Under the pieces are notes generated by a model. That model had not been told where the DNA came from, searched no databases, and saw nothing but the letters and a program-made list of their open reading frames with translations. From assembly GCA_012729815.1 (NCBI GenBank), contig JAAYCJ010000298.1:1-51465 (forward strand): a stretch of DNA of 51,465 bases, read 5' to 3'. Source of the stretch: Phycisphaerae bacterium. Lineage in GTDB: Bacteria; Planctomycetota; Phycisphaerae; JAAYCJ01. Each line of letters begins with the position of its first letter. Within the stretch, counting starts at the first letter, position 1. Below, one piece after another: positions 1 through 51,465 of this stretch. A program made the position numbers and the translations under genes.

Positions 1-366
1 TCGGGCATCAAATTGTTCGCAAATCCGGTCGAGTTCGGCAAGCTGGTCCTCCGTAGCCTGCTGACAGATCAGTTCGACCGAACGCGTCTCGATCAGTTCC
101 CGAAGCTCATAGCTGTCGCGCAGGTCCTGCAACGTAACGGGGGCAACCGAGAAACCGCGATTGTGCGTGTATTGAACCAGCCCTTCTCCCGTCAGTTGGA
201 GCAGCGATTCGCGGATCGGCGTCCTCCCCACGTTAATCATTCGCGATATCTCCAGTTCCGACAAGGGATTGCCAGCCTCGATCTGGCCGGAGAAGATCAT
301 GGATTTGATCTGCCGATAGACCTTTTCCCGCAACGGCGGCTGGGGGGATTCAAATCCTTGTCTCAT
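1..366 (-). CDS. GntR-family regulator (FCD type), 3' end outside window
   Basis: The minus frame starting with ATG at 366-364 runs open to the window edge, giving 122 residues of the N-terminal part. A winged helix-turn-helix is clear: PLREKVYRQIKSMIFSGQI, then LSELEISRMINVGRTPIRES and LLQLTGEGLVQYTHNRGFSV, the usual GntR order. The start of an FCD ligand-binding domain follows (LRDSYELRELIETRSVELIC). FCD regulators usually sense small organic acids or sugar acids and act as repressors. GAAAGGG lies just upstream of the ATG. The upstream DNA carries GTATAC palindromes that could be its own operator. The ligand is unknown because the effector domain is mostly missing. Confidence 0.9.
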   Translation of the reverse strand, partial: MRQGFESPQPPLREKVYRQIKSMIFSGQIEAGNPLSELEISRMINVGRTPIRESLLQLTGEGLVQYTHNRGFSVAPVTLQDLRDSYELRELIETRSVELICQQATEDQLAELDRICEQFDAR

Positions 367-386
367 GAACGGGTCCCTTTCGTTAT

Positions 387-410
387 GTATACTTTTGTAT
401 ACGATCGTAT
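387..410. promoter_or_regulatory. Overlapping palindromes, candidate GntR auto-operator
   Basis: GTATAC (387-392), four T, GTATAC (397-402), then ATACGATCGTAT (399-410), a perfect 12-bp palindrome sharing bases with the second GTATAC. The cluster lies 20-45 bp upstream of the GntR ATG. FadR/FCD-type GntR proteins bind short GT-N-AC palindromes, so autoregulation is likely but inferred. From 411 to 638 I see nothing else convincing. Confidence 0.5.
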
Positions 411-638
411 GCGCACAGGATAACGCATTCATGAATGAACTTCAAGAGGATTCTCTGGGCCGGTCGGCCGCGGCCGAGCGGTAATGGCGTAAAGTCTTGT
501 CAAGGCGAAGGATATGGCGTATGGATCCGAGATCCGCGTGCTATGACACGCCTTCGGTAGACGGAGAGAAACCGCCCGGCGCGTGGACGAAGATCCAGAA
601 CTCGTCCCCTCTTCATGACCCGCGCCTCATCTATACAA

Positions 639-672
639 ACAGAACGGCCCGTGGCGTCACGGGCCGTTCTGT
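639..672 (-). terminator. Stem-loop after the PEP-CTERM gene at 699
   Basis: Fifteen-base perfect arms (ACAGAACGGCCCGTG at 639-653 and its complement at 658-672) enclose a GCGT loop. It lies 27 bp past the stop of the minus-strand gene. The tail on the minus strand (GTTTGTATA) is only moderately T-rich. Confidence 0.75.
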
Positions 673-698
673 CGATAATCGAATCCGTAAACGAGTCC

Positions 699-1247
699 TT
701 AGCTTCGCCTGCGCATCAATCCAAGCAGGCCCAGCGCCAGCAGACCCAGGCTCGCCGGTTCGGGCACCAGCGTCACGTCGTCAATGCGATAGTACTCGTT
801 CGGCACATTGGTTCCGGGCTCGTAACTGATCTTGACCTGATCATAGTTTGCGGTATTGAAATCGAACGAATGCGGGGTCCAGGAAACACCGGGATAGAAG
901 GCCTCGCTGTCGATCTGGAGATCGCTGCCGTCCAGAATGCCGTAGATACTGATGACCCCAAAGCTGTTCGCACATGCATCGACCGTTGAGTACCAGGAAA
1001 GGGTATAGTCGGTGTTGGGGACGACGGCTACGGATTGCTGGAGTGCTTCTCCTTGGGTCATGTAGACATAGGCCGAACCACTCCCGTCGGCTGTATGGGA
1101 AACGGCCTCGTTGAGACCGGCCGAACCGATCGTCGTCCAGGGCTCGAGCCCATTGAACGTTCCGTTCGATAGCCCGCCCTGCGCCAGCGCCGAAAACACG
1201 ACGAGCAGACATGCGATTCCCAGTGCCCTTTGTTTTGCCGAACCCAT
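699..1247 (-). CDS. PEP-CTERM surface protein with jelly-roll carbohydrate-binding-like domain
   Basis: A 182-residue secreted protein. A signal peptide covers about residues 1-24 (hydrophobic GIACLLVVFSALAQG). The middle has the pattern of CBM4/9-like jelly rolls: NGTFNGLEPW near the start, a repeated aromatic beta pattern, and YYRIDDVTLV just before the tail. The end is a textbook PEP-CTERM signal: VPEPAS, a hydrophobic helix (LGLLALGLLGLM) and RRRS. In this system an exosortase removes the tail and the protein goes to the cell surface or matrix; no exosortase is in the window. AAAGGAGAG precedes the ATG by a normal distance. The glycan-binding role is inferred from fold and neighbours only. 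Confidence 0.85.
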   Translation of the reverse strand: MGSAKQRALGIACLLVVFSALAQGGLSNGTFNGLEPWTTIGSAGLNEAVSHTADGSGSAYVYMTQGEALQQSVAVVPNTDYTLSWYSTVDACANSFGVISIYGILDGSDLQIDSEAFYPGVSWTPHSFDFNTANYDQVKISYEPGTNVPNEYYRIDDVTLVPEPASLGLLALGLLGLMRRRS

Positions 1248-1313
1248 CTCAACTCTCCTTTCATAGAGAAAAGTTCATCAGGGGCGGAACGACGCGTTCC
1301 GCCCGCTTGCGTG

Positions 1314-2315
1314 CTACAGGACAAGCGGGGATGATCTTCGGGCGATGAAATTCGCCGTCAGAACGGCGGTTTGAGGTGCCTGGTCCCTCTTTTCCATTCG
1401 CCGAAGGAGAAACTGCCAGGCCTGCCGGCACATTGCATCCAGCGGCTGGGCGATCGTCGAGAGCGGGATTTCGAGGAACTCGATGTCCTCGATCCCGTCA
1501 CAGCCGACCAGAGCCACGTCCGCGGGAACCCGAAGTCCCAGGTCGAGCAGGCCTCGATAGGCGCCGATGGCGATGGTGTCGTTGGCGCAGAACAGGGCGT
1601 CGGGACATCCATTGCGGCGGATGTAATCGCAAAGGGCCTGCCGGACGACCGGTTTGGACCAGTGGGGAACGACGATATACTCGGGTTCGCGACCCGCTTG
1701 CCCGACCACCTCGCCGTAGGCTCGGTATCGGTCGTCCTGGTCGTTGCGGGTGAAATCCGTCAGCACGTGGGCGATCCGTTGGCGGCCCATTTGGACCAGG
1801 TGCTCCATGGCGTGGCGCGAGGCGTCGTAGAGGTCGATCGTCACCGAATCGATCCTGCCCTTGCACAGGGGGCCGAGGTTCACGACCGGAGCCATTCCAG
1901 GAAAACCCGTCTCAAGGATATCCTGCAGGCCGCCCAATTCGCTTCCGTACATCAGGGTTCCGTCGACGTTGCTTCGCGACAGGCCTTTTCGGAAGGAATC
2001 GGTAAACTCGAAACCCATTTCCATCGTCACCAGGTCATAGTTCGACTGCCTGACCAAGCGGCGAAACGTATTGGCGACTTCCTGGAAAAAGGCGATGTCC
2101 AGGGACGGCGCCCAGAAACCGATCCGATGGGTTTTCCCGGTAACCAGGGCCCGGGCGCTGGTGTTGGGTTGATATCCCATCTTGCGACAGGCATCCAGGA
2201 CCCGCTGACGCGTTCTTTCGGAAATGAACCGATCGGTCCGGTTGTTGATAACCCTGGAGACCGTCGAATGGGAGACGTTCAGCTCTTTCGCTATGTCCAC
2301 GATGGTGATCTGCAT
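1314..2315 (-). CDS. LacI-family transcriptional regulator
   Basis: A 333-residue LacI/GalR protein. The ATG at 2315 begins MQITIVDIAKELNVSHSTVS, the standard N-terminal helix-turn-helix, followed by the hinge helix region (PNTSARALVTGKTHRIGFWA) and a periplasmic-binding-protein-like domain with the usual CPDALFCANDTIAIGAYRGL and VPADVALVGCDGIEDIEF blocks. A longer frame exists upstream, but it would run through the promoter and has no RBS. The gene lies between PEP-CTERM genes and probably controls local glycan-use genes in response to a sugar. The promoter and an overlapping palindrome are visible upstream, suggesting autoregulation. Confidence 0.93.
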   Translation of the reverse strand: MQITIVDIAKELNVSHSTVSRVINNRTDRFISERTRQRVLDACRKMGYQPNTSARALVTGKTHRIGFWAPSLDIAFFQEVANTFRRLVRQSNYDLVTMEMGFEFTDSFRKGLSRSNVDGTLMYGSELGGLQDILETGFPGMAPVVNLGPLCKGRIDSVTIDLYDASRHAMEHLVQMGRQRIAHVLTDFTRNDQDDRYRAYGEVVGQAGREPEYIVVPHWSKPVVRQALCDYIRRNGCPDALFCANDTIAIGAYRGLLDLGLRVPADVALVGCDGIEDIEFLEIPLSTIAQPLDAMCRQAWQFLLRRMEKRDQAPQTAVLTANFIARRSSPLVL

Positions 2316-2327
2316 CTTTTCCGCTCC

Positions 2328-2355
2328 ACCGCACACGTTGTACCGCACACGTGTG
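2328..2355. promoter_or_regulatory. Direct repeat and CACACGTGTG palindrome, candidate LacI auto-operator
   Basis: ACCGCACACGT occurs twice, at 2328-2338 and 2342-2352, and the second copy extends into the perfect palindrome CACACGTGTG (2346-2355). LacI operators are palindromes with a central CG, as here. The palindrome falls at the expected transcription start of the LacI gene. Confidence 0.5.
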
Positions 2356-2361
2356 GCCTTC

Positions 2362-2390
2362 ATCTTAGCATTTTCGCGCATTGCCGTCAA
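2362..2390 (-). promoter_or_regulatory. Sigma-70-like promoter of the LacI gene at 1314-2315
   Basis: On the minus strand TTGACG (2390-2385), a 17-base spacer, then TAAGAT (2367-2362). Transcription would begin near 2355, about 40 bases before the ATG. Confidence 0.6.
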
Positions 2391-2470
2391 GAGATTTGCA
2401 GGCCGTCTATTATTAATAAGAACTAAGTGAGCGCGATAGAGTCGGGACCACCACGCGTGCCATCTGGGCC

Positions 2471-2489
2471 ATGGGAACAGGATTCCCAT
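2471..2489. repeat. Short inverted repeat ATGGGAA/TTCCCAT
   Basis: Seven-base perfect arms with a five-base spacer, between the stop of the gene at 2542 and the LacI promoter. It could be a weak terminator for the upstream minus-strand gene or a protein-binding site. There is no T run. Confidence 0.3.
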
Positions 2490-2541
2490 AGTCGGAAGGA
2501 ACGGGAAGGACAAACAGGTTGTCGTGGATCACGTGGGCTGA

Positions 2542-4317
2542 CTATCTGCGGCGTCGAAGCAGGAGGCCACCGGTGGCCAGGAGTACGCACGTCGCGGGTT
2601 CGGGGACGCTGTAGACTTCGAGTTCATCGATGCCGATCCCCGCGCCTTCCACCAGGATTCGAAGGCCGGTGACGCCCGCGATCGGGGAGAACTCGTAGAG
2701 ATGCCTCATGTATCCCATGGGATCGACGTAACGTTCATCGATAATTCCGAGCGTCATCCACTCGGAATCCGGCGTGGCGGCATCGGGATTTTCGGCCAGC
2801 GTGAACTGGATGGTGTAGTATCCGGTGTAGCGGTCTTTGTAGGCGATGGCAGCGTCGCGGTTGTCGCGTCCGAAGGCGAGGGAGAAGATGGTGTACGGCT
2901 GATCGAAGGCGACGCCGAAGAAGCTGGAGTCGCTGCCGGCGATCCAGCTATTGGAGTTGCCGTACGTCTCGTCGTTGAGGTGGTCGATCTGGTGGATGTC
3001 GTATCCGGGGATCAGGTCCTTGGCAAAGGCCGTTGCCCCCTGGGTCTGGGAGGCGACGTTGGTTTGATCTTGGCGAAACGTTCCACCGACCTCCTTGAGG
3101 ACAAGCGTCGGGTCCGGGACGTCGTAGAGGGCCTTGATGGTCTGCAGCGGCACGGTGGCGCTGGCGCCGTAGTTGGGAACGCCGGCGGCGGCGCCGTTGT
3201 CCCAGACCCACTCGCTGACGCCGGCCTGCTGGAAGTTGTTGACCATATCGACCACGGTTTGTTCGGCCAGTTCCGGATCGATTCGGTGCAGCGTTTCGGC
3301 GACCCAACCGGTGGGAACGCCCCAGTATCCGCCGTTCTGGTAGCCCGCGGGCGTCCAGGGGACCATGGCCTCCCAGGCCATTCCCGCTGGGAGATGGCGG
3401 ACCTGCCCGGCCGCGACGACCTGGTCGTAGTGATCCTTGAGGTATTGGGCGACGGCCAGGGATTGTTCTTCGGAGGCGACTCCGAGGTGGACGGCGAAGG
3501 CGGAGCCCCAGATATCAGGCTGATCGCATCGGACGGTGGCGGCCTTGAAGAGGCCGGTGGAGGCGTCCCAGAAGACGCTGCGCACAGCGGCGGCTTTGGA
3601 GTCCGCAGCGGCCCGCCAGGTTGCGGCTTCGCTCGTTCGGCCGGCGGCGGTCAGCAGGTCGGCCAGTTGCCGGCTGGCGCGGATATCCAGAAGCGAGCAG
3701 AACAGCTCGTCGCCGGACTTCTTGATGCAGTCGGTAAAGCCGTAAGGGACGCGGTCCCAGTCCTTGGCTGGGTCGATGTAGATCAGGCCGTTGGCGGGAT
3801 CGCGCGGCGCGGCGTTCATCGTTTTGACCAGCGGATCGATGATCTGCTGCAGGAATGCGGGATCCTGGACCTGCTGATAGGTTCGCCAGCCGACGTCGAT
3901 CATGAACGGCGAGCCGTCGGCGACGGGATTTTCGCCCATTGTGCCCATTCCGTTCATGTAGTATGGGGTCCCGTCGAAGGTGACCAGGTCGACCGCGGCC
4001 CCGTCGCTTCGAAGGGCGTCGATGAACGTCATGCAGGCGTCTTTGAGTTCCTGGTGGCTGAAGACCTCGGGGCAGCCTTCGAGCAGGTAGGCGTAGTCGC
4101 GCAGGACGAAGAAGTCATAGCCGCCTCCGGCTTGGGGGATGAAGGCCATCGTTCCGTCGGCCATCGGTCGCGCCGAACCGCGCACCAACTGCTGGGCCCG
4201 CTGTTGCAGCCAGATGCCCGCTTCCCGCCCCGTGGCGACCTGGGCCATCGACGGCGCTGCCGCGGCGAGGACAATCGGGCAACCCCACACGAACCACACA
4301 GCTGTTTTGGTCTGCAT
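2542..4317 (-). CDS. PEP-CTERM protein, predicted six-hairpin glycosidase with discoidin-like module
   Basis: A 591-residue secreted protein. A signal peptide is visible at residues 1-25 (WFVWGCPIVLAAAAPSMAQ). Residues of about 30-410 look like an (alpha/alpha)6 glycosidase: long helices with a recurring Trp/Tyr-rich pattern, for example GGYDFFVLRDYAYLLEG, YGFTDCIKKSGDELFCSLLD and GGYWGVPTGWVAETL. About 430-570 is a beta-rich, discoidin-like module (DETYGNSNSWI, GITGLRILVEG-like end). The C-terminus is a PEP-CTERM tail (VPEPATCVLLATGGLLLRRRR). I infer a surface-bound glycoside hydrolase; I cannot name the GH family or the catalytic residues with confidence. It has its own upstream region because a terminator ends the previous gene at 4433. 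Confidence 0.75.
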   Translation of the reverse strand: MQTKTAVWFVWGCPIVLAAAAPSMAQVATGREAGIWLQQRAQQLVRGSARPMADGTMAFIPQAGGGYDFFVLRDYAYLLEGCPEVFSHQELKDACMTFIDALRSDGAAVDLVTFDGTPYYMNGMGTMGENPVADGSPFMIDVGWRTYQQVQDPAFLQQIIDPLVKTMNAAPRDPANGLIYIDPAKDWDRVPYGFTDCIKKSGDELFCSLLDIRASRQLADLLTAAGRTSEAATWRAAADSKAAAVRSVFWDASTGLFKAATVRCDQPDIWGSAFAVHLGVASEEQSLAVAQYLKDHYDQVVAAGQVRHLPAGMAWEAMVPWTPAGYQNGGYWGVPTGWVAETLHRIDPELAEQTVVDMVNNFQQAGVSEWVWDNGAAAGVPNYGASATVPLQTIKALYDVPDPTLVLKEVGGTFRQDQTNVASQTQGATAFAKDLIPGYDIHQIDHLNDETYGNSNSWIAGSDSSFFGVAFDQPYTIFSLAFGRDNRDAAIAYKDRYTGYYTIQFTLAENPDAATPDSEWMTLGIIDERYVDPMGYMRHLYEFSPIAGVTGLRILVEGAGIGIDELEVYSVPEPATCVLLATGGLLLRRRR

Positions 4318-4432
4318 TGGTCTTCACGCCTCGACAATAGGTACTCATGAAACTCGGTGCGCCATCTCGGGTGGAGATCAGCATTGTTCCGTGTTGCATT
4401 CCCGCGGCTGACGTCCATAATGGCGAATAATG

Positions 4433-4485
4433 AACGTGTGAAAGGCGTTTTTCTGTGCCTGGTCCATCGACGCCTTTCACACGTT
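4433..4485 (-). terminator. Long stem-loop after the PEP-CTERM gene at 4524
   Basis: Sixteen-base perfect arms (AACGTGTGAAAGGCGT, 4433-4448, and its complement 4470-4485) with a 21-base loop. It sits 38 bp past the stop codon of the minus-strand gene. There is no strong T tail, so it may also act as an RNA 3' stabiliser. Confidence 0.6.
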
Positions 4486-4523
4486 GCTTATGGACAGAGA
4501 AGCCATCCTCTCATTCCGACACG

Positions 4524-5219
4524 CTACGATCTGCGTCTGAGGAAAAGACCACCCAACGCCAGGATCGCCAGCGAAGCCGGTTCGGGAACGACGTTGATTT
4601 CGGCGTCCATCAACGTATCTCCCGCGTGCGAACCGTCCTGTCCCGCCGCTCGCTTGATGACCAGGTCAATGGTGTCGCCGACCGCGACGGAGGTGTTGAG
4701 GATTCCGGTCACGATGTCGGTCTCGGGCTCGGCGGCGCCCTGGCTGAACAGGGTGGAGCCGTTCACCAGGACCCAGGCATCGACCTTGGTCGCCCCGAGG
4801 TCTCCGAAGGTCACATCCACCGTCGCGGGTCCGGCTTCGGGAGCGGTCCATCGGATGATGCTGTAGACCGTGTAGTTCGAGCCGTCCCAGGTGTTCTCGG
4901 CGACCTGCTTGACCGTTCCGTTGTTGAAGTACGTGTGAGGGGTAATGTGTCCGACGTTGGCATTGGCCGTGTTGTAGGACTGCCCCAGATAGGCTTCCGT
5001 GTGCCAGACGGTGGCCTCGGTGCCGAGATACACGTCGTAGGGAGCAAAGCTCCCCAACGCCTGCGAACTGCCCGCCGACCAGGTTCCCACCGACGGAGCG
5101 GCGGCCGGCCAGCCGCCGTTGGCGGATACATCCGCGTTCAGATCGTACACCACCGCCCAAGCCGGACCCAGACAACCCAGACATACCCCAACCGCCATCA
5201 CCAACCATCTCCCAACCAT
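4524..5219 (-). CDS. PEP-CTERM surface protein of unknown function
   Basis: A 231-residue protein. I start it at the ATG at 5219 because AGGAG lies 8 bases upstream and a signal peptide begins at once (VGRWLVMAVGVCLGCLGPAWA); a longer frame would add a Pro/Arg-rich leader with no RBS. The mature part is beta-rich with Asn/Thr/Gly runs and a DVTFGDLGATKVDAWVLVNG stretch typical of secreted beta-sandwich modules. The end is VPEPASLAILALGGLFLRRRS, a PEP-CTERM tail. It lies directly downstream of the GntR gene at 5304 (84 bp gap) and could share its transcript. No enzymatic motif is visible. Confidence 0.85.
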   Translation of the reverse strand: MVGRWLVMAVGVCLGCLGPAWAVVYDLNADVSANGGWPAAAPSVGTWSAGSSQALGSFAPYDVYLGTEATVWHTEAYLGQSYNTANANVGHITPHTYFNNGTVKQVAENTWDGSNYTVYSIIRWTAPEAGPATVDVTFGDLGATKVDAWVLVNGSTLFSQGAAEPETDIVTGILNTSVAVGDTIDLVIKRAAGQDGSHAGDTLMDAEINVVPEPASLAILALGGLFLRRRS

Positions 5220-5303
5220 ACGACGTCTCCTCTGGAAAAAGAACAGGCGCGGACTCGACGGACCACCCGCCGACTCCGAAGCCGGTCGTTTCATCTGTCA
5301 ACG

Positions 5304-6107
5304 TCAAGGTCTCGATTCGCCGCCGCCGAATCCCGCGTTCTGAGGTGAATCGTCCACCACACCGGCGCCATCCCATAGGTAATCCCGGATGAAGTCATAG
5401 GCTTCCAGGTGGAATGCCATGGTGTTGGTGATGTGCTCTTCCATCTGTTGCCATGCCGCAAAACCGTCGCGGCGCTCCATGGCCCGGTGGATGGCGTAGT
5501 GATGCTCGAAGTCCTGGATCAGGTGGCGCACAAAGGCCTTTACGCCCGGGAAATAGAGGACCTTCTGCAGCGTCTGCGTGATGATGTGCAAATCCTCGAT
5601 GGCCTTGGTCAGGTGAGGGTTTTCCGTGGCTTGGATGATCGTGGTGTGGAAGACGGTGTTCAGCCGGAAGATCTCCTGCCCCACCGGCGCCAGAAGCCGT
5701 TTCTGATGACGCTCCAGGGGATCCTCGGCGATCTGCCTTTCAATGCTCCGAGCCACTTTCACCTGGCGCAGATGGCTTCGAAGGTTGTTGCGAAGGTCCC
5801 GCAGCGTTTGAGGGGAAATCATCCGAGCGGCAAGTTTGGCGGCGCCGCTTTCGAGGATGATGCGGGACTGGTAGATCTGTTCCAGTTCCTTGCGGCTCAG
5901 CTTTCGCAGCCGAACCCCGACTTTGGGAATGGTTTCGAGCAATCCCTCATTTTCAAGCTGGCTGACCGCTTCGCGGACGGGAATATGGCTCATGCCGATG
6001 GTCTTGGCGATCTTGCCCATCGACAGGTACGCCCCATCCGACCATCGCCCCGACAGCAGCCCGTCCCGGATGTGTCGGTAGGCCTTGCTCTTCAATCGCG
6101 TCGCCAT
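5304..6107 (-). CDS. GntR-family (FCD) transcriptional regulator
   Basis: A 267-residue regulator. The N-terminal winged helix is complete: LKSKAYRHIRDGLLSGRW, then KIAKTIGMSHIPVREAVSQL and ENEGLLETIPKVGVRL. Residues of about 70-245 form a helical FCD-type effector domain, with LEQIYQSRIILESGAAKLAA at its start and conserved His/Arg residues in NTVFHTTIIQ and HHYAIHRAMERRD that resemble FCD metal and ligand sites. FCD proteins bind small carboxylates and release DNA. The gene has a clear promoter with nested inverted repeats, so it is probably autoregulated and likely controls the neighbouring PEP-CTERM gene. The last 20 residues are Gly/Asp-rich and outside the family core. Confidence 0.92.
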   Translation of the reverse strand: MATRLKSKAYRHIRDGLLSGRWSDGAYLSMGKIAKTIGMSHIPVREAVSQLENEGLLETIPKVGVRLRKLSRKELEQIYQSRIILESGAAKLAARMISPQTLRDLRNNLRSHLRQVKVARSIERQIAEDPLERHQKRLLAPVGQEIFRLNTVFHTTIIQATENPHLTKAIEDLHIITQTLQKVLYFPGVKAFVRHLIQDFEHHYAIHRAMERRDGFAAWQQMEEHITNTMAFHLEAYDFIRDYLWDGAGVVDDSPQNAGFGGGESRP

Positions 6108-6133
6108 CGTTTTTCCCTGCCCTTCAAGCTCTA

Positions 6134-6159
6134 ATATAACCCTCTATAGTGGGTCATAT
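6134..6159. promoter_or_regulatory. Inverted repeat at the GntR transcription start, candidate operator
   Basis: ATATAACCC (6134-6142), an 8-base spacer, GGGTCATAT (6151-6159): nine-base arms with one mismatch. It covers the expected +1 region of the promoter at 6167-6194. Confidence 0.5.
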
Positions 6160-6161
6160 AT

Positions 6162-6183
6162 GTGCCAATATACTAACTGGCAC
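6162..6183. promoter_or_regulatory. Inverted repeat GTGCCA/TGGCAC within the GntR promoter
   Basis: Six-base perfect arms (6162-6167 and 6178-6183) separated by ten bases. The repeat lies across the -10 element and the spacer, so a bound protein would block polymerase. Confidence 0.45.
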
Positions 6184-6194
6184 TCTTTTGTCAA
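6167..6194 (-). promoter_or_regulatory. Promoter of the GntR gene at 5304-6107
   Basis: Minus strand: TTGACA (6194-6189), 16-base spacer, TATATT (6172-6167). This is the best sigma-70 match in the first 10 kb and lies 60 bp before the ATG. Between 6195 and 6530 I find no gene and no convincing signal. Confidence 0.7.
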
Positions 6195-6530
6195 TAGGCA
6201 CGTTACTCACCGGGTTGGTTTGGCAGCGTCCCGGAGAATTCCGGGATGCCCTGTGCACCGATTGCCGGAGCGCAGGTACCGGCAGGATGGTGCGTCGCCA
6301 AACGCACGAGCTTTCGGAGGCCATCCCCCCGGGCCAGGAAACACGGAAACACTAAGCGCGCCATTGATGCCTTTTGGCGAACGCCGCGGGCAGAGAGAAG
6401 GAGGAAAACCAAGCGGGGGCGTTACCGGAAGTGGACGATTGACAGGCGTATAACACGCTATCGATATCTATCCTGTTACGTATTCCAGTGTCTTACGATG
6501 GTATTTTGACTTGCTGTCCAGTTTTACCCA

Positions 6531-6561
6531 TTGACATGATCATATGGTTATGGTACATAAT
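6531..6561 (+). promoter_or_regulatory. Possible promoter of the PEP-CTERM gene at 6718
   Basis: TTGACA (6531-6536), a long 19-base spacer, CATAAT (6556-6561). It would leave a 5' leader of about 150 GC-rich bases with a repeated TGCGGACACG(G/C) element near 6573 and 6657. The spacer is longer than ideal. Confidence 0.4.
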
Positions 6562-6717
6562 GTTACGTTGAGATGCGGACACGCGGTCGTCGGATGCGGG
6601 GCGATCGGCGACCCGGGACCGAGGCGGATCGGTCCGGGATTGGTCCGGGCCTTGCGGTGCGGACACGGCGGGGCCGGAAAGAGTGGTTTTGTTTTTATAC
6701 TAGAAGGAGAGGTGAAC

Positions 6718-7410
6718 ATGGAACGATCACGATGTCTGTTGTTGACGGTGCTAGGCGTGTGCCTTGCCGTCGGTGCGGCCCAGGCGGTGCCGGTTTCGGT
6801 CCTGAACCCGGGGTTTGAAGACCCGGCCCTGGACGTGGGCGGATTTACCTCGGCCCTTCCCGGCTGGAACATTGCCTCCGGGGCGGCCGGTATCATTCGC
6901 GTGACCACGGGCGCGGACCCCGATTACCCGCTGGGCGGCTACAGTGACCTGAACGCGGCGTACAGCGGACCGACGCCGGACGCCGGCAGCATGTTCTATC
7001 AGTGGTTGGGAGTGACGGCCCTGGCTGACACCCGGTATACACTGTCGGTCCAGGTCGGCGACCGGAGCATTTCCCTCTGGAACACGACCCTCCCCGAACA
7101 GGTCCGTGTTGAACTCCACACGGCCTCCGGTTGGGCCCTCACACCCGTGGCTGCTCTTTCGAGCACCCCCACACCGGCGGACGGCGAGATGGTCACCTGG
7201 ACGCAGGTTTTCGATATTTCCGCGGAATTGGCGGGCCAGGACCTTGCCATCGTTCTGGGCAGCAATGACTCCAGGAGCTTCCCCCCAGGTCCAGGCGCTC
7301 AGGTGCAGTTCGACGATGTCGCCCTCGACGTCTCCCCGATTCCCGAGCCGATGACGGCGACCCTGCTGATCAGCGGGATCGGCGGACTGGTTCTTCGGCG
7401 GCGGAAATGA
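6718..7410 (+). CDS. PEP-CTERM surface protein with jelly-roll domain
   Basis: A 230-residue secreted protein. The ATG at 6718 has AGGAGAGG just upstream and begins a signal peptide (LLLTVLGVCLAVGAAQA). A longer frame reaching back to 6544 is GC-rich leader without an RBS. The mature part starts VLNPGFEDPALDVGGF and ends VQFDDVALDV, the two marks of CBM4/9-like or DUF642-like jelly rolls, also seen in the protein at 699-1247. The tail IPEPMTATLLISGIGGLVLR plus RRK is a PEP-CTERM signal. It has its own terminator. It probably binds glycans at the cell surface, by inference from fold only. Confidence 0.85.
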   Translation: MERSRCLLLTVLGVCLAVGAAQAVPVSVLNPGFEDPALDVGGFTSALPGWNIASGAAGIIRVTTGADPDYPLGGYSDLNAAYSGPTPDAGSMFYQWLGVTALADTRYTLSVQVGDRSISLWNTTLPEQVRVELHTASGWALTPVAALSSTPTPADGEMVTWTQVFDISAELAGQDLAIVLGSNDSRSFPPGPGAQVQFDDVALDVSPIPEPMTATLLISGIGGLVLRRRK

Positions 7411-7430
7411 CGGCGGACAGGAATGAGACG

Positions 7431-7464
7431 TGGCGAGGACGAGGGCTTCGTCCTCGCCATTTTT
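7431..7464 (+). terminator. Rho-independent terminator
   Basis: TGGCGAGGACGA (7431-7442), GGGCT loop, TCGTCCTCGCCA (7448-7459), followed by TTTTT (7460-7464). It closes the PEP-CTERM gene ending at 7410. Confidence 0.9.
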
Positions 7465-7547
7465 CAACACGGATGGTAGGATGGGCAACGGGAAAGGGCT
7501 TCAAGGGCTTCGGCCAAAGGACAAGCCGTGAAGGGTGATCGGTAGAC

Positions 7548-8594
7548 GTGGCGAAATCGGAATCGGCTGGCAAGTTGAATTTGTCGTTGATCGCCCGGGA
7601 GTCGGGGGTCAGCAAGATGACGGTCAGCCGCGTGCTTCGCAGCGAGAGCAACGTCTCGCCGGAGACGCGGCGGGCGGTTTTACAGGTCGCTGAGCGGATG
7701 GGTTTTGTCCCATCGCGCCCCCGTCGGCCGCGGTCGGACCTGGGCCACTACTACATCCTCTTTCAGCAGAGCTATTCGGTCAACGACGCGTATTTCAGCG
7801 GGATCATTCTGAGCATTCAGAACGCCCTGTTCGACCACGGCTGCGGCTGCTCGTTCGGCATCATCACCGAGGAGTACGGCGATTTCGTCAAGCTCAACGC
7901 GCTCATGAAGGGCCGCGAGGTCAGCGGGGTGTTCGTGATCGGCGAGATTCCCGCGCGCGACGCCAACATGCTTCTGGGGAGTTTTTCGGACATTATTTTC
8001 ATCGATTATCCGGGCGGTTCGACGCTCGACTACCCGTACAACGCGATCACGACGGATAACGTCTACGGCGGCCATCAGGCGGTTCGGCACCTGCTGGACC
8101 TGCGGCGTCGGCGCATTTTGCTGCTGGCCGGGCGGCAGGGCCATTACTTCACGAACGATCTGCTGCGGGCCTATCAGGAGACGCTGGCGGAATACGGCAT
8201 GGCGTTCGATCCGGGCCTCGTGCGGCATGGCGACTTCCATACCGACAGCGGATACCGTCAGGTGGCTGACGCGCTGGCTGAGGGTCTGTCATTTGACGCG
8301 ATTTTTTCCAACGACGAAATGGCCTGCGGGGCCATGCGGGCGCTGTGCGAGGCGGGACGGTCGGTGCCCGACGAGGTGTCGATCGTGGGTTTCGACGGGC
8401 TTCCGGCGACCCGGATGGTCACGCCGCGTCTGACGACGGTGGCGGTGGATCGGGAGAAGATGGGCCGGCTGGCCGTTCATCGGCTGCTGTCGTTCGAGGA
8501 GGACTCGGCGGTAACGGCCCCTTACGAGAAGATATCGTTGTTCCCCAAACTGATCGTTCGCGAGTCGACCAGCGAAAAGAGGACGGCGGACTAG
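7548..8594 (+). CDS. LacI-family transcriptional regulator
   Basis: A 348-residue LacI/GalR regulator starting with GTG at 7548; AAGGGTGA lies 10-17 bases upstream. The helix-turn-helix is LNLSLIARESGVSKMTVSRV with LRSESNVSPETRRAV, then the hinge, then a sugar-binding-type core ending with FDAIFSNDEMACGAMRAL and VPDEVSIVGFDGLPATRMV. It is the first gene after a terminator and reads into the large enzyme cluster that begins at 8727, so it is the likely local regulator of that cluster. The effector is unknown. I did not find a strong palindrome in the 132 bp before the next gene. Confidence 0.93.
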   Translation: MAKSESAGKLNLSLIARESGVSKMTVSRVLRSESNVSPETRRAVLQVAERMGFVPSRPRRPRSDLGHYYILFQQSYSVNDAYFSGIILSIQNALFDHGCGCSFGIITEEYGDFVKLNALMKGREVSGVFVIGEIPARDANMLLGSFSDIIFIDYPGGSTLDYPYNAITTDNVYGGHQAVRHLLDLRRRRILLLAGRQGHYFTNDLLRAYQETLAEYGMAFDPGLVRHGDFHTDSGYRQVADALAEGLSFDAIFSNDEMACGAMRALCEAGRSVPDEVSIVGFDGLPATRMVTPRLTTVAVDREKMGRLAVHRLLSFEEDSAVTAPYEKISLFPKLIVRESTSEKRTAD

Positions 8595-8726
8595 TGCCGT
8601 TCATTTTCCGGTGATGACCGGGGCGTGACGGTTTCAACAGAACACACTCAAATCTGCATCAGACCTCATGAGACGCAACCGGAGCGATCCTGGCTGTTCC
8701 GGCTGTGCTGACGGAGAATGTGATCC

Positions 8727-9788
8727 ATGTCGCAATCGAGCAATCATCCCGAGACGGAGAACCGGTATCGCCGGCTTCTGGACTTGAAGGCAAAGGGCGA
8801 GGCGGTTCTGACGTTCGACCATGGCGTCGGGCAGGTGGCCTTGTGCCCCGATATGGGCGGCCGCGTGTTCGCTGAGTTGGCCGGGCGGTCGATGCACCGG
8901 ATCGACCTGGAGACCGTCGCCGATCCCCGCCATGCCTTCAACAACTTCGGCGGCGGGAACTTCTGGCCCGCGCCGGAAGGCGGCCGGTTCGCGTTCAACT
9001 ACCGGGGCGATGCGTGGTACGTTCAGCCGGTGATCAACTGTCAGCCGTTTGGCGTGGCGGCCCGCGACCGGACCGCCGCCACGATCGTCAAGGAGATCGC
9101 CCTGGTCAACCGCGGCGAGACGGTGCTCGACGTCGCGATGCGGCGGGAGCTGGCCGTGCTGCCGGATGCCCCGGCGCTCCTTCGCGGAGCGGCTTGCCAG
9201 GTGCTGTCGTACCGGACGGTCGATTCGTTCGAGGTGCGCGGCGAGGTCTCAGCCGAGGACGCCCTGATCGCCGCCTGGACGCTCGAGCAGTTCGACGCGT
9301 CGCCCGAGACGGTCAGCTTCGCGGTCGTCGATCAGCCGCGGGCCGCGATCAACTTCGACTACTACGACCATCCGCGCGAGCGGATTCGATTCCACCGACG
9401 CGGGTTCGTCTACCGGACCGACGGCCAATGCCGAGGCCAGATCGGCATCAACAGATCGGCCGGCACCAGTTGCGTGGGCTTCTACGATCTTTCCCGTCGC
9501 CTGCTGTGCCTGCGAGAGAACCGGAGCGATCCGCGGGAAGGCGTGTTCTTCAACATCGCCGACAACGATCAACCGGACGGGCCCTGGTCGGCGGTGGACA
9601 ACTACAGCATCTTCAACTCGGATCCGGACATGCGGGCGTTTGAGCTCGAGACGATCGGCTCGGCCCGCGTGGACGGCGGACGGCTGACCGGCTCGCAACT
9701 GGTTTCGGTCACGACATTCGCGATCTTCGAGCAGGCGGCGGACCTGGAACGATTGACGATGAAGATGCTGGGAGCGGCAACGAAGTGA
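8727..9788 (+). CDS. DUF6786-like / galactose-mutarotase-fold protein
   Basis: A 353-residue cytoplasmic protein with no signal peptide. It has the look of the DUF6786 family, related in fold to aldose 1-epimerases: an N-terminal GVGQVALCPDMGGRVF strand pair, then NNFGGGNFWPAPEGGRFAF, a block typical of that group, and a beta-sandwich pattern to the end with DNYSIFNSDPD. Mutarotase-fold proteins bind sugars and interconvert anomers or serve as domains of lyases. The exact reaction is unknown. It opens the enzyme operon; its stop TGA overlaps the GTG start of the next gene by 4 bp, so the two are translationally coupled. Confidence 0.65.
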   Translation: MSQSSNHPETENRYRRLLDLKAKGEAVLTFDHGVGQVALCPDMGGRVFAELAGRSMHRIDLETVADPRHAFNNFGGGNFWPAPEGGRFAFNYRGDAWYVQPVINCQPFGVAARDRTAATIVKEIALVNRGETVLDVAMRRELAVLPDAPALLRGAACQVLSYRTVDSFEVRGEVSAEDALIAAWTLEQFDASPETVSFAVVDQPRAAINFDYYDHPRERIRFHRRGFVYRTDGQCRGQIGINRSAGTSCVGFYDLSRRLLCLRENRSDPREGVFFNIADNDQPDGPWSAVDNYSIFNSDPDMRAFELETIGSARVDGGRLTGSQLVSVTTFAIFEQAADLERLTMKMLGAATK

Positions 9789-10849
9789 CACCGCGTCAAC
9801 GGATCATCGAGGCCATGAGCCACCGCAGGCCCGATCGTGTGCCGCGATACGAGATCTTCCTGCCGGGTTACGTGGACCGGTGGCGGCGATCCAAGGGCAA
9901 AGGCCCGGACGCCGACGTCTACGACGCGTACGACCGGATCGACATCGGAACCGTGCTGGCGATGCAGGAAGGGCCGCTGGGCAGCCGCGTGGAGAGGCGG
10001 GAAACGGACGGCGATACTTACTATCAGCGCGACAGTTGGGGCCGGTATCAGAAGTGCAGCCGCAGCGGCACGTTTTTCGAGGTGCTCGAGTCGGCGATCG
10101 CGGAGAAGTCCGACCTGGACGCCCTGCGGTTCGAAGACCCATGGACGGCCGATCGTACGGCGATGTACCGGGAGTGGGAGCGCCGGGCCTCCGAGCGGTT
10201 CTGCCCGGTCAGCGGAGTGATGGGCCTGTTCATGTCGTCGTACTACCTTCGCGGCGAGTTCGAGCTGCTGGTTGACCTGAAGGAAGACGAGGCGTTCTGC
10301 CGGTCGCTGGCTGAGCGGGTCGCCAGGTTCCTGGCCGCGGCGGGCGAGAAGGCGCTGGAGGTGACGAACACGGGCGAGACGGCGATCTGGGTGTACGACG
10401 AGCTGGGCAACAACCAGTCGTCGCTCATCTCGCCGCAAACGTTTGAGCGGGTCTATCTTCGGGCGTACCAGGCGATGATCGGGCGGTGGAAATCGCGCGG
10501 CCTGAGGAACGTGATCCTCCACTGCGACGGCAACTGCCTGCCGCTGATCGACCTGCTGATCGAAGCCGGGTTTACGGGGATTCAGGGCGTGAATCCCTCA
10601 GCGGGGATGACCGTCCCGGCGGTCAAGGCCAGGTACGGCGACCGGCTGGTGCTGATCGGCGGGATGTGCAATATCCACGTGCTGACGCAGGGAAGCCGCG
10701 ACCAGATCGCGCGCCAGGCGGCGGAGATTGTCGAGGCGGCCCGCGACGGCGGCGTGATTATCGGGACGCATTCGATCGATTCGGACATTCCGGTTGAGAA
10801 CTACGATTTCTACCATTCGACGTTGAAACGATTGGACGAGACCTTTTAG
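9785..10849 (+). CDS. URO-D superfamily protein (methyltransferase-like), divergent metal site
   Basis: A 354-residue TIM-barrel protein of the uroporphyrinogen decarboxylase superfamily, beginning TPRQRIIEAMSHRRPDRVPR, the common start of the MtaA/CmuA-like branch. These proteins usually move methyl groups between corrinoid proteins and thiols and bind zinc through His-X-Cys and a later Cys. Here the expected H-X-C reads LHCDGN (H-C-D), and the region usually holding the last Cys reads HSIDSDIP, so the standard zinc set is missing. The real heme enzyme is unlikely given the sugar-operon setting. It may use other ligands or another chemistry. It starts with GTG inside the stop of the previous gene. 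Confidence 0.8.
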   Translation: MTPRQRIIEAMSHRRPDRVPRYEIFLPGYVDRWRRSKGKGPDADVYDAYDRIDIGTVLAMQEGPLGSRVERRETDGDTYYQRDSWGRYQKCSRSGTFFEVLESAIAEKSDLDALRFEDPWTADRTAMYREWERRASERFCPVSGVMGLFMSSYYLRGEFELLVDLKEDEAFCRSLAERVARFLAAAGEKALEVTNTGETAIWVYDELGNNQSSLISPQTFERVYLRAYQAMIGRWKSRGLRNVILHCDGNCLPLIDLLIEAGFTGIQGVNPSAGMTVPAVKARYGDRLVLIGGMCNIHVLTQGSRDQIARQAAEIVEAARDGGVIIGTHSIDSDIPVENYDFYHSTLKRLDETF

Positions 10850-10873
10850 CATTCTGATGCAAGGAGACAGGTT

Positions 10874-12040
10874 GTGGCGTATCTGAACAGGCAGGAACGT
10901 GACGCGCGGCTGGAGAAGGTCAAGGCGATCATGAAGGCCGGGGACCTTGATGCGGCGCTGGTGTACTACGACGAGTTCAACATCGGCAACGGCTGGTACC
11001 TGACCGGCTGGTGCCCGCAGTTCGAGAGCGGGATGGTGCTGGTCGGCCGGAACGGCGAGCCGATGATTCTGGGCGGCCCGGAGAGCGAGCCGTTCGCCAA
11101 GCTCGACAGCGCGATCACCGAGACCCGCAACTTCCCGGTGTTCATGGTTCCCGATGAAGAGTACCCGAACGCGACGATCACCGATTTTCCGGCTTTGTTC
11201 GCGGAGCTCAAGTCGAAGCTGGGGGCCGTCCGGCGGATCGGGCTGGTCGGAGCGGGCCGGATGCCCGCGGACTGCCACAAGCAGATCGTCGAGGGGTTTG
11301 CGGGCGTGGAGATGATCGACATCACGCAGGCATTCGTCGAGCTGCGGTACGCCAAGTCCGCGTGGGAGCGCGAGCAGATCCGGGCGGCGTTCGCCCTGGC
11401 TGATCAGTGTTACGAGGCGATGAAGGCGAAGATCGCAGCGGGCGTCTCGGAGATCGAGGTGGCCGCGGCGGGTGAGTTCGCCGCCCGCAGCCGCGGGGCC
11501 AGCGGCTTTGGATTCAGCGCGATCGTCGGCAGCGGCGCCCGCTCCAACGCTGTGGTGCCGACGGCAAGCTCGAAGAAGCTGGCGGCGGGCGAACTGGTGA
11601 TGATCGGGATCGCCCCGAAGGTCCAGGGCTACGCCGGCGTGGTCGGCGACGTGCTGCCCATCAGCGGCGAGTACACCGCCAAGCAGAAGGAATGCATCCG
11701 GCACCTGAAGGAAGCGTTCCGGCTGACCAGACAGCAGCTTGCCGCGGGCAAGGTGGGCAAGGAGATCGACGCGCCGGCCCGGGCGTATTTCGCCAAGCAC
11801 GACCTGTCGAAGTACCTGGTGTGCCCGTTCGTCCACACGATCGGACTGCACGAGGCGGAGGCCCCCTTCTTCGGCCCCAACAGCACCGACGTGCTGAAGC
11901 CGGGCATGACGGTGTGCGTGGACGTCAGCTTCTTCGGCCACCCGGAATTCAACGGCACGCGGATCGAGACCGGCTACGAGATCACCGACACCGGCGCGGT
12001 GGCGATGAGTCCGAAGATGGATCGATACTTCACCGCGTAG
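10874..12040 (+). CDS. M24 'pita-bread' family protein, creatinase-like, metal ligands mostly lost
   Basis: A 388-residue protein with GTG start after AGGAGA. Residues of about 10-150 form the creatinase/prolidase N-terminal domain, and about 160-388 the pita-bread catalytic domain. In M24 metallopeptidases five residues (D, D, H, E, E) bind two metals. Here they correspond to G245, V256, H321, D350 and E365, so both Asp are absent and one Glu is Asp. His321 (HTIGLHEAEAP) and E365 (RIETGYEI) remain. Creatinase, which hydrolyses creatine without metals, shows the same kind of loss. I infer a metal-independent C-N hydrolase or a non-catalytic relative rather than an aminopeptidase. It sits between URO-D and glycosidase genes. 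Confidence 0.85.
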   Translation: MAYLNRQERDARLEKVKAIMKAGDLDAALVYYDEFNIGNGWYLTGWCPQFESGMVLVGRNGEPMILGGPESEPFAKLDSAITETRNFPVFMVPDEEYPNATITDFPALFAELKSKLGAVRRIGLVGAGRMPADCHKQIVEGFAGVEMIDITQAFVELRYAKSAWEREQIRAAFALADQCYEAMKAKIAAGVSEIEVAAAGEFAARSRGASGFGFSAIVGSGARSNAVVPTASSKKLAAGELVMIGIAPKVQGYAGVVGDVLPISGEYTAKQKECIRHLKEAFRLTRQQLAAGKVGKEIDAPARAYFAKHDLSKYLVCPFVHTIGLHEAEAPFFGPNSTDVLKPGMTVCVDVSFFGHPEFNGTRIETGYEITDTGAVAMSPKMDRYFTA

Positions 12041-12072
12041 CACAGCCGTCGGCGGCGCAAGGAGACGGTTCG

Positions 12073-14253
12073 ATGACAACCCAATCCGATCTGCCGGTGG
12101 GGAGCCATCCGGCGGCACTGGAGTTCGATCACTTTCCAACCCGCCAGCAGGCGGTGGTCTGGCGGAACTGGGAGATGGTTCCGCTTGGCCGGCTGGCGGC
12201 GCTGCTCGGCGCGAGCGAGGATAACGTCCTGGCGCTGGCGGCGGGCATGGGCCTGCGGACGCCGCCGAAGGTGAATCCGCGCTGGCTGGAACGCGGGTAC
12301 GTGACGATCATCCGCAACAACTGGCATCTGCTGCCGTACGATCAGTTGCTTGAGCTCCTCGGATGGTCAGCGGAGAAGATGGACTTCTCGCTGCGGGAAG
12401 ATGACTTTTTGTTCTGCAAGCTCGGCGGCCTCAAGCCGCGGTGCGAGCCGGTTCGCTATTCGTCGCTGACGGCTGACCAGCAGGCGCGGACGGCGGAACT
12501 GCGGTCGCGGGTCGAAAAGCACTTTCCCCAGAGCGAGGGGTCCGAAGAACCGCCGTTCGCCTTCGTCGACCGCTACCAGACCGCGTCTGGCGGACTCACC
12601 GCGACGAAGGCTTCCAGCCGTTTCGACCTGCGGCTGATCTATCCGTGGTTCGCCCTTTACGGCGATCCGCTGCTGGACCCGCGGCTCGATCCGTTTCCGG
12701 ACGGGTTGCTGGAGTCGCTGGCGGCGATGGGAATCAACGGCGTCTGGATGCAGGGCGTGTTGTACACGCTGATCGAGTGGTCGCCGGCGCCGGAGATGTC
12801 GGCTGGACATGAAAAACGCATCAAGACTCTTCGCGCCCTCGCCAAGCGGGCTGAGAAGTACGGAATCGGCTTATACCTCTATCTGAACGAACCGCGGGCG
12901 ATGCCGTTGAAGTTCTTCGACCGCCATCCGGAGTGGAAAGGCGTGGAATACGGCCAAGCCGGCGTGGCGACCACGTGCACCTCGCATCCGCCGGTGCTGG
13001 AGCTGCTTGCCCGAAACACCGAGGCGCTGTTCCGCGCGGTTCCGGAGCTGGCGGGCGTCTTTACGATCACGATGTCCGAGAACCCGACCAACTGCTACGC
13101 CCAGATGCGAGGCAACGAATGTCCCCGCTGCGCCAAACGGTCGCCGGAAGAGGTCGTAGCCGAGGTGAATGGCGCCATCGAGGAAGGCGTTCATCGGGCC
13201 AAACCCGAGGCCCGGGTGATCGTCTGGAACTGGGGCTGGCATCCGTTCGTCGGCGTTGAGGGCGCCAAGCGGATCGTGGACCGGCTGCCCGCGACGGTGG
13301 AACTGATGTGCACCAGCGAAGAGGCCATGCCCACCCACGTCGGCGGCGTGGACGGCTCGATTGTTGACTATTCGATTTCGCAGGTCGGGCCGGGCGAGTA
13401 CGCCAGAGACCTCTGGCGGCACGCGATCGGCCGAGGCCTCAAAGCGGTCGCCAAGGTCCAGGTAAACAACTCGTGGGAGTGCTCAGCCATCCCGTACATT
13501 CCCGCCGTCGACCTGGTTGAGACGCACCTGGACCGCCTGACCGAGTGCGGCGTAACCGGGCTGATGGCCAGTTGGACGCTCGGCGGGTATCCGGGCGGCA
13601 ATCTCGAACTGCTCTCGCACTCGTCGGAAGAACTGGCGGTCCTGAAGTTCGGCCCGGAGGCGGCGCCGTTGGTCCGCAAGGCGTGGTCGCTCTTGAGCCG
13701 GGCGTTCACGGAGTTCCCCTTCGATTGCGGCGTACTCTATCGCGGACCGCAGAACGCTGGTCCGATGAACCTGCTGTGGGCCGAACCGACCGGCTATGGA
13801 TCCACGATGGTCGGATTTCCCTATGACGATCTGACCGGCTGGCGCGGACCCTATCCGGAAGACATCTTCGAGAACCAGCTTCGCCAACTCAGCGAGACGT
13901 GGAAGAAGGGTCTGGACGAGTTGGATCAGGCCAACCGGATCATCGACCCGGAGCACCGGGACAACCTGTCTGAGTTAATCCGCGTCGCGACCGGAGTCTA
14001 CTGCCATTTTCGCAGCGCATACCTTCAAACGGCCTTCGTCCGGCTCCGCGACGGCAATCTTACGGACAGAAGACGGAAAATGCTGGCGGCCCTCGATGAG
14101 GAGATCGAGGTCGCCAAGGTGCTTCACCGTTTGGCGATGACGGACGCCCGGATCGGGTTTGAGGCCACCAACCACTACGCCTATACGCTGAACGACCTGA
14201 AGGAAAAGGTCGTCAGTTGCGAAGCCCTTCTTGACGGGCTCGGCAAGGATTGA
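12073..14253 (+). CDS. Large TIM-barrel glycoside-hydrolase-like protein with duplicated N-terminal helical motif
   Basis: A 726-residue protein without signal peptide; ATG at 12073 follows GGAGACGGTT. Residues of about 20-120 hold two similar units, WRNWEMVPLGRLAALLGASE and RNNWHLLPYDQLLELLGWSA, each followed by a short acidic helix. From about 180 the sequence reads like an (alpha/beta)8 glycosidase: FDLRLIYPWFALYGDPL, MGINGVWMQGVLYTLIEW, YGIGLYLYLNEPRAMP, GVFTITMSENPTNCYAQM, VIVWNWGWHPF, with a helical C-terminal tail. A Cys pair (NECPRC) follows the fourth strand block. The substrate is unknown; the GH20/GH-A-like resemblance is only general. It lies 32 bp after the M24 gene and 4 bp before the next gene. 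Confidence 0.7.
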   Translation: MTTQSDLPVGSHPAALEFDHFPTRQQAVVWRNWEMVPLGRLAALLGASEDNVLALAAGMGLRTPPKVNPRWLERGYVTIIRNNWHLLPYDQLLELLGWSAEKMDFSLREDDFLFCKLGGLKPRCEPVRYSSLTADQQARTAELRSRVEKHFPQSEGSEEPPFAFVDRYQTASGGLTATKASSRFDLRLIYPWFALYGDPLLDPRLDPFPDGLLESLAAMGINGVWMQGVLYTLIEWSPAPEMSAGHEKRIKTLRALAKRAEKYGIGLYLYLNEPRAMPLKFFDRHPEWKGVEYGQAGVATTCTSHPPVLELLARNTEALFRAVPELAGVFTITMSENPTNCYAQMRGNECPRCAKRSPEEVVAEVNGAIEEGVHRAKPEARVIVWNWGWHPFVGVEGAKRIVDRLPATVELMCTSEEAMPTHVGGVDGSIVDYSISQVGPGEYARDLWRHAIGRGLKAVAKVQVNNSWECSAIPYIPAVDLVETHLDRLTECGVTGLMASWTLGGYPGGNLELLSHSSEELAVLKFGPEAAPLVRKAWSLLSRAFTEFPFDCGVLYRGPQNAGPMNLLWAEPTGYGSTMVGFPYDDLTGWRGPYPEDIFENQLRQLSETWKKGLDELDQANRIIDPEHRDNLSELIRVATGVYCHFRSAYLQTAFVRLRDGNLTDRRRKMLAALDEEIEVAKVLHRLAMTDARIGFEATNHYAYTLNDLKEKVVSCEALLDGLGKD

Positions 14254-14257
14254 AGCC

Positions 14258-15298
14258 ATGTGGATGGGCTGGAGCAAGACGTTCGGCGAACCGTTGGCAG
14301 CACCCCTAACGCTGAATTTCCTGCCGTCCTGGTGGTATCGGCAATACGGGATCTCTCACGGCGAACGCGTCTTTCGGGACCCTGAATTTCGAGCCGCCAC
14401 GCAGCGGGAAATGCACCGGTTGGTCTATGACCGGTTCAAGGACCTGGGGTTCGGTCAGGAGGACCCTCCGCTGGTGTATTGTGCCGATCATTTGGGCAAT
14501 GCCACCATGCCCGCGATGCTGGGATGCGAGGTGAGATTTGCCGACGACCAGTACCCGGTGAATAACCCGCTGCCGATGGACGTCTTGCGGCGACTGGCCG
14601 TACCGAAAGATATCACCCAATCGTTTCCTTTAAACGATATTCTCGGGCAGGAACGGCAAATCGCTCAAAAAACCGGCAGCCGGGTGGACTTGATCTGGCC
14701 GACCCAGGGAGTTCAGAATATTGCATTATTGACTCAGGGATCAGATTTCTATACGGAATATTACGAAAACCCCGAATGGGCCGGACGCCTTCTCGACGTG
14801 TCCTGCGATTTGATTATCGCGATACTGGAGTACCAGAAATCAAGAGGCCAGGAGCTGATGCTCTTCAGTCACCAGAACTGCACGGTGGAGTTGTGCGGCC
14901 CAAAGGTATACCGGGAGTTTCTGCTCGCCTACGATCTGAGGCTGTATCGTACCGCTGCGAGATTGGGGTGGAAGTACAACATCCACCACTGCGGAGTATT
15001 CGATGCGTTCGCGGAATTATACCGGCAAATCGGGCCGCTGGATTCGATCCAGGTCGGCTGGGGGTCGGATTTGCGCCTGGCTCTCGACACGTTTCCCGAG
15101 GCCAAGGTGGATTATATCATCAGCCCGACGTTTCTGCACGATGCCGATCCCCGCGCCATCGCCGACCGGGTTCGCGGACTGGTGGACGCCGCGGGCGGCG
15201 ATCTTGCCCGTACATCGTTTACCGTCTGCGACGTGGAAGACGGAACCCCGGACTCCAGCATCTTCGCCGTTGCGGAGGCGCTCGCGGGGCGAGGCTGA
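14258..15298 (+). CDS. URO-D superfamily protein (methyltransferase-like)
   Basis: A 346-residue protein. I choose the ATG at 14258 (MWMGWSKTFGEP), four bases after the preceding stop, with AAGGA just upstream. The barrel carries an H-H-C motif (NIHHCGVFDAF) and a later Cys (FTVCDVEDGTPD), which fit the His-X-Cys...Cys zinc set of MtaA/MtbA-type methyltransferases. It also has LMLFSHQNCTVELCGP, unusual for a decarboxylase. Such enzymes transfer methyl from a methyl-corrinoid to coenzyme M or tetrahydrofolate. No corrinoid protein gene is nearby. It is the second URO-D paralogue in the same operon, so the pair may act in sequence. Confidence 0.8.
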   Translation: MWMGWSKTFGEPLAAPLTLNFLPSWWYRQYGISHGERVFRDPEFRAATQREMHRLVYDRFKDLGFGQEDPPLVYCADHLGNATMPAMLGCEVRFADDQYPVNNPLPMDVLRRLAVPKDITQSFPLNDILGQERQIAQKTGSRVDLIWPTQGVQNIALLTQGSDFYTEYYENPEWAGRLLDVSCDLIIAILEYQKSRGQELMLFSHQNCTVELCGPKVYREFLLAYDLRLYRTAARLGWKYNIHHCGVFDAFAELYRQIGPLDSIQVGWGSDLRLALDTFPEAKVDYIISPTFLHDADPRAIADRVRGLVDAAGGDLARTSFTVCDVEDGTPDSSIFAVAEALAGRG

Positions 15299-15328
15299 TC
15301 AACCGGAACAGGGCCGAGGGGAATACCC

Positions 15329-17197
15329 ATGCCGTACCAAGGCAGTTTCGACAAGCGAACCGTTCCCGACACGCTGGACCTGGCCGACCGGGCCGAGTTG
15401 GCCCTCAACGGGATCGGCGGCTGCATCGATCCCCAACTGCATCACATGATGTTCTTCCACGTCTTTTACACGTGCCGAGAGCCGTACATGCGGCATCACG
15501 GCGCGGACACCACTTGCGATCCAAAGTTCGCCGAGTCCTTTCCGATGATGCGGGTCATGTGCGGAAGCAGCCTGTACCGCGACGTCGAATCCGCCCAGAT
15601 GGACGATCTGCTCTCGCGCATCGACGACGGCCTGTACTGGAACCGATACGAGCCCTCGCGGCCGTGGTACAACTCGTACAACCCGGACTTCGACGGCGTG
15701 CGCAAGAACGAAGACCTGGCCATGCCGGGCGCCGCGGGACGAATGGTCCGCACCCTGGCGACCTGGCGCGAGCTCGATGGCAACACGGGCCGGGACAGGT
15801 ACATCCGTGAACTGGTGGATGGGCTGTTCCGCATCGCCGTCCACCGCAACGCCTACAGCTACTATCCCGACGGCGGGTTCGGCGAGCCCTTCAATTATCC
15901 CCGCTCCGGATGGATCCGGACCGACGAACCCAAGAGCGAAACCGAGGGCGGCGAGGGCGCGGTCACCGCCTTTCAGGCCCATCAGATCCAGGGCCTCTGC
16001 CGCTGGTACGCCGCCAGCGGCGACCAGAAGGCACTGGACCTGGCCGGGCGATTGACCCGATTCTGCATGTTGCCGAAGTTCTGGGGCGGCCTTCCCGATC
16101 CGGAGGGGAACCGCGAAGGCCTCGCCGGACAGGCCATTCCGCATAGGCCCGACCCGGTCGGCGTGGCCGGCCACGAGCAGGGCCACTGGTTCAGCCATTT
16201 CCATGCCCGTGCGATCACGCTCCGCGGCGTCCTCGAGTACGCCATGGCCGTCGGCGATCAGCGCATCCTGGAATTCGTCCGCCGGGCGTACGAGTACACC
16301 CTGACCTTCGCCATCCCGCGGATCGGATGGTTCAACTGCTTTCCCGGACGGCTCAACGTCTGCGAAGGCTGCGCACTGGGCGATATGGTGGCCCTGGCCA
16401 TACGCCTCACCGATGCCGGCCTCGGCGATTTCTGGGACGACGTGGACGCGGTGGTCCGCAATCATCTGGTCGAACAACAACTGATCGACGCGAGTCTTCT
16501 GGAGCGGGTGGCGGCTCATAGCTCCGAGCGGCCGCCCGAAGACCACAGCCGGTATCCGGGACAGGAGACGACCGACAACGTCATCCAAAGAAGCCTGGGC
16601 GTCTTCGCGGGGCTCTCGACGCCCGTGTCCATTCCCGGGCCGTGGATCATGCAGTGCTGCACCGGAAACGCCTCCCAAGGGCTCTACTACGCGTGGGAAG
16701 GGATCGTCCGCCGCTCCGGCGACTCGGCCCAGGTGAATCTGCTGCTCAACCGGGCTGATCCATCCCTGGACATCGACAGCTACCTTCCGCATGAAGGAAA
16801 AGTCGTCATTCGGAACAAGACCAACCGAAGAATATCGATCCGCATCCCTTCGTGGGTGGACCGTAAGGAGATACGCACGCATGTCTCTGGAAGGCCGCGT
16901 CCTTCCGAGGACTGGGTGGGAAATTTCCTCGTCTTTGACGATCTGAAGCCAGGGAATGAGATTTGCATCGATTTCCCGATCCGCGAAACCGTCGCGAGCT
17001 ACACCGCCAACTGCCGGACACCGATGGAACAGACATACGCCTGCAGATTCCGCGGCGGCACGCTCGTGGACATCTCACCCCGCGACGACTCGCCCACGAG
17101 CTATCCTCTGTATCAACGCGACCTTCTCCGAAACGACAAAACGCCCATGAAGAAGAAGAGACGCTTCGTTCCTGAGAAAACAATCCTTCACTGGTAA
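15329..17197 (+). CDS. GH127-like (beta-L-arabinofuranosidase-type) glycosidase
   Basis: A 622-residue cytoplasmic enzyme. Helical (alpha/alpha)6 barrel up to about residue 450, then beta-sandwich modules (VVIRNKTNRRISIRIPSWVD), the GH127/DUF1680 architecture. The GH127 zinc-cysteine site is recognisable: E346-G-C348 in VCEGCALGDM matches the family E-T-C, and C443-C444 in MQCCTGNASQG match the family CC pair. In the known family a Cys acts as nucleophile held by zinc. It is somewhat divergent, so the substrate may be another furanoside or uronide. AGGGCCGAGGGG lies before the ATG. The last 20 residues are Lys/Arg-rich. Confidence 0.75.
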   Translation: MPYQGSFDKRTVPDTLDLADRAELALNGIGGCIDPQLHHMMFFHVFYTCREPYMRHHGADTTCDPKFAESFPMMRVMCGSSLYRDVESAQMDDLLSRIDDGLYWNRYEPSRPWYNSYNPDFDGVRKNEDLAMPGAAGRMVRTLATWRELDGNTGRDRYIRELVDGLFRIAVHRNAYSYYPDGGFGEPFNYPRSGWIRTDEPKSETEGGEGAVTAFQAHQIQGLCRWYAASGDQKALDLAGRLTRFCMLPKFWGGLPDPEGNREGLAGQAIPHRPDPVGVAGHEQGHWFSHFHARAITLRGVLEYAMAVGDQRILEFVRRAYEYTLTFAIPRIGWFNCFPGRLNVCEGCALGDMVALAIRLTDAGLGDFWDDVDAVVRNHLVEQQLIDASLLERVAAHSSERPPEDHSRYPGQETTDNVIQRSLGVFAGLSTPVSIPGPWIMQCCTGNASQGLYYAWEGIVRRSGDSAQVNLLLNRADPSLDIDSYLPHEGKVVIRNKTNRRISIRIPSWVDRKEIRTHVSGRPRPSEDWVGNFLVFDDLKPGNEICIDFPIRETVASYTANCRTPMEQTYACRFRGGTLVDISPRDDSPTSYPLYQRDLLRNDKTPMKKKRRFVPEKTILHW

Positions 17198-17210
17198 CCA
17201 GGAGCACCGC

Positions 17211-19289
17211 ATGTGGTACCACACCAGCTATCGCCGAAACCTGATCGACATGCACATTCCCGACTGGAACGAGGAGTTCCTCTCGCGGTTTGACCCGAAG
17301 ACCTACGTCGACATGCTGGAGCTTGGGCGGGTCGATACGGCGTACATCTACTGCACCTCGTGCCTGGGCCTCTGCTATTGGCCGACGAAGGTCGGCAAAA
17401 TGCACGCCGGACTCAAGGGCCGCGACATCCTGGCCGAACTGTTTGCCCTCTGCAAGCAGCGCGGCATCCAAGCCGTCGCCTACTACAATAACTGGTCGCG
17501 CTGGGCCGTCGAGAACCACCCCGACTGGCGGTTTGTTTCCGTCGACGGCCGAAGCACGCTCGAATACCTGGACAAAGGCCACTACGGCGCCTGCTGCCCC
17601 AACTCGCCCTACCGCGACTTCGTCGTCGCCCAGATCCGCGACCTGTGCAGCCGGTACGAATTCGTCGGCATGTGGTTCGACATGGGCATGTGGCCCTTCT
17701 CGGTCTGCTACTGTCCGCACTGCCAGGCCCGATACGAAAAGGAAGCCGGCGACGGACCCCTGCCGCGCGTCCAGGACTGGAGCGATCCGCGCTGGCGGCG
17801 GTTCGTCGAGCAACGCAACGGGTGGCTGGCCGAGTACACGCAGCTCCTGACCGACACGGTCAAGGCATGCAACCCAGCCCTCTCCGTCGCCCACCAGGGC
17901 GCCGGATGGACCCAGGGCTGGGTGACCGGAACCTGCCAGGGCTACTTCGCCGCCGGCGACTATGCGGGCGGCGACTTCTACGGAACCTTCGCCGACCATT
18001 CGATGGCCTGCAAGCTCCTGGCCAACCTGACGCCGAACAAGCCATTCGAGTACATGACCTCGCGCTGTCCGGACCTCTCCGAGCACACCACGCTCAAACC
18101 CGTCGAGCAGCTCCGCACCGAGATCGCCATCACGCTGGCCCACAACGGCGCGTTCTTCGCCATCGACGCCATCGACCCGCGCGGCACGCTCGACCGGCGG
18201 GTCTACGAGATGCTGGGCACGCTCTTCGCCGAAGTCGAAAGCTATGAGCCATTCCTCGACCGCGACAATGAACTGTGTCAGGACATCGCCGTCTACCTGA
18301 ACTTCGAGTCGCTGACCGATTGGGCGGCAAGCGGGAAGACAGTGACGGAGTGGATCGCGCCCGCGCCGCAGCTCGAGGATATCCGCCTGCTGGGCCGGGC
18401 CCTCACCGAAGGCCATGTCCCCTTCGGCTGGATTACCGACAGGAACCTTGGCGAACTGGACCGCCACCGGGTCATCCTGGTGCCGGACTTCGTCGAGCTC
18501 ACCAGCCGCGAAGCCAAAGCCTTGCGCGACTTCACACACGCCGGCGGCGCGGTCGTCGTCTTCCGCGGGCGCCGCAACCTCGGACCCGGCGCCGATCCGC
18601 AGACCCGCCAGATTCTGACGGACATGCTCGGCGTCGAGCACCTGGGCGAAACCGCCGACTGCGCCACGTACGTCGCGCCGACCGAAGCCGGCCGGCCGCT
18701 GCTGGCCGAGCAGAGCGCCGATTATCCGCTCGCCGTCAACGGCCCGCACAGCAAGATACACCTCACCGGCGACGCCGAAACGCTGGCAACGATCGTCCTG
18801 CCGTATACCGACCTCTCGGATCGCAACAGGTTCGCCTCAGCCATCAGCAATCCGCCGGGCGTCCCGACCGACCTGCCGGCCATCGTCAGGGCCCGATGCG
18901 GAAACGGGACGGCCGTGTTCGTCTCCGGCCAACTCGAACGCGCCCGCTTCGAACCGCAGCGGCGCACGCTCATCCGCCTGGTGCGGTCGTTGCTCGGGCG
19001 ACCCGCGACGTTCGAGACCGACGCGCCGCGGGCCGTCGAACTGACCGCCCTGCACAACCCAGCCAGAAGGCGCTACACCGTCTGCCTGGTGAACCAGCAG
19101 GAAACCCTGCCGGCGGTTCCCGTCGCACCGATTCACGTGACGCTGTGTGTCGGCGCGCAGCGTGTCGCGCAGGTGCTCAAGATGCCCGAGCGCCAAACGG
19201 TAGCCTTCGAGCAGCGGGCCGATGCGGTGCGCTTTGCCACAACCCAATTGGACGTCTTCCTGATGTACCAGATCGAGCTTCAGGAGTAG
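17211..19289 (+). CDS. GHL6-like TIM-barrel glycosidase with beta-galactosidase-trimer-like domain
   Basis: A 692-residue protein with no signal peptide. Residues of about 1-340 form a TIM barrel resembling 'hypothetical glycosyl hydrolase 6' and GH29-like proteins: GIQAVAYYNNWSRWAVENHP, FVGMWFDMGMWPFSVCYCPH (candidate catalytic Asp in WFDMGMW) and a Cys cluster C-Y-C-P-H-C. About 400-600 resembles the GH42 trimerisation (Rossmann-like) domain, with HRVILVPDFVELTSREAKAL and a GGAVVVFRG strand. The end is a small beta domain. I infer an intracellular exo-glycosidase, substrate unknown. AGGAG precedes the ATG, 13 bp after the GH127-like gene. Confidence 0.75.
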   Translation: MWYHTSYRRNLIDMHIPDWNEEFLSRFDPKTYVDMLELGRVDTAYIYCTSCLGLCYWPTKVGKMHAGLKGRDILAELFALCKQRGIQAVAYYNNWSRWAVENHPDWRFVSVDGRSTLEYLDKGHYGACCPNSPYRDFVVAQIRDLCSRYEFVGMWFDMGMWPFSVCYCPHCQARYEKEAGDGPLPRVQDWSDPRWRRFVEQRNGWLAEYTQLLTDTVKACNPALSVAHQGAGWTQGWVTGTCQGYFAAGDYAGGDFYGTFADHSMACKLLANLTPNKPFEYMTSRCPDLSEHTTLKPVEQLRTEIAITLAHNGAFFAIDAIDPRGTLDRRVYEMLGTLFAEVESYEPFLDRDNELCQDIAVYLNFESLTDWAASGKTVTEWIAPAPQLEDIRLLGRALTEGHVPFGWITDRNLGELDRHRVILVPDFVELTSREAKALRDFTHAGGAVVVFRGRRNLGPGADPQTRQILTDMLGVEHLGETADCATYVAPTEAGRPLLAEQSADYPLAVNGPHSKIHLTGDAETLATIVLPYTDLSDRNRFASAISNPPGVPTDLPAIVRARCGNGTAVFVSGQLERARFEPQRRTLIRLVRSLLGRPATFETDAPRAVELTALHNPARRRYTVCLVNQQETLPAVPVAPIHVTLCVGAQRVAQVLKMPERQTVAFEQRADAVRFATTQLDVFLMYQIELQE

Positions 19290-19299
19290 GAGACCGGCC

Positions 19300-20187
19300 A
19301 TGAACGCCCACGACGCCAACACCATCATCCTCAGCTTCGACATGGAGCCCGATCTGGGTTCCTGGACGTCCGGCCAGCGCGGCATCCGCGAAGGGACGCC
19401 GGAGATACTGAACGTGCTTCGCCGCCAGGGCGTGCCAGCCACGTTCCTGTTCACCGGGCGCGAAGCCGAGCATAACCCGGATATCGTCGCGCGGGTCCTC
19501 TCGGACGGCCACGAGATCGGCTGTCACACCATGTTCCACGAGACGCTGGGCAACGCGGTCTTCCAGATGCCCGGCGACAGCCCCGTCCTCGACGCTGAGA
19601 TTCCCGGCCGCCTGGCGCTGGCCACCGATACGGTCGAACGTATCGCGGGCGTTCGGCCGGTCTCGTTCCGCGCGCCGCGGCTATTCGGCTCGACGACGAT
19701 GGTCAACGCGCTGGAGGATCTGGGCTATCGGATCGACTCCTCATATCCCGCCTACTTCCACGGCAGCGACTTCCGGCCGTACCATCCGGACGCCGACGAC
19801 TGGGCCAGACCCGGAAACATGCGCATCGTCGAATTGCCGCTGTTCTACGACACCGACGCCGTGACCGACGATCCGCTGCGCCGCAGCGGCGATCAGTGGC
19901 CTCAGCTCCGGCTCCACGGTCCAAACGCCTTCGCCGACCTGTGTCGCCGGATGTTCCCTCGGGCGCGAAACGCCCAGGGCTGGTCGGTCCTGTGCGTCTA
20001 CTTGCATCCGTGGGAGTTCGTGACGATCCCCGAGGAACTGACCACCGACGAGGCGACGATCCGCTTCAAACCGTTTTTGCACAAAAACACCGGACGTCCT
20101 GCCCTCGAAGGGCTCGATGCTTTCATCGAAATCATGAAGCGGGAAGGCGCCGCCTTTGCGATGATGAAGGATCTTCGGCTGGACTGA
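19300..20187 (+). CDS. Polysaccharide deacetylase (NodB-like)
   Basis: A 295-residue carbohydrate esterase family 4-like protein. The first strand carries SFDMEPD, the D-x-E form seen in cytoplasmic or EPS-type deacetylases rather than TFDDGP. The metal-binding histidines follow in HEIGCHTMFHE. The third motif is FRAPRLFGSTTMVNAL, and VYLHPWEF supplies the late His. Such enzymes remove acetyl groups from sugars. AGGAGA overlaps the stop of the previous gene, so it is the last member of the plus-strand operon. Absence of a signal peptide suggests it acts on imported oligosaccharides. Confidence 0.85.
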   Translation: MNAHDANTIILSFDMEPDLGSWTSGQRGIREGTPEILNVLRRQGVPATFLFTGREAEHNPDIVARVLSDGHEIGCHTMFHETLGNAVFQMPGDSPVLDAEIPGRLALATDTVERIAGVRPVSFRAPRLFGSTTMVNALEDLGYRIDSSYPAYFHGSDFRPYHPDADDWARPGNMRIVELPLFYDTDAVTDDPLRRSGDQWPQLRLHGPNAFADLCRRMFPRARNAQGWSVLCVYLHPWEFVTIPEELTTDEATIRFKPFLHKNTGRPALEGLDAFIEIMKREGAAFAMMKDLRLD

Positions 20188-20201
20188 CCGCATTGAAAGA
20201 C

Positions 20202-20229
20202 GGCGACTCGATTCTTCCTCACCGTCGCC
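20202..20229. terminator. Weak stem-loop between convergent genes
   Basis: GGCGAC (20202-20207) pairs with GTCGCC (20224-20229) across a 16-base loop in the 48-bp gap where the plus operon and a minus gene meet. The stem is short and there is no T run. Confidence 0.3.
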
Positions 20230-20235
20230 TGTGCC

Positions 20236-21075
20236 TTACGGAAAGACCGAATAGGTTCGGGCGAAGGCGGCGCCGCTCCAGAGCTGGTCGTCGCCCACGT
20301 CCACGAGTTGGCTGAAGTTGTGCCAGCGGACGCTGGTGTCGTAGAAGCCGAGATTGGCGCCGTAAACCTGGGCGGTCTCCACGCCGTAAAACGAATCCCC
20401 GGACGGATTGCCGGCGGACCCGAAGCGAATCCCGCCGCGTCCGTGGTTGACGTTCCAGCCCATGTAGTCTTCGGCGGGCCAGGCGCTGAAGTAGTCGCGG
20501 CACTTATCCTGGATCATCACCTGACTGGGCGGGGCCGCTTCGGGTTTGACGGCGATCGGATCGTCCACCACCCGTTCACCGTCCGGCGAAAACTGCGGCC
20601 GAATCCGGCCGGGATAGTAGTTGTAGGACATGTAGCACGTGCTGCGGGTATTCGCCGCCTCCCCCGCTGGGCCGTGGTCCGGCGGCGGTCCGCCGACCGA
20701 CGGGCAGATCCACGTCGCCAGATCGCCGCAATAGGGCGCCAGCACCTCGTTGAGGTTAGCGCCCGGCCGCATGCCGGTCAGCCAGAAGTACATGCTCGCT
20801 CCCGCGCTGTTGACGCCGTAGTTGAAGTGCGCCATCGAGGGCAGGACGCCGGCGAAATCGCCCGCGTAGGTTACCGCAGCCTGAATGTTGCCGCGGAGGT
20901 TCGATGCGCAGACAACCCGCCGGGACAAGTCCCGTGCCTGCTGAAGGGCCGGCAGCAGGATCGCCACCAGCACCGCGACGATCGCCACCACCACCAGCAG
21001 TTCGATCAACGTGAAGGCTCGGCCGTCGAGGCCGGGCCGGAGTCTTCGGTTATTCACTTGCCGTGGCGCGTGCAT
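20236..21075 (-). CDS. Prepilin-like protein (DUF1559 type, type II/IV pseudopilin leader)
   Basis: A 279-residue protein; the ATG at 21075 has AAAGGAG about 8 bases upstream. The N-terminus is a class III leader: [20 protein letters not shown], with cleavage expected before the Phe by a prepilin peptidase and a hydrophobic helix to about residue 45. Then [20 protein letters not shown], the mark of the planctomycete DUF1559 family, and a globular C-terminal part. Planctomycete genomes encode many such proteins of unknown role, possibly surface fibres or secretion pseudopilins. It lies 75 bp downstream of the secreted protein gene at 21151 and may share its transcript. Confidence 0.88.
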
Positions 21076-21150
21076 CGCGACGCTCCTTTGACAGCGGTAA
21101 TTCTCTGGTCTCCGATTCCGCACGTGCATCTCTCGACCACGTCACCTTCC

Positions 21151-22683
21151 TCACCTTTGCGGCGGCGGACCGCGGAACAGCTCGACTTCGCGGATCTTGC
21201 AGACCCGCTTCTCGAGCGGCAGCGCCGGACCGCTTGGACTGGTGAACCGCAGCCCGGTGTCGTACGACTCGTATATCGACAATCGGATCGCATCCGTAGA
21301 GACCGGATCGAAGGTTGCCTCGGTGAAAAACGACGAGGAAGGGAACTGCCGCTGGTAACGTTCCGCGGTCAACTCCCCGGTCAGGTCGATCCACTGGCCC
21401 TCTCTGCGGGCCTCGAGCTTGAAGCGTTTGATCTCGCAGGCGCCGGAGGGATAGGCGTCGAACGCGAGCTGGCCGCTGTGGATCCGCACCGCCGCGACGG
21501 TCTCTTCCTTGTCGAACGTGAAGGTCAACGTCGCCGGCATACCGCGCGAGGCCCAGCACGGAGCGAAGCTGTCGCAAATGGCCAGGTCCGCCGCGGCGCG
21601 GGCCTTGTCCTGCTCGTGCGAGGCGGTGACCTCTGTCGGCCGGATCAGCAGATCGTCGCGGGCCTCGTCCGACAGCAGCGGACGCGGATTTCGCCACGGC
21701 TCGCGCAGCCGCAGGAACCGCGGGCCCGTCCCTTCGAATCCCACCACGACCGGCCGCTGCCAGTCCGCATCGTCGTAGTTCACCGCGGTCCATTCGCCGG
21801 TTGGATGCGCCATCCGCCGCCAGGTCGTGTCGGTGACCAGCTCGTGTTGTTGCCCGGATGCGTCGGTCCACCGCAGATTGGCGATCATGCCCACCATCCA
21901 GGTCCCGTGCGGCGGAGCGTCCACCGCCACCGCCAGCACGTGCCGACCCGGACCCAGCCGCTTCGTCAGATCGTACGTCTCACCGTTTTGCCACGAGCTG
22001 TCCGTGCCGATCAACTTGCCGTCGAGGTACCCGCGGTAGGTCTGCATCGCGGTTATCGTCAGTTTCGCGTCCTTGGCGGTGTGCTCGATCTCGAACGTCT
22101 TGCGGAAGCACTGCGGCTCGGGGTTCTGATGCTTGCGGGCCAAGCCCTCGACGGCGTCGCTGTGGACCTGGACTTCCTTCAACGCCGACTTCGGCAACGC
22201 TTCGGGCGCAACGACCGGCGTTTTAGGATAGCGCCGGCGAACCTCCGGGCCGATCGACTCATCGGCCACGAGCTTGATGTCCATATCGAGCCGTCCGGCG
22301 ACCTGGATGGCCAACGCCGCCAGATCGTCGGAGCCGAAGTCCACGCCGTAGTTGGTCCAGCCAAGCACCTTCTCGGGGCGGGCCGAAGGATACAGCAGCC
22401 GGCCCCGCTCGTCCTGCATCCGCAGGCAGACCTCGCGGATGCCCGCTGCGCAGGCGTTTCCGAGCACCCGCCGCACCATCGGCTCGCCCCAGCTTGCCGG
22501 GCAAGCCTTCAGCCAACGGGCGAAATCCACCTCCAACGGCGGCGCCTTCTCGGCCGGGCCCCACAGCCAACCCCCGGACCACGGCGGGTCGTGGGCCAGG
22601 TACATCCGGTCGGACTCCGCCGGCGAAGACGCTGACGCCAGCAACACAAATATCAAAACGAGTTGGACTCGCATCGGATTCAT
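21151..22683 (-). CDS. Secreted protein with rhamnosidase/galactosidase-like jelly roll and discoidin-like domain
   Basis: A 510-residue protein with a signal peptide (VQLVLIFVLLASASSPAES). After a short TIM-barrel-like fragment (about 60-160) comes a beta-jelly roll like those of GH2 or alpha-L-rhamnosidase (RKTFEIEHTAKDAKLTITAM, YRGYLDGKLIGTDSSW, LGPGRHVLAVAVDAPPHGTW, NYDDADWQRPVVV). The C-terminal 130 residues resemble an F5/8 discoidin domain. No catalytic domain is obvious, so it may be a glycan-binding or partial enzyme. Its ATG overlaps the TGA of the upstream 733-residue gene by 4 bp (ATGA), so the two proteins are translationally coupled. Confidence 0.7.
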   Translation of the reverse strand: MNPMRVQLVLIFVLLASASSPAESDRMYLAHDPPWSGGWLWGPAEKAPPLEVDFARWLKACPASWGEPMVRRVLGNACAAGIREVCLRMQDERGRLLYPSARPEKVLGWTNYGVDFGSDDLAALAIQVAGRLDMDIKLVADESIGPEVRRRYPKTPVVAPEALPKSALKEVQVHSDAVEGLARKHQNPEPQCFRKTFEIEHTAKDAKLTITAMQTYRGYLDGKLIGTDSSWQNGETYDLTKRLGPGRHVLAVAVDAPPHGTWMVGMIANLRWTDASGQQHELVTDTTWRRMAHPTGEWTAVNYDDADWQRPVVVGFEGTGPRFLRLREPWRNPRPLLSDEARDDLLIRPTEVTASHEQDKARAAADLAICDSFAPCWASRGMPATLTFTFDKEETVAAVRIHSGQLAFDAYPSGACEIKRFKLEARREGQWIDLTGELTAERYQRQFPSSSFFTEATFDPVSTDAIRLSIYESYDTGLRFTSPSGPALPLEKRVCKIREVELFRGPPPQR

Positions 22684-24881
22684 CGCTCGGCTCCTGCACG
22701 GATCGGCCCTTCAACCAGAAACGGCGGAATGCCCGGCTGACCGATCGTCCTCAGTTCCAAGCCGCTGCCTTCGACCGTCCACGTCCGGTCCGTGCGGAAC
22801 GGGTGCTCGACGCCCGTCCCGTCGACGGTCTTGCCCTGCACGGCCAAGCCGCCGGCAAGCGGCCCGCGGCCTAACCGCACGTGGAACGCCAATCGGTGCG
22901 AACCCGCTCGCGCCGGCAGTTGGACCGTTGCCGGTTCCATCGCCTTTCCCTCAGCCGCCGCTTCGATAGACGACCCGATCGTCATCCGCCAGTCGCCCAC
23001 AGCCAGCACCTGCAGTTCGCCGCCGCCGGTCAGGTCTGCCGCCGGACCAACCAGCGTCGCCTCGCTGGGACAGGCCAGCGACAGCGGAACGCTCCACCGC
23101 TTGTGCCAGTACAAATGCGTCGTCTCAAAGTAAACGATCGACCGGAAGCCCGCCTCGACGCCCTTGGCGACCCGCTCGGCGAACTGCTCGTCCGTCGCCC
23201 CGCCGCAGTAGAAGATCAGGCTGGACGGCTTGTCGAACCGGCTGGCCTCCTCGAACCACCGGTCGGCCTGGGCAGTCGGGCTCTCCCACGATTCGCCTGG
23301 CTCGCCGTGCGCAGCCAAGGCGAACCCATCCACCCATTCTTCCCACGCCTTCGCGTCCCAGAAGGCGCTCAGCGGCTCGCCGGCGGGAAACATCACGATC
23401 AGCTTCACCGGCCGATCGAGCTTCCGGATCAGGTCGGAAGCCTCCTTGATCACCATCCCCACGTACTGGGCCCGAAAGGCCATCCACTGCGGATCGTCGG
23501 TCGGCAGCGAGAAGGCGTCCTTGCCGGTTTGCTTGCGAAAAGCTTCGACAATGGCGGAATGATAGTCGGAATCGTTCGTGCGAAGCCGCCCGCTGTTGCG
23601 TTCGAAATCCAGCACCAAGCCGTCCACGTCGTACCGGCTGACAAGTTCGCGGATGATCTGGAGTTTGTACTCGCGATACGCCGGCTCGGCAAAACTCGGC
23701 AGGCCGGAAGGGAGATTCTCGTGCGTCCGACCCCATTGGTCGGCGTGAAGGTCCACGTAGCGGCTCCGGTCGTTCTCCTGCGAGCCGTGCGTCTCTTCCA
23801 GCACCGGGAACCAGGCAAAGACCGACATGCCCAGGCGGTGGCCGAAGGTCACGGTCTCCTCGAGGGCGTCAAAGGCGCTGTTGTCGTAGGACGTGTCGGC
23901 GTAGCGGGAAATCACAGCACCGGGAACTTGGCTGGGATAGATGAGCCATCCGCCCGCACCGCAGCGGAACCAGATGGTTCGAAGGCCGCAAAGGGCCATG
24001 TTGTTGACGATGAACCTGACGCCGGGCCGGCCGAACATGGCGTTCACGCGGAACCAGTCGCCCAGCGAAACCACCGCCTGCTGATCGGGACCGTCGGTCC
24101 TCAGCGGCCAGACGACAAACGTCTCCGGCGACCAATCGACGGTCGGGACGCCCGCGCTGGCGCTTCCCGAAGGGGAAAGGGAGGCCGGTTCGGGAACGAC
24201 GATCTCACTATTGGTCCAGCGAAGATAAGACAGCCTCGTCTCGCCCAAGACGCCTTCATTGTTGCGGCCGAATTCCAAGCGGTTGCGGACCTTGGTGGCG
24301 CTGTAGCGCTTGCCCGAGTGGCCGATCAGGGCCTCGGAACTCCCGTCGAGATACACTTTGCTCTCCCGCGTGGCCGCGTCGATCGTGATCCGCCAGTCGT
24401 GCCAGCCCTCATCGAACCTGGCGACAAAGTCGTTGTTACCCTCCAGCTTGATCGTGTCCTTGCTGAACTGGTAGGTCCACATCTGGCCCCCGCCCTTCGC
24501 CAGGGGCCGGTAGACGCGAAGGTGAAACTGCATGACATCCGACGCCGGCGCAGCGTCCGTCGTGTTCAGACGAAAGTCGATCGTGACCCGATCGGAGGCC
24601 GTCCCGCTGCCGGGACCGTAGTAGATCCCGCCGCTGCTGCTGGCGCCCATGTCCATCTTCAGGGTCGGATTCCCGCCGTCGCCGACGGCGTCGATCGATC
24701 CGACCATGCCGCCGTTGGTCCAGGCGGGCTTGGCCGCCGTCGGCAGACCCGACGAAGCGCTGTACTGCCCTTCCCACCCGGCTGTGGGATCCGGCCAGGC
24801 GGCATCGGCCGCGCCCGAAAGCGCAAGACAAGACATGAGCAGACACGTCGACGTCCAAGACCGCATCCAAACCCTACTCAT
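22680..24881 (-). CDS. Fusion: PEP-CTERM-type LamG-like domain plus glycosidase-like TIM barrel
   Basis: A 733-residue secreted protein. Residues 1-28 are a signal peptide. Residues of about 28-232 are a LamG/concanavalin-like domain closely matching the paralogue at 25241, with long identical runs such as QMWTYQFSKDTIKLEGNN and EGWHDWRITIDAAT. The domain ends in VPEPASL (near residue 229), but instead of a membrane helix and Arg tail the sequence reads SPSGSASAG and continues for 500 residues. That extension is a GHL10-like TIM barrel (TIWFRCGAGGWLIYPS, LGMSVFAWFPVLEETHG, DVDGLVLDFERNSGR with likely catalytic acids) followed by a beta-rich tail. It is therefore a secreted glycosidase with an internal, broken sorting signal. 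Promoter and two operators are upstream. Confidence 0.8.
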   Translation of the reverse strand: MSRVWMRSWTSTCLLMSCLALSGAADAAWPDPTAGWEGQYSASSGLPTAAKPAWTNGGMVGSIDAVGDGGNPTLKMDMGASSSGGIYYGPGSGTASDRVTIDFRLNTTDAAPASDVMQFHLRVYRPLAKGGGQMWTYQFSKDTIKLEGNNDFVARFDEGWHDWRITIDAATRESKVYLDGSSEALIGHSGKRYSATKVRNRLEFGRNNEGVLGETRLSYLRWTNSEIVVPEPASLSPSGSASAGVPTVDWSPETFVVWPLRTDGPDQQAVVSLGDWFRVNAMFGRPGVRFIVNNMALCGLRTIWFRCGAGGWLIYPSQVPGAVISRYADTSYDNSAFDALEETVTFGHRLGMSVFAWFPVLEETHGSQENDRSRYVDLHADQWGRTHENLPSGLPSFAEPAYREYKLQIIRELVSRYDVDGLVLDFERNSGRLRTNDSDYHSAIVEAFRKQTGKDAFSLPTDDPQWMAFRAQYVGMVIKEASDLIRKLDRPVKLIVMFPAGEPLSAFWDAKAWEEWVDGFALAAHGEPGESWESPTAQADRWFEEASRFDKPSSLIFYCGGATDEQFAERVAKGVEAGFRSIVYFETTHLYWHKRWSVPLSLACPSEATLVGPAADLTGGGELQVLAVGDWRMTIGSSIEAAAEGKAMEPATVQLPARAGSHRLAFHVRLGRGPLAGGLAVQGKTVDGTGVEHPFRTDRTWTVEGSGLELRTIGQPGIPPFLVEGPIRAGAER

Positions 24882-24922
24882 CGTCCTCTCCTGCCACTCC
24901 GGACAGCCGTCGCTGAACCAAC

Positions 24923-24936
24923 CGCCATCGATGGCA
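24923..24936. promoter_or_regulatory. LacI-type operator (copy 1)
   Basis: CGCCATCGATGGCA, centre at 24929/24930, containing the perfect 12-bp palindrome GCCATCGATGGC. It lies 48 bp before the ATG of the 733-residue gene, downstream of the transcription start. Confidence 0.7.
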
Positions 24937-25007
24937 TACGAAAGCGGAAGCCATCAATGATCCGCCAGACGCGCGAGGCGGCCGGTTCGGAAGCGGAAAA
25001 CCCTTTG

Positions 25008-25021
25008 TGCCAACGATGGCA
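25008..25021. promoter_or_regulatory. LacI-type operator (copy 2), overlapping the -10
   Basis: TGCCAACGATGGCA with central CG at 25014/25015, 85 bp from copy 1. Its last base is the first base of the -10 element of the promoter at 25021-25049. Confidence 0.75.
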
Positions 25022-25049
25022 TTGTAGCAAAAGGAGCCCAACAATGCAA
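25021..25049 (-). promoter_or_regulatory. Promoter of the 733-residue gene
   Basis: Minus strand: TTGCAT (25049-25044), 17-base spacer, TACAAT (25026-25021). The operator at 25008-25021 sits at the expected start site. Confidence 0.7.
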
Positions 25050-25156
25050 ATACTTTCCCGCGGGACCGGCATCGAGGGAAACACATGAGCGACATTGCTG
25101 AACCGCCGGCGAGGCCGAACCCATGCAGAATCGGCCACAATGTCGGTGCTGGCGTA

Positions 25157-25198
25157 GAAAGGCCAGCCGTTTGGGCGAGTTGCGCCGACGGCTGGCCT
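25157..25198 (-). terminator. Intrinsic terminator after the PEP-CTERM paralogue
   Basis: Eleven-base perfect arms (AGGCCAGCCGT 25160-25170 and complement 25188-25198) with a 17-base loop, followed on the minus strand by TTTCT. It separates the two duplicated transcription units. Confidence 0.75.
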
Positions 25199-25240
25199 GG
25201 GTGTCTCCTGCCCTCCCGTGGCTGTTCCGTCCAACCGGCC

Positions 25241-25996
25241 CTATCGGCGTCGCCTGCGAAGCAAGGCGAGCCCAGCGACTCCCAGGAGCGAAAGGGTCGC
25301 CGGTTCGGGAACAACGATCTCGCTGTTGGTCCAGCGGAGATGGGTCAGTTCCGCCTCACCCAGCACGGCCTCGTTATTGCGGCCGAACTCCATCCGGTTG
25401 CGGACCGTGGTGGTGCTGTAGCGTTTGCCCGAGTGGGTGAGCAGGACCTCCGTGCCGCCGTCCAGGTAGACGTTGCTCTCCAACGTGGCGGCGTCAATGG
25501 TGATCCGCCAGTCGTGCCAGCCCTCGTCAAACGTCGCGACCAGGTCGTTGTTACCCTCCAGCTTGATCGTGTCCTTGCTGAACTGGTAGGTCCACATCTG
25601 GCTTCCACCGGTGGCCAGCGGCCGATAGACGCGAAGGTGGAACTGCAAGACGTCCGAAGTCAACGTGGTGTCCATCGTGTTCAGGCGGAAGTCGATTGTG
25701 ACCTGATCGGCCGCCGTCCCACTGCCGGGACCATAGTAGATCCCGCCGTTGTTGCTGGCGTCCATGTCCATCCATAGCGTTGGATTGCCGCCGTCACCCG
25801 TGGCGTCGATCGACCCGGCCATGCCGCCGTTGGTCCAGGCCGGCGTGGCGACCGTCGGCAGACCCACCGAGGCGCTGTACTGCCCTTCCCACCCGGCTGC
25901 GGGGGCCGGCCAGGCGGCATCGGCCGCTCGCGGAACCGCCAGGCAAGACACCAGCAGACACGCCGACATCCAGAACTGCATCGAAACCCTGCTCAT
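25241..25996 (-). CDS. PEP-CTERM protein with LamG-like domain (paralogue of the fusion protein)
   Basis: A 251-residue secreted protein; ATG at 25996 with AAGGAGAGG upstream. The signal peptide is at residues 1-28 and a LamG/concanavalin-like beta-sandwich follows (about 28-225), with DEGWHDWRITIDAAT and VYLDGGTEVL typical of that fold. The tail VPEPATLSLLGVAGLALL plus RRRRR is an intact PEP-CTERM signal. The upstream gene copy at 22680 has the same domain but lost the tail. LamG folds often bind glycans. It has its own promoter, two LacI-type operators and a terminator. Longer in-frame extensions upstream run through the promoter and are rejected. Confidence 0.88.
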   Translation of the reverse strand: MSRVSMQFWMSACLLVSCLAVPRAADAAWPAPAAGWEGQYSASVGLPTVATPAWTNGGMAGSIDATGDGGNPTLWMDMDASNNGGIYYGPGSGTAADQVTIDFRLNTMDTTLTSDVLQFHLRVYRPLATGGSQMWTYQFSKDTIKLEGNNDLVATFDEGWHDWRITIDAATLESNVYLDGGTEVLLTHSGKRYSTTTVRNRMEFGRNNEAVLGEAELTHLRWTNSEIVVPEPATLSLLGVAGLALLRRRRR

Positions 25997-26037
25997 TGTC
26001 CTCTCCTTCCGCACTAAAAGGTGCTCCACTACCAGAC

Positions 26038-26051
26038 TGCCATCGTTGGCA
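26038..26051. promoter_or_regulatory. LacI-type operator (copy 3)
   Basis: TGCCATCGTTGGCA, the reverse complement of copies 2 and 4, centre at 26044/26045, again 48 bp before the ATG of its gene. Confidence 0.75.
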
Positions 26052-26129
26052 CATAGAGACCCAAAAAAAGCTCGCGATATGGCTTGCGTTGCACACGCGA
26101 TGAGTACGCCCAGAGACAGGTATTCCATA

Positions 26130-26143
26130 TGCCAACGATGGCA
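26130..26143. promoter_or_regulatory. LacI-type operator (copy 4), overlapping the -10
   Basis: TGCCAACGATGGCA, identical to copy 2, centre at 26136/26137, 92 bp from copy 3. It abuts the -10 of the promoter at 26143-26171. Confidence 0.75.
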
Positions 26144-26171
26144 TTGTATCAAGAAGTGCTTAGCGATGCAA
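26143..26171 (-). promoter_or_regulatory. Promoter of the PEP-CTERM paralogue
   Basis: Minus strand: TTGCAT (26171-26166), 17-base spacer, TACAAT (26148-26143). Both hexamers and the spacing are the same as in the promoter at 25021-25049, while the spacers differ. Confidence 0.7.
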
Positions 26172-26257
26172 ATCTTTTTCCGCTGCTCCCCCGCCCGTCC
26201 GCCGGGCGGATGGACAAAGACCGGTGGCGCGGCCGCAAGCGCATAAACCATAGGAAG

Positions 26258-27262
26258 TTACGTGGTCTCCCGGATGACGAGCGTGGGGCGGACCGCCGGA
26301 GACCATCCCCCCTCGGGCGGTCCCTGGTTGTGGATTTTTCGCAGCAGGAGCTCGCCGACCACCTGCCCCAGTTCCTCGTTGGGCTGCTTGACGGTCGAGA
26401 GCGGCGGCGAGGCAAACCGGGCGGCGCGGCGGTCGTCGAAGCCCATCACCGCGATGTCATCGGGAACCCGGATGCCCTGTTTCTGCAGGAAGTACATGAA
26501 CGACATCGCCAATTCATCCGAATAGGCCTGGACGGCGTCGGGAAGAGGCCACAGCCGGGCCAGGCTCTCAACCGCCATCCGGCCCGCCTCCCACTTGTCC
26601 AGATCGCTTTCGATGGGGACAACCATCTCGGGCAACTCATGCTTTCGCACAGCCCGCTGATAGCCTCGAAGCCTGGCTGAGGCACCCCGATAGCTCTCGA
26701 CGCGGCCGACGTAGGCCACGCGCCGTCGGCCCGTGGAGACCAGGTACTCGACGGCGTCGAAGACCCCGCTCTCGCGGTCGGTCCGCGGCGAGTCCATCCG
26801 CGGGTCTTCCGAATCGATGAACAGGAACGGGAGCTGGGCCTCTTCGAGTTGCCGCGCCCAGCACGCGTCATCGAGCGGCGGGCGGGAGATGACGGCCACC
26901 GCGGCGGGCCGGCGGTTCCGCAGTTCCTCCACCACGTGCTCGACGTCCGCGGGCGTTCGCATCGGGTCGAACAGAAGGGTCATGCAGTAGTCGTGCTTGC
27001 GGACCAGCGTCTCGAGGGCGCGAAGCTTCTCCATGTGGATCTCGTCGTGCGTCCACGAGATCACGGTGATCTCGAAGCTCCGCTGCTCGCGGAGGCTCCT
27101 GGCGTAGCGGTTGGGCCGGTATCCGAGCCGCCGAATGACCTCGTTGACGCTGTCGCGGGTCTCGGGACTGACGTACCCGTTGTTCTTGATGACCCGGGCC
27201 ACCGTTCGGATGGACACCTTGGCCGTATCGGCAATGTCTTTGAGGCTGGGCGATGTCTTCAT
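26258..27262 (-). CDS. LacI-family regulator, candidate owner of the TGCCAACGATGGCA operators
   Basis: A 334-residue LacI/GalR protein: PSLKDIADTAKVSIRTVARV and KNNGYVSPETRDSVNEVIRR (helix-turn-helix), YRPNRYARSLREQRSFEITV (hinge), then the effector domain with PDAVQAYSDELAMSFMYFLQ and VPDDIAVMGFDDRRAARF. It lies between the operator-bearing PEP-CTERM genes and the ThuA/ABC-transporter genes, all on the same strand, and all but ThuA have the operator directly upstream. That makes it the best candidate regulator. The RBS before the ATG is weak (GATGATGTAAA). A separate promoter and a hairpin are upstream. Confidence 0.92.
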   Translation of the reverse strand: MKTSPSLKDIADTAKVSIRTVARVIKNNGYVSPETRDSVNEVIRRLGYRPNRYARSLREQRSFEITVISWTHDEIHMEKLRALETLVRKHDYCMTLLFDPMRTPADVEHVVEELRNRRPAAVAVISRPPLDDACWARQLEEAQLPFLFIDSEDPRMDSPRTDRESGVFDAVEYLVSTGRRRVAYVGRVESYRGASARLRGYQRAVRKHELPEMVVPIESDLDKWEAGRMAVESLARLWPLPDAVQAYSDELAMSFMYFLQKQGIRVPDDIAVMGFDDRRAARFASPPLSTVKQPNEELGQVVGELLLRKIHNQGPPEGGWSPAVRPTLVIRETT

Positions 27263-27293
27263 TTTACATCATCATAATTCATATCAGTCACGT

Positions 27294-27319
27294 TGCCCGC
27301 ATCGCAAACAATGCGGGCA
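27294..27319. promoter_or_regulatory. Nine-base inverted repeat in the leader of the LacI gene
   Basis: TGCCCGCAT (27294-27302), 8-base loop, ATGCGGGCA (27311-27319). It starts just after the predicted +1. It may be an auto-operator or an mRNA hairpin; it also lies 72 bp past the ThuA stop and could serve as a terminator stem, though without a T run. Confidence 0.45.
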
Positions 27320-27332
27320 TGATTTTATCACT

Positions 27333-27361
27333 ATTATATCTGATTTTGCCCGGTAAAGGCA
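27333..27361 (-). promoter_or_regulatory. Promoter of the LacI gene at 26258-27262
   Basis: A perfect TATAAT on the minus strand (27338-27333) with TTGCCT 18 bases upstream (-35, weaker). It gives the regulator a transcript separate from the transporter operon. Confidence 0.55.
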
Positions 27362-27390
27362 AAGGCGATCGCAGCGACATTCGGCTGCGC

Positions 27391-28074
27391 TTATCCGGAT
27401 GTTCGCGTGGCCCACAGCAGGCCGCGCTCGACGATGGCCAGGGCGGTCGGCTCGTCAAAGTCCTTCTCCGTATGTCCCCAGCCGGCGACAAAGACGCGGC
27501 CGTCGCCCCACGTCCGCGTCCAGGCGTAGGGCATGACCACGCCCGGCGGATACAGGCCCGGCGTGCCGTATTCTCCGGAAAAGGTCGTCGTGGCCAGCAC
27601 GTGTACGCCCGGATCGACGATCATGTAGTACTGTTCGGTGTCCTGCAGCTCGAAATCCGGCAGGCCGCGCGTGATCGGATGGTCGCGATCGACGATGTTG
27701 ACCGCGTGGCTGGGGATTTTGGTGTCCGGGCCGCAGCCGGGATGGGCCACGAACTGGCCGCCGGTCATCCACTGGTACTTGGGATTCGACCGCCACGAAT
27801 CGACGATCCCGCCGTGAAAACCGGCCAGGCCCACGCCGCTTCGGACGGCGTCGGAAAGCCCCTTGCCCTGCTCAGCGGTGAAATCACCCAGCGTCCAGAT
27901 CTGCAGGATCAGGTCCAGTGACGCGAGGAAATCCTTGTCCGCATAGACCTCCAGCGTCGTTCGCGGATGGACGCGATAGCCCTGTTTCTCCAGAAAGGGA
28001 ATGAAGACCGCTGCGCATTGTTCGGGCCGATGGCCCTCGAATCCGCCGTAAACCACCAGTGCGTTTTTTGTCAT
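27391..28074 (-). CDS. ThuA-like protein
   Basis: A 227-residue protein of the ThuA (trehalose utilisation) family, a class I glutamine-amidotransferase-like fold. Hallmarks: NALVVYGGFEGHRPEQCAAV at the start, a GVGLAGFHGG turn, MTGGQFVAHPG, and the HPITRGLPDFELQDTEQYY block. The usual length is 210-280. ThuA proteins take part in oxidation of disaccharides to 3-keto derivatives, with the exact step still debated. It follows the ABC permease gene by 54 bp on the same strand, so it probably handles a sugar brought in by that transporter. AAGG lies about 10 bases before the ATG. Confidence 0.88.
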   Translation of the reverse strand: MTKNALVVYGGFEGHRPEQCAAVFIPFLEKQGYRVHPRTTLEVYADKDFLASLDLILQIWTLGDFTAEQGKGLSDAVRSGVGLAGFHGGIVDSWRSNPKYQWMTGGQFVAHPGCGPDTKIPSHAVNIVDRDHPITRGLPDFELQDTEQYYMIVDPGVHVLATTTFSGEYGTPGLYPPGVVMPYAWTRTWGDGRVFVAGWGHTEKDFDEPTALAIVERGLLWATRTSG

Positions 28075-28128
28075 GATTCACAAGACCTTCGCATATCCGT
28101 CATTGACATATCAGTGTCACCATCCAAT

Positions 28129-29382
28129 TCACTCCTTGACCGCGCCGACGCGGATCCCGCTGACGAAATACCGCTGGCCGAAGGCGAAGACAATCAGCAT
28201 CGGGACGATCATGATCATCGCGCCGGCCATCAGCAGCGTCCACTCGGTGCCGAACATGCCCTGGAACTGGGCGATGGCCACCGGCAGCGTGTAGTGCTCC
28301 GGGCTGTGGGCGACGATCAGCGGCCACATGAACGACCGCCACGCGCCCATGAACGTCAGGATGCCCAGCGCAGCCAGGGCCGGCTTGCTCAGCGGTAGCG
28401 CCACGTGCCAGTAGATCCGCAGCATGCCGCAGCCGTCAAGGACGGCCGCCTCCTCCAACGCCGTCGGCAGACCCATGAAGAACTGCCGGAGCATGAACGT
28501 GCCGTAGGCGGTGAACATCACGGGCAGGATCAGTGCAGCATAGCTGTCGATCCAACCCAGATGGCGCAGCAGGATGAACACCGGGATCATCGTCACGGAG
28601 CCTGGAATCATCATCGTGGCCAGGTAGCCGAAGAACAGCTTGTCGCGCCCGGTGAACCGCAGCCGGGCGAACGCGAACGCCGCCAGCGAACTGGTGAATA
28701 CCTGGCCGAACGTGACGATCAGCGTGACGACGATGCTGTTGAACAGCGCCCGGCCGAAGTTGGTCTCCTGGAAAACCCGCTGGTAGTTGACCAGGGTGAC
28801 CCGCCGACCCGGCTCGATGTAGTCCGGCAGGGCCCACTCCAGCAGGCGGCGGTTCAGGTGCAGGACCTGGGCGTGCTTGAGGCCGTTAAGCGGCTGGCCG
28901 GTTTGGCCGTCGGTATGGCGCAGGATGGCCGGCACGTCCGCGGGCAGTTGGGCGACGGGAAATACCGTCGGCTCGTAGAGCTCGCGCTTGGCCAGGAGCG
29001 TGTTGAGCACCTCGACCAGCAGATCGACCTGGAAGGGGTCCAGCGGCCCGGGCGTCTCGGCCAGCTTCAGCAGGGCCTGGTGGTCGGGCTCTTCGAGCAT
29101 CGACCAGAGCCGCCCGGCGGGGGTCGCCGGCTGCGAGCGGACCCGCGGATCGGTGATGCGCCGAACCAGCCCGTCCGGCTGGCGGATCTGCCGGGCGGCC
29201 AGGACCGCTGCGGGTTCGGGGAAGACGGCCCGCAGGTCCATCACGTCGGCCTCGGGCGATTTGAGGCTGGTCAGGATCATCCATAGGAACGGGACGACCA
29301 TGCCCACGCCGACCACGGCGAGCAACACGTAGGTCGCTCCGTGTCGCCATCGGCGGCGGGTTGTGCGGGTTCGCTCAGGCAT
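28129..29382 (-). CDS. Sugar ABC transporter permease (MalG-like) with a large extracytoplasmic insert
   Basis: A 417-residue membrane protein of the MalG/UgpE type, which usually has about 280 residues. The first helix is at about 15-38, then VNYQRVFQETNFGRALFNS opens the normal permease core, with the EAA loop EEAAVLDGCGMLRIYWHVAL that docks to the ATPase. The extra 135 residues lie between helix 1 and the core (about 45-195) and are mostly helical and charged, placing them outside the membrane where the binding protein docks. Start overlaps the preceding permease stop by 8 bp. The ATPase subunit is not in the window, so a shared MsmK-like ATPase is likely. Confidence 0.9.
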   Translation of the reverse strand: MPERTRTTRRRWRHGATYVLLAVVGVGMVVPFLWMILTSLKSPEADVMDLRAVFPEPAAVLAARQIRQPDGLVRRITDPRVRSQPATPAGRLWSMLEEPDHQALLKLAETPGPLDPFQVDLLVEVLNTLLAKRELYEPTVFPVAQLPADVPAILRHTDGQTGQPLNGLKHAQVLHLNRRLLEWALPDYIEPGRRVTLVNYQRVFQETNFGRALFNSIVVTLIVTFGQVFTSSLAAFAFARLRFTGRDKLFFGYLATMMIPGSVTMIPVFILLRHLGWIDSYAALILPVMFTAYGTFMLRQFFMGLPTALEEAAVLDGCGMLRIYWHVALPLSKPALAALGILTFMGAWRSFMWPLIVAHSPEHYTLPVAIAQFQGMFGTEWTLLMAGAMIMIVPMLIVFAFGQRYFVSGIRVGAVKE

Positions 29383-30280
29383 ATTCCACCTTCCGTCCGC
29401 CGTAGCGCCAGTTGACCAGCGTGACGGTCAGGATGATGACGAACAGTACCATCGCGATCGCCGCGGCGTAGCCCATGTTGAACCACTGGAACGCGTGGTT
29501 GAAGATGTAGTAGCCCATCGTGGTCGTCGCCCCGTCCGGGCCGCCCTCGGTCATGATGTAGGCCGCCTCGAAGCCGCCTTGAAGACCGTGAATGACCGAG
29601 GTGATGAAGATAAAGAACGTGGTCGGGCTCAGCAGGGGCCAGGTGACCTGCGTGAAGGCCTGCCACGAGCCGGCCCCGTCGATCTCCGCCGCTTCGTAGA
29701 GCTCGGGCGGGATGCACTGCAGTCCGGCCAGGTAGAGGATCATGTTGGTGCCGCCCATGGTCGTCCAGATGGTCACCATCATGATCGCCGGCTTGGCCCA
29801 GTGGTAGCTGGTCAGCCAGCCCGGCCCATCGACGCCGATGACCGCCAGGAATCGGTTCACCAGACCGAACTCCTCGTTGAGCATGTACTTCCAGAGCATC
29901 AGCAGGGCCACACCCGCGCAGATCGTCGGCAGATAGAAGATCGTCCGGAAGAAGCTGCGGCCGCGGATCTGCTGGTTGAGCATGATGGCCAGAAACAGCG
30001 ACGACGCCATCGAGACCGGGATCGCCATCATCAGAAACGCCGTGTTGCCCAGGTACTTCCAGAAGTGCGGGTCGTTCCACTCGAACCGGCCGTCTCGCCA
30101 GTGGCCGCCGAGCAGATCTACGAAGTTCTGGAAGCCGACGAACTGCGGGGCGTGGAAGATGTCCCAGCGAAACAGGCTCAGCAGCATCGCTGCGCCGACC
30201 GGCAGGAGCGTAAAGATCAGAAAACCCAGGAAGTTCGGGGCCAGAAACAGGCCCGCTGCGATGTTCTGCCGCTGATTCAT
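29375..30280 (-). CDS. Sugar ABC transporter permease (MalF-like)
   Basis: A 301-residue integral membrane protein of the MalF/UgpA type with six hydrophobic segments, starting IAAGLFLAPNFLGFLIFTLL and including WKYLGNTAFLMMAIPVSMAS. The EAA loop is CIPPELYEAAEIDGAGSWQA followed by TWPLLSPTTFF. It pairs with the MalG-like protein to form the channel. AAGGAAT precedes the ATG. Its start overlaps the stop of the binding-protein gene by 4 bp (ATGA), showing the order binding protein, MalF, MalG, ThuA in a single operon. Confidence 0.93.
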   Translation of the reverse strand: MNQRQNIAAGLFLAPNFLGFLIFTLLPVGAAMLLSLFRWDIFHAPQFVGFQNFVDLLGGHWRDGRFEWNDPHFWKYLGNTAFLMMAIPVSMASSLFLAIMLNQQIRGRSFFRTIFYLPTICAGVALLMLWKYMLNEEFGLVNRFLAVIGVDGPGWLTSYHWAKPAIMMVTIWTTMGGTNMILYLAGLQCIPPELYEAAEIDGAGSWQAFTQVTWPLLSPTTFFIFITSVIHGLQGGFEAAYIMTEGGPDGATTTMGYYIFNHAFQWFNMGYAAAIAMVLFVIILTVTLVNWRYGGRKVEYA

Positions 30281-31563
30281 CGCGATTCCTTCCTGATTGC
30301 CCGATCGATCCGGCGTTGGGCACGGTCCATGGCCTCGGCGGCATCGGCCCGGCCGACAAAGACACTCTGGCAGGCGTCGTGGAACAACTGCTGGAGTTCC
30401 TGGAGGTCCGGCACGCGCGGCGTCGGATCGAGCATCCGCGTCGCTTGCACAAACGCCTCGACGTTGGCCGGTCGGCCGCGGTGCTCAGCCGCCGCCTGAG
30501 CCAGAGTTGGCAGGTGCGTCGGAATGGCGGCAAACGCCATCTGCTTCTGTAACGACGGGCCGCACAGGAGCTTGCAGAGTTCCCAGCAGGCGTCGGGCTC
30601 CGGCGTCTGGGCCCAGATCGTATACGACTGGCTCGAGGCCCACTGGCCCTGCCGGCGGACTTGGGGGTTGAGCACCACGTCCCACCGCAGGTCCGCGCAC
30701 TGTTTTTTGAGGGCCGGCAGGTCCCACGAGGCCATCATCATGATCGCGGCCCGGCCCTGGCGAAAGAGGGCGTACTTGTCGATGCCCGCCGTCTGCTGCA
30801 TCTGGCGCGGGGTCGGCGAGACGCGATAGCGTTCGGCCAGGTCCACGTTCGTCTGAAGGTAGTCCAGCATTTCCGGCGTGTTACAGGTGGCGCGGGCGCC
30901 ATCGTCCGCGATGAACTGCGCGTCGAACAGCAATTGCTCGAGGATGCCGATGTAGCCGTACTGGTCGATCCGCCCGTCGCCGTCGCGGTCTTTGGTCAGC
31001 CGCTTGGCCTTTTCGAGGAATTCGGCGAAGGTCCAGTCATTCTTCGGATAGTCCAGACCTTCCTCGTCGAAGAGTTCCTCGTTGTAGACCATGATGCGGA
31101 TGTCGATACCGGTGGGAATCCCAAACTGCCGGTCGCCGTAGCGGTACCAGCCCATCGCCTGCGGGTGATACTCAGCGAGGTTCAGGTCGCGGGCGATGTA
31201 GGGCGAGAGGTCCAGAAACACCTCCCGATCGGCGAATTCCGAGAACGACTGGCCCATCCACATCACGTCCGGCCCGGTGCGGCTGGCCAGCATGACCAGC
31301 ACCTTCTGGTAGTATTTGCCGCCGGGAATGCCGCGGAGTTTGACCTCCACCTCCGGGCAGGTGCGGTGGAACTGGTCGACCACCTGCCGGAGCATCATCA
31401 TCCTTTGGCCGCCGGCGGGCACCGCCAGAACGATCTGCCGACGCGGCGACGTCGCCGGCCCGGCGGCCCGCGCCGTCCAGACCAGGGCGGCGCCACCGGC
31501 TAGAATGAGTACCAGCCACGCTCCGAGTTTAGGCCATCGTTGGCACATCGCCGACTGCAGCAT
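30277..31563 (-). CDS. Extracellular sugar-binding protein of the ABC transporter
   Basis: A 428-residue solute-binding protein (family 1). It has one N-terminal hydrophobic segment (about 14-33) and no lipobox Cys. The MalE-like core is clear: VVDQFHRTCPEVEVKLRGIP, GPDVMWMGQSFSEFADREVF, LDLSPYIARDLNLAEYHPQA, FGIPTGIDIRIMVYNEELF, and the helical C-terminal lobe WASSQSYTIWAQTPEPDACW. It binds an unknown mono- or oligosaccharide. The ATG at 31563 follows AGGA. A LacI-type operator lies inside codons 7-11, so a second in-frame ATG at codon 6 is also possible as the real start. Confidence 0.9.
   Translation of the reverse strand: MLQSAMCQRWPKLGAWLVLILAGGAALVWTARAAGPATSPRRQIVLAVPAGGQRMMMLRQVVDQFHRTCPEVEVKLRGIPGGKYYQKVLVMLASRTGPDVMWMGQSFSEFADREVFLDLSPYIARDLNLAEYHPQAMGWYRYGDRQFGIPTGIDIRIMVYNEELFDEEGLDYPKNDWTFAEFLEKAKRLTKDRDGDGRIDQYGYIGILEQLLFDAQFIADDGARATCNTPEMLDYLQTNVDLAERYRVSPTPRQMQQTAGIDKYALFRQGRAAIMMMASWDLPALKKQCADLRWDVVLNPQVRRQGQWASSQSYTIWAQTPEPDACWELCKLLCGPSLQKQMAFAAIPTHLPTLAQAAAEHRGRPANVEAFVQATRMLDPTPRVPDLQELQQLFHDACQSVFVGRADAAEAMDRAQRRIDRAIRKESR
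31532..31545. promoter_or_regulatory. LacI-type operator (copy 5) inside the start of the binding-protein gene
   Basis: GGCCATCGTTGGCA, one base from copy 3. It lies 18-31 bases into the coding sequence and about 60 bp downstream of the promoter -10, a position similar to copies 1 and 3 of the other units. Confidence 0.65.
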
Positions 31564-31597
31564 GCGAAAAACGATCCTGTAGTTGGGTAATAAGTTG

Positions 31598-31627
31598 ATA
31601 ATAATGCCACCTCGGCATTTCCGTCAA
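31598..31627 (-). promoter_or_regulatory. Promoter of the ABC transporter operon with inverted repeat in the spacer
   Basis: Minus strand: TTGACG (31627-31622), 18-base spacer, TATTAT (31603-31598). The spacer contains AATGCC-ACCTC-GGCATT (31603-31619), a six-base inverted repeat that looks like a shortened relative of the TGCC..GGCA operator. From 31628 to 31810 I see no gene or clear signal. Confidence 0.6.
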
Positions 31628-31810
31628 GGTCTGTTTTCTGGTGCCGGATCCTTTACGCGACCTGGGCAGGAGAAAGACCCGCTACTATACTTTACTATTT
31701 ATAAATTAAGATTCAGGGAAGTCGGTGCGGCCGTGGCCGTCATCTCGCCTTGAGGCGGAGGGCGGCAGTCGCGACCTGGTGAAGGTCGGCCAGGCGCCAA
31801 CTTCGTTGAC

Positions 31811-31841
31811 TTGCATCGCGGGCGGCACGTGAGGGTACAAT
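31811..31841 (+). promoter_or_regulatory. Possible promoter of the GH5-like gene
   Basis: TTGCAT (31811-31816), 19-base spacer, TACAAT (31836-31841): the same hexamers as in the two promoters at 25021 and 26143, with a longer spacer. The ATG is 63 bp downstream. Confidence 0.4.
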
Positions 31842-31903
31842 CATTGACCCGGTGTCCAGATTGGCGATAATGGCGTGTTGTACCCCGAAAATGGAGATCA
31901 TAA

Positions 31904-34072
31904 ATGACAATGAGAAAAGTAGTTACGGCAGCTATCTTGTGTGTCGCATGCTCAGCGGCGCGGGCGGACCAGGAAGGGATGGTGCCCTTCTATATTCCGG
32001 CGGAGGCCAACCCCGCCTCCCTGATCGCGCTGTCGTCCCCGCCGATCGCGCCGGACGGGGCTCGCGTCGTCGCCCGGGGCGATCGTTTCTACGTCGGCGA
32101 CCAGCGGTTCCGCGTCTGGGGCATGAGCATGGGGTTCACCGCGCCATCGCACGAGGACGCCGCCATCATCGCCCGGCGGCTGGCGCAGGCTGGGGTCAAC
32201 AGCATCCGGTTCCACGGGGTGGAAGGCCAGAACCTCTGGGGCCGCGAGAACCTCGACGAAGACCAGACCAGGACCCTCGATCAGTTCGACTATTTCCTCC
32301 ATCAGCTCGCCGAGAACGGGATCTACTGGAACCTGAACCTCCACGTCTCGCGATCCTACAGCCAGGAACTGGGCCTGCCCGACACCAAGGTCTTCTTCGA
32401 TAAAATTCTCGACGTCTTCGTTCCGCAACTCATCGACGCCCAGAAGGACTTCGCCAGGAAATTCCTGAGCCACGTGAACCCCTACCGCAAGGTCCGGTAC
32501 GCCGATGACGCCGCCTGCGGGTTCGTCGAGATCAACAACGAGGACAGCCTGTTCCTCTGGGACGCTGAGGAACGGCTGCCGCATCTCGATCCGTTCTACC
32601 TGAACATCCTCCAGGGATTCTTCAACGAGTTCCTCAAGCGGGAGTACAAGACCACCGAAAAGTTCCGCGCCGCCTGGGGCGAGGTGCTGGAAGAGGGCGA
32701 GGACCTCGAGCAGGGAACGGTCAAGCTCTTCGGCGCCGACGACCTCGCCACCGCCGGCGTCGGATCACACGACGTGGGGCAGGGCACGGTCAAGGCGACC
32801 AAGACCGAAGCCGACGCCCGCAAGATCGACCGCTTCCGCTGCATGATGGAGCTCGAACGCAGCTATTGGGAGCAGATGCGCAATCTCGTCAAGGAGGAAC
32901 TGGGCTACAAGGGCAACGTGACCGGGACGATCATCTTCGGCACGGCGAATCTCTGGGCCCAGCAGAACATGGATTACATCGACTGCCACGCCTACTGGGG
33001 ACATCCCCGCTGGGCGGCCGGCGAACGATGGCACAGCGAGCGGTGGACCGTTCCCTGCGCCGCGATGACCGACAGCCCCCACGAGACCGCCACCGACCTG
33101 GACAAGATCTCGGGCCTGATGTTCTACATGGCGAGCCAGCAGTTCAAGGACAAGCCCTACACCAACAGCGAGTACAATCACTGCGCCCCCAACGACTACC
33201 AGGCTGAGTGCGTCCCGCTGATGGCGTCGTTCGCGGCCCTGCAGGACTGGGACGGGATCTGGTTCTTCATGTACAACCCCAACCCCAGCCGCAACACGAT
33301 CCACTGGTTCGACTTCGACGCGAATCCCGCCAAGTGGGGATTCATGGCCGCCGGCGCCGCCATCTTCCGCAACGGAGGAGTTCAGCCGCTGGCCGCCACC
33401 CGCGTGGTCAGCTACGTGGGCGAGGAGAACCCCATCCTCGACATCATCAAGCATCAGGTCAACTGGAACTACGACACCTTCCGCATGCTCCAGGACCAAG
33501 CCAAGGTGACCTGGAAGGATTTCCTGAACACCCGGCTCGTCACCTCGTTTGACGGGAAGGACCGGACGTTCTCGTCGCCAAGCTCAGCGGCGCCGTCGAA
33601 GTTGACCTGGGACGTCGCCGACAACGGTCACGGCCGCTACGTCGCCACCGGGGCCGGGGCGATGGTCTGGATGGGCCACGCCGACCGGCTCACCGGCGAT
33701 GCGAATCTGGCCCTCGAAAAACCCGACTTCGCCGTTGTGACCATGACCGCGATGGATGAAAAGCCGTTCGGCCAGAGCAGGAAGATTCTGGTCGCCGCCA
33801 TCAAGCGGTGCGAAAACACCGAGATGAAGTTCAACGAGAAGCGGGACTCGGTGGGCGGCAACTGGGGTGCAGCGCCCGTGCTGATCGAGCCCGTCGCCGC
33901 CACGATCGCCGACCTGCCCTTCCTCGCCGGCAACTGGAAGTGCCAGGCCCTCGGTCCCGACGGAATGCCCACTGCGGAGGTTCCGCTGGTCAAGAGCGAA
34001 AAGAGCGACACGCTGGTCCTCAAGCTTTCGCCCGAATACAAGACCATGTGGTACCTGCTGACCGCGGAGTAA
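31904..34072 (+). CDS. Secreted GH5-like (clan GH-A) glycoside hydrolase
   Basis: A 722-residue protein with signal peptide (VVTAAILCVACSAARA). Residues of about 55-480 form a GH-A TIM barrel: FRVWGMSMGF, LAQAGVNSIRFHGVEGQNLW, LAENGIYWNLNLHVSRSYS, and the two catalytic acids typical of the clan: E213 in FVEINNEDSL (acid/base after Asn) and E423 in PYTNSEYNHC (nucleophile on strand 7). The C-terminal 220 residues are beta-rich. GGAG precedes the ATG. It has no PEP-CTERM tail, so it is probably periplasmic or released. A beta-linked glycan is the likely substrate; the exact subfamily is uncertain. It diverges from the ABC transporter operon. Confidence 0.85.
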   Translation: MTMRKVVTAAILCVACSAARADQEGMVPFYIPAEANPASLIALSSPPIAPDGARVVARGDRFYVGDQRFRVWGMSMGFTAPSHEDAAIIARRLAQAGVNSIRFHGVEGQNLWGRENLDEDQTRTLDQFDYFLHQLAENGIYWNLNLHVSRSYSQELGLPDTKVFFDKILDVFVPQLIDAQKDFARKFLSHVNPYRKVRYADDAACGFVEINNEDSLFLWDAEERLPHLDPFYLNILQGFFNEFLKREYKTTEKFRAAWGEVLEEGEDLEQGTVKLFGADDLATAGVGSHDVGQGTVKATKTEADARKIDRFRCMMELERSYWEQMRNLVKEELGYKGNVTGTIIFGTANLWAQQNMDYIDCHAYWGHPRWAAGERWHSERWTVPCAAMTDSPHETATDLDKISGLMFYMASQQFKDKPYTNSEYNHCAPNDYQAECVPLMASFAALQDWDGIWFFMYNPNPSRNTIHWFDFDANPAKWGFMAAGAAIFRNGGVQPLAATRVVSYVGEENPILDIIKHQVNWNYDTFRMLQDQAKVTWKDFLNTRLVTSFDGKDRTFSSPSSAAPSKLTWDVADNGHGRYVATGAGAMVWMGHADRLTGDANLALEKPDFAVVTMTAMDEKPFGQSRKILVAAIKRCENTEMKFNEKRDSVGGNWGAAPVLIEPVAATIADLPFLAGNWKCQALGPDGMPTAEVPLVKSEKSDTLVLKLSPEYKTMWYLLTAE

Positions 34073-34127
34073 CCCAGCGGACGTCCGACGCCGCGGCGCA
34101 TTTTCGAATCTGAGGCCGCGATGAGAG

Positions 34128-36182
34128 TCAGCGCGGCTTGATGCGAAAGACCGCGGTGCCCAGGTGTTCGACGCGAAGCGGAGCCCGCAGCGTCAATGCG
34201 CCGTTGGAGGCGCAGAGCGTGATCTCAAGCGGCTGCCATCGGCCGGCGTTATCGAGATGCTCGACACTGAGCGGGGCGGTGAGATTCCCGCTCAGCGCGA
34301 CGGTCAGCGGCTCGATCGGATCGCTTCCAAGATTCAGCACCGCCAGGATGATGTCGTATTCCCGACACGCCAGCAGCGGCACCGCGTTGGCGGCGCCGAT
34401 CACGCGGGCGCAGGGACCGGCGCCGCGGCTGAGCCATCGGATGATCGCGTCGAACTGGGCTTCGCGGCCGAAGGAGTTGAAGTAGACCGGGCTCATGGCG
34501 GTCTGACCGTCGTAGGGCAGGACGGCGACGCGGCCGCCGAGTTCGTTCTCAAAGAGGATGATGCCGTGGCCGGTGCGGGCGTTCGCGTAGCTTCGCAGCT
34601 CGGAGATTTCGCGGCAGGCGGGATCGAGCTGGAACTGGCCGGGCGGCTGGGTGGCGAAGAAGCTTCCGCCGGCGCCGAGTTCTTCGCCGTCGATGCCGCC
34701 GAACGCGGGGTCGGTGACGATCTCGATCACGCAAGGGGCGGGATCGGCAATCTCGATCAGGCCCGCCCATCGGCCCTTGCCGATCCGCAGGAGCGACTCC
34801 GCGGCGCGGCGCTCGAGGATTACGCCGCCTGAGAACAACTCCCGCAGCGTATTCTCATCGAGCAGTTCGAGCATTTCGCCGGAGACGGCGTTGACGTCGG
34901 CTTGGCGATGGACGGTGGCGAAGCCCAGCAGCGGCAAGATGGCGTCCCACGGCCGGGATCGCATGAGGGCGGCGGGATTGGTCGCCCCGGCTGAGCCGCG
35001 AACCACGCGCGGTTCGTCCTCGTGCCAGAGCAATCCGACGCCGCGGAACTGGTCGCGATGCAGGCCCAATTCCGCGATGGCACTCAGCCGCGGGCGGATG
35101 CGTGAGAGCATCGCGGGCATGCCCGTCCGGTCGTGGTCGATGCGCCCGCTGCCCGGATGGATCGACAGCGTAATGCCGGTCCAGCCGAGAAGACACGCCA
35201 TCTCGATCTGCAGGGCGGTCAGGGCCACCGATTTGTTGTACTGGGTGCTCGGCCAGTTCTCGATCTCGGGATGGTGCTCGACGTCGTCGGGCAACGCGAA
35301 CTGGCAGAGGCGGGCGCAGTTAAAACCGTAGATCAAGCCGCCGGGCGGTTCGTCGCAATAAGGCCCCAAATGCGGCCGGACCACCGGACGAGTTTCGGGC
35401 GTGGCCAGGGCGTCGAGGTACTCGCCGAACCGGCGGCCCTCAGCCCAGTGCAACTCGGGCGGCGAGAGCATCTGCCCCATGCGAGTCCGCGGGCTGACCT
35501 GGTGAACCGCGTCGGTGAGGGTCCGCGCGATCGTCAACATGATTTCCCGCTGCAAGTCGAGCCACGCGTTGCGGACGGCGTTTGGCGGATCGGCCATGAT
35601 CGCCGCGGTGAGTCCTTCCCGGTCGAAGCTTCGGCCGGTGCGGCGGCCCATCTCGGCGATGCAGTCGTCACAGAAGCAGGCCGAGTCGACTTTCTCGCGC
35701 AGCGTCACGTGCACGTCGTCGTCCAGCCAGAAGACGCGCGGCTCCAACGCGGCGTAGATGCGGTAGAGCCCGGCCATGTGGTCAAGCCAGCGGCGGTCGC
35801 GCGGGCACGCGATGTTCCAACTGACCGCGCCGCGATCGTTGACCGCCGCCCGGAAATCGAACCATCCGCGCCGGTCACGCTCCTGACAACCGACGTTGCT
35901 GAAGCCCATCGTCCAGAAGAAATTGACGCTGACCGCCACGCCGCGACGGCGCAGTTCGGCGAAGAGGCCTTCGATGAGTTGGGCGTGCTCGCGGCACTCG
36001 TCGACGGTGGCCAAACCGCACGTGCGATAGCCGACGTCGGGCACGAAGACGATCACCTCATCGATCGGCACGCGATCGACGTAGTCGAGCAGGGCGCGCT
36101 TCTGCGGCTCGAAGCTGTCGGCGTAGATCTGGGTGCGAAGCTGATAGGCGATGCGTCGGGACGAAGTCTGTTCTGCGTTCAC
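34128..36182 (-). CDS. TIM-barrel glycosidase-like protein without signal peptide
   Basis: A 684-residue protein; I start it at GTG 36182 because AAGGAA lies 6 bases upstream and overlaps the stop of the previous gene. The barrel reads RTQIYADSFEPQKRALLDYV, VPIDEVIVFVPDVGY, RGVAVSVNFFWTMGFSNVG, VFWLDDDVHVTL (acidic cluster at a strand end), then a Cys cluster C-F-C-D-D-C, as in related uncharacterised barrels. The second half has a Rossmann-like and a beta domain (LRAPLRVEHLGTAVFRIKPR at the end), similar in order to GH42-type proteins. The substrate is unknown. It is the last gene of a three-gene minus operon with a beta-helix protein and a heparinase-like lyase, so uronic-acid-rich glycans are plausible. 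Confidence 0.65.
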   Translation of the reverse strand: MNAEQTSSRRIAYQLRTQIYADSFEPQKRALLDYVDRVPIDEVIVFVPDVGYRTCGLATVDECREHAQLIEGLFAELRRRGVAVSVNFFWTMGFSNVGCQERDRRGWFDFRAAVNDRGAVSWNIACPRDRRWLDHMAGLYRIYAALEPRVFWLDDDVHVTLREKVDSACFCDDCIAEMGRRTGRSFDREGLTAAIMADPPNAVRNAWLDLQREIMLTIARTLTDAVHQVSPRTRMGQMLSPPELHWAEGRRFGEYLDALATPETRPVVRPHLGPYCDEPPGGLIYGFNCARLCQFALPDDVEHHPEIENWPSTQYNKSVALTALQIEMACLLGWTGITLSIHPGSGRIDHDRTGMPAMLSRIRPRLSAIAELGLHRDQFRGVGLLWHEDEPRVVRGSAGATNPAALMRSRPWDAILPLLGFATVHRQADVNAVSGEMLELLDENTLRELFSGGVILERRAAESLLRIGKGRWAGLIEIADPAPCVIEIVTDPAFGGIDGEELGAGGSFFATQPPGQFQLDPACREISELRSYANARTGHGIILFENELGGRVAVLPYDGQTAMSPVYFNSFGREAQFDAIIRWLSRGAGPCARVIGAANAVPLLACREYDIILAVLNLGSDPIEPLTVALSGNLTAPLSVEHLDNAGRWQPLEITLCASNGALTLRAPLRVEHLGTAVFRIKPR

Positions 36183-36192
36183 GAATGGTTCC

Positions 36193-37458
36193 TTAATCGG
36201 CGGTGATCGGCGGCGGCAGGTGGCGATCCGCGGTTGGCGGAATGCCTTCCAGCCACGCCGGTGCAAATGAGGCGTCATCTCGCGGCAGCCGCTTGAGCGT
36301 AGCGGTATTGCCAGACGTCGGTTCGAGCGCATCGCCTTCGGCGGCGAAGACGCTGACCGTGCGATCGCCGACGTGCAGGGCGGCGACGCCGTCGCGCGGA
36401 CAAATCGTGTTGCCGCACAGACGGATATCCTCCGCGCCGGCGTCCACGTCGATCTCCGCGGCGGCTTGGCCGTCGCGGACGTTCTCGCGAATGGTGTTGT
36501 CGATCAGCGTGATTCGATGGCCGGCGCGGATGCGATCTTCCGGCCGCCAGAACACGCCCGGCCGCGCGTTGTTGGCGATGGTGCAGCGGCGGATCAGATT
36601 GTCGGTGTCGTGCGCGCCGATTGAGAGCCCTGCCTGCCCGTTGCCCTCGACGATGCAGTCTTCGAGGATAGAGTAGTTCACCCGCAGGCAGTAGAATACG
36701 CCGCACCAGCGGTTGCCGCGGCACTCGAGCCGACGCATGACCGGACCGACGGATCCGCTGCCCGGATGCAAGCCGTGGCCGAGGTTCTCGATCAACCGGC
36801 AGTCCTCGATCAGCGTGTTGCGGCACTGCTGGAACGAGATGCCTTCGCCCGGATAGCCGCGAACGGTGACGCCGCGGATCGCCACGCGATCGGCCCGCCG
36901 CAGATACACCCCGCCGCCGCGACAGCCGTTCAGGTGAAACGGATCGCATCGCGGACCGGCGATTTGAAGATTTTCGACGGCTGCGTCGGCGACCAGCAGA
37001 CCGGCGACCACGGGAAACGCCGCGGTGATCGTCGCGCCGTGCTCGGGCGTATAGTCGTGCTTGAGGTCCTCGCTGAGGCCGAACCGATCGCCGTCCCGCC
37101 AGGTCAGCGAAGCGGTGGTGTCGTAGAACCCGCCGGAGTGGCCGTCGCCGATATGAACGCCCATTCCGACGTGGAAAAGGTGCGGCTGGGCGATCCGCAC
37201 GTCGTAGTGGCCGTAACCCACGTACGTCACCAGCGGCGACCGCACCGCTGGGATCGGCCGAAGGACCGTTCGCTCGCCGTCGCCGCGAAGCGTCACGCGA
37301 TGGCGCAGATAGATCGCGTTATCGAGCTCATAGTCGCCGGCTCCGATCCGGCAGACGCCGCCGCCCTCGCCGCCGAGCGCGTCCACCGCCGCCTGGATCG
37401 CCGCCGTCGTCTCCCGCGGCATCCGAGCCGGTCCTTTGATCGTCAATTCTCGCGGCAT
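36193..37458 (-). CDS. Right-handed beta-helix protein (pectate-lyase-like)
   Basis: A 421-residue protein beginning MPRELTIKGPARMPRETTAA; AAGGAAGG lies before the ATG. It opens like GH28/pectate-lyase superfamily proteins (AIQAAVDALGGEGGGVCRIG, LRHRVTLRGDGERTVLRP), then repeats the beta-helix pattern of about 22 residues with NTLIEDCRLIENLGHGLHPG, VNYSILEDCIVEGNGQAGLS and NLIRRCTIANNARPGVFW. Such proteins cut or isomerise uronate-containing polysaccharides (lyases, polygalacturonases, epimerases). No signal peptide is present, and I could not assign catalytic residues. It is 23 bp downstream of the heparinase-like gene. Confidence 0.8.
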   Translation of the reverse strand: MPRELTIKGPARMPRETTAAIQAAVDALGGEGGGVCRIGAGDYELDNAIYLRHRVTLRGDGERTVLRPIPAVRSPLVTYVGYGHYDVRIAQPHLFHVGMGVHIGDGHSGGFYDTTASLTWRDGDRFGLSEDLKHDYTPEHGATITAAFPVVAGLLVADAAVENLQIAGPRCDPFHLNGCRGGGVYLRRADRVAIRGVTVRGYPGEGISFQQCRNTLIEDCRLIENLGHGLHPGSGSVGPVMRRLECRGNRWCGVFYCLRVNYSILEDCIVEGNGQAGLSIGAHDTDNLIRRCTIANNARPGVFWRPEDRIRAGHRITLIDNTIRENVRDGQAAAEIDVDAGAEDIRLCGNTICPRDGVAALHVGDRTVSVFAAEGDALEPTSGNTATLKRLPRDDASFAPAWLEGIPPTADRHLPPPITAD

Positions 37459-37481
37459 ATCGCAACCTTCCTTTGCAGCGG

Positions 37482-40400
37482 CTAACTCAGGATGCGCTCG
37501 TATCGGCTGTGCGGAGTCGCGATCCGCACGCGCCACGTATCGAACGGCGGTTCGGTGGCGATTTCGACCTGGCCGCGGACGGAGGTGAGGGTCGCCGACC
37601 ATTCGCGCTCGCCACGGACGACGGTCGGCCGCGGGTCGTCGTTGGGATACGCGGTCAGGATCGCCAGGTACGGCTGATTGGATTCGGCGCGGGCGCGAAG
37701 AATGGTGGTCCGCTCAGCCATCGCGGTGATGGTCAAGCCGGGCGGCGCGGTCCATCGGATGTCGCGCCAATGAAAGTGCCGCTGGCCCGGCTCGTCGAAA
37801 CCCAGATGCGAATAGCCGCTGATCTCGATCCGCGGATTGTGCGGGGCCAGGAAGTCGACTGCGATATCCAAACCGAACTGCCCGCGCAAGGTCGCCCTGG
37901 CCCCGTGCACCCGGGCACCGTCGGCCAGCACGTGGATGCTCCAGTCGGTCGGCAGCGGGCCGTCGATCTGGTCGAGCAGAACGATCGCCTCCAACTCGTG
38001 CAGGTAGAGTACGCGCCGCCGCCAGAGGTGATGTGTCGCATCAGGCAAAGCGGGATGGCCAGCCGCCGTGTGCTCCTCGGTAAACCGCAGCGGCCATTCA
38101 CTGACCGGGTGCAGCCCCTCGATCGGAATCTGCCCGCACACGTAATCGACCCCGTCGGTCAGCGCAGCGGCCAGCACCTTGCCGCCCAACCGGTGATCGG
38201 CCTTGTGATCGACCGAGATGCGGTTGTTCATCCACGGCTGATCCATCAGCGGCGTGTACTGCGTGCCGTAGTCGGTGAGGATCGGCTTGCCGAACGCATA
38301 CCAGATCAGGCTGCCCTCGTCCGCGTCGTAGTGGCCGCGCGACTCGCCGAGCTTATAGAGCAGATAGCCCTCACTCCCGTCGCCATGACGCGTCCGCAGC
38401 ACCGGCCCGAGGCCCTCGTGCACCACCGAACTCGTCGTCGCGCCCGTTTCGTCGGCGGGCAACTCCGGATCGACCAGGCACAGCGGCAACGCCCAAATCA
38501 TGCCGTTCCAGAACTCGTGCAGCGGCAGCAGGTAGCCCCCGCCGCGCCGCCAGGCCGCCATCATCCGGCGGCTGAACGATGGATCGCTCCTGGCCGCAGC
38601 CAACGCCGCCCACGCAAAATACGCGCTCATGCTCTGGCAGTGGGCGTGCGACGTCACGTGGCCGATCGTCGGGATCATCGCGTGTCCGGCCCGCGGATCG
38701 ACGGGCGTGAGGATCGACGCCAGGTAATCCAAAGCCTTTGTGAAGATCGCGCTCTCCCGCAGCTTGCGACAGCCCTGACGGGCGACGGCGGCGTCCATCT
38801 GCAGAGCGTAACTGACGAAACAGAACTGGTAGGTGGGCGCCTCATCAAAGCAGCCGGAGGCGAAGGTCGATTGCCGAAGCGTCCACTCCATCTCGGCCAC
38901 CGCCTCGTCCATCCAAACCGCCTGTCGCGGATGACCGGTGAGCATGGCCGCCGCCACGCCGCGGGCGCTGATCACGTCGGGATGGAAGTTGGGATTGGCC
39001 CGATGCAGACCGGCGTCGCTGGCGGGCCAGGCGTCGGCTGAGCACATCACCTCCGCGATGAAGGCGAGCTTGCGGAGGACATCGAGTCGTTCGTCCGTAG
39101 TGAACGCCTCGCTGCCGAGCACGAAATCGAACTGCTCGACCATGGTCCGCCAACGCCGCGAAATCCGGATGCCGATGGCGTACTCGACCGCTGGGCCGTA
39201 GTTCAGGAGCAGATCGATCTCGGCATCGAGTTTTCGCATCAGGTCGCACTTGGCCTGCTGAGCATGGCGAAGCTCGCCGCCGGCCAGAAACGCCCCAGCC
39301 GGGTCAGAGCCAAGCGGCGGATCGCCGTCGCGCAGGTGCATCGTCCGCAACAGGTACGGATTGTACAGGCGGTCGTCGGCATGCTTCTCGAACCGCTCGC
39401 GAAACCACTCCCATCGTTTGGCCTTGTCGTGAATCGCGGGCAACTCGGCTGGATCGAGCCACAGCCGCGGGAAGGCGAGGCTTTCAATGCCTTCCCAGTC
39501 GAGGGCCATGCGGTGATAGTCGTCAAGACCTGGCATATTGACCCGCGCGTACGTCCGGTCGATGTCGTTGGCTGGGCCGACTGACGGTTCGCAGGCAACG
39601 TCCGTCTGGTCGCGGTCCAGGACGCCGAGGGCGAAGACCTTCACGCCGTTCTGCAGCGGGATCGCGTAATCGAGAAAACGCGATCCATCAGCGGTCCCAG
39701 CCCGCAGCTCGGCGGCGAGATACTCCGGTGGCGTATGGTTCCGCGACGGCCGGATCGGTCCGATCATCAGCAGGTCGCGCCGGTCGTCAAGCCGCCAGCC
39801 GGCCCAGAGATTCGAGCCGTCGATCGGCCAGTTGTACAGCAGACGCATATTGACCACATCCGGCACGACCGGATACCGCATCGGGTATGACTGGCGTTCG
39901 AAGCCATCCGGATTCCACGGACGCTGGGCGCGTCCCTCGCTGGGATGAAACGGCCGCCAGTAGGCCTGATCGGGCCTGAACTTGCAGCCGAGATGCCAGA
40001 CCAACTCCCCACCGGCTGGCCCTTCCTGTCGGATCGTCACGCGAACGACCGGACTCGCCGCATCGATGGCGTACATGATTTCCAGCGTCGTACCATCGCC
40101 CAACACATAGCTCTGGACGGCTTCGATCAGCACGGGCCCTTTGGCGTCGAACCGCGTCCGCCGCGAAACGACCGCCGAACCGGTCCGCAAACCTGAGCCG
40201 CCGAACCAGACCCCATCCACACCACGGACGCCAAACAGCGGCGGCTCGCCCGCCGCCGACCCCGCCGCCTCGCCCCACGCCAACTCAATCCCGATCCGGC
40301 TGTTGTCAATCCGCAGCCGTCCGCCCTCCTCGCAACAACCCAGCGACGGCTCCGGGGGGTTCCCAGCCGGCCCAAGAACATACCGCATCGCCGCCCGGGC

Positions 40401-40589
40401 GGGCAGATCGGTAACGTAACAGACGGCCTGCCGGCGGGCGTCAAACTGGGCAGGCCGGCTCCGGTTTGCCTGGTCCACCACCTCAAGCGGCAAGCCTTCC
40501 GGCAGACCGGATACCTCGTGCCAGACCATCTGCTCCGGCCAGTCGTATCCGAAATACTCGGTAACCGTCCATTCGGCCAGCGTACGCAT
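37482..40589 (-). CDS. Heparinase II/III-like protein, 1035 residues, no signal peptide
   Basis: The N-terminal 350 residues are a beta-sandwich (VRVTIRQEGPAGGELVWHLG). About 370-690 is a helical (alpha/alpha) toroid (RANPNFHPDVISARGVAAAM, SHAHCQSMSAYFAWAALAAA). From about 700 comes the heparinase II/III C-terminal beta-sheet region with the family block GESRGHYDADEGSLIWYAFG followed by KPILTDYGTQYTPL. Known members are polysaccharide lyases acting on heparin, alginate or oligo-uronides; the His/Tyr pair around HYDADEG fits the catalytic sheet. Length exceeds the usual 600-800. Lack of a signal peptide implies cytoplasmic action on imported oligomers. First gene of the minus operon, with a promoter at 40637. 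Confidence 0.75.
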   Translation of the reverse strand: MRTLAEWTVTEYFGYDWPEQMVWHEVSGLPEGLPLEVVDQANRSRPAQFDARRQAVCYVTDLPARAAMRYVLGPAGNPPEPSLGCCEEGGRLRIDNSRIGIELAWGEAAGSAAGEPPLFGVRGVDGVWFGGSGLRTGSAVVSRRTRFDAKGPVLIEAVQSYVLGDGTTLEIMYAIDAASPVVRVTIRQEGPAGGELVWHLGCKFRPDQAYWRPFHPSEGRAQRPWNPDGFERQSYPMRYPVVPDVVNMRLLYNWPIDGSNLWAGWRLDDRRDLLMIGPIRPSRNHTPPEYLAAELRAGTADGSRFLDYAIPLQNGVKVFALGVLDRDQTDVACEPSVGPANDIDRTYARVNMPGLDDYHRMALDWEGIESLAFPRLWLDPAELPAIHDKAKRWEWFRERFEKHADDRLYNPYLLRTMHLRDGDPPLGSDPAGAFLAGGELRHAQQAKCDLMRKLDAEIDLLLNYGPAVEYAIGIRISRRWRTMVEQFDFVLGSEAFTTDERLDVLRKLAFIAEVMCSADAWPASDAGLHRANPNFHPDVISARGVAAAMLTGHPRQAVWMDEAVAEMEWTLRQSTFASGCFDEAPTYQFCFVSYALQMDAAVARQGCRKLRESAIFTKALDYLASILTPVDPRAGHAMIPTIGHVTSHAHCQSMSAYFAWAALAAARSDPSFSRRMMAAWRRGGGYLLPLHEFWNGMIWALPLCLVDPELPADETGATTSSVVHEGLGPVLRTRHGDGSEGYLLYKLGESRGHYDADEGSLIWYAFGKPILTDYGTQYTPLMDQPWMNNRISVDHKADHRLGGKVLAAALTDGVDYVCGQIPIEGLHPVSEWPLRFTEEHTAAGHPALPDATHHLWRRRVLYLHELEAIVLLDQIDGPLPTDWSIHVLADGARVHGARATLRGQFGLDIAVDFLAPHNPRIEISGYSHLGFDEPGQRHFHWRDIRWTAPPGLTITAMAERTTILRARAESNQPYLAILTAYPNDDPRPTVVRGEREWSATLTSVRGQVEIATEPPFDTWRVRIATPHSRYERILS

Positions 40590-40636
40590 ACTCTTGCCTC
40601 TGGGTCGCCATGCGGTCCAGCGCCGCGAACCCCGCT

Positions 40637-40665
40637 CTTCTAGCCGTTGTGCGACGGACTGTCAA
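40637..40665 (-). promoter_or_regulatory. Promoter of the heparinase-like operon
   Basis: Minus strand: TTGACA (40665-40660), 17-base spacer, TAGAAG (40642-40637), 48 bp before the ATG at 40589. Confidence 0.6.
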
Positions 40666-40834
40666 CGATCAATCGCATCGGCGACAGCAGAGCCCTTGCC
40701 GCAAGGACGGCCGAGGCCGCACGAGGACAACGCGCCGACGATCCTCCATTGAGACTTCTCTACGGCCTGTGAAGAATATATACTGATTGTTGTTGGCCGG
40801 TGCTGAAAGAAGAAAGAAGCGGGGGTGGGAGCGG

Positions 40835-41581
40835 ATGGACAGTCTGAGATCGAATGGTCAGTCACATCGGGATCATCTGTCGCGTCTGGCGGCGTTGGAA
40901 GAGCTGGCGGCCACCGCGGTCCATGAGCTGAAGCAGCCGCTCTGCGCGATTCGGACGTTGGCCGAGGCGTGCCGCCGCCGGCTCGAGAACGCCGGCGTCC
41001 GCGATCAGAAGCTGGCGGACAACCTGGAGATGATCGTCGGACAGGTCGAGCAGGCCGACCGGATGCTGCAGTCGGTTCGTGCCTTCTCGCGAAAGCAAAA
41101 CCCGGTCCGGCAGAAGATGGACCTGAATCGTCTGATCCGCGAGGAGATGGCGTGTCTGGCCGGCGACTTCGAGGCGCTGGGCGTGCGGGTTGAATTGGAG
41201 CTAACCGAACCGCTGCCGTCGGTAACCGGCGATCCGGACCAGATTCGGCGGGTCCTGTTCAACCTGGCCAGGAACGCCATTGAAGCGATGGAGCAGGCGC
41301 CGATCAGGACGCTGCGCATCGCCACCCGGCGCTCCAGCGACGGCGGCGCGCACGTCGAGTTGCAGGACACCGCAAGCGGCATCGATCCGGAGGCGAGGGA
41401 GAGGATCTTCCAGCCGTTTTACACCACCAAACCGCAGGGTCTGGGAATCGGCCTTGCGGTCTGTCGATCAACCATTGAGACTCACGGCGGCAGGATATGG
41501 ACGCATCGGAATACCGACCGCGGCAGCACGTTCGCCTTTGTCCTGCCCGCCCACGAGGGCGGCGCGACTGATGTTCACTGA
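40835..41581 (+). CDS. Soluble sensor histidine kinase lacking an input domain
   Basis: A 248-residue kinase core. The phospho-acceptor H30 lies in AATAVHELKQPLCAIRTLAE (HisKA). The HATPase domain follows: FNLARNAIEAM (N box), a G1 box reading DTASGID where D-x-G-x-G is usual, IFQPFYTT (F box), and GLGIGLAVCRSTIETHGG (G2 box). No membrane helix, PAS or GAF domain precedes HisKA, so the signal must come from a partner or a cytoplasmic ligand. GGGAG precedes the ATG at 40835. The end overlaps the first response regulator by 11 bp. It resembles FixL/TodS-type cores, which pair with FixJ regulators like the two here. Confidence 0.85.
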   Translation: MDSLRSNGQSHRDHLSRLAALEELAATAVHELKQPLCAIRTLAEACRRRLENAGVRDQKLADNLEMIVGQVEQADRMLQSVRAFSRKQNPVRQKMDLNRLIREEMACLAGDFEALGVRVELELTEPLPSVTGDPDQIRRVLFNLARNAIEAMEQAPIRTLRIATRRSSDGGAHVELQDTASGIDPEARERIFQPFYTTKPQGLGIGLAVCRSTIETHGGRIWTHRNTDRGSTFAFVLPAHEGGATDVH

Positions 41582-42167
41582 CTCCACGGTGTTCGTGATC
41601 GACGATGACGGCCACGTGCTGCATGCGCTGCGCGAACTGATCGAGTCGGTCGGACTGCGGGTCAGGGCCTTCGCGTCGGCCCGCGAGTTCCTCGATCAAT
41701 ACGATCCATCCGAACCGGGCTGCCGGCTTTTGGGCATGAGCGGTCTGGAGTTGCAGCGGAAGCTGATCGCCCGGAAAGCCCAGATCCCGATCATCTTCAT
41801 TACGGCCTATGCCGACGTGCCGATGGCGGTGCAGGCCATGCAGATGGGGGCGGTGGACTTCCTCGAAAAGCCGTTTCGCGACCAGGCCCTGCTGGACTGC
41901 CTGTATCGGGCGCTGGAGCGGGACCAGGCCATCCGTCAGGCGGCGGCCCGGAAGGCTGAGATCAGAAAGAACTTCGAGCAACTGACGCCCATGGAGCGCC
42001 AGGTCGCCTGCCGGTTGGCCGAGGGCAAGTCCAACAAAGCCATCGCTCTGGAACTCAAGATCAGCCAGAAGACGGTGGACTTTCACCGCGCCAACCTCCT
42101 GGCCAAGATGCAGGCCGAGTCCGTGCCCCAACTGGTGCGTCTGATCGTGCTGGCCGAGCTGCTCTAG
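41571..42167 (+). CDS. FixJ-type response regulator lacking the phospho-acceptor Asp
   Basis: A 198-residue regulator starting at ATG 41571, inside the end of the kinase gene. The receiver has the acidic pocket D11-D12-D13, T78 and K100. But the segment expected to read PGCLVLDVRLPEMSGLEL (as in the neighbour at 42457) reads PGCRLLGMSGLEL: five residues including the Asp (position 55 in the neighbour) are absent, and the following Pro is Leu. The reading frame is intact. A LuxR-type helix-turn-helix follows (LTPMERQVACRLAEGKSNKA, ISQKTVDFHRANLLAKM). It should be unable to take a phosphate in the usual way and may act constitutively or as a partner of the second regulator. Confidence 0.85.
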   Translation: MFTDSTVFVIDDDGHVLHALRELIESVGLRVRAFASAREFLDQYDPSEPGCRLLGMSGLELQRKLIARKAQIPIIFITAYADVPMAVQAMQMGAVDFLEKPFRDQALLDCLYRALERDQAIRQAAARKAEIRKNFEQLTPMERQVACRLAEGKSNKAIALELKISQKTVDFHRANLLAKMQAESVPQLVRLIVLAELL

Positions 42168-42456
42168 GCCGCTTTCGCCCCAGCCCCGCGCGGCATTCCT
42201 CACCACTTTGCCGGACGGCGGGGCACCCATCTTTACAATCCCGCCATCCGATTGCCAGTCACGTCAGGCAACATGCCGGTTCAGCCCAGTAATTTCCCTG
42301 CTCTCCCCCACCAGTTCCCGGATTAACCTTGCCAAGCCGTCATCCGAACCTATAACCAGCGCGAAACGGCGACGAATACCGGCGATGTCGTGTTGCAGAA
42401 CCTTTCGACAGCCAACGGGCTCGAGACCTCTGACGAACCACAGGAGACGCAGCCTC

Positions 42457-43137
42457 ATGGTCGATGAGCCGAGGGTGTTTGTGCTTGATGACGATCCGAG
42501 TGTCAGGGAAAGGCTCGCGGAGTTGCTGACCTCCGTGAGAATCCGCGGCGAAGGCTTTACCGCTCCAACCGAATTCCTGAAGGCCTACGATCCCTCCGTT
42601 CCCGGATGCCTGGTGCTGGACGTTCGCCTGCCGGAGATGAGCGGCCTGGAGTTGCACCGGCGGCTCGTCTCGCAAGGGGCCCTGCTGCCGGTGATCTATC
42701 TGACCGCGCATGCCGACGTGGCGTTGGCCGTCGACGCGATGAAACTGGGAGCGGTTGATTTCCTGGAGAAACCCTCCCGCGACCAGGCGCTGCTGGACGC
42801 CATCCAGCGCGGACTGGAAAAGGCGGTCGCGCTGCAACGCCGCGAGCGCCGCCGCCGGGAACTCCTGGAGCGTTTCGGCCGGCTCAGCCCAATCGAGCGG
42901 AAGGTGGCGGACCGGCTGGTGGAGGGCCGGTCGAGCAAGCAGATCGCCCGCGAACTGGGCATCAGCCCCAAGACGGTCGACTTCCACAAGCAGCACATCC
43001 TGGAGAAAACCGAAGCCGACGGCGTGACCGAACTGGTGCGACTCCGTCTGGACCTGCAGCGGCACCAGGAATGCACCGGCTCGACCAAGGCAAACGGCAA
43101 TGATGCGGCCGCCGCAAAGGGCCGAAGCGGAAGTTAA
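42457..43137 (+). CDS. FixJ-family response regulator (complete receiver)
   Basis: A 226-residue two-domain regulator. The receiver domain has D11-D13, phospho-acceptor D55 (LVLDVRLPEMSG), T78-like threonine in IYLTAHAD, and the Lys in DFLEKPSRDQ. The LuxR/FixJ DNA-binding domain is LSPIERKVADRLVEGRSSKQ and ISPKTVDFHKQHILEKTEAD. CAGGAG lies upstream of the ATG at 42457. It is clearly a paralogue of the preceding regulator and is the likely partner of the kinase. A 26-residue polar tail (Asn/Ala/Gly-rich) follows the domain. The 289 bp before it holds no obvious gene. A terminator follows at 43233. Confidence 0.92.
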   Translation: MVDEPRVFVLDDDPSVRERLAELLTSVRIRGEGFTAPTEFLKAYDPSVPGCLVLDVRLPEMSGLELHRRLVSQGALLPVIYLTAHADVALAVDAMKLGAVDFLEKPSRDQALLDAIQRGLEKAVALQRRERRRRELLERFGRLSPIERKVADRLVEGRSSKQIARELGISPKTVDFHKQHILEKTEADGVTELVRLRLDLQRHQECTGSTKANGNDAAAAKGRSGS

Positions 43138-43232
43138 GACCGATCGAACACCTGGAACGACAACGAAACGCAGCGATGAGCAACGAATCGGGACACAACC
43201 TTACCAACCAGTCTCATGTTCTTGAACACGGG

Positions 43233-43263
43233 AAGGAGCGAAGCTACCCCACTTCGCTCCTTT
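43233..43263 (+). terminator. Intrinsic terminator after the two-component genes
   Basis: AAGGAGCGAAG (43233-43243), 8-base loop, CTTCGCTCCTT (43252-43262), ending in TTT. Confidence 0.8.
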
Positions 43264-43309
43264 CCACCCATTCACACCGGACACTCATACGGGGGTAGGG
43301 AGGTCTGAC

Positions 43310-45706
43310 ATGAAGGGCATCGGACTACAGGCGAAACTGTTGGTGGTGCTGGGTCTGCTGGCGGGCGTGGCGGTCGCCGTCGCGTGCGTCGGGCTCAGCA
43401 AACTGGGCGGAATGAACGACCGGCTCAACGCGATCGTGGATCTCTCAGCCGAGAAGGTCAAGATCGCCGGGCAGATCAAGCAGGACGTGCTGCGGATCGG
43501 ACGGGCCGAGAAAAACCTGATCCTGGCCGACTCGGTGGAGCGGATGACCGCCTACGCCGACGAGATCGACCAGGTGCAGAAGGAACTGGGCGACCGTCTG
43601 ACCAGATTCCGCTCGCTGGCGGACGCCGAGGGCAAGGCGAAACTCGACGAGTTCACCACGATCTGGAACGGCTATCTCGAAACGCACAAGCAGGTGCGAG
43701 CTTACGCCATGCTCAACTCGAACGTGCGGGCCAGGATGATGTCGGGCCAGGAGGGCCGCCAGGCCTACGATAACGCCGAGGCTATCCTCAAGGCCCTGGC
43801 CACGCTCAGCGACGAGAACGTCTCCAAGCAGATCGCCCTGGCCGGCGAGTCGGCGGGCCGCGTCAAGCTCGGAGACGCCCTGGTCCAGGACCTGCTTCGC
43901 GTCCATCGCGCCGAGAAGAACGTCATCCTCGAACAATCGCCGGAACGGATGAAGGAATACGACGCTGAGCGGCGGCGCCTCGTGACGTCGGCCGACCAGG
44001 CGGCGCAGGAACTGCGCCAATGCGTGACCGACCAGGGACGCCCCGCCTTCGAAGCCTTCGCAGCCGAGTACGAGCGCTTCAAGACCTATAGCGACCAAGT
44101 GTGCGCACTGGCGCTGGAGGCCAAGTCCGCGGAGGCGACGACCCTCTCCTGCGGTGATGGCCGGGCCGCCTACGACAAGGCGGAGGAGGCGCTCCAGACG
44201 CTCGTGGCGCTGAACGTCAAGCAGAACGCCGAGGCGGCCAAGGCGGCGGAGGAGGCAGCCGAAACCGCCCTGACCACCGCCCGGGTCGTCCAGGACATGC
44301 TCGCCGTGCACCGGGCCGAGAAGAACCTGATCCTCGAGACCAGCCAGGAAGGCATGGACCGCTACGCCGACGCCATCGAGCAGTATCAGACCGCCATCGA
44401 GGAAAAACTCGGATCGCTGGATAAGATCACAAACGCTGAGGGCAAGGCCAGGCTCGGCCAGTTCCGCGGCGTGTGGGCCGAATTCACCGAGATCAGCCGA
44501 AAGGTCCGGGCGATCAGCCGCGAAAACGGCAACAACAGGGCCTTCGAACTGGCCACCACCAAAGGCCGCGAACTGGCCGACGCCAGCGAGGCCGTGCTGA
44601 CCGCGCTCGTGGACAAGAACATCGAGGGCATGGAGGCGGACAAAAAAACCAGTGACGCCAACTACGCCTCCGCCCGCTTCCTGATGCTGTCGGTCAGCGT
44701 GGTGGGAATCCTGGTCGCGGCCGCCTTGGGCCTGGCCATCATCCGGGGCGTCGTCGGCATGCTCAAACGGGTATTCGCCGGACTGCGGACGTGCAGCACC
44801 GCGGAGCTCGAATCGGCCGCCCAAGCGATCAATCAGATCATCGACGGAATGACCAGCGGCTCAGCCCAGGTCAGCATGGCCTCGACCCAACTGGCCGAAG
44901 GCTCCAGCGAACAGGCGTCCAGCCTCGAAGAGACCTCCGCCTCGCTGGAAGAGATCGCCGCGACCACCAAGCAGAACGCCGCCGGCGCCGAGCAGGCCAA
45001 GGAGATGGCCCTGGTCACCCGCAACGCCGCCCAGAAGGGAAAGGACGTGATGAGCCAGATGTCCAAGGCCATGGCCGACATCAAGAACTCCTCCGACGAG
45101 ACGGCCAAAATCCTCAAGACCATTGACGAGATCGCCTTCCAGACCAACCTGCTGGCCCTCAACGCCGCGGTCGAAGCCGCGCGGGCCGGCGAGGCGGGCA
45201 AGGGCTTCGCCGTGGTCGCTGAGGAGGTCCGCAACCTGGCCCAGCGGTCGGCCGAAGCGGCCCGCAACACCGGAGACATGATCGAAGAGTCGATCAAGAA
45301 CTCTGAACGCGGCGTCCAGATCAACGACGAGGTCGCCAAGGCCCTCGAAGAAATCGCGGAGAACTCGACCAAGCTCAGCGAGTCGATCAGCCAGATCGCC
45401 AGCGCCTCGCAGCAGCAGTCGCAGGGTGTCTCGCAGGTGAATATCGCCACCAGCGAGATGGACAAGGTGACGCAGTCCAACGCCGCGACCGCGGAGGAAC
45501 TCAACGCCCAGGCCGAGGAGCTCAACTCGATGATCGTGGAACTGGAAGCCTTGTTCCGCGGCTCGTCGAACGCCGCCCCCCCTTCGGGCAAGGCGGGCCA
45601 CGAGATGGCCTCCGCCAAACCCAGGAAGCTTCGGAAGAATGCCCTTACCGCGTCGTCGGCAGCGCAGAACGCCGGCGCGACCGACGTCGTCCTCAAGGAG
45701 TTTTGA
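43310..45706 (+). CDS. Methyl-accepting chemotaxis protein with three tandem sensor repeats
   Basis: A 798-residue chemoreceptor. TM1 is at about 8-30 and TM2 at about 455-480. The region between holds three helical repeats of the 4HB_MCP type, each with a conserved block ([30 protein letters not shown]) whose Arg codons lie at 43502, 43907 and 44312, exactly 405 bp (135 residues) apart. A short HAMP-like linker follows TM2. The cytoplasmic hairpin has the invariant tip [19 protein letters not shown] near residue 615 and Glu/Gln-rich methylation helices. GGGAGG precedes the ATG. Typical receptors have only one such sensor domain. No chemotaxis partners (CheA/W/R) are in the window. Confidence 0.93.
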
Positions 45707-45761
45707 CAACGATGCCGCCGGCGTGCGGCTTTCACCAGGCTCGCATAGAGGGCTGAGGGAT

Positions 45762-45792
45762 GAAGAAGGGCGATCCGCCGTCGCCCTTCTTC
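45762..45792 (+). terminator. Stem-loop after the chemoreceptor gene
   Basis: GAAGAAGGGCGA (45762-45773) pairs perfectly with TCGCCCTTCTTC (45781-45792), 7-base loop. No T run follows, so termination may be partial and the next gene could be read through. Confidence 0.55.
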
Positions 45793-45841
45793 GCCCTGTC
45801 CGCGGAACAACGGAGTGCGCAACCGACACGGAGGTAGAGCC

Positions 45842-48313
45842 ATGAGACACCGGCACACCCTGATCCACGCGATGTTCGTGCTGTCCGGGTTCACCGGCCT
45901 GGTCTACGAGGTGGTCTGGGCCCGGCGGCTGACGTTGACGCTCGGCGCGTCCACCTTCGCCGTGGCGGCGGTGCTGATCGCGTTCATGGGCGGGATGAGC
46001 GCGGGCGCGTTTCTGTTCGGCCGGCTGGCCGACCGCCGCAAGCGGCATCTGCTGATCTACGGGCTGCTCGAGATCGCGATCGGGATCTACGCGTTGCTGT
46101 TTCCGACGATCCTCGAGTGGGTCGGCGGCCTCTACGTGCTGGTCTATCAGCACTTCGAGCCGGGGTTCTACGCGATCAGCCTGATCCGGCTGGCCCTCTC
46201 GGTGGCGATCCTGCTGGCGCCGACCATCGCGATGGGCGGCACGCTGCCGGTCCTCTGCGCGATGCTGGCCGCCGAACGGGGCTGCCCGTCGAAACGGACC
46301 GCGGCGCTCTACGCCCTCAACACGTTGGGCGGCGTGGCCGGATGTCTGTGCGCCGGGTTTCTGCTGATACCGCACTATGGACTGCCGGCCACCACGCTGA
46401 CCGCGGCGGCGACGAACCTCGCCATCGGTCTGGTCGCGATCCTGCTGCAGCGGCGGTGGATCGCCTCGCCGCCGGAGACTCCTCTCGCGGGTCGCGGCGC
46501 GGCGATGGCGCCCGCCGCGCCGGCTTCGCCGGTGATCGCCGCGGTGGTCGCCGCCACCGCCCTGTGCGGTTTTACCGCCATGGTCTATCAGACCATCTGG
46601 ACGCGGGTGCTTTCGATGGTGATCGGAACCACGGTCTACGCGTTCACGACGATCCTCGCCGCGTTCCTGACCGGCATCGTCCTGGGCAGCCTGATCTACT
46701 CGCTGCGGCCGCCTCGCCGGTCGGTGCTCTGGCTCGGTGTGGCCCAGATCCTGATCGCGGTGTGGGTGGCGCTGGCCATGCCGCGATTCGACGAGCTGCC
46801 GTTCGTGTTCCTGAGGGTCTTCGACTGGACCTCGTCCAGCTGGCCGTTGTTCCAACTCGTGCGGTTCTTAATGCTGCTGGCCGTGCTGCTGGTTCCCGGA
46901 ACGCTGTTCGGAATCTGCTTTCCGCTGGCGGTCGGAACCGTGGTGCGACGGGTGGAGGAGGCGGGCAGCAAGGTCGGACTGATCTACAGCTTCAACACGA
47001 TCGGCGCGGTGCTCGGGGCGTTTGCCGGAGGCTTCGTGATCGTGGTCTATCTGGGCTTCCAGAAGGGCATGGTGGTGACCGCGGGACTCAACGCGTTCGC
47101 CGGCCTGGGACTGCTGGCGATCGGGGCGGAACTGACAGCCAGGCGGCGGGCGGCGGTGATCGCCGCGGCGGCAACGGCCCTGTTCCTCTCGGTGCTGGGC
47201 ATTCGTCCGTGGCGGATCCATCACCTCAACAGCGGAGCCTACGTCTACGCCCACGACTACCGCGACCTGCACGACGTCAGACAGGCCATGAACGCCTACC
47301 GAATCGCCTACTACCGCGAAGGCCCCACCGCCACCGTCTCGGTCTTCCACGACCCGCGCGGCACCATGTCCCTGGCCATCGACGGCAAGACCGACGCCTC
47401 CACCGGCGAGCACGCCGATATGTCCACCCAGATCCTCCTGTCGCACCTGCCGGTGATGTTCGTGGACCGGCCGCGCGACGCCCTGCTGATCGGTTTGGGC
47501 AGTGGGGTCAGCCTCGGATCGCTGCTGCAACATCGGGTCGAGCGGGTGGACGTGGTCGAGATCTCCGAAGCGGTGGTCGAGGCATCCGAACTCTTCCGCC
47601 GATACAATCACGACGCTCTGGACGATCCGCGGGTCAACCTGATCGTCGGCGACGGCCGCCACCATCTCCAGCGGACCGGCCGACGCTACGACGTGATCAT
47701 CTCGCAGCCGTCGAACCCGTGGATCACCGGCGTATCAAACCTCTTCACCCGCGAATACTACCAGGCGATGTCGCGGCGGCTCAACCGCGGCGGCGTGGTC
47801 TGTCAGTGGATCCCCTCCTATCACATGTCGCAGGAAATGCTGGCGGTGATCACCAAGACCTTCTCGGCCGTGTTTCCGTGCGCGTCGATGTGGAGCAGTT
47901 CGGTGGTCGGCGACCTGTTTCTGATCGGCTCGAACGAGAAGGTGGAACTGGACTACCGGCTGTTCCTCGAACGCCTGGGCCGGCCGCGGATCAAGCAGGA
48001 CTTGGCCCGGATCGGCATGGACGAGCCGCTCCTGCTGGCCCGCACGTTCAAGTTCGCCCAAGACGGCATCGCCCAGTTCCTGAGCCGCCTTCCCGACCAC
48101 CTGCCCGAAAACTCGGATGACTACCCGGTCGTCGAATTCATGACCCCGCGATTCCTGCTCACCCAGCGTGTGGCCAGAGACTTCCGCCGCCCTTCCGACC
48201 TGGCCGGCAGCCTCGGCGGCCTGCTCAACCTGATCGCGTTCACCGAAGAGGAAAACAGCAGAAACTTCGCCGATAACGCCCAACAGATCATGCAGGGCGA
48301 CCAGCAAAACTAA
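45842..48313 (+). CDS. Fused MFS-type membrane domain and spermidine-synthase-like domain
   Basis: An 823-residue protein. Residues of about 1-460 hold twelve or so hydrophobic segments (GFTGLVYEVVWARRLTLTLG opens each half; a second copy reads GFTAMVYQTIWTRVLSMVIG). About 520-760 is a Rossmann methyltransferase-like domain of the polyamine synthase type: LLIGLGSGVSLGSLLQHRVE and VDVVEISEAVVEASELF. The catalytic Asp motif of true spermidine synthases (D-x-x-D-P) is replaced by ISQPSNPWITGVSNLFTREY, the usual form in this fused family, whose function is not established. GGAGG precedes the ATG. It lies 135 bp after the chemoreceptor. Confidence 0.85.
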   Translation: MRHRHTLIHAMFVLSGFTGLVYEVVWARRLTLTLGASTFAVAAVLIAFMGGMSAGAFLFGRLADRRKRHLLIYGLLEIAIGIYALLFPTILEWVGGLYVLVYQHFEPGFYAISLIRLALSVAILLAPTIAMGGTLPVLCAMLAAERGCPSKRTAALYALNTLGGVAGCLCAGFLLIPHYGLPATTLTAAATNLAIGLVAILLQRRWIASPPETPLAGRGAAMAPAAPASPVIAAVVAATALCGFTAMVYQTIWTRVLSMVIGTTVYAFTTILAAFLTGIVLGSLIYSLRPPRRSVLWLGVAQILIAVWVALAMPRFDELPFVFLRVFDWTSSSWPLFQLVRFLMLLAVLLVPGTLFGICFPLAVGTVVRRVEEAGSKVGLIYSFNTIGAVLGAFAGGFVIVVYLGFQKGMVVTAGLNAFAGLGLLAIGAELTARRRAAVIAAAATALFLSVLGIRPWRIHHLNSGAYVYAHDYRDLHDVRQAMNAYRIAYYREGPTATVSVFHDPRGTMSLAIDGKTDASTGEHADMSTQILLSHLPVMFVDRPRDALLIGLGSGVSLGSLLQHRVERVDVVEISEAVVEASELFRRYNHDALDDPRVNLIVGDGRHHLQRTGRRYDVIISQPSNPWITGVSNLFTREYYQAMSRRLNRGGVVCQWIPSYHMSQEMLAVITKTFSAVFPCASMWSSSVVGDLFLIGSNEKVELDYRLFLERLGRPRIKQDLARIGMDEPLLLARTFKFAQDGIAQFLSRLPDHLPENSDDYPVVEFMTPRFLLTQRVARDFRRPSDLAGSLGGLLNLIAFTEEENSRNFADNAQQIMQGDQQN

Positions 48314-48331
48314 CCTCAGGCCCTTCGTCTC

Positions 48332-49339
48332 TTATCCCGCCTGGGCGAGAGGTTTGTGGGCGGGGCAGTGCTGCTTGCCGGTGTGGACGAAGGTCTTGAG
48401 GTTGGCTAGCGGAGCTTCAGCGGGGATGTCGCAGCCGCTGGAAAGAATGAAGTTCTCGCAGCCGGCCATGCGGTCGAGCAGGTCGCGCGTGGCACGCTCG
48501 ACGTCGGCGGGCGCGCCCCGCAACAGGACGTTGACGGGATCCACGTTGCCCATCAAGACGACGTCGCCCGGCATTCGCGCCGCGGCGGCGGGCATGTCGA
48601 GCATGCTGTCGAGGCTCAGACCGTGAACCTCGGTTTTGCACATCGGCTCGACCATCGCGGTGGTGTCGCCGCAGATGTGCAGGACGGTCATGCAGTCGAG
48701 GTGCCGGAAAATCTGCCGGACGGACCGGCCGGAAAACTCCCAGAACATGTTCGGTCCCAACAGCACCGCCGTCGGTTCGAGCATCATGATGATCTTGGCC
48801 CCGGCTTCGACCTGGGCCTTGGCGTAGCGGACGATGATCTGCTCGCAAAAGTCCAAAGCCGACTTGACCAGCTCCGGAGTGTCCAGCGTGGCCAAAGCGA
48901 TCCGCTGGGCGCCGAACATCAGGCCGGCCAGCGTGAACGGGCCGATTGCGTACCCGCCGACCGGGATCGTCAGACGGTCGACCAGCCGACGGATGGTCTC
49001 AAGGAACACCCACACCCGCCCGTCGGCCAGCGGATCGACGGCCCGATACTGATCGAGGTCTTCAGCCTTCTCAACCGGGTGCCACTCGACGGTGGCGCTG
49101 TCGTGCAGGGGGAACCGCACGGGCAGACCCAGCGCGTTGGCCTCAACCGACAGATCCATCATGACGAACTGAGCATCCGGCTGGGTCAGCTCAGCCAGTT
49201 TGTAGAGCGAACGGTACTGCAGCTCGGCGTTGAAACCGTTCTGCTTGATGGAGCTCCCCGTCAACGCGGTGCCGGGGAACCCGGCCAGCGGGACCACAAG
49301 CCGACGGCCGCTTTTCCTCACCAGATCGACCAAACGCAT
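48332..49339 (-). CDS. URO-D family methyltransferase (MtaA/MtbA-like), canonical zinc motif
   Basis: A 335-residue protein starting at ATG 49339 with AAGGAGAG upstream. It has the URO-D barrel and the full zinc set of methylcobamide:coenzyme M methyltransferases: H-I-C in LHICGDTTAM and the later Cys in LSSGCDIPAEAPLANL. Other family blocks include MGNVDPVNVLLRGAPADVE. It begins RLVDLVRKSGRRLVVPLAGF. It likely takes methyl from a methylated corrinoid protein and passes it to a thiol or folate. It is separate from the two URO-D genes of the large operon and has its own promoter with three 13-bp repeats. Confidence 0.85.
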   Translation of the reverse strand: MRLVDLVRKSGRRLVVPLAGFPGTALTGSSIKQNGFNAELQYRSLYKLAELTQPDAQFVMMDLSVEANALGLPVRFPLHDSATVEWHPVEKAEDLDQYRAVDPLADGRVWVFLETIRRLVDRLTIPVGGYAIGPFTLAGLMFGAQRIALATLDTPELVKSALDFCEQIIVRYAKAQVEAGAKIIMMLEPTAVLLGPNMFWEFSGRSVRQIFRHLDCMTVLHICGDTTAMVEPMCKTEVHGLSLDSMLDMPAAAARMPGDVVLMGNVDPVNVLLRGAPADVERATRDLLDRMAGCENFILSSGCDIPAEAPLANLKTFVHTGKQHCPAHKPLAQAG

Positions 49340-49373
49340 GGTTCTCTCCTTGCGGTTTCCTGTGTCGATCTGT

Positions 49374-49402
49374 ATTATACAAAATGGATATAATGAGGCC
49401 AA
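49374..49402 (-). promoter_or_regulatory. Promoter of the URO-D gene at 48332-49339
   Basis: Minus strand: TTGGCC (49402-49397), 17-base spacer, perfect TATAAT (49379-49374). The -10 lies in a 21-bp inverted repeat (ATTATA 49374-49379, TATAAT 49389-49394). Confidence 0.6.
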
Positions 49403-49446
49403 AGGTAAATTATCCAAAATGGATGAAATTTTTATTCAATTTGGAT
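49377..49446. repeat. Three 13-bp sites like ATCCAAAATGGAT
   Basis: ATACAAAATGGAT (49377-49389), ATCCAAAATGGAT (49412-49424, a palindrome apart from its central base) and ATTCAATTTGGAT (49434-49446). They cover the -10 and upstream region of the URO-D promoter. Spacing of start points is 35 and 22 bp. They look like operators of one regulator. Confidence 0.55.
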
Positions 49447-49462
49447 ATTTACCCAACAAAGA

Positions 49463-49486
49463 AGGCCCGACCGTTCGGCCGGGCCT
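49463..49486 (-). terminator. Stem-loop after the lipoprotein gene
   Basis: AGGCCCG (49463-49469) pairs with CGGGCCT (49480-49486) and, after one mismatch, CC with GG, around a GTTC loop. It ends the minus-strand lipoprotein transcript just before the URO-D promoter. Confidence 0.65.
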
Positions 49487-49513
49487 CATCCTAACCTCTT
49501 TTCTAGGCTCGGT

Positions 49514-50095
49514 TTACTGCAACTGCGTGAGCGGAATGGTCTCGTTGAGCTCCAGTTCCTGCTCGAAGACCACGATGTTGAGCGGTCCGTAGACGGTGAT
49601 CGCCCCGCTCAGGTTGCTCAGCTCGGTGCAGTCGGGGCTGACGGTGCAGTTGAAGCTGACGCCCAGGCTGTTGACCAGGGCGGCTATGGCCACGCCACTG
49701 ACGTCGCCGGTGAAGTTCATGGTCACGTCGAAGCCGCCACTGTCGTTCTGAGTGACCTCGGTGGACACCGGCCGGACCCACGCCGTGATGGTCTGTCCGC
49801 CCAGACCGGCGGGCATATCCTCGGGCAGAATGATCTCGAACGGGTCGCCGTTGACGTTGATGTCGGCGAACTCAGCCGGCAGGCCCTCCACCTCGAACTC
49901 GACGAGCTTGGCGTTCTCATCGAAAACCAGCCGGAATCGGCCGTCCGGGTCGCCCCAGACCGTATCGGCGAGCACCTGTTTGGCCAGTTCACTGGCATTG
50001 AAGCTCGTGCCGGGCAGCACGAATCCCCCACATCCCCCCACAGTCATCAGCCCCACCGACAGCAGAACCACCGCGCACAACACTCTCCCCTTCAT
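49514..50095 (-). CDS. Lipoprotein of unknown function
   Basis: A 192-residue protein; ATG at 50095 with GGGAGG upstream. The signal peptide KGRVLCAVVLLSVGLMTVGG is followed by Cys in a lipobox (VGGC), so the mature protein would be lipid-anchored. The rest is beta-rich with no recognisable domain: repeated hydrophobic strands (RFRLVFDENAKLVEFEVEG, GGFDVTMNFTGDVSGVAIAA, LSGAITVYGPLNIVVFEQEL) and two Cys (FNCTVSPDCTEL) that could form a disulphide. A longer frame to 50140 lacks an RBS. It diverges from thiC. Confidence 0.75.
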   Translation of the reverse strand: MKGRVLCAVVLLSVGLMTVGGCGGFVLPGTSFNASELAKQVLADTVWGDPDGRFRLVFDENAKLVEFEVEGLPAEFADINVNGDPFEIILPEDMPAGLGGQTITAWVRPVSTEVTQNDSGGFDVTMNFTGDVSGVAIAALVNSLGVSFNCTVSPDCTELSNLSGAITVYGPLNIVVFEQELELNETIPLTQLQ

Positions 50096-50153
50096 ATCTA
50101 GACCTCCCAAAGAATCGTTACAATCTACTCGACGCCGCACAAGTTATTTACGA

Positions 50154-50181
50154 TTGCACCTCCCTTGGCGGTGTGTATAAT
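50154..50181 (+). promoter_or_regulatory. Promoter of the TPP riboswitch/thiC transcript
   Basis: TTGCAC (50154-50159), 16-base spacer, TATAAT (50176-50181). The -10 is part of GTATAATTATAC, a 12-bp perfect palindrome. Confidence 0.65.
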
Positions 50182-50210
50182 TATACAAAATATTCCGCAG
50201 AATGGAAAAA

Positions 50211-50296
50211 TCGGCGCTAGGGGTGGCCCGTCGGCCTGAGATACGCCTGGTCAGCAGGCGGGACCCTTGGAACCTGATCCGGATAAGTCCGACCGA
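50211..50296 (+). ncRNA. TPP riboswitch (THI element) aptamer
   Basis: The conserved THI-box strings are present in order: GGGGTG (50220-50225), CTGAGAT (50236-50242), ACCC (50263-50266), the near-invariant GGAACCTGATCCGGATAA (50269-50286). A TCGG/CCGA pairing at the ends fits P1. It binds thiamine pyrophosphate and controls thiC downstream. Confidence 0.93.
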
Positions 50297-50326
50297 GATG
50301 GATGAGGCCGGCGTAGGAAAGCGTCG

Positions 50327-50351
50327 CTGTAGCTTTATTGCTGCAGTTTTT
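50327..50351 (+). terminator. Riboswitch expression platform, intrinsic terminator
   Basis: CTGTAGC (50327-50333), TTTATT loop, GCTGCAG (50340-50346, one G-U pair), then TTTTT (50347-50351). Ligand binding should favour this terminator and shut off thiC when TPP is plentiful. Confidence 0.75.
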
Positions 50352-50419
50352 CGTCACCTACCTTCCGGTCCCACCCGCCTTCGCCGCCCCCGACGACCAG
50401 TATGTTGAAAGGATCGATC

Positions 50420-51465
50420 ATGACGCTATTGCAGGAGACACAAGGGGGGAAGGTTCCGGAGTCGATTGTCCGCGCAGCCGGGCGGGAAGGCGTGGACGCA
50501 ACCGAGCTCGCCCGCGAGGTGGCGGCGGGCCGGGCGGTGGTACCCGCCAACCGGGTCCATGCCCGGGGGTCGCTGTCGCCGCTGGCCATCGGGCGGTGCG
50601 TGAGCACCAAGATCAACGCGAATCTGGGGGCCTCAGCGGTCAAGTCGTCGCTGGCCCAGGAGAAGGCCAAGCTGGAGCTGGCGCTGCGCGCGGGGGCCGA
50701 TGCGGTAATGGACCTTTCGACGGCGGGCGATCTGGACGCGATCCGCGAGATGGTGGTGGACCAGAGCCCAGCCCCGGTCGGCACGGTGCCGATGTACGAG
50801 ATGGTGCTCCATCGCGACGTGGAGGACCTGAAGGTGGCCGACATGCTGGCGGTGATCGCCAAGCACGCCGAGCAGGGGGTGGATTTCTTCACGATTCACG
50901 CCGGCATTCTGCGGGAGCACCTGCCCCACGCGGTGAACCGCGTGGGCGGGATCGTCTCGCGGGGCGGGGCGCTGCTGGCCAAATGGATGGTCCATCACAG
51001 CCGGCAGAACCCGCTGTACGAACACTTCGACGAGATCTGTGCGATCATGCGGGAATACGACGTGGCGTTCAGCCTGGGCGACGGGCTTCGGCCGGGCGCG
51101 CTGGCCGATGCGGGCGACGAGGCGCAGTATCGCGAGCTTCGGACGCTGGCGGAACTGGCTGAGCGGGCGAGGCAGGCGGGCTGCCAGGTGATGATCGAGG
51201 GGCCCGGGCACGTGCCGCTGAACCAGATCGAGGAGCAGATTCGGTATCAGCAGGAAGTCTGCGCGGGCGCGCCGTTCTACGTGCTGGGCCCGCTGGTGAC
51301 GGATATCGGAGCGGGCTACGACCACATCGCCGGAGCGATCGGGGCGACGCTGGCCGCATACTACGGAGCCAGCTTCCTGTGCTACCTGACGCCGCGCGAG
51401 CATCTGGGTCTGCCGGACGAGGAGGCGGTGCGGGAAGGCGTGGTGGTTTTCAAGCTGGCGGCCCA
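50420..51465 (+). CDS. thiC: Phosphomethylpyrimidine synthase ThiC, 3' end outside window
   Basis: The ATG at 50420 follows AAAGGATCG and the frame is open to the edge, giving about 348 residues. ThiC is a radical-SAM enzyme that rearranges aminoimidazole ribotide into the pyrimidine of thiamine. Family blocks in order: STKINANLGASAVKSSL, RAGADAVMDLSTAGDLDAIR, VGTVPMYEMVL, GVDFFTIHAGI, SRGGALLAKWMVHHSRQNPL, SLGDGLRPGALADAGDEAQ, QVMIEGPGHVPLNQIEEQI, FYVLGPLVTDIGAGYDHIAG and GASFLCYLTPREHLGLP. The C-terminal Cys cluster that binds the 4Fe-4S lies beyond the window. No long N-terminal ThiC-associated domain is present, so this is the short form. It is controlled by the TPP riboswitch. Confidence 0.96.
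   Translation, partial: MTLLQETQGGKVPESIVRAAGREGVDATELAREVAAGRAVVPANRVHARGSLSPLAIGRCVSTKINANLGASAVKSSLAQEKAKLELALRAGADAVMDLSTAGDLDAIREMVVDQSPAPVGTVPMYEMVLHRDVEDLKVADMLAVIAKHAEQGVDFFTIHAGILREHLPHAVNRVGGIVSRGGALLAKWMVHHSRQNPLYEHFDEICAIMREYDVAFSLGDGLRPGALADAGDEAQYRELRTLAELAERARQAGCQVMIEGPGHVPLNQIEEQIRYQQEVCAGAPFYVLGPLVTDIGAGYDHIAGAIGATLAAYYGASFLCYLTPREHLGLPDEEAVREGVVVFKLAA

Follow-up and report, generated by a model that had tools for sequence, protein, structure and literature searches.

What substrate could call for an operon in which two URO-D proteins and a creatinase-like protein are encoded among putative glycosidases and a deacetylase? The question is raised by a contig of a Phycisphaerae bacterium (JAAYCJ010000298.1, assembly GCA_012729815.1), analysed over its whole stretch of 51,465 nucleotides, hereafter called the window. 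The original prediction made on this DNA had proposed a pathway removing methyl or N-containing groups from decorated sugars.

Organization of the operon

The operon spans positions 8727-20187 and consists of eight co-directional genes on the plus strand. They are located behind a gene encoding a LacI regulator, which ends 132 bp ahead of the first of them. At the junctions genes either overlap by 4 bp or are spaced by 4-32 bp. The close-packed, co-directional arrangement behind LacI is thus as originally described, and all eight genes are found in this span.

7548-8594, plus strand: LacI-family regulator (Pfam LacI 5e-15, Peripla_BP_3 4e-29)
8727-9788, plus strand: DUF6786 protein (Pfam PF20583, 3e-26)
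9785-10849, plus strand: URO-D1, HxDGN motif, without Zn-Cys ligands (Pfam PF01208, 3.6e-12)
10874-12040, plus strand: M24 protein, metal-free, creatinase/prolidase fold (Pfam PF00557, 1e-31)
12073-14253, plus strand: TIM-barrel glycosidase-like protein with a helical N-terminal region, hereafter TIM (assigned by fold)
14258-15298, plus strand: URO-D2, HxC...C Zn-type motif (Pfam PF01208, 7.9e-14)
15329-17197, plus strand: GH127-like protein (GH127M 0.0032 and catalytic domain 0.025, both below cut-off)
17211-19289, plus strand: GHL6 / GH42-like glycoside hydrolase (PF14871 3.5e-20, PF02638 5.9e-9)
19300-20187, plus strand: CE4-family (polysaccharide deacetylase-like) enzyme (PF01522, Polysacc_deac_1, 2.7e-21)

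Pfam matches sustain the labels formerly given to the URO-D, M24, GHL6, deacetylase and LacI genes, and identify the first gene, left without a name in the original prediction, as encoding a DUF6786 protein. The GH127 label is weak, because the two Pfam GH127 domains score 18 and 14 bits vs cut-offs of 24.2 and 24.9. No signal sequence was seen, reading by eye, at the N-terminus of any of the eight operon proteins. A cytoplasmic location is consistent with this.

The operon resembles 40 other stretches of the genome in tetranucleotide usage (correlation 0.95) and GC content (64.0% vs 63.8%). Contamination of the MAG was rejected, as the window fits the rest of the genome in both respects. Inverted repeats of at least 8 nt, sought as a LacI operator in the interval 8585-8740, were not found. 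Upstream of the LacI gene (7424-7466), an inverted repeat of 19 nt accompanied by a short stretch of T is likely the terminator of the preceding gene. A tRNA-Ala called by ARAGORN within the DUF6786 gene (9662-9745) was treated as a probable false positive. Further along the window, the minus strand carries sugar ABC transporter genes (25241-31560; SBP 30277-31560, permease 28129-29379), along with a second LacI gene (26258-27262) and a gene for a PEP-CTERM protein. The transporter is a possible import route for the operon substrate.

Conservation of the gene set

The full eight-gene set was not found in a second genome, whether the anchor was TIM (294 genomes of the phylum), M24 (101 relatives), URO-D2 (198 genomes of Lentisphaeria and 343 of the phylum) or the GH127-like gene (198 genomes); GHL6 and CE4 were not used alone as anchors. 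In the phylum sample, none of the other operon genes was found near close TIM homologues. A described pathway with this gene set was sought in the literature and none was found; the original prediction likewise knew of none.

Besides the present genome, Lentisphaeria, Kiritimatiellia and a Spirochaetes MAG share a core made of LacI, M24, CE4, TIM and DUF6786, of which M24 is the constant member. GTDB genomes were scanned with a TIM alignment, and 80 of the 581 related loci detected were kept. M24 genes whose products are 74-79% identical to the window protein are located beside TIM in seven of the first 12 TIM-found loci, as well as in L084, and these loci often carry also CE4, DUF6786 and LacI. 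With M24 alone as query, orthologues at 68-79% identity were retrieved from 53 of the 198 genomes in the class to which a Lentisphaerae MAG belongs, and at 60-79% from 11 of 346 in that of a Kiritimatiellaeota MAG. The commonest order at Lentisphaeria M24 loci is LacI-M24-CE4-DUF6786-TIM, and the Spirochaetes MAG (L059) has the order M24-CE4-TIM-DUF6786. Conservation of gene order, proposed as a check of the original prediction, therefore holds across distant groups for LacI-M24-CE4-(DUF6786)-TIM, and fails for the eight genes taken together.

At 40 Lentisphaeria loci fetched by M24, homologues of LacI and CE4 are found within 5 kb of M24 in 22 and 18 cases, respectively, CE4 always on the same strand; TIM (10 loci) and DUF6786 (8 loci) are less frequent at this distance. 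Seven of these contigs end within 2 kb downstream of M24. DUF6786 homologues, 23-38% identical, occur additionally in L052, L054, L057, L059 and L061. CE4, LacI and DUF6786 are found in none of 64 control TIM loci lacking an M24 orthologue (Fisher p 2e-9, 6e-12 and 3e-4, respectively, values to be taken as a guide only, as controls differ from case loci in both taxon and anchor gene). The association of the core genes is not fortuitous, and about half of the operon is a module common to distantly related bacteria. At about half of the Lentisphaeria loci M24 stands alone or beside LacI only, which indicates that neither the glycosidase nor CE4 is required by it. URO-D1, URO-D2, GH127-like and GHL6 genes are found near none of the 40 loci, and are best read as local additions to the conserved core. 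The operon can thus be split into a conserved part and local additions, the URO-Ds included.

Some variants of these loci have features of their own. A RhaT sugar symporter is encoded between CE4 and TIM in a Kiritimatiellia locus (L298, 4070-7640, minus strand), in which TIM starts with a twin-arginine-like leader. Distant sister clusters (L043, L045, L046, L047 and L048) encode M24 and TIM proteins mostly 25-30% identical to those of the window; they include creatininase genes (L046, L048), an Amidohydro_2 gene (L047) and a LacI gene (L046).

The M24 orthologue is absent from 100 relatives, among which two others of the same family (best match 32%). In a tree of 53 rows, the window M24 is sister to a Kiritimatiellota sequence (support 98/95), and the pair falls together with Lentisphaeria-class rows in a group of six that has support as well (98/98). 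Outgroup branches are long and the root is unsure, the grouping itself being unaffected. This tree position points to lateral transfer of M24. On plasmids just three M24 matches were found, at 28-33% identity.

URO-D proteins and methyl transfer

The two URO-Ds differ at the active site. In URO-D1 and ten relatives HxD replaces HxC and there is no Zn-type second Cys, so that the zinc-ligand set is missing. A URO-D1 homologue (51% identity) adjoins TIM in a Verrucomicrobia MAG contig (L051). Another (70%) is found in a Sedimentisphaerales MAG (G381; L136, 3773-5019, minus strand), beside a LacI match limited to the HTH, perhaps a broken regulator gene. In URO-D2 the HxCG motif aligns to MtaA and the zinc-ligand pattern HxC...C is complete; the second Cys is taken from the motif CDxxxxxP, at which the multiple alignment is gapped. 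URO-D2 scores 38-42 bits against the MtaA/CmuA subfamily models, whose cut-offs are 235-244. Among the Lentisphaeria (198) and phylum (343) genomes searched, no close homologue of URO-D2 was found, the best other match being 33% identical.

The 5.5 Mb genome has 60 URO-D family matches, with several active-site classes, among them HxC...C, HxC...H/N and HxD. Most of the 47 that were aligned feature HxC with another third residue, a smaller group features HxD, and few have the full HxC...C. A URO-D of the window (48332-49417, minus strand) is strongly MtaA/CmuA-like, with 160-166 bits, below the subfamily cut-offs. Elsewhere in the genome a URO-D gene is adjoined by an MttB-family gene (L162, 6460-7875).

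The corrinoid genes whose presence had been set as a check are there: the genome encodes one stand-alone MtaC-type protein (C217), two RACo activators and an MttB homologue. Neither this check nor that on gene-order conservation refutes the original prediction outright, and the prediction is supported in part. A second B12-binding protein (C278) has no clear role. No corrinoid or activator gene was found in the operon itself. Together with the URO-Ds, this set makes methyl transfer possible in the organism. Judging from gene content, the parts for corrinoid methyl transfer are present, and nothing links them to the operon.

The URO-Ds could demethylate O- or N-methylated sugars, with a corrinoid protein from another locus as methyl acceptor, leaving the bare sugar to the glycosidases. 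The zinc-type motif of URO-D2, the corrinoid genes, the abundance of URO-Ds and the MtaA-like member in the same window agree with such a role. It is nonetheless unlikely, since URO-D1 lacks the Cys ligands, URO-Ds are absent from the surroundings of M24 at all 40 Lentisphaeria loci, and for 60 URO-D matches just one MtaC-type protein was found, encoded outside of the operon. The methyl part of the original prediction is weakened on the same grounds.

It is also improbable that unrelated sugar genes were gathered beside a mobile M24 module without sharing a pathway. Close relatives of URO-D2 and of the GH127-like protein are all but missing from the searched genomes (a GH127-like homologue, 48% identical, was found in G383), and the exact gene set is unique. 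However, all eight genes are tightly packed, with no gap exceeding 32 bp, and the order of the core is kept elsewhere.

The M24 protein and the proposed pathway

The five metal ligands of PepQ (D, D, H, E, E) correspond in the M24 protein to G245, V256, H321, D350 and E365. Asp or Glu never occur at positions 245 and 256 among the aligned orthologues, and the same two Asp are also missing in the distant sister M24 branch. Two of the five ligands are therefore lost, in keeping with the metal-poor site initially noticed; a third is altered from Glu to Asp (D350), and His321 and Glu365 are kept. The ligand set of M24 metallopeptidases (prolidase, aminopeptidase P) is incomplete, and the combination of creatinase fold and lost metal site is that of metal-free enzymes of the creatinase/DoeA type. 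Mean column identity among orthologues is 82% in a sample of 14 rows, which suggests that a precise function is under selection. Conserved residues include H321, E327, E329, D350, R363 and E365.

The AF2 model of the protein (pLDDT 88) was compared to known structures by Foldseek. Matches include prolidases, creatinase (1kp0, 1chm, 7yto; TMq 0.83) and the ectoine hydrolase EutD/DoeA (6twk), prolidases ranking ahead of creatinase by E-value. The ectoine hydrolase family models, with cut-offs of 575 and 613 bits, give it 28 and 21 bits. Among M24 proteins, creatinase and DoeA are enzymes that cleave C-N bonds without a metal, and Spt16 and Ebp1 are binding or regulatory members. Given the two lost ligands and a fold resembling prolidase, creatinase and ectoine hydrolase, the M24 protein is unlikely to be a peptidase, and likely to be a small-molecule C-N hydrolase.

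Scavenging of glycopeptides or cell wall, in which M24 would act as a peptidase on glycopeptide peptides after the glycosidase and CE4, is accordingly given little credit. The E-value ranking of prolidases would suit it, as would the M81/MlrC genes that immediately precede M24 at two loci of Kiritimatiellia (L302, 2760-4253; L303, 7935-9452); the damaged metal site, a feature of all aligned orthologues, argues against it. A non-enzymatic M24, binding or regulatory as Spt16 and Ebp1, is most improbable, because the very high conservation of the six residues listed above is typical of an active site, even if the metal site is gone and M24 often adjoins LacI with no core enzyme nearby.

DUF4838 is the sole Pfam echo of TIM (E 0.02), and at 14.5 bits it stays below its cut-off of 26.6, as does every other Pfam family. 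Its AF2 model (pLDDT 93.5) has GH67, GH20, GH89, GH115 and GH84 as nearest PDB folds by Foldseek, exo-hexosaminidases and alpha-glucuronidases among them, with low TM-scores (0.3-0.42). Three Glu (E273, E336 and E416, numbered from the ATG at 12073) and a Cys are invariant in 70 sequences. TIM is likely a glycosidase, as far as the model tells, and its family is far wider than the core module. The CE4 protein has the motifs of deacetylases, DMExD (D14/E16/D18), H76xxxH80, R124xP126 and H236, which are conserved in 13 aligned proteins save for one change of Asp14 to Ala in L214. It is 62% identical to its counterpart in L299, and about 40% to most CE4s of the module. A sugar-mutarotase-like role for DUF6786 is a guess. 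Searches of PDB sequences with URO-D1, TIM, GH127-like and DUF6786 proteins returned nothing useful.

The N-group part of the original prediction is favoured by the conserved CE4, by the metal-free M24, and by the creatininase and amidohydrolase genes of the sister clusters. The explanation that we prefer, though holding it at rather less than an even chance, is that the operon serves to break down an N-substituted sugar glycoside, under the control of LacI and probably in the cytoplasm. TIM, plausibly through E336 and E416, would free a terminal N-acetylated or uronic sugar, from which CE4 would strip the N-acyl group. In the product derived from this sugar, M24 would then cleave a C-N bond other than a peptide bond, as creatinase and ectoine hydrolase do. 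Anomers may be dealt with by DUF6786, and LacI would sense the product. Points against this reading are the loci where M24 lacks such partners, the breadth of the TIM family, the low TM-scores of TIM, the ranking of prolidases ahead of creatinase and the modest identity of the window CE4 to most others of the module. The local GH127-like, GHL6 and URO-D proteins may broaden the substrate range, possibly through demethylation. More tentatively, M24 may be a new metal-free creatinase-type enzyme cleaving a C-N bond of a sugar derivative. Together with CE4 and TIM it would make up a catabolic module not described so far, which moves laterally and has its centre in Lentisphaeria and Kiritimatiellia, with occurrences outside of these classes.

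An M24 gene about 75% identical across distant groups, devoid of the metal site and surrounded by sugar genes, probably marks a real, undescribed catabolic reaction. The annotation of such proteins as Xaa-Pro peptidases is suggested to be wrong. M24, CE4, TIM and LacI make a small expressible set for finding the substrate.

Each element can be set against known systems. MtaA and MtbA, soluble coenzyme M methyltransferases of the UroD superfamily (PMC10418091), share the URO-D fold with the window proteins, and URO-D2 keeps their HxC...C pattern; unlike them, the window URO-Ds score about 35-42 bits vs NCBIfam cut-offs of 235-244, and URO-D1 has no Cys ligands. CE4 polysaccharide deacetylases are matched by the window CE4 at every catalytic motif, but the latter has no visible signal sequence and has M24 as neighbour. 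TIM has the barrel and invariant Glu of DUF4838/GH163, GH20, GH67, GH84, GH89 and GH115 glycosidases, and differs from them by extra helical N-terminal and C-terminal regions (TM 0.3-0.42). PepQ and aminopeptidase P (M24B) are the best matches of the window M24 in both sequence and fold, from which it departs by the replacement of two Asp by Gly and Val/Ala, and of one Glu by Asp. Creatinase and the ectoine hydrolase DoeA/EutD share with it the two-domain M24 fold and the loss of the metal site (TMq about 0.8), whereas identity in fold alignments is 17-19%, and the window M24 belongs to clusters of sugar genes.
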